From Deltaproteobacteria bacterium (GTDB lineage Bacteria > Bdellovibrionota_C > UBA2361 > OMII01), in NCBI GenBank assembly GCA_947491545.1, contig CANLJX010000009.1, positions 1-44,263 of the forward strand: a stretch of DNA of 44,263 nucleotides, written 5' to 3'. Shown here in pieces: positions 1 to 44,263 of the stretch. The notes beneath the pieces were generated by a model. It was not told where the DNA came from. It saw only the letters and a list, made by a program, of their open reading frames with translations, and searched no databases. How positions within the stretch are numbered: position 1 is the first letter of the stretch; each line of letters starts with the position of its first letter. Both the position numbers and the translations under genes were made by a program.

Positions 1-19
1 CCTGTACCCCGGGTACAGG
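1..19. repeat. GTACCCCGGGTAC palindrome, copy 1
   Basis: A 19-bp palindrome, CCTGTACCC-C-GGGTACAGG, with 9-bp arms around one central C. The core 13-mer GTACCCCGGGTAC (4-16) recurs exactly at 276-288 and 13339-13351, and in reverse complement at 13308-13320. Confidence 0.7.
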
Positions 20-190
20 TAGAAGCACCTCTGAGTGAAAGAGCGCTGGCAGGTTAGGAGGAGAGGCTTTGGGCCACGGGAGTTGGGGCTGAGGACCAGA
101 GGCGCTACGGACAGCATCTGATGGGGGTGGGCTCGAGTCTTGGGTGAGCTTCTCGTTAGGTGCTGCCTTGGGGGGTACTGCTGGTTCCAT
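1..190 (-). CDS. Partial Pro-rich ORF running off the left edge
   Basis: An open frame reads leftwards from an ATG at 188-190 to the window edge without a stop (63 codons). An in-frame stop lies just upstream near position 225. The translation is rich in proline, serine and alanine (begins MEPAVPPKAAPNEKL) and looks like a disordered N-terminal tail. There is no clear Shine-Dalgarno sequence before the ATG. The palindrome at 1-19 would fall inside the frame and encode LPVPGVQ. No function can be given. It could be a chance frame in a purine-skewed intergenic region. Confidence 0.4.
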   Translation of the reverse strand, partial: MEPAVPPKAAPNEKLTQDSSPPPSDAVRSASGPQPQLPWPKASPPNLPALFHSEVLLPVPGVQ

Positions 191-651
191 GGTGGGGGGA
201 TGGTAGCTCAGGGCGAGGGCTTAAAAAACTGCGGGTGGAGGCGGAGATGTTCGGTCCGGTACAGCGGGTGAGGGAGTACCCCGGGTACAGGGAGGTAGGG
301 AGGTAAACTGCCCTGGCGAAACATCTACTCAATATCTCACCGGCACTCGATCATGACCTCACGCACGCACGCGGCTGGCGAGAGGGACGTCCGCCTCCGT
401 CGCGTTCGAAGCTAGGTTCTCCGCACTACGAGCCATGGCAACTACCTTGAACCCCTCGCGAGCAAAAATTGCTAGGAGCCGTCCCACTCCTTGGCTTACG
501 CCTGTGACGAGTGCAGCTGGGCTCACTACACGTTTCCTCGACCAGCGGTGTCGAACATTTGTAGGCTAACGGGGTGAAGCTAGCCAGGTAAACCGGGGGA
601 CCAGCTGACAGGCAGTCCGACACGACAGGTTCGACTACACTCCGACACTCT
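191..651. other. Intergenic region with second palindrome
   Basis: No convincing gene. The left part is strongly purine-skewed on the plus strand. The second exact copy of GTACCCCGGGTAC lies at 276-288. Short frames here have no start context or family likeness. It lies downstream of the minus-strand gene that ends at 652. Confidence 0.5.
276..288. repeat. GTACCCCGGGTAC palindrome, copy 2
   Basis: Exact second copy of the 13-mer, 272 bp from copy 1, in an intergenic position. Its flanks differ from those of copy 1. Confidence 0.7.
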
Positions 652-1242
652 CTACTTCGGCCCTTCGAAGGGAAGCGCCGACTTGTGCACAGCAAGCCGG
701 AGCTTGCCGTCAGTGTCGCGCCTGAAGACAAAGGTCTTATCGACTTTAACTTGGTCGCCTTTGGCGTTAGTCAGATAGACATTCCCCATTGTGATGGCGA
801 CGTCATCGTGAATCTGGATGCCGTTCTCTGCGGCGTTGTTGTCGTAGGTCACTTTTACCCACTTCTTGAGTGCGAAGCCGCTATCCTCTGGGAAGTTCTT
901 GTCGCCGCCGATGAAGTAAGAAAGAGCGCCCTCCCGGGTCGGACGAAATGTGTTCTTGCCTGAGGCCAGTGTTGGCTTGAAGAAAACTTTTCCTTCCCTG
1001 TAGTCATAGAGGTCGTCGATGAGCTTTCCGGCGGCGGCGCGATAATCTCCACCGTCAGCGTACACTTTTCCCAGGCTAATCAGTCCGTCGCACCAAGCTT
1101 GCTGCGCTGCGTTGACCTCGGCCTCAGTGATCGGGCCGCGAACGTTGTCGGCTGCCTGAGCTACCTGACCTGAGGTCACGCCGGTTGCGAAAGCTACTGC
1201 TAGGACGAGCACGGTAGTTTTGAGGCAGGTTATGAGTCGCAT
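652..1242 (-). CDS. Small secreted NTF2/SnoaL-like protein
   Basis: A 196-residue exported protein. The start ATG at 1242 is preceded by CAGGAG at normal spacing; the frame stays open further upstream, but that part has no start signal and is not conserved-looking. Residues 1-30 form a Sec signal peptide (basic N-terminus, hydrophobic core, cleavage near AQAAD). The mature part begins with a helix (ITEAEVNAAQQAWCDGLISL) and ends in a strand-rich region closing on FRRDTDGKLRLAVHKSALPF. This is the pattern of NTF2-fold (SnoaL/DUF4440-like) periplasmic proteins, whose ligands are mostly unknown. It stands alone, divergent from the adenylate cyclase gene. The family call is by resemblance; a precise function is not supported. 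Confidence 0.75.
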   Translation of the reverse strand: MRLITCLKTTVLVLAVAFATGVTSGQVAQAADNVRGPITEAEVNAAQQAWCDGLISLGKVYADGGDYRAAAGKLIDDLYDYREGKVFFKPTLASGKNTFRPTREGALSYFIGGDKNFPEDSGFALKKWVKVTYDNNAAENGIQIHDDVAITMGNVYLTNAKGDQVKVDKTFVFRRDTDGKLRLAVHKSALPFEGPK

Positions 1243-1550
1243 AGAGGGTCTCCTGGTTTTTACAGTTGGAGGTCGCGTCGCTCGGTGCCCGCAGGGGCTC
1301 ACGAGCGGACCGTGCTCTCCCTTGCTTCTAGCATACTCGCTTTGGCCCTCTAAGTAGAAATCTGAGGATTTGAGCCTGCACCCGGGGCACTCGCTAAAAT
1401 GCCAAACCAACGCCGGTGTTGTACCCCGTGCCAGCTTAAAGGCGCCTCAAGCCCTGCCCCTGCCCCTGCCCCTAGTCGGTAATTATAGAGACTGTCCGTA
1501 CCAGCCAGAACGGGTTATTTTTTGGCGCTAGGACACCTCCAGCGCTAAAG
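1243..1550. other. Divergent intergenic region with short tandem repeat
   Basis: A 308-bp spacer between two divergent genes, so it should hold both promoters. It contains a small C-rich tandem repeat around 1449-1475 (CCCTGC repeated three times and then CCCCTAG). I see no clear RNA motif. Confidence 0.5.
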
Positions 1551-3146
1551 ATGAAACTTCGAACCTTCTTAATTCTGTTCGTGCTTGCTTTTATCGGCTT
1601 AACATCGACGAATAACTACATCTCCTCCACTCTCAGAAGACTGACTAGCGATTCGGCTGCCACGCTCAAGGAGATGCTTGAAATTGAGCATGTTCCTATA
1701 GCCATGCTCGACACAAACCAGCACCTGACCAGGTTCGCTCGTGCGTATGTCAGCACCGGCAATCCGAAAGAGAGAGAGTTTTACCAGATGGTCTTGGACA
1801 TCCTCAGCGGGAGGGTGGCTGCCCCGCAGGACTACTCTGACGACTACTGGAATCTTGTGGCGGGCGGCCTGGTCCCGTTTCCAGAAAACAACCCCGTGGG
1901 CGCCAAATCGATCGAGAGTGTTTTTCTTGAGCTCAATATCTCAACTGCGGAGTTCAACAAGCTCAAAGAGGCTATGGCGAGAATTTCGGATTTATCAAAG
2001 ACTGAAATTCGAGCGATGGATATCGCCAAAAAACACTACGAGACCAACGGCTCTCACCCTGCGAGCCCGCCGCAGAGTAAAGATTTGCAGCAAGCTTTGG
2101 ACTTGCTGCATGACCAGTCATATCTGCGCAAAGATGCCGAGACCGCCGTGCTACTGGGGCAGTTCCACTCTATGATTGAGGAGCGCTATTCGAACAAGAT
2201 GGCGCTCATCACCGAGAAGTATGATGGCTTGGTGCACCTCGGCTCGCAGCTCACCACTGCAATGTATGTGATGATGTTTCTTTCCAGCTTGTACCTCTAC
2301 TTCCATGTGTACAAGCGTGGGCTCTCCGTCATTCACGTGCTTCAACGCATTAGCGATGGAGACCTGGCAGCCAGAAGTGCCCTTGCATCACGCGACGAGA
2401 TGGGAAAATTAGGCGAGCTCGTCAATTGGACCGGGAGGAACTTGCAAGGAAAGGTGTCGGAGCTTGAGGATCGGATCACGAAATCGGGCCTCCTCATGGA
2501 AGAGCTTACGCAGGAGAAAGATCGCTCGCAAAACCTCCTGCACTCTATCCTGCCGTTGCCTATTGCAGAGAGGATCTCGAGCGGGGAGAGACGGATAGCA
2601 GAGGTATTCCCTGAAGTCACGGTGCTGTTCGCGGATATCGTGGGATTCACCCCACTTTCAGAGAAGCTCGGGCCGGCCGAGACGGTTGCCTTGCTGTCTG
2701 TCGTATTTGAGAAGTTTGACGAGTTGGCAGACAAGCACAACGTGGAAAAGATAAAGACGGTCGGTGACTGTTACATGGCAGTCGCTGGGGTTCCTACTCG
2801 TGACGCTCTGCACTGTCAGCACATGGCAGCATTTGCCTTGGACGCCCTGCGGTGCTTCAAGGAGCTGTCTGAGAGCTCTTCGTACGAACTAAAGCTGCGC
2901 GCGGGCATGCACACGGGCACGGTGGCTGCTGGTGTTGTAGGGAAGAAAAAGCTTTCGTACGACCTGTGGGGAGATGTTGTTAATACCGCCAGCAGGTTTG
3001 AGTCTTCGGGACAACCGAACGCCATCCACGTATCAGAAGCTGTGCGGGTTCGGCTTGCTGACGACTTTGTCTTCTCGGACAGCGGGGATGTGAATCTCAA
3101 GGGCAAGGGGTCAATGCGGTCTTTCTACCTTCTCGGCAGAAAGTAG
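1551..3146 (+). CDS. Membrane class III adenylate cyclase with HAMP domain
   Basis: Predicted to make cAMP from ATP at the inner membrane in response to a periplasmic signal (531 aa). Residues 4-20 and about 236-253 are membrane helices around a periplasmic sensor region of about 215 residues. A HAMP-like segment (about 254-306) and a short coiled coil lead to the catalytic domain (about 353-531). Visible catalytic features are the metal-binding aspartates D362 (LFADIVGFT) and D406 (KTVGDCYMA), the purine-specificity pair K402 and D471 (IKT and YDLWG), and transition-state residues N478 and R482 (VVNTASRFE). The K/D pair favours adenylate over guanylate cyclase. The periplasmic region matches no domain I recognise. 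The ATG lacks a strong Shine-Dalgarno sequence, but the first membrane helix begins right after it. Confidence 0.92.
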   Translation: MKLRTFLILFVLAFIGLTSTNNYISSTLRRLTSDSAATLKEMLEIEHVPIAMLDTNQHLTRFARAYVSTGNPKEREFYQMVLDILSGRVAAPQDYSDDYWNLVAGGLVPFPENNPVGAKSIESVFLELNISTAEFNKLKEAMARISDLSKTEIRAMDIAKKHYETNGSHPASPPQSKDLQQALDLLHDQSYLRKDAETAVLLGQFHSMIEERYSNKMALITEKYDGLVHLGSQLTTAMYVMMFLSSLYLYFHVYKRGLSVIHVLQRISDGDLAARSALASRDEMGKLGELVNWTGRNLQGKVSELEDRITKSGLLMEELTQEKDRSQNLLHSILPLPIAERISSGERRIAEVFPEVTVLFADIVGFTPLSEKLGPAETVALLSVVFEKFDELADKHNVEKIKTVGDCYMAVAGVPTRDALHCQHMAAFALDALRCFKELSESSSYELKLRAGMHTGTVAAGVVGKKKLSYDLWGDVVNTASRFESSGQPNAIHVSEAVRVRLADDFVFSDSGDVNLKGKGSMRSFYLLGRK

Positions 3147-3700
3147 GGTACGCAGGCTAGCTGTGTGGGTAAGAGCGGCGCAGAGGCCGTCCAATACGGC
3201 ACCCACCGATTCGGTACAGGAGAACAGTGCACTCATACCTGTGCTCATGCGTCGCCAGACGATACCCCGCGGAGCAGGCTCTGTAAAAGCGGACCGAATC
3301 TCCCAAAAAAACCACAAAGAAAACCACTTGTGAGCAGAGCGCTCCCCATCTTCAGAGCCTCCTGCTACTTCTGCGCGTGTAGCACACGTATCACCCTTGT
3401 GTGAGGCTTATAGATCTAGATCTCATGCCAAAGTTTGAGGCGTTCGTTTCAAGTCTTCTGACCTGCGTTTAAAAATGGGCTGCGCGCTCAGCAGGATCCG
3501 TGAATCTCCGACACAGGTAAATTCCCTAACGATCTTCATCTTCGGCACTTCGTCACGGGTCGCATTGACAGAAGAGCCACGACAACAAGCCCAAGCCTTC
3601 TCCTAGAGTCAGCCCCACGCATGCGGCACCTAAGCCGCCACGCACGCATCGAGGGAGTGGCTTCGATAGGCCGACAAAATCTCTTTCAGAGAAAACCGGC
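3147..3700. other. Intergenic region holding a dispersed repeat
   Basis: A 554-bp space between convergent genes with no credible ORF. It contains copy A of a dispersed repeat (3325-3530, listed separately) and a hairpin at the end of the amine oxidase gene. Confidence 0.5.
3325..3530 (+). repeat. Dispersed intergenic repeat, copy A
   Basis: A stretch of about 200 bp that resembles 29605-30010 inside the island. Matching blocks occur in the same order and strand: ACTTGTGAG; CTACTTCTGCGCGTGTAGC (3365-3383; 18 of 19 bases match 29647-29665); GTTTGAGGCGTTC (3433-3445, exact); GTCTTCTGAC; AAATGGGC; and TCTCCGACACA (3505-3515, exact). Copy B has about 200 extra bases before the last two blocks. 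It could be a non-autonomous mobile element or a conserved regulatory RNA. Confidence 0.65.
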
Positions 3701-3706
3701 CTACGA
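3664..3706 (-). terminator. Hairpin at the end of the amine oxidase gene
   Basis: Arms TAGGCCG (3667-3673) and CGGCCTA (3697-3703), extended by outer TCG/CGA, enclose a smaller TCTC/GAGA stem. The stop codon of the amine oxidase gene lies in the stem. There is no uridine run, so it may stabilise the mRNA end rather than terminate transcription. Confidence 0.35.
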
Positions 3707-5092
3707 AAAACTCCTCACCACCCGGTTCGCCTCCCGAATCCCCGAGAGGTACGCGCCGTGCACCGTTCCTGGGTAGCGGCGGTGAGTTGCTTCACCAGCG
3801 AAGAAGACACGATTGTCGATCGGTCGTGCCAGCGTGTCGTAGTATTCCGTTTTTGCGCCCAGCGAGACAAAGGAGTACGAGCCGTAGCTGTACGGATCTG
3901 ACCTCCAGTGCGTTTGCATCACAGCTTCGGGCTCAGGAATTGAGCTTCCAAAAACGTTTCTGAGAGAAGACATCGTTGCTGCGCTTATCGTGGCGAGATC
4001 GAGCCGCTCGAAGCGTCGAGCCTGTGCTCCGGCCGTAAACCCAAAAAAGATCGGGACTCCCAACGCTTGGTCCAACAGGTAGTATTCCGGAATCTGGTTC
4101 GCCCCTCTCCCACCGACGTTTCCAAGGAACCCAATTGGGTCTTCCTGAGTCTGCCAAAACGCCGTAGGGAACTTGAAGTAGGTCTTGTCCAGCACGCCCA
4201 TCCCAAGATTGGAGATCGCCTCTCGCTTTGCCCTCGGGAGGCCCGGAGAGAAATCGATCCCTCCCCTTTTTAAGACCCCCAGAGGAAGCGTCACGACAAC
4301 TCTATCCGCATCGAAGACTCCGCCAGTCGTCGTGACACGAATACCTGATGCAGACCACGAGACCTCTCGCACCAGCTCGTTGAAGCGAATATCAAGCCCC
4401 TGTGCCAGTCCATTAATCAAACTTATGTAGCCGGGTTTCAGGATGAGATCTGCGCCCCTGAAAGCTTCGTCTTGGTCGAAGTGCTTGAGCGACATCTGGC
4501 TAATATCCGCGCCGACCTCAATCCCGATCTCTGACTTCACCAAGAAGCTGACGAAGTCGCCGACAGCAGCGCCGCGCTGCTGACGAATCCGTTGCAGCAG
4601 CGGGCTAGCAACACTCCCAATCGAGCGGTCCGCGCTGAGCCTGCCCTGGAGCGCCAGCAGCTTGTCATAAAGCGCGTCGTACTCACGCTGCCCTTGATTG
4701 CGAACCGATGAGGAGATCGCGGCGCCGGCCGCATTCACGTACAGATCCTCTTCTTGGTCGGTGTTGTACGTCTCTGCTCCGAACTGGGCTGCCAGCGAAA
4801 CGAGAGGGTTGCCCCTTGTCCCGTGGATGAACGAAGCGCCAAGATCAACCGGAGCTCCGAGCGACATGTCAGTCCGTATGCGGCCGCCCGCGACACCTCG
4901 AGCCTCAAGCACCGTGACAGAGTATCCCTTGTCCGTAAGCGCTCGCGCCGCCGAAACGCCCGCCATCCCGGCCCCGAGCACTAGCACTCGCTCACCCTGG
5001 GCAAACGCTCCAACGCTCGTTGCCAAACGAGTTCCGAGAAGAAGCAATCCAGCGGAGCGAAGAAATTGGCGACGGGAGACGGCTGAATGCAT
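3701..5092 (-). CDS. Tat-exported flavin monoamine/polyamine oxidase
   Basis: An FAD-dependent amine oxidase (463 aa) expected to oxidise a primary or secondary amine to an aldehyde, ammonia and H2O2 in the periplasm. The ATG at 5092 is chosen because it puts a twin-arginine signal, SRRQFLRSAG, at residues 5-14, followed by a hydrophobic stretch; the longer upstream frame would bury this signal. The Rossmann motif GAGMAGVSAARAL and the FAD motif LEARGVAGGRIRTD follow. The C-terminus has the family's second FAD contact, FFAGEATHRRYPGTVHGAYLSG. Tat export fits a protein that folds with its cofactor before transport. It is divergent from the next gene across 86 bp and may share regulation with it. 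The substrate is not readable. Confidence 0.9.
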   Translation of the reverse strand: MHSAVSRRQFLRSAGLLLLGTRLATSVGAFAQGERVLVLGAGMAGVSAARALTDKGYSVTVLEARGVAGGRIRTDMSLGAPVDLGASFIHGTRGNPLVSLAAQFGAETYNTDQEEDLYVNAAGAAISSSVRNQGQREYDALYDKLLALQGRLSADRSIGSVASPLLQRIRQQRGAAVGDFVSFLVKSEIGIEVGADISQMSLKHFDQDEAFRGADLILKPGYISLINGLAQGLDIRFNELVREVSWSASGIRVTTTGGVFDADRVVVTLPLGVLKRGGIDFSPGLPRAKREAISNLGMGVLDKTYFKFPTAFWQTQEDPIGFLGNVGGRGANQIPEYYLLDQALGVPIFFGFTAGAQARRFERLDLATISAATMSSLRNVFGSSIPEPEAVMQTHWRSDPYSYGSYSFVSLGAKTEYYDTLARPIDNRVFFAGEATHRRYPGTVHGAYLSGIREANRVVRSFS

Positions 5093-5178
5093 GTTTTCGC
5101 TGAAACAATGGCGACTACCACTGTTTTTTCCTCTATAGAGGAGTAGCACCCTTTGCCTTACGAGGGAAAGCCACCCGA

Positions 5179-6582
5179 ATGACGATGCCAGCTCGCACTG
5201 CAATCCGCATAGTAATCGCCCTTAGCGCCTTGAGCCTCACCATGCTGGCTCACGCTGCCGAACCAAACTGCACCCAGAACCCCCTCGATGGCACAACGCC
5301 ACCGAAGCGCCAGTTTATGCTGTATCCGGCGCAAACAGTCGTGCCGTTCTACCAGTGGCAGAGCAACAACGGCTACTGCGGAGAAGTCTCCATGATTCAG
5401 GCGGGGCTGAATCATGGCCAGTGGGTCTCTCAGTTCAGTGCTCGTCTCCTCTGCGGAACGGGGTTATTGCAGTCGGGCCCACGCGGCTGGTGCAGAGCCC
5501 ACAACAACCAGCCACACCACAATGCGCAGCTCCTGCTGGAGACCCCTGGAACAGGAGTGACCGGCCCCAACGATTACGCCAACGCGCCTGCATGTCTGTC
5601 CAACGCAAGGCTAGCCGCAACGACGTATCCCTACCTAACGGGCTTTCATAACGCCAATGGCGGTGTCGCCGGCTACCAAGACTTTCTCTCATGGATAAAG
5701 AGCGAAGTCTTGGCGGGCCATCAAGTCACCATCGGTGTTTTGCTTCAAGGAGGCGACGACCCTCAGTATGACCACATCGTTTCTGTGACCGCCATCGGAA
5801 CAAACCACCCGGCTTCAGATGCGTCGTACCATGGCGAGGACGTGCTGTATTTTGACGATCACGGTTTGTACAACCTTGATGGGAATACTCCAGGTGACAT
5901 TAACCCAGCCATACCCATGGGCGCAGGCAGCGACAACACCCGTTGCACTCCGTACATCTTCGGATACACCTTCGACTCGCTCGCGCGCACCCGAGCCCAG
6001 GCAAACCGAAATTCAGCTCAGGCATACTCAATCGTCATTCCCGGCGTGTTCCCAACCGATACCATTAACGGAGGAGACGGCGAAAACAGCTCAGTCACTA
6101 TCACGGGCCACAACTACGGATTCTCTGTCTCGGGAGCGATTGATAACTCAGCTGGTGGCCCGTACCTTCTGCCCATCAAAGTGACTATCCCAAGAGCCAC
6201 CTACACTAACGGCAGAGCCAACCCGCGCGATCCTAAGGCTGGATGGCAGTACGAAAACAGCATGATAGGCTCAGCCGAAGACGGCACAAGCTGCACCAAC
6301 GCAGCACCCCGTTACCGCATGCGGCCTCTCACGCTCAAAGCGACAATTAGTGGCCTGACACCTGGCGCAATCTACAATCTTTACGAGTACACCTTTGAAC
6401 GGGTCGAAGGGATTGGGGCTGGTGCGGCTCTGGCAGTGCCGACTGAGAACTTTAACCAGAATGCGATAATGGCAACGCGAAGAACTCAATTCACTGCGAC
6501 CAAGACGACCTACGTGCATCAGGTGCGCAGAACGTCGAAGCAGATCGTTGTCTTTAGAGCTGTGCCTGCGGGCGCTCCGTAA
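5179..6582 (+). CDS. Secreted C39-like cysteine-peptidase-fold protein
   Basis: A 467-residue exported protein. Residues 1-27 form a Sec signal peptide ending in AHA-AE. The next 200 residues look like a papain/C39-like fold: a candidate nucleophile in NGYCGEVSM (C67), a candidate His in QYDHIVSV (H199) and a nearby acid in YFDDHGLY (D226 or D227), in the order expected for this clan. After about residue 275 a strand-rich C-terminal domain follows (ISGLTPGAIYNLYEYTFE resembles a fibronectin-type strand pattern). Several cysteines (C31, C92, C105, C139 and others) suggest disulfides. A GAGG lies 13 bases before the first ATG; ATG at 5185 is an alternative. Peptidase activity is inferred from the C/H/D order only. 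Confidence 0.75.
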   Translation: MTMPARTAIRIVIALSALSLTMLAHAAEPNCTQNPLDGTTPPKRQFMLYPAQTVVPFYQWQSNNGYCGEVSMIQAGLNHGQWVSQFSARLLCGTGLLQSGPRGWCRAHNNQPHHNAQLLLETPGTGVTGPNDYANAPACLSNARLAATTYPYLTGFHNANGGVAGYQDFLSWIKSEVLAGHQVTIGVLLQGGDDPQYDHIVSVTAIGTNHPASDASYHGEDVLYFDDHGLYNLDGNTPGDINPAIPMGAGSDNTRCTPYIFGYTFDSLARTRAQANRNSAQAYSIVIPGVFPTDTINGGDGENSSVTITGHNYGFSVSGAIDNSAGGPYLLPIKVTIPRATYTNGRANPRDPKAGWQYENSMIGSAEDGTSCTNAAPRYRMRPLTLKATISGLTPGAIYNLYEYTFERVEGIGAGAALAVPTENFNQNAIMATRRTQFTATKTTYVHQVRRTSKQIVVFRAVPAGAP

Positions 6583-7410
6583 AGCGAAACGCTGCAGTAC
6601 CGGTGCGGCATCAGCTCCTCATTATCGCAACGCACCTCAGGTCTCGAAGCACGAGGATTCAGAGAGAGATTCCAATTTGCCTCTTCGTTCTTCTTTTTTC
6701 TTGAGTAATTCAGGGATTCCTTTACATTGATGGAATGGGTCGACAATCTGTCGGCTCTTTTGTGGGAACCGTAAGGGAAAGATGAAACTGCCAAAGACAC
6801 ATAACGTACAGGGACTTAAGCCGATGCGGCCTGAATCTCCTGGCGACTGCCGAAACGATCGGCAGGGTGCGGCATTTCCGTCGCTCTTAACACTCTGACC
6901 CCCCTCCTCATCTGACGGCGAGGGGCTCAGCAAGAGCACCCGGAAGCTGTCGTTACCAAAGTATTTTCAGTTTCTTGGGCTTTTGTTGCTTGGCTGTGCC
7001 ATTTGGCTGCAGCGAGCAGCGTAATTGTTACTAGTTTTGTTTGTGCGCAGCGGCGCGAGGGGGAGAGGCAATGAAGATTACAAGCGTGACCGGTCGGTAG
7101 CCGGACATTCCAAACAGATATCGCCAATCGTGTGAGCACTTGCTCGCGGCTGGCGTTGTGTACCTTCGGGTAGCCGGAGAGCGCCTCGCTCTTGAGCATG
7201 GGGCAACGGGATTCGTGTAGGCACGAACAGGAGATCTTTAACAACGCAGGACGGCAGATGCCACCTGCCCCATACGGAGTAGACGAGACAGCGATGTCGT
7301 CGAGCACACACGTGAACCGCGTGGGGGCCCGACGACAGAGCGAGGTTAGTGCCTCTCTCGATATCGGTCGTCTGGGGCAGATGGTTTTTATTCCAAACAA
7401 GGAGAACGTT
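6583..7410. other. Long intergenic region, no supported gene
   Basis: 828 bp without a gene I can defend. The ABC transporter frame stays open upstream to 7192, but this part lacks a ribosome-binding site and looks non-coding. A perfect 7-bp hairpin, CTGCCGA-AACGA-TCGGCAG, lies at 6847-6865 with no uridine run. I looked for riboswitch cores (two-hairpin ACGR guanidine-II, GEMM) and did not find a full match. Confidence 0.4.
6847..6865. other. Perfect small hairpin in intergenic region
   Basis: CTGCCGA (6847-6853), loop AACGA, TCGGCAG (6859-6865). It is a stable stem without a T-tract on either side. Its role is unknown; it could be part of a structured 5' leader of the ABC transporter gene. 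Confidence 0.35.
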
Positions 7411-9360
7411 ATGAAGAAGTCTAACAAGGCTAGAAAAGTGCGAGTCCTCCCAAGGAGAACTACCGTGTCGACGAAGCTTAAGCTGGTCATGCCTCCTGCC
7501 GTGCTGCAGGCACCTGAGGAGGCCTCCCAACAGGGGCTTCTCGCGGGGATTAAAAAGGTGGCTCGCGCCAACTTCATCACCGCGCAGGCACTGTGGGACG
7601 CTCAGCCGTGGGCGATGATTGCCAGGCTAGCAGTCGTGATCGCATCGGTTGCAGCTCCAACACTAACATGGTGGAGCAGCGGGAAGATTGTGGATGGCCT
7701 GACTAACCGTGGTGATGGCAGCAGCCTCTCTCTAGAGGTCGCCGTCTTCATCGGGAGCTTGGTGCTCTTGGGGCTCATCCCCATAGCGCTCGGCTCTCTT
7801 GAGCGGCTGTCAGACAACCACATCTTCCTCACCGTTTTCGCCAAACTGACCCGCAAGGTCGTCTCCTTTACACAGGAGCACCTTGCAGACGCGAGGCTGT
7901 CGGAGCTGATCCGGCAGGTTCGTGAACGGGCGGTGTGGCGAATGATGACGATGGCGCGCAGCCAACCAGGAATCGCCCGCAACGTTGGCATGCTCCTGGT
8001 GACAGGATGCCTGCTGGCGGTACAAGCTCCGGCTCTGATACCGCTGCTGGCGACGTTCAGCCTCCCCTCGATGGTGCTGGAGGTGCGCCATGCGCGCCGA
8101 CGGTGCGACCTTGACGAGGAGCTTGCCCCCGTGTGGGGCGGGCTGTGGGGAAACCTGGGCAACATCCTGGCGCCTTCTGCGCTCATGATGCTGCAGAACT
8201 TCGGTGCAGCTTTCTGGTTCGCGGAGCGTTACCGGAAAGGTGTCGATGCCGCAAGCAAGCAGGAATGCAAGCTTGAGGAAGGCGCCGCACTGAAGCGCCT
8301 GGGCTGCGCGAGCCTGGTCGGCCTTGGGCTGCTAGGCAGCGCCTGGGTCCTAGTGGCCCGCGCCCGAGCGGGCTCGATATCGGCAGGCGAAGTCGTGCTG
8401 GCCTTTGGGGCGATGACGAGCTTTGCGGGTTGCCTCGCAGAGTTTGCATCGTCCATTGGGCAGCAGTGGAGCCAGTCGGAGTCGATCCATCAGCTGATGG
8501 AGCTGCTCTCTCATCGGGACACTGAAGAGGTAACTCTTCGGAGCGTGCCGATCGAGCAGGAGTACAGGCACGGCGCTGCGCCGCTGCAAGCAGGAGCGCA
8601 GGTGGGCTCAGAACTGGTCTTTAACAACGTGTCTCTCCAGTATCCAGGTGCCGCTGAAGGCCAGTACGCCGTGCGGGGCGTATCCTTCAGGGTGAAGCAG
8701 GGAAGCGTGGTGGCGGTTGTCGGCCCAAACGGCGCCGGCAAAAGCTCAACCATGAGCCTCCTGCTTCGACAGATGTCACCTACTGGGGGGCAGATCTCCA
8801 TCGACGGGAAACCGATCCGGGAGATGACCGCAGAGGAGTTCTCGCGCGAGGTGATTATGCTCCCGCAGAAGCTGGAGCACTTCAACCTCTCAGTGCGAGA
8901 CCTCCTCAACCTTGGCCGCCCGCACGATGCTGCAAGCGACGAAGTGATCTGGCAGGAGCTGGACCGCCTAGGAGCCGCAGAGTTCGTGCGCAAGTGGCAC
9001 AAGGGGCTGGACACGAAGTTCGGCCACCAGCGGGAAGGGATAGAGCCTTCCGGAGGACAGCTCCAGCGGCTGCTGCTCGTGGCAGCCGTCCTCGCCAAGC
9101 GGGGGCTCATCGTCATGGATGAGCCGGTGTCTGCCGTGGACCCAGAGGCGGCCAAGCGCTTCTGGGACGGGCTATTCCGGGAGCGGACGGATCGCACCGT
9201 CATCTTCTCCACTCACCACTTGGGTGCTGTGCGACGCGCGGACACGATTCTCTTCATTGAGGACGGCCGCCTTGCTGCACAGGGGACACATGATGACCTC
9301 ATGCTGTCCAGCGAAAAGTACAAGAGACTTTTCGACGCCCAAGCGGATGACTACCGCTGA
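7411..9360 (+). CDS. ABC exporter (fused membrane and ATPase domains)
   Basis: A 649-residue half-transporter expected to export a substrate across the inner membrane as a homodimer. The start at 7411 is set by AAGGAG at 7399-7404, six bases before ATG; 73 upstream codons in frame lack such a signal. A basic tail (about 1-65) precedes a transmembrane domain (about 70-360, e.g. IARLAVVIASVAAPTLTWW and VFIGSLVLLGLIPIALGSL). The nucleotide-binding domain has Walker A GPNGAGKSS (about 440), signature PSGGQLQR (about 547), Walker B LIVMDEP with VSAVDPEA, and the switch His in STHHLG. The signature is PSGGQ rather than LSGGQ. The layout resembles peptide or bacteriocin exporters, but no substrate gene is adjacent. 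The ABC-F gene follows after 188 bp. Confidence 0.88.
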   Translation: MKKSNKARKVRVLPRRTTVSTKLKLVMPPAVLQAPEEASQQGLLAGIKKVARANFITAQALWDAQPWAMIARLAVVIASVAAPTLTWWSSGKIVDGLTNRGDGSSLSLEVAVFIGSLVLLGLIPIALGSLERLSDNHIFLTVFAKLTRKVVSFTQEHLADARLSELIRQVRERAVWRMMTMARSQPGIARNVGMLLVTGCLLAVQAPALIPLLATFSLPSMVLEVRHARRRCDLDEELAPVWGGLWGNLGNILAPSALMMLQNFGAAFWFAERYRKGVDAASKQECKLEEGAALKRLGCASLVGLGLLGSAWVLVARARAGSISAGEVVLAFGAMTSFAGCLAEFASSIGQQWSQSESIHQLMELLSHRDTEEVTLRSVPIEQEYRHGAAPLQAGAQVGSELVFNNVSLQYPGAAEGQYAVRGVSFRVKQGSVVAVVGPNGAGKSSTMSLLLRQMSPTGGQISIDGKPIREMTAEEFSREVIMLPQKLEHFNLSVRDLLNLGRPHDAASDEVIWQELDRLGAAEFVRKWHKGLDTKFGHQREGIEPSGGQLQRLLLVAAVLAKRGLIVMDEPVSAVDPEAAKRFWDGLFRERTDRTVIFSTHHLGAVRRADTILFIEDGRLAAQGTHDDLMLSSEKYKRLFDAQADDYR

Positions 9361-9548
9361 AGGTTTTTGGGCAGGATGCCCTGGGTTAACGGTGAAGTCG
9401 CGCTGGCAAAAAACCAGTGCGGCTTCACGCAGTCCCCAGTGAGGCAGCTCCCGCAAAGGTTCTTCAAAAAACCTCGCTCTGTCTCACCCTTTTTCCTAAT
9501 TGCTATCCTAGCTTTGTCTCTGCCGCCGTTCTTCGCTAGTATCCCCTG

Positions 9549-11363
9549 ATGGCTCCAACCCCATTGATAAGCGCCCAGGAGATTACCAAGGGCTACAGCG
9601 AGCGTCCGCTCTTCGCAAAGCTCTCGCTCTCTATACACGACGGCGAGCGCCTAGCGCTCATCGGGGCAAACGGCTGCGGCAAGTCAACGCTCCTAAAGAT
9701 TCTGGCTGGGCTCGAGGACGTCGACAGCGGAGTGGTCAGCGTCCGCAAGGGGCTCAGGTGCGCCTACGTCCCGCAAACCGATATCTTTCCCTCGCATACC
9801 TCTATCGGCGAGATCATTGAGGACGTCCTTGCCGATAGCGGGCTCGACCACGCAGAAATTGCGCGCCGAAAGAGCGTTCACCTCGGAGCCGTTGGCTTCA
9901 ATGACGACTCGGTCACTCCCTCTACCCTCTCAGGAGGCTGGAAGAAGCGCCTCTCGATTGCGTGTGCCCTGGCGCTTGAGCCCGACTGCCTCCTCCTTGA
10001 TGAGCCGACGAACCACCTCGACATCGACTCGATCCTCTGGCTTGAGGATCACCTCTCCAGCGTCTCGTGCGCCCTAGTATTCGTGAGCCATGACCGCTAC
10101 TTCATTGAACGGCTCGCGGCTCGCGTGCTGGAGATCAACTCAGCCTACCCCAACAACGTCATGCTGAGTGATGGCGGCTACTCCGATTACATTGAGTATA
10201 GAGAGGAGAGGCTTGAGCAGCTCCAGCAGCAGCGCCGGTCACTAGCCAACAAAGTTCGCCGGGAGGTAGAGTGGCTTAGGCAAGGCGTTAAGGCCCGCAC
10301 AACGAAGTCTCGGGCCCGAATTAACGAAGCGCACAAGATGATAGACACGCTCAAAGGCTCTCCTACCGGAGAGCAGCAGCGCGCTGAGCTCGATTTCTCC
10401 TCGACCCAGAGACGCACAAAGGAGCTCCTAAAGGCAGAGCGGATCGGGCAAGTCATCAACGACACGCCGCTCTTCTCGAACATCTCGCTCGTCTTGTCGC
10501 CAGGCAGCCGGCTCGCGGTGGTCGGCCCAAACGGAAGCGGGAAAACAACCTTCATCCGGACGCTGCTCGGCGAGCTTGCTCCAGCCTCCGGAAAACTTGC
10601 CCGAGCCACGAATGTTCGCACCGCGTGCATGGACCAGACACGCAGCCAGCTAAACGACGACCTGCGCCTCAAGGAGTTTCTCTCGCCGCACGGAGACTCT
10701 GTGGTGTACCAGGGAGAGTCGATCCACGTAGCTGCGTGGGCTTCGCGCTTCCTCTTTACGCACAACCACCTCGCAACAACGCTCGCCTCTCTTTCCGGCG
10801 GTGAGAGAGCCCGCGCCCTGCTTGCAAAGATTATGGTTGAGGAGTGCGACATCCTCGTCTTTGACGAGCCAACAAACGACCTCGACATCGGCACGCTTGA
10901 GACCCTCCAGGAGAGCTTTGAGACCTTCCCAGGTGCGATAGTGCTGATAACGCACGACCGCTACCTCCTTGAGCGCTCAGCAAGCTCTGTTCTTGGGCTC
11001 GAAGACGGCGAAGGCACCCTGTATGGCAGCTACGCCCAGTGGGAGGCGGCGCGAGCAGCCAGGTCTACCAAATTTGCCGAGAAGAGACGCCAAGAGAAAA
11101 CCGCAGAGCCTCGCGAGAAGGCAGCCACGAAGCTCTCGTACAAAGACGCCCGAGAGCTCTCTACGATAGAGAAGACGATCGCGACCGCAGAGGAGAAGCT
11201 TTCTGCTATCAGGCAGCAGCTTGACTCAGGAGAGTTCGCGTCAAATGCCGCAAAGCTCTCTGAGCTGTGCCAGGCCCTCACCGCGCAGCAAGCGGAGGTC
11301 GACTCTCTCTACGAGAGGTGGCAGAGCTTGGAGAGCCTTCGGGAGTCACTTAGAAAATCGTGA
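9549..11363 (+). CDS. uup: ABC-F ATPase, Uup type
   Basis: A soluble twin-ATPase of the ABC-F family (604 aa). Family members act at the ribosome, and Uup also binds DNA and affects transposon excision. Domain 1 has Walker A GANGCGKST (about 39-47), signature LSGGWKKRL (about 127) and Walker B CLLLDEPTNHLD. Domain 2 has GPNGSGKTT, LSGGERAR and ILVFDEPTNDLD. The two are joined by the charged arm linker (about 215-285), and a C-terminal coiled coil (about 520-604) is typical of Uup. No membrane segments are present, as expected. The ATG has little Shine-Dalgarno context. ABC-F relatives also include antibiotic-resistance proteins, but the C-terminal coiled coil and Uup-like length favour the housekeeping role. 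Confidence 0.88.
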   Translation: MAPTPLISAQEITKGYSERPLFAKLSLSIHDGERLALIGANGCGKSTLLKILAGLEDVDSGVVSVRKGLRCAYVPQTDIFPSHTSIGEIIEDVLADSGLDHAEIARRKSVHLGAVGFNDDSVTPSTLSGGWKKRLSIACALALEPDCLLLDEPTNHLDIDSILWLEDHLSSVSCALVFVSHDRYFIERLAARVLEINSAYPNNVMLSDGGYSDYIEYREERLEQLQQQRRSLANKVRREVEWLRQGVKARTTKSRARINEAHKMIDTLKGSPTGEQQRAELDFSSTQRRTKELLKAERIGQVINDTPLFSNISLVLSPGSRLAVVGPNGSGKTTFIRTLLGELAPASGKLARATNVRTACMDQTRSQLNDDLRLKEFLSPHGDSVVYQGESIHVAAWASRFLFTHNHLATTLASLSGGERARALLAKIMVEECDILVFDEPTNDLDIGTLETLQESFETFPGAIVLITHDRYLLERSASSVLGLEDGEGTLYGSYAQWEAARAARSTKFAEKRRQEKTAEPREKAATKLSYKDARELSTIEKTIATAEEKLSAIRQQLDSGEFASNAAKLSELCQALTAQQAEVDSLYERWQSLESLRESLRKS

Positions 11364-11654
11364 CGGCGAATGGCTGCCGCAAAGCGCCCCTCCTGCTTAA
11401 TCAATCACCCCCCTTCTAGACCGCGCGCGCACGCAGGTTGGCGCGCCACGGCGCTCTAGTGCCGCAGGAATCCGCGTAACGATTCAGAGCTGTTTCGAGA
11501 ATTGCTTTCGCCCATTTGTTTCAGCTCTTGCTGCAACCTCCTCTAGTCACAAGCTAACCAGGGGCACCCATCGTCGCGGCGAGTGAATCACTGCATCAGA
11601 GAGGCTTAACTATGCACTTCCATCTGCGCAAAAAATTGGCATCCTCCCGCGCAT

Positions 11655-13280
11655 ATGAAAAACCACACCCATACAATTTCTCGGGCCTCGCTCGCTAACT
11701 GTGTCGCTTTTGCCGCGTTATTAGCGCTCTCCTCAACTTCAATCAGCCGCGCAGCTGCGCAGGACGGTCCGCGTGTCGTGCGTGGGCAGGAGCTCTTGGT
11801 ATCGTCCATCCCAAATGCAGCCGGAATCGCACCCCGCTTGCCGGGCAGCATCTCCGGCGTCGGCGAAGTGCAGGTCCTGGAGTCGGTGGGCGACGGCACC
11901 GTGGCTATCCTGTCAGTCAGCAGGAACAGTGCGCGCAACCTGGACGAGACAGTGCCGGCTGACGTAGCCGACCTACAACAACGATGCCAGCAGATTATCG
12001 AGCGCAACCCGCGCATCACGATCGACTGCGAGCCAAACCTCGTCATGCAGAAGCATGCCGAGCCGAACGACGCGTATTATCCCTCAATGTACAACCTCAA
12101 GCAGATCTCGGCTCCGACAGCGTGGGATATCTCCACCGGCACCAAGGATGTCATCGTTGCGATCCTCGATTCCGGGCTGGATTATGCACACGTCGAGATC
12201 TCGGACAACCTGCTGATCAATAGGGGCGAGATTCCCCTCAACCGCGTAGACGACGACCGCAACGGATTCGTCGACGATTACTTCGGCTACGACTTCGCGT
12301 ACAAGGATTCCGACCCGCGAGATGACGACGGTCACGGCACTCACGTAGCTGGAACCATCGGCGCAGTTTCAAACAATCAGCTTGGCGTTGCCGGTGTTGC
12401 CTGGAACGTGTCGCTTCTTCCGGTCAAGGTGTTGACCCGAGCCGGGTGGGGCACGAACGCCAATATCGCGGCCGGCATTCAGTATGCGGTTATGAGGGGA
12501 GCAAAAGTTATCAACCTGTCACTCGGGGGTGATGACTTTAGCCCTGCTATCAGGAAAGCGATCATCGCAGCGCTCCGAAAGGATGTCCTGGTTGTGGTGT
12601 CTGCCGGAAATGACCTGAGGAACATCGACATGATCCCGCATTATCCCGCGTCGATGAAGCTGGACAACATCATCTCGGTAGCCGCTACCAACGCGAGCGA
12701 CACTTTTGCCGGCGGTTACTCAAACTTTGGGCCTGAATCGGTTGATGTTGCTGCTCCGGGAACAAACATCCTAAGCGTCTGGCCCGACAATTACCTGAAC
12801 TACGAAACCGGCACCTCAATGTCGGCACCGCACGTGAGCGGGATCGCTGCTGTCATGCGCGGCTTGAATCCGACCCTCTCGTTTGCCGAGACGAAGACCA
12901 TCATCATGAACACGGTAGACCAACGCCCCAGCTTAGCAGGCCGGGTCGCCACCGCCGGGAGAGTCAACTTCGCCAAAGCCGTCAGGGCAGCGCAGTACAA
13001 CCTGCGAAACCCCGCCCCTCCTTCACGAATCATCTCTGTGTCACTAAGTCGAAACGGCGCAATCGCTCGCCTCAGCGGCGCAGTCACGAACCAGAGGGGT
13101 GTCGTCCTAGTAGGCGAGTGGACAAACCTGATCTGCAATGGCCAGGGGATGAGCAAAGTGAAGTCTCGCGTAAACGGCTACTACGAGTACACCTTCCGGC
13201 CCACGCCAGCGACCGCCTACTCCTGCTACATAGAGGACGACCGTGGCAGCCGCTCGAAGACGGTGCAGTTTAGGTTCTAG
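11655..13280 (+). CDS. Secreted subtilisin-like serine protease (S8)
   Basis: An exported subtilase (541 aa). Residues 1-35 are a Sec signal peptide ending near SRAAAQ. A pro-region of about 95 residues precedes the catalytic domain, where the triad is clear: D172 in VAILDSGLD, H227 in DDGHGTHVAG and S388 in GTSMSAPHVSG, with the oxyanion residue N319 in SAGND. A Ca-binding-like acidic insert (RVDDDRNGFVDDYFGYDF) lies between D and H, as in S8A enzymes such as thermitase and KP-43 relatives. The last 90 residues form a small strand-rich domain with two cysteines, possibly for surface binding. There is no strong ribosome-binding site. It is the last chromosomal gene before the island; its natural substrate is unknown. 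Confidence 0.92.
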   Translation: MKNHTHTISRASLANCVAFAALLALSSTSISRAAAQDGPRVVRGQELLVSSIPNAAGIAPRLPGSISGVGEVQVLESVGDGTVAILSVSRNSARNLDETVPADVADLQQRCQQIIERNPRITIDCEPNLVMQKHAEPNDAYYPSMYNLKQISAPTAWDISTGTKDVIVAILDSGLDYAHVEISDNLLINRGEIPLNRVDDDRNGFVDDYFGYDFAYKDSDPRDDDGHGTHVAGTIGAVSNNQLGVAGVAWNVSLLPVKVLTRAGWGTNANIAAGIQYAVMRGAKVINLSLGGDDFSPAIRKAIIAALRKDVLVVVSAGNDLRNIDMIPHYPASMKLDNIISVAATNASDTFAGGYSNFGPESVDVAAPGTNILSVWPDNYLNYETGTSMSAPHVSGIAAVMRGLNPTLSFAETKTIIMNTVDQRPSLAGRVATAGRVNFAKAVRAAQYNLRNPAPPSRIISVSLSRNGAIARLSGAVTNQRGVVLVGEWTNLICNGQGMSKVKSRVNGYYEYTFRPTPATAYSCYIEDDRGSRSKTVQFRF

Positions 13281-13307
13281 GGGGGACAGTGCTCCTGTAC
13301 AGCCCCT

Positions 13308-13351
13308 GTACCCGGGGTACTTTTTCCCCCGCGACAAAGTACCCCGGGTAC
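13308..13351. repeat. Nested inverted repeat built from two GTACCC palindromes
   Basis: Arm 1 (13308-13323) and arm 2 (13336-13351) are perfect 16-base reverse complements around a 12-base loop. Each arm itself contains the palindromic 13-mer (GTACCCGGGGTAC and GTACCCCGGGTAC). It begins 28 bp after the subtilase stop codon and may act as its terminator, since arm 1 runs into TTTTT. Confidence 0.7.
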
Positions 13352-13621
13352 TACCCCATAAGCTGCTTCCTGGAGAGCTAACTAGTAGGTCCAGCAACAG
13401 CCGGTCAAAGATGAATTGGATCGTAGTTGGATCACGAGTTCATGCGCTACCTGAAGAGGATCGCGTTTGCTTCACCGCATAGATCTAGAGGTAACCGACA
13501 GGCATCCCGGGTTGCCGAACTCCACGAACTAACGTGGAAGCTGAGTTTTGAAAAAAGCCGATTTGCGGGAGTGATTTAACGGGGCTCAGGGGTCCAGGGG
13601 GCGGCAGCCCCCTCGGCCGTC

Positions 13622-13651
13622 ATTCCAATCCTGGCACCGCCAGGTTGGAAT
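13622..13651. terminator. Strong hairpin beside the displaced tRNA end
   Basis: ATTCCAA-t-CCTGGC pairs with GCCAGG-TTGGAAT around an ACC loop: 13 pairs with one bulged T. It lies just beyond the displaced tRNA 3' fragment, so it may once have marked the end of the original tRNA transcript. It lacks a uridine run. Confidence 0.4.
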
Positions 13652-13663
13652 AGGTGGAAACAC

Positions 13664-13705
13664 TGCCCACGCCTTGAATCGAACAAGGGACCTCAGAATT
13701 ATGAG
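13664..13705. repeat. Attachment site, displaced tRNA-Met 3' half
   Basis: 42 bases identical to 31909-31950. Read on the minus strand it gives CTCATAA (anticodon loop), the T-arm and the 3' acceptor strand, but nothing homologous to the 5' half follows it. The encoded CCA seen in the intact gene is absent here (CAC instead of TGG on the plus strand). This suggests the host gene may have lacked a CCA that the island supplies. Confidence 0.9.
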
Positions 13706-13773
13706 AAAGGCAAAAGCCATCCTGAAATCAGCATATTATGCGTACTTACAAAGGGTTAAGGGGTTGAGGGGTG

Positions 13774-13820
13774 TTGCCAAATGTGGTGGTTTTGGGGGTC
13801 AGTTGGCACGCCATTGGCAC
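13774..13820. other. Possible integrase arm-binding repeats
   Basis: TTGGCAC occurs at 13803-13809 and 13814-13820 as direct repeats 11 bp apart (one helical turn). The inverted near-copy TTGCCAA lies at 13774-13780. They sit just inside the left attachment site, where arm-type sites of tyrosine integrases are expected. The integrase itself is missing, so this is inference. Confidence 0.4.
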
Positions 13821-13833
13821 GGGGAATGGGAGA

Positions 13834-14799
13834 TCAGCCCTTTTGAAGAGACACGACCGGCTCCTTAAGCCAGCTCAAAAACCCCGCCTCAGCAAACATC
13901 TGCAAATCCATACCAGCCGCAGTCAGCTCTAGGAGGTCATCGCTCGCTGCGGATAACTCGCGTCTCCTCTTTGAATCTAGTTTAAAGGCAGTACCATAGA
14001 ATTTGCCCCGAACATTCCACGGCTGACACCGCCCTCCGCTATCAATTCTTAAACGAATCAGATTCCACTGGTCGAAGGCAAACCCAAGAAACATCACCTT
14101 CTGTGCCTTTTCAATCATCTGTGCCGCATACATTAACTCTGGTGTGTAATTGTGCTCGAGCTCTGATATCGTCCGCAGGCCCGCTGCGACCCTTATCAGC
14201 TGGTCAACCTCTACACTCTGTCCATATCTCCTAACTTCAACCCCCTTCTCAGGCTTGTGTACTGAGCCCAAATTCCCATGCAAATGAAGCAAGGTGACAC
14301 GATCTGCTAAAGTCTCCGCCGGCGCGAGAAGATTCGGTGGAACGGGAAAGCTGCGCAGAAACTCATCAAGTGAGAGATCGTAATTGAAAGTTAAAAGCAC
14401 TGGAGGATAGCGCCCCCCTTCTAAAAGTTCGACGATCAAATTCGCCAGGTTATGATACCAGTTAGATTTACTGTTACTAAGACGTACTCGGTCCTCAACC
14501 CCAAGAAGCTCATGAGCGATCATGATGCGAGCAATCTCCGCAAACCGAGCATTCTTTTCGATGAATTGGTCTATTGAATCGACTATCGTTAGATCGAGCT
14601 CGTGTCGGAATGCCTCCAGAGATCCCTCGGAAATCTTCGCGTGCAGTAACGCGCTGGTCAACAACTCTGAGGGCTCCTCTACTGAATCTCTGATAGCCTT
14701 TAGCAGCGAACCTCCCAAAGGATATCCAAGATGAGCGCTGGCGCCGGCGCCTAAGACTATCACACGCTCGGCAAACCGCGGACTCACTACCATCGGCAT
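13834..14799 (-). CDS. SIR2-like domain protein downstream of BREX
   Basis: A probable cytoplasmic SIR2-fold protein (321 aa from ATG 14799). The chosen ATG has GGAG seven bases upstream; an in-frame GTG at 14835 would add 12 residues and sit 14 bp from brxL. The N-terminus carries the NAD-binding loop VIVLGAGASAHLGYPLG (about 12-28). The core has VLLTFNYDLSLDEF (about 135-148) and LLHLHGNLG (about 170), the Asn/Asp and His positions of defence-type SIR2 proteins; the zinc-ribbon cysteines of deacetylase sirtuins are missing. SIR2-like proteins in ThsA, DSR and pAgo systems are NAD+ hydrolases. It is in line with the BREX genes and ends 129 bp from the island boundary. NADase activity and BREX partnership are inferences; it could instead be an independent defence gene. 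Confidence 0.8.
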   Translation of the reverse strand: MPMVVSPRFAERVIVLGAGASAHLGYPLGGSLLKAIRDSVEEPSELLTSALLHAKISEGSLEAFRHELDLTIVDSIDQFIEKNARFAEIARIMIAHELLGVEDRVRLSNSKSNWYHNLANLIVELLEGGRYPPVLLTFNYDLSLDEFLRSFPVPPNLLAPAETLADRVTLLHLHGNLGSVHKPEKGVEVRRYGQSVEVDQLIRVAAGLRTISELEHNYTPELMYAAQMIEKAQKVMFLGFAFDQWNLIRLRIDSGGRCQPWNVRGKFYGTAFKLDSKRRRELSAASDDLLELTAAGMDLQMFAEAGFLSWLKEPVVSLQKG

Positions 14800-14849
14800 C
14801 TTAAAGCTCCAATTGGCTAGATGGCGTTCAGTCACCTATCCACATCTCA

Positions 14850-16913
14850 TCACCCCTGCCTCAAATAAGTAACCTCAAACGCCTTACAAGGCCGGTACTG
14901 CTGGAGCCGATTGGTGAAGTTAAAAGCCTCGCTCATCTCGTAGTGCTGAAATATGTCGAGGCCGCGATCTAGCGATATCTTCCATCCTTTGTCGGTAATT
15001 ATATGCCTAGCATGGAGGCCACCGGATGAACTGAACTCCCATGTGAATGTCAGACCTAACGCGCCGCAGGCAACCTTCATCTTCTCAAGGTTCTCTCGCT
15101 GCTGCTCGCTCTTGAACTCGTCCTCAATGGTCACGAGATGAACTGCGACTTCGTCCTCCTCGGCTTTGTGCTTAACAACGGTCTCGAGAAACTCCATCAG
15201 GTTTCGCATCTGATAAAATAAGCGGATGTACGGATCGGTGACTGTTATCTTGCTCGCTCCCTTAATATAAGGGCCGAAGAGATTGTCGTAGGAGACCCCC
15301 TTCTGATTCTCCTGGAACGTGATATGCCGCTCTTTTGGTGCCTCTTGGGGCGGTTTAGCCGCGACTGGCGGTGAATCGACACGCATAGGTTCCTGACTGT
15401 TAGCAGAAGCCTCAAACAGAGGCGCGCTACCTTCTTCCGACGCCACGCGATAGTAGTACTGGGGATACTGCTGCTCCTCTAAGGTAGCAACTGTTTTGGA
15501 TGCCCCATCGGTGTCGCTATACGAGAATTGAACTCGAGCGTAGGTTGAGTCGATACGCATCAGTTGATCCTTGACCCGCTTGCGCCCCTCGACTGCAAAC
15601 TTGAGAAGCTCTTCGATCTCCTCCTTTGAGGCGCCGTCGTGCGGGAAAAGTATCTTCATCAAACCTGCGAAGGTCTTGTTGATGGCATCTCGGTCTCTGG
15701 TTGATAGGTCCGATGATAGCGAGAAGTGCTCTGCGTATCGGTCAGAGTAGTCCCTGTTTCTGAGGAATCTGAGGATCTCGGCAAAATAGTCAACGACGAA
15801 GCCGTAGCCGCTCGAAAACATCTCGCCGCGAATAATATCCACTTCCCACCCAGGGATATAGAAATGTAGGCGATCAAGAAACGCCGAGTCATAGTACTCC
15901 TTAGGCAACTCATCAAAGAGGTCGGTATGCTTCAGCATATATGGCACGGTGTGCTGGGTGTTACCAACAAACGCCATTGAAGCTTCGGCGCCAAGTGTTT
16001 CCACGCCACGGGAGAACGACTTATTCGCCATGTAGTTCTTCATTATATCAACAAGCCTCTTATCGACCTGCTTTTGCTTACCTGCGAACTCATCGAAGGC
16101 GACACAATCCCAGTAGCCTACTAGGCCTATTTTGCCCGAGGAGTTATTCACAAAGAGCTTGGGGACGCTCACCTCCCCGCCCGACAAGAGTATCCCATGC
16201 GGAGAGAACTCCGAGAAAATGTGAGATTTACCGGTGCCCTTCGGCCCAAGCTCAATCAGGTTGTAGTTTCGCTCGCAGAAAGGGATCAACCGCACAAGTT
16301 GAGTCAACTTGCTGCGACGCCCGAACAGCTCTGGGTTAAAGCCAATACTTTGAACGAGGAGGTCGATCCACTCGTCGGTAGTGAACTCCTTACGAGCTGC
16401 CAGATAGCTATCGAAATCAAAGTGCGAGAGTTGAATAGGCTTTAAGGACGACAGTATCCAAGGGCTAACGTTCTTATCCTCGGTCCACTCATACTCAATA
16501 TCTGAGATGCACCATACGCCGCTCACCAGTAGCTTGGGATGCGCCTTGATGGTACCTGAGTCAACTAACACCTTATCGATACCTAGGTTCGAAAACTCGG
16601 CCTCGTAAACACCACGTTTATCATTAAGCTCGACGCTAACCTTATCAATGACCTTATACCGCCCCTTCTCCTTAACGTGAGAACGGACAAGCCCTGCTTC
16701 AGCGCGGTGCACATAGTGCTTACTAAGGATCTCTTTGACCGTATTGATACCGGTTTGAATCGTTGCCTCGTCGCTCGTCGCGCAGTACTGCCCAAGCAGA
16801 TACTCAAGCACGTACGACGGAACTATAGCGTTCCCCTTAACCGCCTTGACTAGATCCTTACGAACTACGAGACCCGGAAAGTGGGTGTTTATCTTTTGGT
16901 CTAGTTGATTCAT
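14850..16913 (-). CDS. brxL: BREX Lon-like AAA+ protein BrxL
   Basis: The Lon-related AAA+ protein of type 1 BREX (687 aa). In studied systems BrxL forms ring assemblies on DNA and is needed for phage restriction. Walker A is GPKGTGKS (223-230) and the Walker B-like motif VAFDEFAG (271-278). From about residue 545 the C-terminus (LFGPYIKGASKITVTDPYIR ... ARHIITDKGWKISLDRGLDIFQ) looks like the phospholipase-D-like MITD1 C-terminal domain rather than a Lon protease domain; I see no Lon Ser-Lys dyad. A low-complexity Pro-rich linker (about 505-540) separates the parts. The ATG lies 12 bp after the pglZ stop, with AGGGGGC upstream. The SIR2-like gene follows in the same direction. Confidence 0.9.
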   Translation of the reverse strand: MNQLDQKINTHFPGLVVRKDLVKAVKGNAIVPSYVLEYLLGQYCATSDEATIQTGINTVKEILSKHYVHRAEAGLVRSHVKEKGRYKVIDKVSVELNDKRGVYEAEFSNLGIDKVLVDSGTIKAHPKLLVSGVWCISDIEYEWTEDKNVSPWILSSLKPIQLSHFDFDSYLAARKEFTTDEWIDLLVQSIGFNPELFGRRSKLTQLVRLIPFCERNYNLIELGPKGTGKSHIFSEFSPHGILLSGGEVSVPKLFVNNSSGKIGLVGYWDCVAFDEFAGKQKQVDKRLVDIMKNYMANKSFSRGVETLGAEASMAFVGNTQHTVPYMLKHTDLFDELPKEYYDSAFLDRLHFYIPGWEVDIIRGEMFSSGYGFVVDYFAEILRFLRNRDYSDRYAEHFSLSSDLSTRDRDAINKTFAGLMKILFPHDGASKEEIEELLKFAVEGRKRVKDQLMRIDSTYARVQFSYSDTDGASKTVATLEEQQYPQYYYRVASEEGSAPLFEASANSQEPMRVDSPPVAAKPPQEAPKERHITFQENQKGVSYDNLFGPYIKGASKITVTDPYIRLFYQMRNLMEFLETVVKHKAEEDEVAVHLVTIEDEFKSEQQRENLEKMKVACGALGLTFTWEFSSSGGLHARHIITDKGWKISLDRGLDIFQHYEMSEAFNFTNRLQQYRPCKAFEVTYLRQG

Positions 16914-16925
16914 AACGCTTGCCCC

Positions 16926-19451
16926 CTAAAAATCGAAATCACTCTTGAACGAGCGTCTCACCCCGTAACGCATGGACCGGTATTCCTTGTAGTGCGAAGT
17001 TCCAGCGTGCCTCTCCTCTAGCTTGAGGATCACTTCCTTGCCGTTTGCCTCATCTGCCTTTCGCGTCAGAACGAAACGAACAGCGATCTCTCGGTCGCGT
17101 GAATTATCGGCCGCAAGGTCAAAGGTAAGCTCATGGCTATCCGACACAAGCTCCCCTGCCTCATTGTATATCCCTGCTCGTAAGACTCGCGGCTTGATCT
17201 TATCGGACACTGGAGTTCTCTGATAGAACGTGACCCCGAGCTGGCCTGAAGTAATAATAGAACTAGAGCCGCGGATGATATCGACCTCTACCTCTGTCAC
17301 GTCGCTCTGGCGCTTCTTTTTAACCTTCAAAACAGGGATGACTATCTCCTGCAAAGTCGCCCCACCATGCACGTACCTGCTACCAGCCCCCTGCAAGCGC
17401 AGACGATTCACTGATTTTGGTATCTGTATCTCAACTGTTCCAGCGAGGCCCACTTGCTCTGAAGTAAACTTTTTGAAGCTCGCTGATGGCTTAAGCCCCT
17501 TACCCAAAACAAAGCGCCTATCCTTATAGAGTACCTTCTCGCCTTCAGGCTCAGCGCCTAAAAAGTCACTCTGCTCAAGGGGCTGCGTCTGATAAATGAA
17601 TCCGTGATCAGCGGTGACCAGCAGGTTGACCGCATTAGCGCTGCCGAGTTTCTTAATCAGATGATACAGCTCACTCAAAGCATCCTCTGTGGCTTCGAAA
17701 GCGCGATCCTCTGTTTCGCGCGTATGCGCGGTGCTATCAATCCGATTCTGATAGATGTAGATCACATCGTTGTCACGGATAAGTTCCTTGCACTCATCCC
17801 CCTTGAGGCCCAACACCTCCTCTGCCTTTAATGCTCTGGCACGGAATTTCTCGTCCCGATTAAGGATCTTCCCTCGCGCTTCTACCCCGCTGGAGGGCAT
17901 ACCATCGACACTCACCAAGCCCGAGTCATTATCTGCTATCGCAAGCTCGGTATGTGGAAGCAGTGCTGCCATGCCGAGCTGCGTGTAACTTGGTAACATT
18001 GAAAGCGCTGGCTCAACTTCTGCAGTAAACCTATCTTCTTGATTGATTATTCGACACAGCTCCTCGCCTAGCTCAAATCGCAGAGCATCTGAGATAATGA
18101 CACACACCTTAACTTCTTTGCTTAGGAAGCTCCCGACCTGACGAGAAAAGAAATCTCGCTGGCTCATAATAGGCGAGGCGTCCCACCGCTCTAGTTTGTC
18201 CACGAAACCTTGGAACTCATCTCCTAAGCGCATTAAATAATTCGTAGCATAGAGATTCTCGATCTGCTCCGAGAGATCGCCTAAGAGCGTAGCTTGGCCT
18301 GCGCTCCTGGTGTTGTACGCAAACTTTCGATAAAGCTGGTCGATCCGAAACCAGGTAGTGGCATACCGCTCAATACCTTGAGCAAAGCTCTGCATCGAAA
18401 GGTTAGCCCCTGATAAGGCCGACAGAAACTGGGCGCCATAATCCATAGCTTCGTAGATATGGGCGTATTCCTTGTACCAGTGGCCAGAGCGCCGTTGTCT
18501 CGCCCAGGTAGAGACCTCCTCACTTGAAACGGTACGGGCACTCACTTCCTTCACGAGGTCGCTAATTATCTTCTGATCGACTAGCTTAAAGAGATCAACG
18601 TTTAGCAGCTCGCGAAAGTCTCTCGAGATAATCTCGTCTTCGATGGAAAGCACACTCTCACACTCGCCTGAGAAGTGATTAAATGCATCCGAAAATTGTC
18701 GGCTATCTTTCCACCGCTTTAGAAATACGAGGGCATCGGCGGACAGCTTGATATCATAGGGGCTAGGCTGAGACGACTTGCCTGGTCTCAGTGCTGCAGC
18801 ATAACCAGATTTGAATAACTCTATGACGAAATCGCGAATACCAGGGGCTGATGACGTGTACTTAAACGCCCTGGACATCTGTTCCCATAGGAACTCTTGT
18901 AATCCAACCCGCTTGAGGAGCTCCATCTTCTCGGATCTACCTACGGCATCTTCGTCGATTAAGTGCTCAACGATAGCCTCCATCCGAGGCTCCGCCCCAG
19001 CACAAACCGCCATCATCTTGAGCCGGATCTGATTATCTGTATCATCGGGCTTAAGGAGCTGCCTTAGTGCCTCTTTTCGTTTTACTGCCTTTAGAAACTC
19101 CGCGTGTTGCTCGATCACTTGGCTAAACTCTGGCCCAAGTTCCAGCTCAGCAAGCCAAAGAGCAACCTGATCGGCGCGGAATACAGAGTGGCTAAGCTGA
19201 ACATCGAGGAGCCAGTTGTTCAGATCGGCTGGCTGTTCGCCATCACGGAATAATAAGAACCTCTGTTCAGGTTGTTCCCTCAAGATACGGTATTTAACAC
19301 CGTACTCGTTGTTCTGAAGAACGATCTTCTCAACACCCTCGATCTCTAGTGCATCAAAGTCACTCCGCATCTCGTGCTTGGCATCATACCAAAATACGAT
19401 ACGATGCTTTTCGAATAACTTTGTTAGTGCTTGATAGATCCGCTCACTCAT
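16926..19451 (-). CDS. pglZ: BREX phosphatase-fold protein PglZ
   Basis: The alkaline-phosphatase-superfamily core component of BREX (841 aa, the usual size for type 1 PglZ). It is essential for defence and methylation in studied systems; metal-dependent phosphodiesterase or nuclease activity has been reported for family members. Metal-site motifs are visible: CVIISDALRFELGEELCR (about 450) and LLVTADHGFIYQTQ (about 617). Another acid-rich stretch, YIYQNRIDSTAH, lies between them. The N-terminal half is helical and family-specific. The C-terminal 200 residues form strands (VEVDIIRGSSSIITSGQLGV). It starts 21 bp after pglX and ends 12 bp before brxL, so it is transcribed with them. No truncation or frameshift is seen. 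Confidence 0.93.
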   Translation of the reverse strand: MSERIYQALTKLFEKHRIVFWYDAKHEMRSDFDALEIEGVEKIVLQNNEYGVKYRILREQPEQRFLLFRDGEQPADLNNWLLDVQLSHSVFRADQVALWLAELELGPEFSQVIEQHAEFLKAVKRKEALRQLLKPDDTDNQIRLKMMAVCAGAEPRMEAIVEHLIDEDAVGRSEKMELLKRVGLQEFLWEQMSRAFKYTSSAPGIRDFVIELFKSGYAAALRPGKSSQPSPYDIKLSADALVFLKRWKDSRQFSDAFNHFSGECESVLSIEDEIISRDFRELLNVDLFKLVDQKIISDLVKEVSARTVSSEEVSTWARQRRSGHWYKEYAHIYEAMDYGAQFLSALSGANLSMQSFAQGIERYATTWFRIDQLYRKFAYNTRSAGQATLLGDLSEQIENLYATNYLMRLGDEFQGFVDKLERWDASPIMSQRDFFSRQVGSFLSKEVKVCVIISDALRFELGEELCRIINQEDRFTAEVEPALSMLPSYTQLGMAALLPHTELAIADNDSGLVSVDGMPSSGVEARGKILNRDEKFRARALKAEEVLGLKGDECKELIRDNDVIYIYQNRIDSTAHTRETEDRAFEATEDALSELYHLIKKLGSANAVNLLVTADHGFIYQTQPLEQSDFLGAEPEGEKVLYKDRRFVLGKGLKPSASFKKFTSEQVGLAGTVEIQIPKSVNRLRLQGAGSRYVHGGATLQEIVIPVLKVKKKRQSDVTEVEVDIIRGSSSIITSGQLGVTFYQRTPVSDKIKPRVLRAGIYNEAGELVSDSHELTFDLAADNSRDREIAVRFVLTRKADEANGKEVILKLEERHAGTSHYKEYRSMRYGVRRSFKSDFDF

Positions 19452-19472
19452 TTAACGCCCCGCTTAGGCCCC

Positions 19473-22400
19473 CTACTCTTCATCGCTGTCTAGCCCGGCT
19501 ATTTTTTTGAGCGCCGAGCCGAATTTAACGTAATTAACCTTCACCCCATCATCGAGATCGATCTCTATCTGCTTCGTGGCCAAGGGGTACAGTACATCAC
19601 GCTCGTACTCCTCCATCTCAGTCATCATCTTCTGGATCTTATCGATCTCTTTTAGAGCCTTAGTCTTGTCACTCTGCGATGCGCTCCCGCTGATACTGAC
19701 AGCCTCTAAGTGATTCTTATGCGAGGCAAGCTTCGCGCGGAACTCACGGAGGTAGTCATTGAGCACAATACTTACCGTGTCTGGCCGGTAACGGTGCATA
19801 TAAATAAGCGCGTTAAACGTTCCCTTGGGGCTTGAGAAGAGCCAATAGATCGGACGTTTCTTGTAGCGCTTAACGTGATCGTTAAAGAACTCACCCAAGA
19901 AGTAGTCTCGGATGGAGTAGTTTCGACGCCCCTTGGTGTTAAGGGCCTTCTCGATGAATTCAAGATTTTCCTCATAGTGCTCATCCCCGAAGGCGACCCG
20001 TAGGAAGGTCTTAAATCTCTCGGTGATATCATCCGGGAACCACTCGCCGTCTAGCAGCGGTATAACGTTATCTCTGTCAGCTTCGAAGGTTGGAGCAGGA
20101 ACCTGCTTTAGGTAGTCTTCGATCGTTTCGCCCTGATTGGCGAGGATTAAACCTGGCTTATCAAGGGAGTAACGGCCAAACATACAGCCAACGGCGTACG
20201 AGATAAGCTCGCGCATGGTGTCGGCGAGGAGGAGGGATTCTAGCTCCTCTTCGGATTTGTCTTTGCCGTAGCGGTAGTGCGGGTTGCAGGTAAGTGTTAT
20301 CTCGTTTAGAGGAACCTCGGGTGTTAGTTCGTTTTGGAGGCCGTAGGCTTCGATGAAGATGCAATTATTTTCGACCTCGAGGTCTTGCATGCGGCCGACA
20401 GCGTCGTCCCAGCTTGCACGGACGGAGTCGTATGCGAGTTTTAAGGTTGCGTTATGGAACTCGGGGCTGAGAAGAGGCAGGGTCTTAAATTCCCACGAGA
20501 TTTCGTAGGACTTCCAATCATGCAGAGATAATTGAATGGCAGATTGGCAAATTTGAGTCACCTTAGCGTACGGCACTTCCTGGTATGGCAAGTTCAGAAT
20601 GTGTCCCAGTTTGAAGTCAAGGGTCGGGGCTAACATAGTGATTAAGTGATTTGTGACTACGCTATTCAGAAATGCCGTGTGTGGCAGGAGATTCTTACTA
20701 ACGAGGGAGAATCCCATGGGGCCTTTGGCATCAAACATCAGGCCTTGAGGGACATGACGTACTGCAAATGTGCCGCTTGAGATACCGGACCACGTGAATC
20801 CAGTCCTGAAGGCATATGCACCATTGTAGTTATGAGACCTGACGCGTCCAGTGGCGGGATCCTTGAACTCCTTTAGCTGTTCCCCGTCGTTAAACCAATT
20901 CACAACATAATCAAAATTTCCATACCATCGCCGGAACTCTCCACCTTTGACGTAAGTAAAATAGCGCTTACGACTCACCTGAGCCGCACTGTTGTCCGCT
21001 ATGCCGAACCCGACTGTTAAAACGGCAACCTCATGCCACAATCGTAGGAACAAAGCATTACTCCCTGTAGTCAAGCCTTCTCGAGTCTCTATGGCCCTGG
21101 ATAGCGGCGGTGCACTATCAAAGAGCTGAAGGACATCTCGAGATGCCCAATACGCAATCGGACTCCCCGGAATCTTCTTAAAGTCAGCGGCTGATGCCCG
21201 ATAGAACCAGCCACATGAGGGGTTTTGGATGGCCTCAAGTGTCTTTGGCGCCTGATTTTCAGCCCCACGAAAATCGGACAGGCGGACATACCCCCCCTTA
21301 AACGTCGGCCGGTGATGATTCTCCAATGTGAAGGTACAAATTGGCACAGTAGCCCCATCGAAGCCTGAGTACTCTAGCTGGATTAAAGACGTCAGCGTCT
21401 TATTCTCGATGATATAAGTGCGCAGGTCTTCGTATGAGGAGATGAACATCCATACAAACGGGCACATAAAACCCAACTGTGCTTTCGGAAGAGCCATCTC
21501 CAAGTTTCGAACAATGAAGGCCGAAAACAGGTCGGACTTAACATCTGGGTAATTCTCTTTAACCCAAGCCCCCAACCTCCCATTCATCCCCTTCCCACCC
21601 ATATACGGCGGATTAGCAATCACCACCTGATACCGCGGCGCCAAATACTCAGCCTGCTCCAAAACCCGCAGCACTTTCTTATGAGTAGTAGACAAAAACA
21701 GCTCGCCCGCAACCTTCTTCGTCTCAAGCAACCGCCTAGCCTCATCAACATCAGTCAGCTCCGGCCGAATCAACGACCCAAAATTATCCGCCTCCTCAAA
21801 CTGCTTCAGCGTATTCAAAAGCGGTGTAGTAAAGAGGTCCCGACCGATAAAGCCCATGTAGTCGGCCAACTCTCTATCCTCAAACTTTACGTTTCGCAAA
21901 GCGCAGATATTTGGCTCTATCTTTTCGCCCCGCGCAGCGATGCGTCTGAAAAATCGCTTGTCATACTGTAAGGCCTTCATCGTGAGCGCAAATGACGCAA
22001 GCGCTCCGGCGCGCTCGTCGATCTCGATTCCAAAGAGATTGTTCTTTAGAATCTTCTCAGGGATCTCTCCTGGCTCGTGTCCCTCCTCTTCGTAGATTGC
22101 ATACAGCAGATCAAAAGCATACGTAAGCATGTGCCCCGAGCCGCACGCTGGGTCACAGATTTTCAGCTCCTCTGGCTTTGATATCTTTAAAAAGTCAGTC
22201 TCAGCGCTCTCGGGCTTGATGTAATACTCCATCCTCTCAGCGAGCTTTGAATTTGGTCTATTTAATAACCAAAGACGCCCGAGGGAGTTCTCAACGAGGT
22301 ATCTAACGATCCAGTGCGGTGTAAAAAGCTGCGTTGCGGCTGGAATGTTTTCCGGAGTGATCTTTTTATTCTTTTTAAGTCCGTCAAAAACCTCATCCTT

Positions 22401-23024
22401 CTTCTCAGAGATGTAAAACTGATATAACCAGCCGATCACCTCAACATCCTGGGCGTTTTCGCCGCTCATCGCCTCTCGTGTCTCAGCGAGTATTGAGCTC
22501 TCTGAAAGCAGGTCATCGGGCATTAAAAGCTCGGAATAGTCCTGAATCTCCTCAAAGAGAAACGGCATCGAGCGGTTCCAGAAGTTACACGCCGCGACAA
22601 CCAAGAGCCTATACGCTTCACCCTGCGGGTCGGGGCTGGTGATCTTACCACCAAGGAGGCCCAAGACCTTTTGACGAGTCTCCTCTTGCACCATCTCCTC
22701 ATCAATGTGCCCCATCTTGGCTTCAGCGAGAATCTCCGGCTGTGTCTGACCTTCTGCGGGGCTTACTGTGCCAATTCTTGTGTAGCGGTTTACATCCATG
22801 AAGCGCAGGGCGCAGAAGCGGTTAAACCAGGTGTAGGCGACCCGCTCAACGATCTGCTCGCGGCCAGAGGTTTCAATAGCTGTTTCGAGCTTCTTTACTG
22901 CCCCTGCACTTTCACGGCGAGCTGCGCTGTTCTCGGCAAGCACAACTGTTAGCTTGGTACTAACCTGCGATATCAGGTATCGCCTTGCCTTCTGCGCGAA
23001 TTTCTTGAGCTTTGCGGTATCCAT
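19473..23024 (-). CDS. pglX: BREX adenine-specific DNA methyltransferase PglX
   Basis: The site-specific N6-adenine methyltransferase of BREX (1183 aa), which marks host DNA as self and sets the recognition sequence. The S-adenosylmethionine motif is CDPACGSGHML (290-300) and the catalytic motif is IANPPYMGG (469-477). The region between about 480 and 850 should hold the target-recognition part, and the C-terminus is helical. Length is typical for type 1 PglX and the frame is intact. Third-position base use changes on both sides of the presumed recognition region (about 21590-21840 and 20215-20470), a possible sign of recombination. The ATG lies 52 bp after brxC with a weak TAAGG. The methylation motif cannot be read from sequence. 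Confidence 0.94.
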   Translation of the reverse strand: MDTAKLKKFAQKARRYLISQVSTKLTVVLAENSAARRESAGAVKKLETAIETSGREQIVERVAYTWFNRFCALRFMDVNRYTRIGTVSPAEGQTQPEILAEAKMGHIDEEMVQEETRQKVLGLLGGKITSPDPQGEAYRLLVVAACNFWNRSMPFLFEEIQDYSELLMPDDLLSESSILAETREAMSGENAQDVEVIGWLYQFYISEKKDEVFDGLKKNKKITPENIPAATQLFTPHWIVRYLVENSLGRLWLLNRPNSKLAERMEYYIKPESAETDFLKISKPEELKICDPACGSGHMLTYAFDLLYAIYEEEGHEPGEIPEKILKNNLFGIEIDERAGALASFALTMKALQYDKRFFRRIAARGEKIEPNICALRNVKFEDRELADYMGFIGRDLFTTPLLNTLKQFEEADNFGSLIRPELTDVDEARRLLETKKVAGELFLSTTHKKVLRVLEQAEYLAPRYQVVIANPPYMGGKGMNGRLGAWVKENYPDVKSDLFSAFIVRNLEMALPKAQLGFMCPFVWMFISSYEDLRTYIIENKTLTSLIQLEYSGFDGATVPICTFTLENHHRPTFKGGYVRLSDFRGAENQAPKTLEAIQNPSCGWFYRASAADFKKIPGSPIAYWASRDVLQLFDSAPPLSRAIETREGLTTGSNALFLRLWHEVAVLTVGFGIADNSAAQVSRKRYFTYVKGGEFRRWYGNFDYVVNWFNDGEQLKEFKDPATGRVRSHNYNGAYAFRTGFTWSGISSGTFAVRHVPQGLMFDAKGPMGFSLVSKNLLPHTAFLNSVVTNHLITMLAPTLDFKLGHILNLPYQEVPYAKVTQICQSAIQLSLHDWKSYEISWEFKTLPLLSPEFHNATLKLAYDSVRASWDDAVGRMQDLEVENNCIFIEAYGLQNELTPEVPLNEITLTCNPHYRYGKDKSEEELESLLLADTMRELISYAVGCMFGRYSLDKPGLILANQGETIEDYLKQVPAPTFEADRDNVIPLLDGEWFPDDITERFKTFLRVAFGDEHYEENLEFIEKALNTKGRRNYSIRDYFLGEFFNDHVKRYKKRPIYWLFSSPKGTFNALIYMHRYRPDTVSIVLNDYLREFRAKLASHKNHLEAVSISGSASQSDKTKALKEIDKIQKMMTEMEEYERDVLYPLATKQIEIDLDDGVKVNYVKFGSALKKIAGLDSDEE

Positions 23025-23076
23025 CTTCTATGCCTTACTGCCTGGTTTATTCGTCATCTGCGAGCGCTCGATCGTG

Positions 23077-26000
23077 TCACACTTGAATACGCCGCCCCTT
23101 GCGGATCTCGACCAATAGGCCGGTCTTTAGGGCCTCTAGGTATCGCTCAACATCAGACTCCGTTGCCAGCCATGCCTGGTCGAAGGCTACTGACACCTGA
23201 TTTCGCGAGATAACTTCTATCGGCCCACTACTCGGGCCTTTAGAAGAGTTGGCTGCTTGGCTCTCTGCCGTGCTGCCCTTTATCGGAGCACTTGGAGCTG
23301 TGGGCGGAGCGGACCAATGCGCAAGGTTGCCGAGCAGCTGGCTGTACTTCTGATCTTCAAAACTCCTGGCGGTGTCGCGGAGGATCGGGATTAAGCTGTG
23401 CTTTTCGAGAGCCACCCTGCACTCTGCGAAAGCACTTTCAACTATCTCTTTCTGCTCCTGCTTCAGGGCCGCAAAGTCAGTCATCCCGCAGAGCTTACTG
23501 CGCAATTCTTCAATCTTTGTTCCAGCCGCTAATCTCTCTCTTTGGATCACATCAGTGAGGGTCTGCTTGAGAACATCGAGACGCTCCTTTAGCTGTTGAA
23601 GTTTCTGGCCGCGATAACAAGCGGGATCCGAGAGGATCGAGCTGACAAAATCCGCATCCTCTCCGGCCAGATAGCTGAAGTTCGCCTGATTTTCCTGCAC
23701 AAATCGGCGCGCCTCATCGTAGATTTCCTTTTGCTTGCCACTCATGAACTTTCTGATGGGGTCTATCGTTCGTTCCTTGAGCTCAAGCAGGTCATCCGAC
23801 TGTCGTTTGAGTTCGCTCAGACACCACGAGTAATTCTTATTAGCGAACCCTTGAAGCTGGTCTGCGATGGGAGCCAGAGACGCTAGGAATGGATACTGCG
23901 CCTGTTGTAACGCGAGATCCCGCAGCGCTGAACTCATTCGCTCGAAGCCTAGTAAGGTATCCTTCGCAAGCGCTTTAGGCTCTGTATTGGCTGAAGGTTG
24001 ATCAAAAAAAGTCGAATAGAACTCCTTGAGGTCTCTAATCTGCGATGCAGTGAAATCCACCTGTGGTGTAAGTATCACGAGTGCATGACCGTGAGTGTTC
24101 CGCAGAGCCCGCTCGATCCCGTCATCCTCTACTATATTGCCATCTACTCGAAGTTCTATCTTACCTCGAGCACAGAGCTGTGCTGTTATGCAGAGAATGC
24201 CGGGATAACTCCAACCATAAGGCTTTCGCTCAAACACCTCGAGGGTTGACTTTAATGTCACCCGTTGGCCACCCCCGTTCTGGATTTGCACATGGGAGAG
24301 GATCTCCTGTTCCGCTTCGCTCAGATTGGTTGCGTCAGTGTGCGCTAGGTTAGCCTGCGACTTGTCAAGGTAACGACTGATATCATCTTCTGTGTAAGTC
24401 ACCCCTCGCAGCATCTTTAAGTTCGGGTAGACCCGCGTTACCAGATCGCAGAATCCTCGAACTATGCGCGTCTGAGCATCGGTTGCCCCGCTCTCAATTC
24501 TCGATCCTTCCACGAAGAGCTTCGCGGACCGGAGGAGCTCTTCAACTCGACTCCCAATCGTGACCAATCGAGATCGATTCTGAACGGCTTTTTCGTTTAG
24601 GATACGCTTAGTCGAGTCCTGCTGTGATATCGAGATGTTCTGGCGAACGTACTTCTCAGTTTTTTTATACATCGCCAGGTCACGCAGCAACCGATCATCT
24701 GGGGGCATTATCACAAGAAGCTCTGCCCGTCCCATGCTTTGCGAGACTAGGATGTGCTCCTGGTCAGCTTTATCGTGAAAAGGGGTTATGACATGTATGG
24801 ATAATTCGCTCTCACGACCGTGAGGACGATCATCGAGCTTACGGCCGAAGGGATAATCGTAGCCTCCGCCAGAAGATGTTCCAACCTCGTACCGAATTTT
24901 TCGATTTTTTATGACGTTATCAAAAACGATCTTTTCCAACTCATCAAGAACATCGCCTGTATCTACGTCGGTATTCTTAATCTCTTGCTCTACGTCCTTT
25001 TCCTCATCGGTCAGGTACTCGAATATCTCGCCGTTTCTCTGCACGTAGGTTTGCTGCTCAAGAAGGTTGAGCGCCTCCTCGACTCGTCGACGTAGAGCCT
25101 GAAGATCCTCATCGAACCGAGAAAGCATTAAAACGCAGAGGTTGCGGACCGTGGCCTTAAACTCCTTAACGTACTTCACTAGAAATAGCGCCTTTAGAAC
25201 TCGCACGGCGAACTTATCATCGAGGTGCTGTTCGGCAGACAGCACGGCTCTTTGAATCCGAGATTTCAGAGATGTACGAAGCCCCTCGAACATCAGATCG
25301 AAGGTAGCAAGCTGACCGAGTTGGTGATCGCTGATATGAACAGCGACCTCCTGGAACACGCCAAGCATCGAACGCTCTCCGACTGAGCTATTTTTCCCCT
25401 CGAAGGCATTCTGAGCAGATAGGTTCTCAATCGCGGCCTGAAATAACGCGAACTGATACGGGATGAAGGGGTAGCTGTGTATGAAGTGATCCCTATCCTG
25501 AAAGTTTCGATAGGTTTTTGCTCCATCTGCAAAATCAAAGAGAGTTTTGAAGTTATTTGATTGCTCGTGATAGATTGTTGTGAGTTCCGCTACGCCTACT
25601 TCGTTCTTCAAAAGTAGTCGCTTTTGGATCACCTCTGCGACATCAGCGCTGGTCAGCTTCATCCGCTTTTTGAATCGCGCCTGAATCTTAGAGAAGTCAT
25701 TTGCTTGTTGTTTGGTCATCTCGCCGACAACCGTGGCCATGTCCTCTTGTGCCGTAACCAGCACCCAGGCTCGCCCCTCGCATTTGGTTGCAAGGCTCTC
25801 CGCGATAGTCTGGAGGTTTGTCATCAACTTGACGTTATCGGCGATGTACTGGCCGACTTCGTCGACAAAGAAGTTAAGGCGGAAACCTGGGACCTGCTGT
25901 CCGATGAAGGTATTAACCTGTTCCGCGAAGTCCTCTATTGAGACTCGATAGTGGTCTCGGTACTTATCCAAAATACCAACGGCAGCCTGTTCATCCACCC

Positions 26001-26631
26001 CGGCAACCTGCGCATAGGCTTTCGCGATGTTAACCTCCTCAAGGAGAGATTGCTCACGTCCTGTGTGCCATGCGTAGCCGCTCACAGTTTCATAGACAGC
26101 CATGAAGGCTTCGTACTGTCCACGTCCATCGAGATCACGCTCGAATTTAGCAATGTACGCCTGCTTGCCGTAATATCCACACGCCTCATCGAAGACCTTT
26201 ACGAATACAGCGAGCAAAGCATCGAGTTGGGTCTTACTTATGACATCCGCTTTCTGGTCGATGTTGAAGAGAAGGCTCTTTGAGGGAATTGCTACAGCAC
26301 GCTTTAGATCGCCTCGCAGGATCTCGTTGTCGTTGCACTTGGGAAGGAAAAGGTCCGCGGCTTTGACGCCATCGATCTGTCTGTTTTCAAGTAAAAAAGC
26401 CAAAATCTTTAAAAGATGCGATTTGCCCGATCCGAAGAAGCCCGAGACCCAGACACCATTAGCCCCCTGGTAATTGTTGTATGAATCGAGGAACTCCTCC
26501 AAGCGCTGAGCCACCTCGTTCGTTAGGACATATTCCTCAAACTCTGTGCGGAGAGATTTCTCGTCATCAGCTTTAATCACCCCTTCAATCGGTCGGTCTA
26601 CTGGCTTTTGGAAAATACTCTTGAGGTTCAT
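23077..26631 (-). CDS. brxC: BREX P-loop ATPase BrxC
   Basis: The large ATPase of BREX (1184 aa), needed for defence and for methylation in studied type 1 systems. The N-terminal ATPase domain carries Walker A VSGFFGSGKSHLL (62-74) and a Walker B-like LNFFVDEVGQYI near residue 255. Long helical and coiled-coil stretches follow (for example about 940-1090), then a low-complexity Ser/Pro segment (about 1115-1140), and the protein ends on a small basic domain (VEIRKGRRIQV). Length matches BrxC. AGGAG precedes the ATG at 11 bases. It starts 14 bp after the brxB stop, within the same transcription unit. Frame intact. Confidence 0.94.
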   Translation of the reverse strand: MNLKSIFQKPVDRPIEGVIKADDEKSLRTEFEEYVLTNEVAQRLEEFLDSYNNYQGANGVWVSGFFGSGKSHLLKILAFLLENRQIDGVKAADLFLPKCNDNEILRGDLKRAVAIPSKSLLFNIDQKADVISKTQLDALLAVFVKVFDEACGYYGKQAYIAKFERDLDGRGQYEAFMAVYETVSGYAWHTGREQSLLEEVNIAKAYAQVAGVDEQAAVGILDKYRDHYRVSIEDFAEQVNTFIGQQVPGFRLNFFVDEVGQYIADNVKLMTNLQTIAESLATKCEGRAWVLVTAQEDMATVVGEMTKQQANDFSKIQARFKKRMKLTSADVAEVIQKRLLLKNEVGVAELTTIYHEQSNNFKTLFDFADGAKTYRNFQDRDHFIHSYPFIPYQFALFQAAIENLSAQNAFEGKNSSVGERSMLGVFQEVAVHISDHQLGQLATFDLMFEGLRTSLKSRIQRAVLSAEQHLDDKFAVRVLKALFLVKYVKEFKATVRNLCVLMLSRFDEDLQALRRRVEEALNLLEQQTYVQRNGEIFEYLTDEEKDVEQEIKNTDVDTGDVLDELEKIVFDNVIKNRKIRYEVGTSSGGGYDYPFGRKLDDRPHGRESELSIHVITPFHDKADQEHILVSQSMGRAELLVIMPPDDRLLRDLAMYKKTEKYVRQNISISQQDSTKRILNEKAVQNRSRLVTIGSRVEELLRSAKLFVEGSRIESGATDAQTRIVRGFCDLVTRVYPNLKMLRGVTYTEDDISRYLDKSQANLAHTDATNLSEAEQEILSHVQIQNGGGQRVTLKSTLEVFERKPYGWSYPGILCITAQLCARGKIELRVDGNIVEDDGIERALRNTHGHALVILTPQVDFTASQIRDLKEFYSTFFDQPSANTEPKALAKDTLLGFERMSSALRDLALQQAQYPFLASLAPIADQLQGFANKNYSWCLSELKRQSDDLLELKERTIDPIRKFMSGKQKEIYDEARRFVQENQANFSYLAGEDADFVSSILSDPACYRGQKLQQLKERLDVLKQTLTDVIQRERLAAGTKIEELRSKLCGMTDFAALKQEQKEIVESAFAECRVALEKHSLIPILRDTARSFEDQKYSQLLGNLAHWSAPPTAPSAPIKGSTAESQAANSSKGPSSGPIEVISRNQVSVAFDQAWLATESDVERYLEALKTGLLVEIRKGRRIQV

Positions 26632-26645
26632 CGTTTTCCGGTCTC

Positions 26646-27257
26646 CTATGCCTGACAGTGAAAAATATTAAATGCTCGGTAGTACTTGTCGTCATGTAGT
26701 CTTCCGAAGAGATCGAGCGATGCTCCTAGCTCGAGCGACTGGGTGTATTCGCCTGGAAAATACATTACGGTCGGTTTTTCTTTTGCTGTGCTTTGAAGGT
26801 TATTGAGGACGTTGTGGGAGCGAATATAAGGAAACACCTCTCCTACACCTGAGAGGAAGAGAACATCAAAGTCAGCACCGTCAAGCTCAGCCGCTATCGC
26901 AGGCACAAGGTGTTTCTCGGGGTCTAATACTCCCTGGAGGAGCTCTCTCAACTGATCCTTCGATACCGACGATTCCCTTTTGAGCACCTGTTCCCAAATA
27001 CCTCGAGTGCGTAAGATCGAAATTGAGAGGTCGTACAGGTTAATGCAGAGAGGCCTGATTCCCTGCCGCTCCAACTGATTAACTAGTTGTCGCTGTATGC
27101 CTTCCATCTCGACCGCTTCACTTGCTTTGTAGGGACAGATAAAGAAAGGCACTTCATTACCGAGCCCTTGCTTCTTGAGAAAGCGTTCGCCTGAGATAAC
27201 ACGGTAGAGGTGCTGAAAGCGCTCCTGCATCGACAAATTTGTAGATTCTGCTGTCAC
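26646..27257 (-). CDS. brxB: BREX protein BrxB (DUF1788)
   Basis: A small BREX core protein of the DUF1788 family (203 aa). It is required in studied type 1 systems and has been reported to interact with other BREX components; its biochemical role is unclear. The GTG start overlaps the brxA stop (GTGA) and has AGGAGG eight bases upstream, so translation is coupled to brxA. Family-like features are the N-terminal MQERFQHLYRVI helix, PFFICPYKASEAVEMEG in the centre, and VLFLSGVGEVFPYIRSHNVL followed by PTVMYFPGEYTQ near the end. No enzyme motif is visible. Position, length and neighbours all support the call. Confidence 0.92.
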   Translation of the reverse strand: MTAESTNLSMQERFQHLYRVISGERFLKKQGLGNEVPFFICPYKASEAVEMEGIQRQLVNQLERQGIRPLCINLYDLSISILRTRGIWEQVLKRESSVSKDQLRELLQGVLDPEKHLVPAIAAELDGADFDVLFLSGVGEVFPYIRSHNVLNNLQSTAKEKPTVMYFPGEYTQSLELGASLDLFGRLHDDKYYRAFNIFHCQA

Positions 27258-27868
27258 TGAGCGATCCTCCTAACGTCGGCATCAAAAACGGGGAAAAAGA
27301 TGATATCGCGCCCACCGGCCCTGGCGAGAAGCTGCATAAGCTGTGGACTAAATATCGCTGGATGGATTGAGCCGTTAGGGGAGAGGAGATCCGCTTCGCG
27401 GAGCATTCTGAATAGGGTCTGTTGCCAGTTCTTCTGGGTACGTTGACTTAGTTGCTCTAACTCCGGGTGCCATTGGCATTTCCTGCCAAAGAACGCGTGG
27501 AAGTCATTACCGCTCAGAGTAGGCTGTAGTGATAAATACTTCTCCCTTACGACCTCTGTAGCGAACTCCGCTATGAATTGATATCTCCGACAGATCGCAA
27601 TCCAGATCAGGTAGCTCTGGTCAGCGGCATTCGAACTGAGGAGGAAACGCAGCTCCGCATCATTAAGCTCCTTAAGCCGCGCAACAACCTCGCGCGCAAT
27701 ACGACCAGAGGCACTTTGGGTACGACTCTGAAAAAGGTTCTCTCTAGCTACTCGCAACCGAACCTCTTCCCAATCGTTGAGCGCTAGATAGAGGTCGGCA
27801 AGCTGCAACGACTCGGCCCTCATCAGGCTGCCGGTTTGGAATGATTTATTGTACTTCGTTTCTTTCAT
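27254..27868 (-). CDS. brxA: BREX protein BrxA (DUF1819)
   Basis: The first gene of the operon, a DUF1819 protein (204 aa from ATG 27868). BrxA is a small helical DNA-binding protein in the characterised family. The protein begins KETKYNKSFQTGSLMRAESL, a typical BrxA N-terminus, and includes the helical segments SYLIWIAICRRYQFIAEFATEVV and QNWQQTLFRMLREADLL, the latter resembling a winged-helix part. The frame continues upstream to a TTG at 27985, but that extension overlaps the leader hairpin and looks non-coding. The start is embedded in GAGAGAATGA, overlapping the stop of a 36-codon leader frame. It overlaps brxB by four bases. Confidence 0.9.
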   Translation of the reverse strand: MKETKYNKSFQTGSLMRAESLQLADLYLALNDWEEVRLRVARENLFQSRTQSASGRIAREVVARLKELNDAELRFLLSSNAADQSYLIWIAICRRYQFIAEFATEVVREKYLSLQPTLSGNDFHAFFGRKCQWHPELEQLSQRTQKNWQQTLFRMLREADLLSPNGSIHPAIFSPQLMQLLARAGGRDIIFFPVFDADVRRIAQ

Positions 27869-27975
27869 TCTCTCGAATCGTACTCTTGAACTTTTCGCGC
27901 AAAAACAAAGAACCCGAGGCGCACCTCGGGCGCCAGCCATGCGAGCCGCTTGCCTCTTTCGGTAACCACAGGCAT
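27865..27975 (-). CDS. Possible 36-codon leader peptide of the BREX operon
   Basis: A short frame starting MPVVTERGKRLAWLAPEVR runs through the terminator hairpin and stops in an ATGA overlap with the brxA start. Such coupling could let ribosomes on the leader open the hairpin and reach brxA. The ribosome-binding site is poor (GGGG close to the ATG) and no family is recognised. It may be non-coding. Confidence 0.25.
   Translation of the reverse strand: MPVVTERGKRLAWLAPEVRLGFFVFARKVQEYDSRE
27901..27930 (-). terminator. Terminator-like hairpin in the BREX leader
   Basis: Read on the minus strand: CCCGAGG-TGCG-CCTCGGG (27930-27913), then TTCTTTGTTTTT. This is a good intrinsic terminator shape: a perfect 7-bp GC-rich stem, a tetraloop and a T-rich tail. 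It lies between the predicted promoter (28028-28056) and brxA (27868), so it could attenuate the operon. It might instead only stop read-through from the transposase gene. Confidence 0.6.
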
Positions 27976-28027
27976 TACCCCGCAAAGAGACCTAACACCT
28001 TGAAAGTTTTTGGCTTTATAAGACGAG

Positions 28028-28056
28028 AGTGTATCCCCTCGAATCAAAAGGTTCAA
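28028..28056 (-). promoter_or_regulatory. Predicted sigma-70-type promoter of the BREX operon
   Basis: On the minus strand, TTGAAC (28056-28051), a 17-base spacer, then TACACT (28033-28028). Both boxes match four of six consensus bases at ideal spacing. Transcription would start near 28021, giving a leader of about 150 bases before brxA. Confidence 0.45.
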
Positions 28057-28350
28057 CGGTAAGCTGTTGCTTTGTTTTGGGGTCTTTAGAGGTGTTTAGG
28101 CTCTAGTAGTATGCCCTGCCTCGGCGCACTTACATAGGAGCTTTGACCCATTCGACCAGTGCAACCTTAGGTAGATAGCAAAATTAGCCTCCTCCTTTAG
28201 TGTACTAGACTCGAAATGCCTACCAATACCGACACCATGCACACCTGGGGTCAAGAAAAGCGCCCTTTCTCTGTATGCGGACTAAGGTATTTAGAGGCGT
28301 CCAGCTGTCTTGCGCGGAGGCGCGAGAGATTTGCAGACGTAATGAGTGGC

Positions 28351-28386
28351 AAAAAACTCCAATACTGACCCAACGGTCGGAGTTTT
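28351..28386 (-). terminator. Terminator-like hairpin after the transposase gene
   Basis: On the minus strand AAAACTCC-GACC, loop GTTG, GGTC-(6-base bulge)-GGAGTTTT followed by TT. There are 12 pairs with one bulge and a run of six T. It lies 63 bp after the transposase stop. It could also be a terminal hairpin recognised by the transposase. Confidence 0.45.
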
Positions 28387-28448
28387 GGTTAGGCGACTAC
28401 GCCTGTGATACTTGCTCACTTCACAGAAAACACCCGCCCCACAACGAA

Positions 28449-29456
28449 CTACGTGCGGAAAAGAACTTCACGGGAAAACGAGGAAAATCCCCTCGGAGGA
28501 AGCCACGGGATGAACACTCCGTCGGGCCATACGACTGGCAGTCCTTGCTTGAGATCCTCGTAGCACCTCCGACACTTCTCAGCTATCTGCCGAACAAAAG
28601 AGATAATTCGCTGCCGTAACTCTGTATCACTGCATATGACGAATATTTTTCGTTCTCTCTTGGCTGGCTTGTGCGGCTTGAAATAGGGTTGTCGCCGAAG
28701 ATGCTGCACTCCCATTACGGGACGAGTGCGATTTCTCCGGTATTTCGCTTCCTCTTCATACACCGACTTTATCACTCGCTCCCTCACTGCCTGAATTGTT
28801 TTAGGATCCGTAACCCCAAACGGCTCAAGCCACGCTAAGGGCTTGAGCACGAGCTCGTGCTCAAAAACATTTTCCGAGCACTGTAGATATGAAACAAATC
28901 GGTTGTCCTCCTCTTCGGTCAAGGTATCGTCGTTCGGAAGCCGCGGAATGGCTGCCTTGTGGTAACACCTCACTGGTACTGAAACAGTAGCTTCCACAGA
29001 GGGCTCACACGTCTTGAAGGCGTGCCAAGAGCTGAGGCCGGGAAACTCATCGATTGACTCTACCAGACCCGCCTTGGTCGGGTTGCAAAAGATATACACA
29101 AGACGCTCGATGACATCTTCGAGCGTTGGCACGACCGCCACCGTAGAGCGCCGTTCCCACAAGGAGAGTTGAGACAGCCCCAAGAGCGCCTTGACTGATT
29201 CGGTGATTCCTTTCTTGAGCTCTTTGTAGAAATGGGTGAACAGCTCCGGGGTCTTAGGCATGGCTAAGATGTGGTGGTGGTTATTCATCTCGACGAAATT
29301 ACACAAGAGGACGCGGTCATCCCTCTGCGCCCGTCCATAGATTCCGGCGAGGATCTCATTAGTCGTCTCCGTTGGCGGCAACGGCAGACCCTCTCGCGCA
29401 CGCGATACCACCTCGTACACAGCACTGTTTTTGTACACCCTTCTCGCTCTCGGCAT
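28449..29456 (-). CDS. REP-associated tyrosine (Y1, HUH) transposase
   Basis: A single-strand transposase of the IS200/TnpA-REP superfamily (335 aa), which cuts and joins DNA at hairpins through a 5'-phosphotyrosine. The metal-binding HUH motif lies in VEMNNHHHILAMP (His 60-62) and the nucleophile is Y121 in LVYIFCNPTKAGLV, whose YxNPxxAGLV context is typical. The N-terminus (PRARRVYKNSAVYEVVSRA) is the usual first strand of the family. A long C-terminal extension (about 145-335), basic and ending in WPDGVFIPWLPPRGFSSF, is shared by many chromosomal domesticated members. It lies inside the island, upstream of the BREX promoter. A REP-like palindrome lies just upstream (29539-29587). It looks intact. 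Confidence 0.88.
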   Translation of the reverse strand: MPRARRVYKNSAVYEVVSRAREGLPLPPTETTNEILAGIYGRAQRDDRVLLCNFVEMNNHHHILAMPKTPELFTHFYKELKKGITESVKALLGLSQLSLWERRSTVAVVPTLEDVIERLVYIFCNPTKAGLVESIDEFPGLSSWHAFKTCEPSVEATVSVPVRCYHKAAIPRLPNDDTLTEEEDNRFVSYLQCSENVFEHELVLKPLAWLEPFGVTDPKTIQAVRERVIKSVYEEEAKYRRNRTRPVMGVQHLRRQPYFKPHKPAKRERKIFVICSDTELRQRIISFVRQIAEKCRRCYEDLKQGLPVVWPDGVFIPWLPPRGFSSFSREVLFRT

Positions 29457-29538
29457 GAGAGACTGTTCGGTATGAAGCCCGAGAAGTTGCGGCGACCTCG
29501 CTAGCTTGCTTGAAGCTGTTTGTTTTAGAGGTGTATTG

Positions 29539-29587
29539 CACTAGGTGGTGCGAGCACTAGGTGGTGCGACCCGGACTACCGCACCAC
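29539..29587. repeat. REP-like palindrome with tandem 16-mers
   Basis: CACTAGGTGGTGCGAG occurs twice in tandem (29539-29554 and 29555-29570, last base G then C). The second copy's GTGGTGCG (29561-29568) is matched by a perfect inverted CGCACCAC (29580-29587), and GTAG follows a few bases later. Hairpins with a nearby GTAG are the usual substrate of REP-associated transposases, and the transposase gene starts 82 bp away. Confidence 0.5.
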
Positions 29588-29604
29588 AAGGGTAGTAAGG
29601 AAAC

Positions 29605-30010
29605 AACTACTTGTGAGTAACGTGCTACCCGTATTTTGGCCCAACTCTACTTCTGCGCATGTAGCGACTTATCACTTTTGTACGGGGCTTATGATTTCAG
29701 TTCTCAGGCTGACGTTTGAGGCGTTCCGCTTCACGTCTTCTGACTTTCGCTTCTCAAATCCCCGCTTATTTTCGTCTCGTCCTTGAAATTCACCGATAGC
29801 CCCGGGACTTGTCGTCTCTCGTTCGAACGAGTACTCGACGCTATTATTTCACGGTCCTCAATATCGATCGTAACGCAGCGAAACACGCTATGCTTCTTTA
29901 GTCGGCTCTATCGATTACACTGGTGGAACTTGTGAGTATTTTGCCGTGTCAACAAATGGGCCGTCAGCTCAATGAGGCTCGTGTATCTCCGACACAAGTA
30001 GACTCTTCCG
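29605..30010 (+). repeat. Dispersed intergenic repeat, copy B
   Basis: The counterpart of 3325-3530. Conserved blocks lie at 29647-29665, 29714-29726 (GTTTGAGGCGTTC) and 29986-29996 (TCTCCGACACA). About 200 bp more separate the last two blocks than in copy A. It is located between the transposase and lipoprotein genes. Confidence 0.6.
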
Positions 30011-30046
30011 TTCGTCAATCAACTCGGCGATGAGTATAACGGGCAA

Positions 30047-30682
30047 TCAGCCTTTTGCCTTGCCATTTTCAAGCGCCTTCTTAACCTCAGGCGCATTGAA
30101 CAGTTCCTGAAATATCTGCGTGACCGCTAGCGAGAGAGGATACGAGCTACTTAGATCCCTAACGCCGACGCTACTGGCTCGCCCCAGATACTCGCCCTTG
30201 GCATTGACAACCTCTAACGTGACTGAGTAATGCAGCGATACGGATAAACCTACATACGAATCCGTCTTCCAGTCATGTAGTGTCACCAAAACGCTACGCG
30301 GGTTACGAAAGCTGCCAAGTCGGTCCACGATAACCTGCCGATCCTCAAATGGCTGTGTGCTGACCGTTTGAGCGACAACATGACGCGTCGCTAAGGTGCT
30401 TTGAAGCAACGAGGCGAGGTCATCGCTTAACGGTCGCCCAGTCGCTGTGTGAACTCCATACGGGATCGCGAGAGGAGGCCGACTATATCCAACCCATTGC
30501 AAGGAGTGATCCCCTGAAACTACCGCTGGACGCTTATCAGACACCGCTAATCCAACCGTTGCAGGGATCTTCTCAGGTATCTCAAAGTTACTGACTCCTG
30601 TGTAACTGATCTTCTGACCGAATGCGCATCCAGTCATAAGTGAGACAAGCACCAATAAAACGAGATGACGAAGTTGTTCCAT
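30047..30682 (-). CDS. Hypothetical YajG-like outer-membrane lipoprotein
   Basis: A predicted lipoprotein (211 aa). The ATG at 30682 has AAGGA eight bases upstream; the longer frame adds a non-hydrophobic tail that would spoil the signal. Residues 1-18 form a lipoprotein signal with lipobox LMTGC, giving a lipidated Cys at 18 or 19. The mature protein alternates strands and helices (TVGLAVSDKRPAV, DDLASLLQSTLA, RSVLVTLHDWKTD, YSVTLEVVNAKG). The pattern resembles small periplasmic or outer-membrane lipoproteins of the YajG type, but the assignment is weak. It lies in the island near the tRNA end, 87 bp after the protease gene in the same direction. A link to BREX is not evident. Confidence 0.7.
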   Translation of the reverse strand: MEQLRHLVLLVLVSLMTGCAFGQKISYTGVSNFEIPEKIPATVGLAVSDKRPAVVSGDHSLQWVGYSRPPLAIPYGVHTATGRPLSDDLASLLQSTLATRHVVAQTVSTQPFEDRQVIVDRLGSFRNPRSVLVTLHDWKTDSYVGLSVSLHYSVTLEVVNAKGEYLGRASSVGVRDLSSSYPLSLAVTQIFQELFNAPEVKKALENGKAKG

Positions 30683-30769
30683 AGAGAATTCCTTAAGTCC
30701 AGAGCGGGCGGGATACAATACCCGTCCTGTTCGAGCGAGATACTCGAGATGCCTTTTGTCACACACGCA

Positions 30770-31570
30770 TCATTTAACCGCCGCGTCGGGCGCGACACTA
30801 AAGATGAAGTCCATCGCATCTTTGTTTTGAACAGTCGACTGCACAGCCAACGTACCGCCAGAGACAGGGATGCATGAACTCTCGTTACTGACAAAGAGTG
30901 AGAAACTAGTTACGGCAATAATTCCCCACTGATTGGATTGATTCCGAGCCAGGATCGGGCCACCAGAATCGCCTCTACAGGTATTGCCGCTGCCATCAGA
31001 TATCGTCTCGTAAAAAACTCCATTTTGATTCCCTGCAAATTGGAGGTATGTCGCCTTAAGAGGCACATCACCCGAATTAAGGCGGTCAAGAAACACTGCC
31101 CCCTTCTCATCTGTTCCCACACCATAGGCGACAACTTGCTCACCTTGGGCAGGGGCTCCCTTGGATACGAGTAGTGGTGCCGGTGCCACAGGGATCGGGT
31201 CTGCAAACTTCACGATAGCGAGATCGTAGCCGTACTCGACTCCTCGATATCTCGGATGGATAAAGTACGATGAAGCTGTTCTTGTGTGGCCTGGCACCGC
31301 CACCACGATTCCCTTAGGTCGGCTCGCCACACAGTGTGCCGCCGTCAGAATAGCCGTCCCCGAAATAAGAGCTCCCGTGCAAGTACCAATCAAATTGTTT
31401 TGGTCGACCAATAACACAGCAGCAACTGGTGACCCTCCCTCCTGACACGACTCTCCTCCATTTATCTTGAGCGTCGTACATGCGCTTGAGGTTTCCCCTA
31501 CTCCGCCGCCACCACACGCCATCAGTACCCCGCACGTGATAGTGAAGATGATTTGCCTGGCTGGTTTCAT
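30770..31570 (-). CDS. Trypsin-like serine protease (S1), probable lipoprotein
   Basis: A chymotrypsin-fold protease (266 aa). The N-terminus MKPARQIIFTITCGVLMACG is a lipoprotein signal with lipobox LMAC, so the enzyme is probably anchored at the membrane. The catalytic triad is complete: H79 in ILTAAHCVA, D116 in YGYDLAIVKF and S202 in CRGDSGGPILA. Cysteine pairs around H79 (C64, C80) and S202 (C198) fit the family's disulfides. The usual IVGG activation site is replaced by KINGGES, so activation may differ. It is the island gene nearest the intact tRNA, in the place often taken by an integrase. Substrate unknown. Confidence 0.9.
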   Translation of the reverse strand: MKPARQIIFTITCGVLMACGGGGVGETSSACTTLKINGGESCQEGGSPVAAVLLVDQNNLIGTCTGALISGTAILTAAHCVASRPKGIVVAVPGHTRTASSYFIHPRYRGVEYGYDLAIVKFADPIPVAPAPLLVSKGAPAQGEQVVAYGVGTDEKGAVFLDRLNSGDVPLKATYLQFAGNQNGVFYETISDGSGNTCRGDSGGPILARNQSNQWGIIAVTSFSLFVSNESSCIPVSGGTLAVQSTVQNKDAMDFIFSVAPDAAVK

Positions 31571-31905
31571 AGGAGTGACTTCTTAGTATTGACCGATCCC
31601 TTCCAAGGGACTCGGGATCTGCGGCGCCCACAAAATGTGACTGCGCATCAGACCCTTTGTCTGAGTATCGGTTGAAGCCAAAGTACGCTACGGGGTGTAC
31701 CAACGGGTGAGCTGGGTGGGTGAAACCTTTCATCGAGGTGGGGCTACGTGGGCTGCGTTGCGCTCCTACTCTGCCAACGGGTTAGTGATGATGACTCAGA
31801 AAGGCGGCGAGCGTACGCCTTGGAGCGGAGAAGGGAGCTTGGAACTATGAGGATTTGCGTGCCCTGGACCGCCACCCTCTAACCGAAGGCGAAATAGGCT
31901 TAAGG
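31571..31905. other. Spacer between protease gene and tRNA, no gene
   Basis: 335 bp with no supported ORF, no integrase remnant that I can recognise and no strong hairpin. An 11-bp match to the tRNA 5' end (GCTACGTGGGC near 31742) may be chance. Confidence 0.45.
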
Positions 31906-31982
31906 TGGTGCCCACGCCTTGAATCGAACAAGGGACCTCAGAATTATGAGTTCTGCGCTCTAACCAGCTGAGCTACGTGGGC
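31906..31982 (-). tRNA. tRNA-Met (CAT anticodon), island integration site
   Basis: Cloverleaf on the minus strand: acceptor GCCCACG pairs with CGTGGGC (7 of 7), a D-arm GCTC-GAGC, anticodon stem CAGAA/TTCTG with loop CTCATAA, T-arm CCTTG-TTCGATT-CAAGG, discriminator A and an encoded CCA (31906-31908). Anticodon CAT could also be the Ile2 species read by TilS, but the GTAGCTCAG-TGGTTAGAGC body matches elongator Met tRNAs. Bases 31909-31950 are the island's right attachment repeat. A weak promoter-like TTGCAA-17-CACATT lies upstream on the minus strand (about 32007-32035). Confidence 0.95.
31909..31950. repeat. Attachment site within the intact tRNA-Met
   Basis: A 42-base perfect match to 13664-13705 at a fixed offset of 18,245 bp. 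Identity stops inside the anticodon arm: TTCTG continues the tRNA here, AAAGG follows at the left site. Crossover was therefore probably in or next to the anticodon loop. Confidence 0.9.
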
Positions 31983-32149
31983 ACATCGTCGAATGACGCT
32001 GTCGGAATGTGCCCCACCTTCTTAAAAATTGCAAGGGGCTGCGCCCACGGCAACCTGCCCTACTCGGCTGATTTCTCACCTCTTTTTAGCCGAACCCCGG
32101 GGCTGCGTTTTCCTGACTCCTCACTCCTTCTTTTGGCATCTTAACCTGC

Positions 32150-32593
32150 ATGTCTAAGGAACATCCCATCGACGGTCCCCGAGCTGCTGCTGCAATCCTA
32201 AGCTGCATGCCGGCTGACGACCGTGCCCGCTTGGTCGAGGCGATTCGCGAAGAGAGCCCTGCTGTGGCAGCACGGGTTGAGGCGAGCCTGTTCGACTTCG
32301 GCAAGCTTTCAGGGGTCGATGACCGCGCTGTGCAGAAGCTCCTGCGCGAGGTTCCGCACCGTGACGTTGTGATTTCGCTCAAGACTGCTCCGGAGCCAGT
32401 AAAGGAGAAGATCCTGCAGAACATGTCCGAGTCTAGGCAGCGGCTGGTGAAGGAAGAGGTCGAGAGCCTCCCGCCGATGCGTGCCTCAGACGTTGAAGCT
32501 GCCCAGCGCCGCATCATCAAGCGGCTCGAGGATCTCTACCCCGATACCCTCAACGCCCCAGCGGCTAAGTCTTCGTTGCCGCGGTTGGCTTAA
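32150..32593 (+). CDS. Stand-alone FliG middle/C-terminal domain protein
   Basis: A 147-residue protein resembling the last two domains of the flagellar rotor protein FliG, without its N-terminal half. Residues about 8-50 look like the middle domain (GPRAAAAILSCMPADDRARL). Residues about 55-135 look like the C-terminal torque domain (GVDDRAVQKLLREV, ISLKTAPEPVKEKILQNMS). Charged residues used in torque generation in E. coli FliG have counterparts: K78 for K264, R95 for R281, and E101/E102 for D288/D289. No flagellar genes are nearby. It may regulate a rotor, serve an adventurous-motility or gliding motor, or be a decaying paralogue. The ATG has little Shine-Dalgarno context. Lies just beyond the tRNA, upstream of the Lrp-like gene. 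Confidence 0.75.
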   Translation: MSKEHPIDGPRAAAAILSCMPADDRARLVEAIREESPAVAARVEASLFDFGKLSGVDDRAVQKLLREVPHRDVVISLKTAPEPVKEKILQNMSESRQRLVKEEVESLPPMRASDVEAAQRRIIKRLEDLYPDTLNAPAAKSSLPRLA

Positions 32594-32753
32594 CTTTTCC
32601 TCTTCATCTCATACCTGATTAGTTCAAGTGCTTGGGCTCTAGGGGCTTAAGGTGGCTCCGTTACTGCGAATCGCAAGCTCCGACGGGGCTCGAAATCAAC
32701 TGCTTGAACAATACCCATCGATTGGCTGTAATGCCCGAGGAGCCTACCCCTCG

Positions 32754-33701
32754 ATGCCGAAAAACGACGACTTGCAGCAACAGCTTCTCAACGTTCTCTC
32801 CATGAAGGGAGACATCTCGGTGTCGGAGATGGCTGAGCTGTTGGGTCAAACCGACCGTGTCGTGCAGTACCAGCTCAACAAGCTCCTGGCGGAGGGGCAC
32901 ATTCGCAGGACCTTCATCATCGACCAGCGGGCGTTGGGCTTGCAGACCTGCAACGTGATTTTCAACCTTCCTGCGGAGCAGCAGGAGGCGGCCCTGCAGT
33001 TCCTTGAGCGTCAGGATAGCGTTGCGTGGCTGTTTCAAAATCTCGGAGAGCGAGAGTTTGAGATTTCGGCGAATTTGAAATCAGCGAGCGAGCTTTCAGT
33101 CCTGATGAAGGGGCTGAGCGAAGGTGCCGGCACAAGATTCCATGACCAGAGCTTTGCCTTTGACGATGACATGATCTGTTGGGGATACCGCTTCGCGGTG
33201 CCTGAGTACCAGAAGGTTCCGCCTACCGTCTTTCGAAACCCCGAAGTTTTCAAAGCCGACGAGCTTGACCTGAGAATTCTTCGTGCCGGCCGGAGCTCTC
33301 CAAACTCCAATCTAGCTTCTCTAGCGCGCTCGCTTGGACAATCGACCTCGACCATTCGTTATCGACTAGACGCTCTTGAGAAGGCGAAAGTTATCTCGAA
33401 TCCTCGGTACTTCTTGGTGCAGAGCTCCTCGACCGTGCAGCAGGCGCAAATCAGGCTCTCTGTGCGGCTGCGAACGTCTGAAAAAGAGCGAGAGATCATC
33501 GAGATGTGCCAGAATTTGCCCCAGGCAACATCTCTCACAACGTGTGTTGGGGACTGGGACTACAAGATAGTCCTGCACGCGCAGTCGTCGGAGGGCCTGA
33601 TAGAGGCCCGGGACAAGGTGCGGCTGCGATTGGCCGACAACTTGAACTCGCTCCACTTCTGTTTGAGGAGGCGGTGGCTTAAGAGTTCGGCGGGGGTGTA
33701 G
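32754..33701 (+). CDS. Double Lrp/AsnC-like transcriptional regulator
   Basis: A probable DNA-binding regulator with two Lrp/AsnC-like units in one chain (315 aa). Unit 1 has a winged helix at about 5-60 (SMKGDISVSEMAELLGQTDR, VVQYQLNKLLAEGHIRRTF) and an effector-like domain. Unit 2 has a second helix-turn-helix at about 180-230 (SLARSLGQSTSTIRYRLDAL) and a RAM-like domain ending FCLRRRWLKSS. GGAG precedes ATG 32754; a GTG at 32652 would add 34 residues with no clear homology. Tandem Lrp-like proteins occur in AhbA/NirD-type and archaeal-like families, but haem genes are absent here, so the regulon is unknown. Converges on the next gene with 24 bp between stops. Confidence 0.8.
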   Translation: MPKNDDLQQQLLNVLSMKGDISVSEMAELLGQTDRVVQYQLNKLLAEGHIRRTFIIDQRALGLQTCNVIFNLPAEQQEAALQFLERQDSVAWLFQNLGEREFEISANLKSASELSVLMKGLSEGAGTRFHDQSFAFDDDMICWGYRFAVPEYQKVPPTVFRNPEVFKADELDLRILRAGRSSPNSNLASLARSLGQSTSTIRYRLDALEKAKVISNPRYFLVQSSSTVQQAQIRLSVRLRTSEKEREIIEMCQNLPQATSLTTCVGDWDYKIVLHAQSSEGLIEARDKVRLRLADNLNSLHFCLRRRWLKSSAGV

Positions 33702-33725
33702 GTTGCGTGCTTGGTTTCGGGGGCT

Positions 33726-35750
33726 TTAGCGGACGCGGAAGGCCCATCGGGACGGATCGTGCCGAGATAGAAAAATATTAAGTTCTGGTCTTGCGCCAGA
33801 AGCAGTGTGGCGTGCCCGGGGACATTCGTAAGCCTCCCATGCGGCAGCAACCAGGAATCTAGTATGTTCGGCTATCTTTACTGCTGCTACTGATTCTGCC
33901 GCCGCTAAAGCAACAAGACCGACAGATAGCTCAACATCCTTAAGCTGAGAGGCTACGAATCGTGCAACGTGCTCGCTTGACGGCGCTCGCCGCGCGAGAG
34001 CATCGAGAGCCCAGGCACGAACGCGTGAATCATCCTCTTGCGCGACATGCACAATGAGGTCCACTAGCTCTGGGGCCACTACGCTGCTCCCCCAACATTC
34101 GATCGCCCGCGCTCTGACATCCGACTGCGTTGACATCAAACCCATGCGAACGTCATCATCCGTCAAAAGAAGTGCTATCTGTCGAATCTTCTCCTGCCTC
34201 TGCTCGAAGAGACCTTGATATGGGGCTCTAAAAACATCCTCCAGATGTTGTGGACATCCCCCGTCTGTACGCGCAAAACCTGGCGTAACTACTAAAGTCA
34301 CGTTGGTCGGGTCATCACAAGAGGTCGACCACAGCTCATATTCTCTTAGTGGGACATGCGTCAGCTCTCTAAGTTCACCTTCACTTGAGAGCGTATCTGC
34401 AAGCTCCCAAAACCGGGGATCTTCCTCATGCGGCCCCTCGTCGCCCAAAATCTGGTGATCAGAATACGTCCTATCATTTCTCAACCCAGATACCTCTGCG
34501 TAGGAGCGCCAGACAGCATTTAAAAAACTCTCTCGGTGCGTCCGACTAACGAAACAAGACTCCAGTAGGAGCTGCCCGTAACGTAGGATGGAGCCTCGTT
34601 CGGGCCTGAAGTCCCCAAGCGAGATTTGGCCTACTACCTGACACGCTAAATGCAGCACTTCCTGCTGAGCCGTCATCGAGTGGCCGAAATGCGATGGCGG
34701 AGCCGATGGAAGGATCAATCGCTGCCTGTCTGCCGCTTTTTCCTGAGCTTCTAAATAACGTTCTCTCTCTTCGAAGCTAATGGCCTCAGTCGGGTTCGAA
34801 TAGACTAACTGATTCCGTTTGGAAACAAATGTTTGGCTCACCGAATCATATCTTCCTAGCCTCCGATTTTCGCTGGGAGTGAAGCTTAGATTAAAATTTC
34901 GGAAGCTTTTTCGAACGCTCTCCGCGAATTCTCCTTTAAGGAACTCGACGATGGAGGGGCGAGGCGACTTCTCGGCGGGATAGTTCAAAACAAAATCAGC
35001 TACCAGGCATTCCAGGTCCCATCGTAGCACCGCAGCTCTTCTGGGGTATTCTGAACCAGAAGATGCAAAGGAACTGTAATATGGCAGATCCTCCGGTCGA
35101 GTCTGTTCCGGCGTGAGACACCTGTGAAATTTCCAAGAGCAAGCTCTCCTCATCGGTCCGGAAGAGGGCCAGGAATCGGTTCCCTCACTCGGGGGAACAT
35201 CGCGCCTGACGACGACTGATGCTTTATTACTAAGTCGTTCCGCTAACGCTCCTTCACGAAAGTAGAATGCATCTGCTGATGGGTAGAATAAAAAATGTAT
35301 AGGGACGACATCCGGGCCATGAAAAGCCTTTACCAGTGACACACGAGTGTGTTTCGAGGTGGAGTGACAAAAAAATACGGGATGTAGGCCATGACGTTCC
35401 GCAAAGTCAGCCGCAGAGCGACTAAGATCCTCAAGAAACCGTATGTAATGCTTCGGCGTAAGCAGTCGCGGCGAGATTACTATCACATCCAGGTCGCTGC
35501 CGTGATTCAGTCCGGAATAGTAATACTCAAGATTCGATTCCGCACTCGTGGGTTGGTTCCGTGCGTTACTAGCGCCACCCACCACGTACACCTCGGCCAG
35601 GTGATCAAACTGAGATAGTCGCATCGCCCACGGCAGGATCAGCTCCTGTCTCGCCAATTCAAGACGCTGCTGAGGTTTCAGGTCCGGTTTCGGCGCCGAA
35701 GCGGCATCAGTGCCCGCGCTGAAGGATTGTCGTACATCTTGACTTATCAT
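33726..35750 (-). CDS. Nucleotidyltransferase-fold protein with HEAT-like repeats
   Basis: A 674-residue protein of unknown function. Residues about 50-130 carry a polymerase-beta-like nucleotidyltransferase signature: VVGGASNAR (56-64) and GSDLDVIVI (84-92) with D86 and D88. The third carboxylate expected about 60 residues later is not obvious (VVPIHFLFYP instead), so the active site may be atypical. A charged middle part follows, and the C-terminus (about 540-640) has HEAT-like repeats (SDVRARAIECWGS, SRVRAWALDALARRA, LSVGLVALAAAESVA). Similar architectures occur in signalling, toxin and anti-phage nucleotidyltransferases. It lies 1.7 kb outside the island edge. Weak start context; ATG 35750 is the first in frame. 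Confidence 0.65.
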   Translation of the reverse strand: MISQDVRQSFSAGTDAASAPKPDLKPQQRLELARQELILPWAMRLSQFDHLAEVYVVGGASNARNQPTSAESNLEYYYSGLNHGSDLDVIVISPRLLTPKHYIRFLEDLSRSAADFAERHGLHPVFFCHSTSKHTRVSLVKAFHGPDVVPIHFLFYPSADAFYFREGALAERLSNKASVVVRRDVPPSEGTDSWPSSGPMRRACSWKFHRCLTPEQTRPEDLPYYSSFASSGSEYPRRAAVLRWDLECLVADFVLNYPAEKSPRPSIVEFLKGEFAESVRKSFRNFNLSFTPSENRRLGRYDSVSQTFVSKRNQLVYSNPTEAISFEERERYLEAQEKAADRQRLILPSAPPSHFGHSMTAQQEVLHLACQVVGQISLGDFRPERGSILRYGQLLLESCFVSRTHRESFLNAVWRSYAEVSGLRNDRTYSDHQILGDEGPHEEDPRFWELADTLSSEGELRELTHVPLREYELWSTSCDDPTNVTLVVTPGFARTDGGCPQHLEDVFRAPYQGLFEQRQEKIRQIALLLTDDDVRMGLMSTQSDVRARAIECWGSSVVAPELVDLIVHVAQEDDSRVRAWALDALARRAPSSEHVARFVASQLKDVELSVGLVALAAAESVAAVKIAEHTRFLVAAAWEAYECPRARHTASGARPELNIFLSRHDPSRWAFRVR

Positions 35751-36075
35751 CTTGAACGCTGTTGGAAGGTCTTTACCTGCACGGCGGTAACTTAAATCAT
35801 TAGTGCGCCCTATGCACTCTGCGTCGGTTATTCGAAAAAGATGGGTGTTTTCAGTTTTTTACTTGCGAACGGCCCTACCTGACCGAGCCGCTCCACTACT
35901 AGGCAACGTGCCAGCTTTGCAGAACTCATTCGGGGGCTTAGCGCTCTGACTTAGTTCACCTTCTGATTTCCTGCACCCCCTCCTTCGGCAAAAAAATTGG
36001 AAAAGCGGAGGCGGGTCGAGTTACCCTGCAAGTATCATCAGTGAGGGGCTCCCAGAGGTCCTCTAGCTAGCGCTT
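35751..36075. other. Divergent promoter region, no gene
   Basis: 325 bp between divergent genes. AT-rich tracts near 35840-35870 and 35990-36000 fit promoters for both directions. I see no hairpin or repeat of note. Confidence 0.4.
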
Positions 36076-36933
36076 ATGTTTCAGCCGTTACCAAAAACCA
36101 GGGGAAATGAGGCTGAACGTTCAGGCTCCGCGCGAAGCTCACTGCCGCAGGACGTCCTGCAAAGGTCTCTCTGGGAGCAGCCGTTCTACGTTCTCGACTG
36201 TGAGGCAACAGGTCTCGACTACCGCCGCCGTGAGCCGTGTGAAATTGCTATCGCTAGGTTTGTCGGTGGCAGAGAAGAGGAATCCAGGGTTTGGAGGGTC
36301 AAGACCTCAGAGGCGATATCTCCGCAAGCCTCGGCCCTTCACCACATCACAAATGCGGACCTTGAGCACGCTCCTCTCCCGCACCAGGTAGCGAGTGAGA
36401 TTCGTCAGTTTCTCGGCAACCAGGGTGTGGTTCCGTGGGTCGGCTACATGTCTGTTATTGATGCTGGGTTCCTTGGTTCATTCGCACGCCGCTACGGCTT
36501 TGCAGACCTTGAAGCATGCTTTTCGGCCGAGAACTCGCTCTGCACGAAGACACTTGGAAAGATGCTCAATCCGGATGTGAACGACTTTGGCGATAACATC
36601 CTCCAGTTCTGTGCGGCTTGCGGCGTAACTGCTATTCCGGATGCTCACCATACCGCGGCCGGAGATGTCATCATGACCGCGCGACTCTTCGAGAAAATGC
36701 TGCACGACGTTAGTGAACGCGGGATCAAGACGGTCGGCGATCTGTTAGATCTGCAGCACGAGGTGCTCCAGACTCCCTTTGGAATTCCCTCGCGAGGCGC
36801 CGAGTTTTCGGAGAGCAACAAGCTAGCGCTTGAGAAGTGGATCGGGATAGTAGCCGCGCAGAGTGGCAGAGAAGAGCTGGCCCTTCGGGAGCTGGGGATC
36901 GGGCCGGATAGGCTTTATCGTTACAAGAACTGA
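36076..36933 (+). CDS. DnaQ-like DEDDh 3'-5' exonuclease
   Basis: A predicted 3'-5' exonuclease (285 aa) of the RNase T/DnaQ fold. All DEDDh acids are visible: D41 and E43 in VLDCEATGLDY, D129 in MSVIDAGFL, and H191 or H192 with D197 in DAHHTAAGDVIMTARL. The exonuclease core spans about 36-212. A helical C-terminus of about 70 residues (LLDLQHEVLQTPF ... LGIGPDRLYRYKN) is not part of the DNA polymerase III epsilon subunit I know. It may be a stand-alone repair or RNA-processing enzyme. Length exceeds E. coli epsilon (243 aa). There is no obvious operon partner. Confidence 0.85.
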   Translation: MFQPLPKTRGNEAERSGSARSSLPQDVLQRSLWEQPFYVLDCEATGLDYRRREPCEIAIARFVGGREEESRVWRVKTSEAISPQASALHHITNADLEHAPLPHQVASEIRQFLGNQGVVPWVGYMSVIDAGFLGSFARRYGFADLEACFSAENSLCTKTLGKMLNPDVNDFGDNILQFCAACGVTAIPDAHHTAAGDVIMTARLFEKMLHDVSERGIKTVGDLLDLQHEVLQTPFGIPSRGAEFSESNKLALEKWIGIVAAQSGREELALRELGIGPDRLYRYKN

Positions 36934-37268
36934 TACGTTCCTCCTCCAAAGCGGAACGATTCCTACGTAACAGCTCTTTCAGGCTGCTCTGAAAAAGCCC
37001 TCAAAAACGCGAAAAGAAGCCGCTAGCAGCTTGTTAATTCTCTGCGAAAATCGGGCTGTTTGAGCACCCAAAGTGTTTCTTGAGCAGCAAAACTCAAGAT
37101 AACTGCCCGTTTTCTCGGCGAAACAGCTCGACGTCGCTTAGCGAACTGCTCTGCTGATTTTTTTGATTAAGCGAATACCGGGTGTATAGTGCACGCCTGT
37201 GTCGGTGATCGTTTCGCGCGTTTGTGCAGTGAAGAGATTGTCGGCTACTTTTTGAGGTAAAAATACAT
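36934..37268. other. Intergenic region upstream of the glucokinase gene
   Basis: 335 bp without an ORF of merit. A small CGTTCC/GGAACG inverted repeat follows the exonuclease gene near 36940. A GAGG lies 12 bases before the next ATG. Confidence 0.4.
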
Positions 37269-39035
37269 ATGACAGAGGCCAGGATCGCCACTTTTTCAGG
37301 CGGAACCGTTGGGCTTGACAGAGAGGCGGCAGCAACGGCTGCCCAGCTCCAACACCCCCAGCAAAATAGCGGGCCGAAGGCAGAAAATCTGCTTCGGCTC
37401 CACCCCGAACACCCTTTCGGTGTCACGGTCATTATCGGCGGTACGAACGTTCGTTTCTGTCTGTCGGTACCAGATCGCGCTGATCCAGTCTTTGAGTCTG
37501 TTCGTTGGACGCAACTCCGAGAGGAGCTAGCACCTGAGCTTAAGAAAGCAGGCCGGACCTTTGAAGAATCGAAAGATGAGGTGTACCGATCCATCGCGCA
37601 GAAGTTTGCAGCATTTGTGCTTAAGCACTCGCCTGAAGGAGCGGAACACCCTCCTCTGCAAAACCTGTGTGCCTTCAATTTCTCTATCGCCGGTATCGTA
37701 GAGGGCGAAGGCTTTAACGCCAAAGTTTCCACGACTAACACAGCGATCCCCATGGCCGAAGAGCAGGTCGCCCTGGAAGTGCTTGGTGCGATCAACGCGG
37801 ACCTTTCAGAGCGCGGCTGGCCGAGAGTCAACGTGAAAAATGTTTCGGTCATGAATGACGCTGCCGCCGGCTTGATGGGCGAGCACCTCGGGGGTGCGCT
37901 AAGGGGTTTCGATAACGGTCTATACCTCATTCTGGGTACGGGTGTCGGCAGCTTCGGGCTCGTGAAGGGCAAGCTTTCGTACCAGTTCGCTGAACTCGGT
38001 CACCGGGTAACCCGTAACGAGATGTCTGAGGCCTACACCTACCACGACGATGACGAGCTCGCTGAGCTAATGGACGACCAGAATCAGTTCAAGGCTGCTT
38101 CCACGGAAGAGTGGTACGCGGAGAATGAACTGGCGGGTCCATGGGCAGCGGTGAAGTTTTTAAAGCATGTCAAGAATGACGAAGGCCTGAAGAAGTGCTT
38201 CCAATTCTTTGCTGAGCAGGTTTCGGAGAAAGTTGGCCCGACCCGTTCTTACGATGAGCTTAAAAAGATCGTCGACGAGCTTGCGGACCTCGGTTACCGC
38301 GATGTAACTAAGTGGGCAGTTTCATCCCCTAGCGATGTGATCAAAGGAGTAAACTCAATTCTCTTCTGTCACGACGCCAACCGGATAGCGAACGCTGTCG
38401 AGTGTGACCTCTCGATCAAAGAGATTGCAGGGCGTGGAGCTAAACCCACCGAAAAAGCCAATGACTACATCAAAAAAGCGAGGGAGCTTCGACTTTCTGC
38501 AGCGCGGGTACGAAAAGAGCTTGAGAAACTTTTGCCGGGCGATGAGCGATACGCTGAGCTTCAGGCAGAGGCGCAGGCTTCGGAGCAAGAGGCCGTGAGG
38601 GTCACGGAGAAAGCTAAGAAGTGTAGCGACCTGGGAAATGCCAAGTTCTCAAAGGCTCTCACTCTTGCTGCTTACACAGAATGGCAGAAGTACTTCAAGG
38701 AGCTGGCAAGATTCCTTGAGACTGCGTACGACGCGATGAAGGTGAGGGATGCGGCGCCACAGCGTATTGTGATTGCCGGTGGTATTGGGGAGCTTTCAGC
38801 CACGTATGCTCCCCAGTGGAAAGGCCGCATTATGGAGCTTTTCGCGGACTTCGCGCCGAACATTCCGAATGCTGAAGAGACCGTTGTTTTCTCGACTATG
38901 AGCCCCGAGGCACGGGAGGCGTACGTTACGACTGCGGCAGTGCAGGAAGCGTTTGAGGAGTACAAGAAGAAGCAAGTTTCTCTTCCGAACGCCAACGGGC
39001 TTCTTGGCTCGTACAGTGGGGAAACTCTGCACTAA
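37269..39035 (+). CDS. Enlarged glucokinase/hexokinase-like sugar kinase
   Basis: A sugar kinase of the ASKHA fold (588 aa), expected to phosphorylate glucose or a related hexose with ATP. Phosphate-1 motif IIGGTNVRF is near residue 56, the catalytic Asp in VMNDAAAGLMGE near 196, phosphate-2 LILGTGVGSFGL near 221 and adenosine motif VIAGGIGEL near 502. Between about 270 and 480 lies a long, charged, helical insert (for example ARELRLSAARVRKELEKLL and ELQAEAQASEQEAVRVTEKAKK), which makes the protein much longer than bacterial glucokinases (about 320 aa) and gives it a probable coiled coil. An N-terminal tail of about 50 residues is also extra. It converges on hmgA with 8 bp between stops. Confidence 0.8.
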   Translation: MTEARIATFSGGTVGLDREAAATAAQLQHPQQNSGPKAENLLRLHPEHPFGVTVIIGGTNVRFCLSVPDRADPVFESVRWTQLREELAPELKKAGRTFEESKDEVYRSIAQKFAAFVLKHSPEGAEHPPLQNLCAFNFSIAGIVEGEGFNAKVSTTNTAIPMAEEQVALEVLGAINADLSERGWPRVNVKNVSVMNDAAAGLMGEHLGGALRGFDNGLYLILGTGVGSFGLVKGKLSYQFAELGHRVTRNEMSEAYTYHDDDELAELMDDQNQFKAASTEEWYAENELAGPWAAVKFLKHVKNDEGLKKCFQFFAEQVSEKVGPTRSYDELKKIVDELADLGYRDVTKWAVSSPSDVIKGVNSILFCHDANRIANAVECDLSIKEIAGRGAKPTEKANDYIKKARELRLSAARVRKELEKLLPGDERYAELQAEAQASEQEAVRVTEKAKKCSDLGNAKFSKALTLAAYTEWQKYFKELARFLETAYDAMKVRDAAPQRIVIAGGIGELSATYAPQWKGRIMELFADFAPNIPNAEETVVFSTMSPEAREAYVTTAAVQEAFEEYKKKQVSLPNANGLLGSYSGETLH

Positions 39036-39043
39036 GAGGAAAC

Positions 39044-40357
39044 CTACGGCTTCCCATTAAACATCCGCGGCAACCCGCTCCAACACTCCGGGTAGTCCTT
39101 CTGCAGGCTGGGCAGCTCTGCGGCGTACTTTGTCACCTGCTGCGGGTAGCGGGTCTCAAACATGAACGCCATGGTGTTGGAGAGCTTGCGGGGTTCTAGC
39201 TTGGCGTTGGTTGCCTTGTCGAAGGCGTTGGCGTCTGGTCCGTGGGGCAGCATGCAGTTGTGCAGGCTCACGCCGCCTGGCGCGAAGCCGTCTGGCTTCG
39301 CGTCGTAGACGCCGTAGATGAGCCCCATAAACTCGGACATGATGTTCATGTGGTACCACGGCGGCCGGAATGAGTGCTCTGCTACCTCCCAGCGTTCGGG
39401 GAAGATGATGAAGTCGACGTTGGCTGTCCCCTCCTCTCCTGACGGCGAGGTTAACACGGTGTAGATCGATGGGTCGGGGTGGTCGAAGAGTGTCGCACCG
39501 ACGGGGGCGAAGGTGCGCAGGTCGTACTTGTACGGGGTGTAGTTGCCGTGCCACGCAACGACGTCGAGGGGTGAGTGCGGAATGACTGTCTCGTAGAATC
39601 GTCCGCACCACTTCACAGTCAGGGTACAGCGGGCCTGCTTGTCCTCGTAGGCTGCGACGGGGGTCTTGAAGTCGCGCTGGTTGGCGAGGCAGTTAGCGCC
39701 GATGGGCCCGCGGCTTGGAAGGGTGAATTTCCCCCCGTAGTTCTCGCACAGGTAGCCGCGGGCGGGGCCGCCAAGCAGCTCGACTTTAAACTTCATTCCT
39801 CTTGGGATGACGCACACCTCTCCTGGCGTTACCTCAATTTTTCCAAGCTCGGTGAAGAATCGCAGCCCTCCATCCTGTGGGAGGATAAGGATCTCGCCAT
39901 CTGCGTTGTAGAAGTACTCATCGCTCATCGACGTGTTTACGAAGAAGAAGCTGGCTGCCATGCCGTTCTGCGTGTTTACGTCTCCCGCGGTAGTTACCGT
40001 GCGCACACCTGAGACGAAGGTGACCTTGCCGTCGGGAAAGGGCGGCGGTGACCACCGTAGCTGGCCGATTGGGAGGGTGCTGGCGTCGGTGTTCGGAGAG
40101 GTTCTCCAGTGAGGGTGGTCAATCGGCGCGAAGGTGGTCGCGTGCTTTACCGATGGCTGGATGCGGTAGAGCCAGGAGCGTTCGTTAGCTCCGCGAGGAG
40201 CGGTGAATGGGGATCCGGAGAGCTGTTCGGCGTAAAGCCCGTAGGCGCACTTCTGAGGTGAGTTCTGGCCGTACGGCAGTGCTCCGGGGAGGGCTTCGGT
40301 CTCAAAGTCGTTGCCGAATCCGGGCATGTACCCTGGGATGATTGCGCTCTTTACCAT
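39044..40357 (-). CDS. hmgA: Homogentisate 1,2-dioxygenase
   Basis: Opens the ring of homogentisate to maleylacetoacetate with O2 and Fe(II) in tyrosine/phenylalanine breakdown (437 aa, normal length). Clear family signatures are [19 protein letters not shown] at the N-terminus and the Fe site [20 protein letters not shown], which holds the His and Glu ligands, followed by [19 protein letters not shown] with the last His ligands. GAGGAG lies five bases before the ATG. The usual partners (fumarylacetoacetase, maleylacetoacetate isomerase, HPPD) are not beside it in this window, so the pathway genes are scattered or lie outside. Confidence 0.97.
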
Positions 40358-40713
40358 GCTAACTCCTCTCCCACTTTGCTCCGGCGTGCCCGCCCCGGCG
40401 TCTCTGTACGTTGACGTCGTGACGAGAACTTACCAGCCGCGGCTGGAGCTTCATATGCGGCACCTTTGTTGTCACACGAAAAAGCGTGTTGGGCGATATA
40501 CTAGTGCTGCTTCCGAAAAGTTTTTCCACCTTGATTCCGTTTAAGGCAGCGCTAGGGCTGTTCGTTTTCGGCGCTTTACGCGCCGAAAACACGATAGATA
40601 TTGCTAGTGCCTCGTTCAAGGCTGCAAAGTCGTTAGGTGAAAAAGCTTTCTAAACGAGGCCCTAGTATCTCACCGTGCCTCGCTGGGGTGTCAATCAAGA
40701 AGGCTGGGTTGCC
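40358..40713. other. Intergenic region upstream of hmgA
   Basis: 356 bp with no supported gene. It contains the long hairpin at 40564-40590 and the hmgA promoter region on the minus strand. Confidence 0.45.
40564..40590. terminator. Perfect 11-bp hairpin
   Basis: GTTTTCGGCGC (40564-40574), loop TTTAC, GCGCCGAAAAC (40580-40590). The flanking TTTT and AAAA lie inside the stem, so it could work as a bidirectional terminator, but no separate T-tract follows. It lies downstream of the secreted-protein gene on the minus strand. Confidence 0.45.
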
Positions 40714-41319
40714 TCAGGATACGCCACAAGTCTTCTGAATTTCGGCGATTTTACGGTCGATATCTTCGTTGTACTGCCCGGCGCTGACGCGCACGTTCTC
40801 TGAGTAGTTGCCCTTGAGGAGCCCGACTACGGCGGATACGGGGAACACGGATGAGACGCCCGCCATCACTTGGCGGCCTGTTCCGGCTTTGGCGTCTTGC
40901 AGGGTTTTTATGTCTTGTTTGGCGGTGGCGCAGTGGATCCCTTTCTTGAGGGCTGCTTCCCCTCCATCTGGTGCGTGGCTTTCACCGATGTAGCCCGAGG
41001 CCTTGTGGTAGACGGTGCTCGCTGAATCTCCGATGGGATCGGTGACTGGGGCTACGGCATCTCCGACGGGCTGTAGGGCGTCCCCTACTTTGTCGGTCAC
41101 TGGCGATGCGGCATCTCCGACGGACTCTCCGGAGTTAACGACGGCGTTCTTTCCTTTGGTTGCGGCGTGCTGAATGTCGTCACCGAGTGCGGCGAGTTCG
41201 TCTCCGATTTGAGCATGGGCAGGTAGGGGCGCCGTGGTGGCGGCCAGGGCGAAGGAGAATGCTAGGGCACAAAAGGTGGCGCCGGCCGCTCGGAAAGCTT
41301 TTGGGTAGTGATGCGTCAT
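40714..41319 (-). CDS. Secreted hypothetical protein with PVTD repeats
   Basis: A 201-residue exported protein I do not recognise. AAGGAG lies eight bases before the ATG. Residues 1-36 are a signal peptide ending PAHAQ. The mature N-terminal half is an imperfect repeat of about 11 residues (GESVGDAASPVTD, KVGDALQPVG, DAVAPVTD, PIGDSAST), likely extended or helical. The C-terminal half has a glycine-rich hydrophobic hairpin-like segment (VMAGVSSVFPVSAVVGLLKG) and two cysteines (C129 and C198) that could pair. It may associate with a membrane or the cell wall. It is alone, downstream of the helicase gene on the same strand. Confidence 0.8.
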   Translation of the reverse strand: MTHHYPKAFRAAGATFCALAFSFALAATTAPLPAHAQIGDELAALGDDIQHAATKGKNAVVNSGESVGDAASPVTDKVGDALQPVGDAVAPVTDPIGDSASTVYHKASGYIGESHAPDGGEAALKKGIHCATAKQDIKTLQDAKAGTGRQVMAGVSSVFPVSAVVGLLKGNYSENVRVSAGQYNEDIDRKIAEIQKTCGVS

Positions 41320-41450
41320 GCGTGCGGCTCCTTACTTTTTACGCTTGGGGATGTGCGAAGGTATGCTCTGCTACTTCTGGCTAAGACCAGACCTTTGTTA
41401 AGGCTACTCGAAATTGGGCCGAGGGAAACCCCTGATTCGTGACAGAGGCC

Positions 41451-43934
41451 TTAATGTCGGGGTCGAAAACGGGTTGGCGGCCGATCCTCGTCCCTACCCC
41501 GCTGCTGGCGCGAGCTCTTTTTGAACGATTCGCGTGCTTCGCGGAACTGTGGAGGGATATTTATCTTGAGCCACTCTGGGTCAACGGCGTGAGCATGCAG
41601 CAGCAAGGGCAGCGTCTTTTCGTAACCGTTGATGCGCTCAAGCAGGTCTTCAAGGCGGCCTGAGACCTCTTTTAGCTCGAGGTTGAATGGGTACGCTACG
41701 ATGTACTGGCTGTTGTGTACGACGCTACCTTTTGAAAGCAGCCGAATGTCACCGTTAGTGACTCCCTTGTAGAGAACTTCTCCGCTCTTGCTGCCCCTGC
41801 CAGCGTCGATACGGCGGTACAGCCACGGGAGGAACGCGCTGCAGTAAAGGTCACTCAGGAACTTCGACTCGACTGGCGATAGTGAGATTTCTGCGGGGGC
41901 TTGCTCTAGCGAGAATCGTGCTCGTAACGATCGGCGCATGTCGAGAGCCCGGTACAGCTGTGCTTCCGGGATGCCGTGCTCTTCGAGCTGTGCCTGGCTC
42001 ATTGTTGCTGCTTTTTGGAGCACTTCAACCTGAGCGATGACATCCGAGTTAGCGTTTGATGCTCGCAGGTCCTGCCACGGGCGTAGGCTCTTGGGCACGA
42101 TGCCTTCGGCTTCCATATTGGCGGCTATGTCTATCGCTGCAAGCAGAACTTTCGGATACGTGGATCGGAGGTCCTGTGCCTTCGCCAGCAACTTCCCAAG
42201 GGGCGCGTCGACTGGAAGGCGAGCAGCGGCTCGTCCGAGCTCTGTGATGTGCCCTTCGGGACCGAAGAGTCCGAGGTAGTAAAGCTCCTCCCTGGCTTGC
42301 GCGAGTTGCTTATCGGAAGCAGCGAAGATAAAGCTGCGGTTGTCTTTCTCCAGGTTTCGACCGGCGGCTTGGAACCGTAGCATCATTGTTGCGAGGTTGA
42401 TGTTCTGGATCTCTGCCGGGATGTACGTCTCAAGCGGCTGGGCACCCCGGGTGGGAGATTTTGTCAGCCGGATTACTGCTGTTCCGTCCTTCTCCAGGCG
42501 CCCGATGCGCCCGAGGAGCTGCTGCACCTCGGTTCGTGTTATTGGGCGGTAGGCCAGCGTATCTACGCCATCGAGCTGGATGAGGCTCTTTACTTCATCC
42601 GAGATGATTACTGTGTTTACGTGCGAGGGGTACGTTAAGCCTGTGCCGCCCACGTTCGTGGCGACAATCGCGGTGCGCTCTCCTGGCCGAGGCTCGAAGA
42701 TTCGCTGTTGGTCCCTGAGCGGCAGCTTTGCGTGGAATGGTAGGCACTTCGTTTCGGGGTCTATTCGAGCGACGCTGTCGATTGCGCTCTCTATTTCATT
42801 TTTTCCGGGAACGAAAACGATTGGTGTTTCGCCCCTGTCCACCGCCGCGACAATATCGTCCTCGATGGATCTCAGAGCTGGGCGGAGGTTGATTTTCTTG
42901 TGCCTTCCTCGATTTGCGGCGTCTACTATCTCTTGCTCGTAGCTCGTTGGCTGAGCGGACTGGGGGCCCTTCGATTGAGCTTCTGTTGGGTCAACGACTG
43001 GGACCCCTCCGAGATAACGACTAAACTGCTCGGCATTTATCGTCGCTGATGTCAGCACGAGCTTTATGTTGCACCCTCGGTCGATCATCTCGCGACCAAA
43101 CAGCAGCATCGAACAGAGCGATGATGGGTTCTCGTGGGCCTCATCAAAAATGATGACGGAACCCTCGGGAATTCGACGGTGCAACATGAGCTGCTCGAGG
43201 TAGCCATGGGTGAGATACGTAAGGCGCGTGACACCGGGTGTGATATTGCCGGTCTGAGAATTGAGGTAGCCACACGTTTCACCCAACGTTTCTCCCATGA
43301 GCGATGAAACGTACTGGCTGATCTTAATGGTCTGAATAACGCGCGGAACGGAGCAGTACACCTGTGGCTCAACTCCGGGCGCAAGCGAGCCTTTTTCGAA
43401 GAGGGTGTCGGCGTACTTCAGCAATGTACGCGGCAGCCAGGTGGTTTTTCCTGAACTGGTGGGCGCAGAAATCACAAGCGCTGGCCACTCGCGCAAAATG
43501 TCGAGGATCTCGTCCTTGCACGGGGCTAGGGTTAGGTGCGAAACGTCTTCCGTTGGGGCGACGGTCTTCGGAGGAAAGGTTAACTCCGCTAGCTCTGTGA
43601 GAGATTTTTCTGGGCCGATGATCTGGCGCTTGAGGGAGGCCGGTAATGGCGCGCGACCTAGAAGACCGAAGCCGTCGTTTAAGGCGCGCACTAACTCGTC
43701 GAGGGGGCGGTCGCTTCGGTCGACCGAGCGACCGCTAAGGCCGAACATCGGAATCTTTACGAACTCAAAGATCGACCGCACGGGCGGATGTATTCCGAGC
43801 GCCCTGAGGGTTGGGGAACTGACGGTGTTATCGGGTGTGGGAGTCGGAGGTTGTGGAGCCCGGTCGGAGGCTAGGTTCTGCTGCAACTTGTGCAGCCTGG
43901 TTACCCGCGCTCCGGCATTGTACATATTTCCCAT
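41451..43934 (-). CDS. DEAH-box helicase (HrpA/HrpB-like)
   Basis: An ATP-dependent superfamily 2 helicase (827 aa), probably acting on RNA. Walker A is SAPTSSGKTT (156-165), motif II is DEAH in VIIFDEAHENPS (264-267), motif III is TSATIN (295-300), and motif VI lies in QQLLGRIGRLEKDGTAVI. After the two RecA-like domains comes a helical region similar to the HA2/ratchet part of DEAH proteins (LGLFGPEGHITELGRAAARLPVDAPLGKLL). A Pro-rich N-tail (about 25-40) and a basic Arg-rich C-tail (RQQRGRDEDRPPTRFRPRH) flank the core. AAGGA sits eight bases before the ATG. It is not a close HrpA or HrpB by length. An RNA role is inferred. Confidence 0.9.
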   Translation of the reverse strand: MGNMYNAGARVTRLHKLQQNLASDRAPQPPTPTPDNTVSSPTLRALGIHPPVRSIFEFVKIPMFGLSGRSVDRSDRPLDELVRALNDGFGLLGRAPLPASLKRQIIGPEKSLTELAELTFPPKTVAPTEDVSHLTLAPCKDEILDILREWPALVISAPTSSGKTTWLPRTLLKYADTLFEKGSLAPGVEPQVYCSVPRVIQTIKISQYVSSLMGETLGETCGYLNSQTGNITPGVTRLTYLTHGYLEQLMLHRRIPEGSVIIFDEAHENPSSLCSMLLFGREMIDRGCNIKLVLTSATINAEQFSRYLGGVPVVDPTEAQSKGPQSAQPTSYEQEIVDAANRGRHKKINLRPALRSIEDDIVAAVDRGETPIVFVPGKNEIESAIDSVARIDPETKCLPFHAKLPLRDQQRIFEPRPGERTAIVATNVGGTGLTYPSHVNTVIISDEVKSLIQLDGVDTLAYRPITRTEVQQLLGRIGRLEKDGTAVIRLTKSPTRGAQPLETYIPAEIQNINLATMMLRFQAAGRNLEKDNRSFIFAASDKQLAQAREELYYLGLFGPEGHITELGRAAARLPVDAPLGKLLAKAQDLRSTYPKVLLAAIDIAANMEAEGIVPKSLRPWQDLRASNANSDVIAQVEVLQKAATMSQAQLEEHGIPEAQLYRALDMRRSLRARFSLEQAPAEISLSPVESKFLSDLYCSAFLPWLYRRIDAGRGSKSGEVLYKGVTNGDIRLLSKGSVVHNSQYIVAYPFNLELKEVSGRLEDLLERINGYEKTLPLLLHAHAVDPEWLKINIPPQFREARESFKKSSRQQRGRDEDRPPTRFRPRH

Positions 43935-44251
43935 GTTGTACTTCCTTCGGGCTCCAGCGGAGCTGGGGGTAGTCGGCTGGTGCTATAAGTCACTTAAAGT
44001 TACTGACTGCCCCGTTGTGGTTTTATCGGAGGATGGCGGAAGAAACAAGGCGAGAGTTCCGCATGGCGGCAATTAGTTGATGCCGAGTAGCCCCGGTACT
44101 GATCGACAACAGGGGCGAGTACCCCCGGTACAAATTATTGATTACTAGTAACGACCAAGGTGACCAATGAGCTAGGTTGCCTTCTGTTCTTATCCGAACC
44201 GATCCGAACAGTTAATATCTCTGCCAGGCTACTAGCGGAGGACATACCCCG
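43935..44251. other. Divergent intergenic region with degenerate palindromes
   Basis: 317 bp with no full ORF supported. It holds two degenerate copies of the GTACCCCGGGTAC motif (44087-44099 and 44119-44131). Confidence 0.5.
44087..44131. repeat. Pair of degenerate GTACCCCGGGTAC motifs
   Basis: GTAGCCCCGGTAC (44087-44099) and GTACCCCCGGTAC (44119-44131), each a slightly changed form of the 13-mer, 32 bp apart (about three helical turns). Paired spacing resembles the pairs at the left edge and at 13308-13351. Confidence 0.5.
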
Positions 44252-44263
44252 ATGGTCTGGCAC
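44252..44263 (+). CDS. Start of a gene running off the right edge
   Basis: Only four codons (MVWH) are visible. GGAGG at 44237-44241 lies ten bases before the ATG, a good ribosome-binding site at slightly long spacing. Product unknown. Confidence 0.35.

Follow-up and report, generated by a model that had tools for sequence, protein, structure and literature searches.

The window, i.e., the whole 44,263-nucleotide stretch of contig CANLJX010000009.1 analyzed here, contains an intact type 1 BREX operon whose six genes follow the canonical order brxA-brxB-brxC-pglX-pglZ-brxL. Directly 3' of brxL, and on the same strand, lies a 333-aa SIR2-like ORF that extends from a GTG at 14835 to position 13834. 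The block comprises the following features.

27254..27985, minus strand: brxA
26646..27257, minus strand: brxB
23077..26631, minus strand: brxC, Walker A intact
19473..23024, minus strand: pglX, BREX-1 adenine methyltransferase, NPPY intact
16926..19451, minus strand: pglZ, BREX-1 type A
14850..16913, minus strand: brxL, 687 aa, MIT_C-type C-terminal domain, Walker A intact
13834..14835, minus strand: SIR2_2-like gene that closes the BREX block; translation from the likely ATG at 14799 gives 321 aa
14797..14799, minus strand: likely SIR2 start codon ATG (M13), with GGAG at 14810..14807, 7 nt upstream

Upstream of brxA, positions 28449-29456 hold a gene resembling REP-associated tyrosine (Y1) transposases (NCBIfam match below the cut-off), which is inside the genomic island described below.

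The first-pass annotation had placed the SIR2 gene directly after brxL, in the same direction and with no terminator between them, and all of this was borne out. The brxL-SIR2 interval has no terminator-like site, and around the junction the minus strand shows no promoter-like site. RNA folding 3' of the SIR2 stop codon gave a structure that is not unusual (z 0.22). The reported gap at 14836-14849 stands as an adjacency but not in its length of 14 nt. Homologue starts align with residue M15 of the window SIR2 in 54 of 60 sequences, which makes GTG 14835 unlikely as the true start; ATG 14799 is probably the one used. Given this alignment and the GGAG, the spacer is probably about 50 nt, a length that resembles the 52-nt gap between brxC and pglX. 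The SIR2 reading frame is more than a chance ORF, since it has more than 100 homologues in many phyla, 13 invariant columns among 60 sequences, and a confident AlphaFold model.

An island at tRNA-Met carries both BREX and SIR2

BREX and SIR2 share a single 18.2-kb genomic island (window positions 13664-31950) that is bounded by exact 42-bp repeats derived from a tRNA gene.

31906..31982, minus strand: intact tRNA-Met (CAT), integration site (ARAGORN)
31909..31950: 42 bp within the intact tRNA-Met gene, one end of the island
13664..13705: exact copy of the same 42 bp, i.e., the 3' part of tRNA-Met, which marks the distal island end and lies 128 bp past the SIR2 stop codon

The two copies are identical at 42 of 42 positions, and the whole assembly contains no third exact copy. 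A degenerate copy (74%) is located just inside the right end, at 31810-31851, and may be left over from a previous insertion. GC content is 50.8% within the island versus 57.6% in the left flank and 55.8% in the right flank. In this respect SIR2 matches its neighbors: its GC content of 50.3% falls within the range of the brx genes (48-52%), and its GC3 is 0.53, compared with 0.53-0.62 for brx genes and 0.71-0.73 for the three left-flank genes measured.

Empty sites were found in two congeners. In one (G006), a single 743-nt match spans the sequence outside the island, tRNA-Met, and the right flank; in the other (G011), the outer 75 bp adjoin tRNA-Met directly, at 98.7% identity. The repeats, the GC contrast, and these empty sites place BREX and SIR2 in one inserted unit. 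The window SIR2 was absent from all 11 congeners searched, and no integrase or recombinase was matched among the Pfam-scanned ORFs of the island.

Additional copies of the tRNA-Met 3' core occur near the intact tRNA in two genomes of the genus: on contig C110 of G011 (L269 323-10908), about 10.5 kb apart, and on contig C229 of G001 (L270 756-3386), where there are two. Such copies suggest that, within this genus, the tRNA-Met site is a hotspot of integration.

Motifs, family, and predicted fold of SIR2

The protein had been described from its GAGAS, TFNYD, and HLHGN motifs as a defense-type SIR2, a description that agrees with our analysis: the ORF and the motifs are present, and the predicted NADase site is intact. 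The motifs map as follows.

14737..14751, minus strand: GAGAS NAD-binding loop, residues 29-33; GAG (G29-A30-G31) invariant in 60 of 60 sequences
14377..14391, minus strand: TFNYD, residues 149-153; T, N, Y, and D invariant in 60 of 60
14275..14286, minus strand: HLHG, residues 184-187; H184 and G187 invariant, H186 at the canonical sirtuin HG position

HLHGN spans residues 184-188, and a further motif, LGFAFD..N, spans residues 250-258. The 13 invariant columns of the 60-row homologue alignment include GAG, E114, T149-N151-Y152-D153, H184, G187, G251, and N258. Position 186, which holds the catalytic HG histidine in canonical sirtuins, is H in 23 of 60 sequences, including the window SIR2, and Y in the other 37. 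The histidine that is invariant in the family is H184, two residues earlier, and the active-site role may have shifted away from position 186 in this family. The catalytic residues are N133-Y134-D135-H171 in DSR2 and N112-Y113-D114-H152 in ThsA (PMC11263360), and the conserved NYD and H residues of the window SIR2 correspond to them. As it has only one cysteine, the protein lacks the zinc module that sirtuins need for deacetylation.

Family models detect this protein weakly. The match to Pfam SIR2_2 (PF13289) is below the gathering score (17.1 vs 24.5 bits, E 0.0062), the same model is matched by 27 of 60 relatives at E <= 0.001, and searches of the window SIR2 with PADLOC and NCBIfam gave zero matches. 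A profile of the family matches the KomC NADase (E 2e-5). The AlphaFold model has a mean pLDDT of 84 and a pTM of 0.85. Its best Foldseek match is SIR2 of Escherichia coli SIR2-HerA (E 3e-7), followed by PsSIR2, FAM118B, SPARSA, and sirtuins. In this model the SIR2 fold is clear, but its details are not, with Foldseek TM-scores of about 0.5. A fold search of BFVD gave zero matches below E 0.001, and a single-sequence search of PDB gave no meaningful match. Judged by its motifs and modeled fold, the window SIR2 is a true but divergent member of the SIR2_2 ("SIRim") enzymes, with all predicted catalytic motifs intact.

No recognizable sensor domain or partner of SIR2 was found, and three known identities could be rejected. 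The window SIR2 does not match the Pfam AbiH domain, which only one of its 60 aligned relatives matches (E 8e-4). The scanned ORFs of the island contain no TIR domain of the Thoeris partner ThsB. Finally, the protein does not belong to a SIR2-HerA (Nezha) system, as the island has no HerA gene and no further gene stands between SIR2 and the island end; a DUF87 search of the rest of the genome gave only two ORFs of about 780 aa, with a model that also gives matches in all 14 controls.

Genes downstream of brxL in other BREX loci

We examined 105 other BREX loci, i.e., 80 BrxL loci from the class of the window organism and three other phyla, 11 plasmid loci, and 14 loci on viral contigs. A SIR2 gene directly 3' of brxL was found in 1 of the 105, some of which end early at contig ends. 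This case (G034, same class; L245 5306-6040) is located 107 nt downstream of brxL, on the same strand, and ends at the contig end, leaving a truncated protein in which the loop motif reads GAGAP. The protein is a member of the SIR2-HerA subfamily (8w9l, E 2e-50), and BLASTP found no significant similarity between it and the window SIR2 (E 0.22). This gene is likely the start of a separate SIR2-HerA system, and it serves as counter-evidence: a SIR2 behind brxL can be merely such a likely start. The remaining loci had no SIR2 by our SIR2 profile, by the G034 protein as query, or by a relaxed motif search. A Pfam SIR2_2 search, which covered 74 BREX-bearing genomes, found the G034 gene as the only SIR2 directly after brxL and, in three further genomes (G707, G372, and G107), a SIR2_2 gene 8-13 kb downstream on the same contig. 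One weak match to the SIR2 profile (L167 18553-19347) was rejected as a SIS/RpiR regulator.

What follows brxL differs in almost every locus and includes known defense genes (AriA, IetA, DndA/SspA, and MADS). Because the BREX-SIR2 pairing is almost never found in other genomes, SIR2 is most likely cargo in a variable slot after brxL and not a conserved BREX subunit.

Two other arrangements were observed in this sample. Five BREX loci from a single family (L218-L222, f200 genomes) have a 226-aa gene that matches no Pfam model and starts 6 nt after brxL (e.g., L218 11035-11715); this recurrent gene is a better candidate for a true BREX-linked gene than SIR2. In Methylomonas pLM6 (L008 7182-13446 and 18233-25620), genes for an ATPase and a small protein separate brxC from pglX in the BREX operon, a PDDEXK gene separates pglX from pglZ, and brxL is followed by an exonuclease/YhaN/AAA ATPase cluster.

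The variability of this slot bears on the possibility that SIR2 is a chance neighbor in a defense island, i.e., a wholly independent gene with its own promoter, located where the island happened to gain genes. A SIR2 of the window type (P0001-type) never recurs beside BREX, the only SIR2 at the same place (in G034) is of a different type, members of the family are mostly solo genes, and the genes after brxL vary in nearly all loci, all of which is expected of a chance neighbor. However, the spacer of about 50 nt on a shared strand, with no terminator and no minus-strand promoter-like site, is not, and neither are the island and composition that SIR2 has in common with BREX. We regard this explanation as unlikely.

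Relatives of SIR2 and a sister gene in a type I restriction locus

When a five-row alignment (A1) was used as the query, 215 relatives of SIR2 were found in 84,980 species genomes, and the best 80 of these were kept. The same query gave 21 relatives in viral contigs. Single-sequence scans of viral contigs and genome contigs gave no relatives, and a search of phage records gave no match. None of these relatives was found beside BREX: 0 of the best 80 of the 215 genome relatives (tblastn), 0 of 21 in viral contigs, and 0 of 3 on plasmids (rhizobial plasmids). Many of the wider relatives are solo genes located beside housekeeping genes such as argS, mnmG, and priA.

Only one genome (G032, of the same class but another family) has a close relative, at 40-41% identity, and the two proteins form a sister pair in the tree with support of 100/99. 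The gene order in G032 is hsdM - hsdS - PDDEXK nuclease - hsdR - YgjP metallopeptidase - SIR2 - KAP ATPase; hsdR overlaps the YgjP gene, SIR2 overlaps the KAP gene, and 43 nt precede SIR2. This is in itself an unusual, extended type I restriction-modification (RM) locus (L006 10110-19992 and L007 2-1786), with PDDEXK (PDC-S02), YgjP metallopeptidase, SIR2, and PifA-like KAP ATPase genes as inserts. Both known cases of this SIR2 lineage are thus behind a methylation-based, DNA-discriminating operon, of which only G032 is an independent case because the window had been chosen for its adjacency.

The proposal of the first-pass annotation that SIR2 is possibly a new BREX member was not upheld. Lack of recurrence had been named beforehand as an outcome that could refute it, and the proposal came close to failing this check, with 1 of 105 other loci showing the pair, and that from another subfamily, about 100 family relatives never located by BREX, and the closest relative behind a type I RM operon. 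The broader claim that SIR2 is joined to BREX holds for strand, composition, and mobile island but not for membership of BREX. SIR2 does travel with BREX, as both are on the same mobile island.

The two operons of this lineage raise the possibility of a PrrC-like guard, in which BREX (or HsdMSR in G032) would silence SIR2 until a phage inhibitor, for instance a DNA mimic of the Ocr type, put that machinery out of action and freed SIR2; NAD+ would thus collapse only upon failure of the first layer. There are precedents (PMC12707154): inhibition of EcoprrI, a type IC system, by T4 Stp activates PrrC, which is encoded within the EcoprrI locus, and Ocr is an inhibitor of BREX as well as of type I RM. 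The position of the window SIR2 and its sole close relative at the 3' end of methylation-based operons, with similar spacers (about 50 and 43 nt), is consistent with a guard, as is the fact that wider relatives are not placed behind such operons. On the other hand, there are only two loci, one of them chosen for this feature, and BREX and type I RM have little in common that one SIR2 could bind. In addition, the overlapping KAP ATPase could be the real partner of SIR2 in G032, and 104 of the 105 other BREX loci have no SIR2 directly after brxL. A guard of this kind is, in our view, distinctly doubtful. Its extension by analogy to the lineage, i.e., that these small SIR2 proteins are portable guards that ride at the 3' end of BREX and type I RM operons and would burn NAD+ once a phage inhibitor disabled the operon, is more doubtful still; if true, they would be to NAD+ what PrrC is to tRNA, and no effector common to BREX and type I RM would precede them.

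A non-defense role in NAD metabolism also has to be weighed. Since part of the family has Y at the HG position and most relatives are solo genes beside housekeeping genes, SIR2 may have such a role, and its presence in the window would be that of a housekeeping NAD-dependent enzyme caught in an island. This is highly improbable: the gene shares its mobile island with BREX, it is absent from 11 of 11 congeners, its single cysteine leaves no zinc module for deacetylation, the nearest solved structures are antiphage SIR2s, and the sister gene is within an RM operon.

Discussion

We lean toward the view that SIR2 is a co-transcribed, NAD+-depleting effector carried as cargo behind BREX on the tRNA-Met island, where it would provide a second, independent layer of defense. 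The observed basis of this reading consists of the gene order, the intact BREX operon, the catalytic residues and fold of SIR2, and the common island and composition. SIR2 would be read from the BREX transcript, and its putative NADase activity would stay silent until an infection triggered it; NAD+ would then be depleted and the infected cell halted, an abortive outcome. The data are no less compatible with such a plain stacked defense than with a suicide backup that would respond to inhibition of BREX. BREX loci with unrelated defense cargo have been published, including BrxU (PMC12707154) and an ATPase/DUF4435 pair that specifies another antiphage activity (PMC9009780). The BREX-SIR2 pair was not described in the literature searched, which left out most subscription papers and preprints.

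If SIR2 is cargo only, the locus is a clear case of an 18-kb mobile unit that delivers a first-line defense and a predicted suicide defense together. If it is instead coupled to BREX, the operon would have a cell-killing fallback, which would explain the outcome when phage DNA mimics block BREX, and its position behind a type I RM operon in G032 makes the wiring idea testable in two systems.

Several known systems resemble parts of this locus. SIR2-HerA (Nezha; PDB 8sub, 8j4u, and 8w9l) is a defense SIR2 system that gives the best Foldseek matches and has GAG, NYD, and HG motifs, but identity to the window SIR2 is about 15% and the window island has no HerA. DSR1/2, ThsA, KomC, and FAM118, which are SIR2_2/SIRim proteins, likewise have the NYD and H pocket and no zinc module; the window SIR2 differs from them in being below the Pfam SIR2_2 cut-off, and from DSR2 in being a small, single-domain protein without the large DSR2 sensor domain. 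Type 1 BREX loci with cargo (BrxU on an Escherichia fergusonii plasmid and the ATPase/DUF4435 pair of StySA) also combine BREX-1 with an extra defense gene, whereas the cargo in the window is a predicted SIR2 NADase and is located 3' of brxL. In PrrC/EcoprrI (type IC), as in G032, an effector is embedded in a methylation-based operon for DNA discrimination; however, PrrC cuts tRNA and is a proven guard of EcoprrI, while the effector here is a predicted NADase and its coupling hypothetical. The G032 arrangement (type I RM - YgjP - SIR2 - KAP) contains the only close SIR2 relative (40%), also behind a methylation-based operon, but type I RM takes the place of BREX there and an overlapping KAP ATPase follows SIR2.
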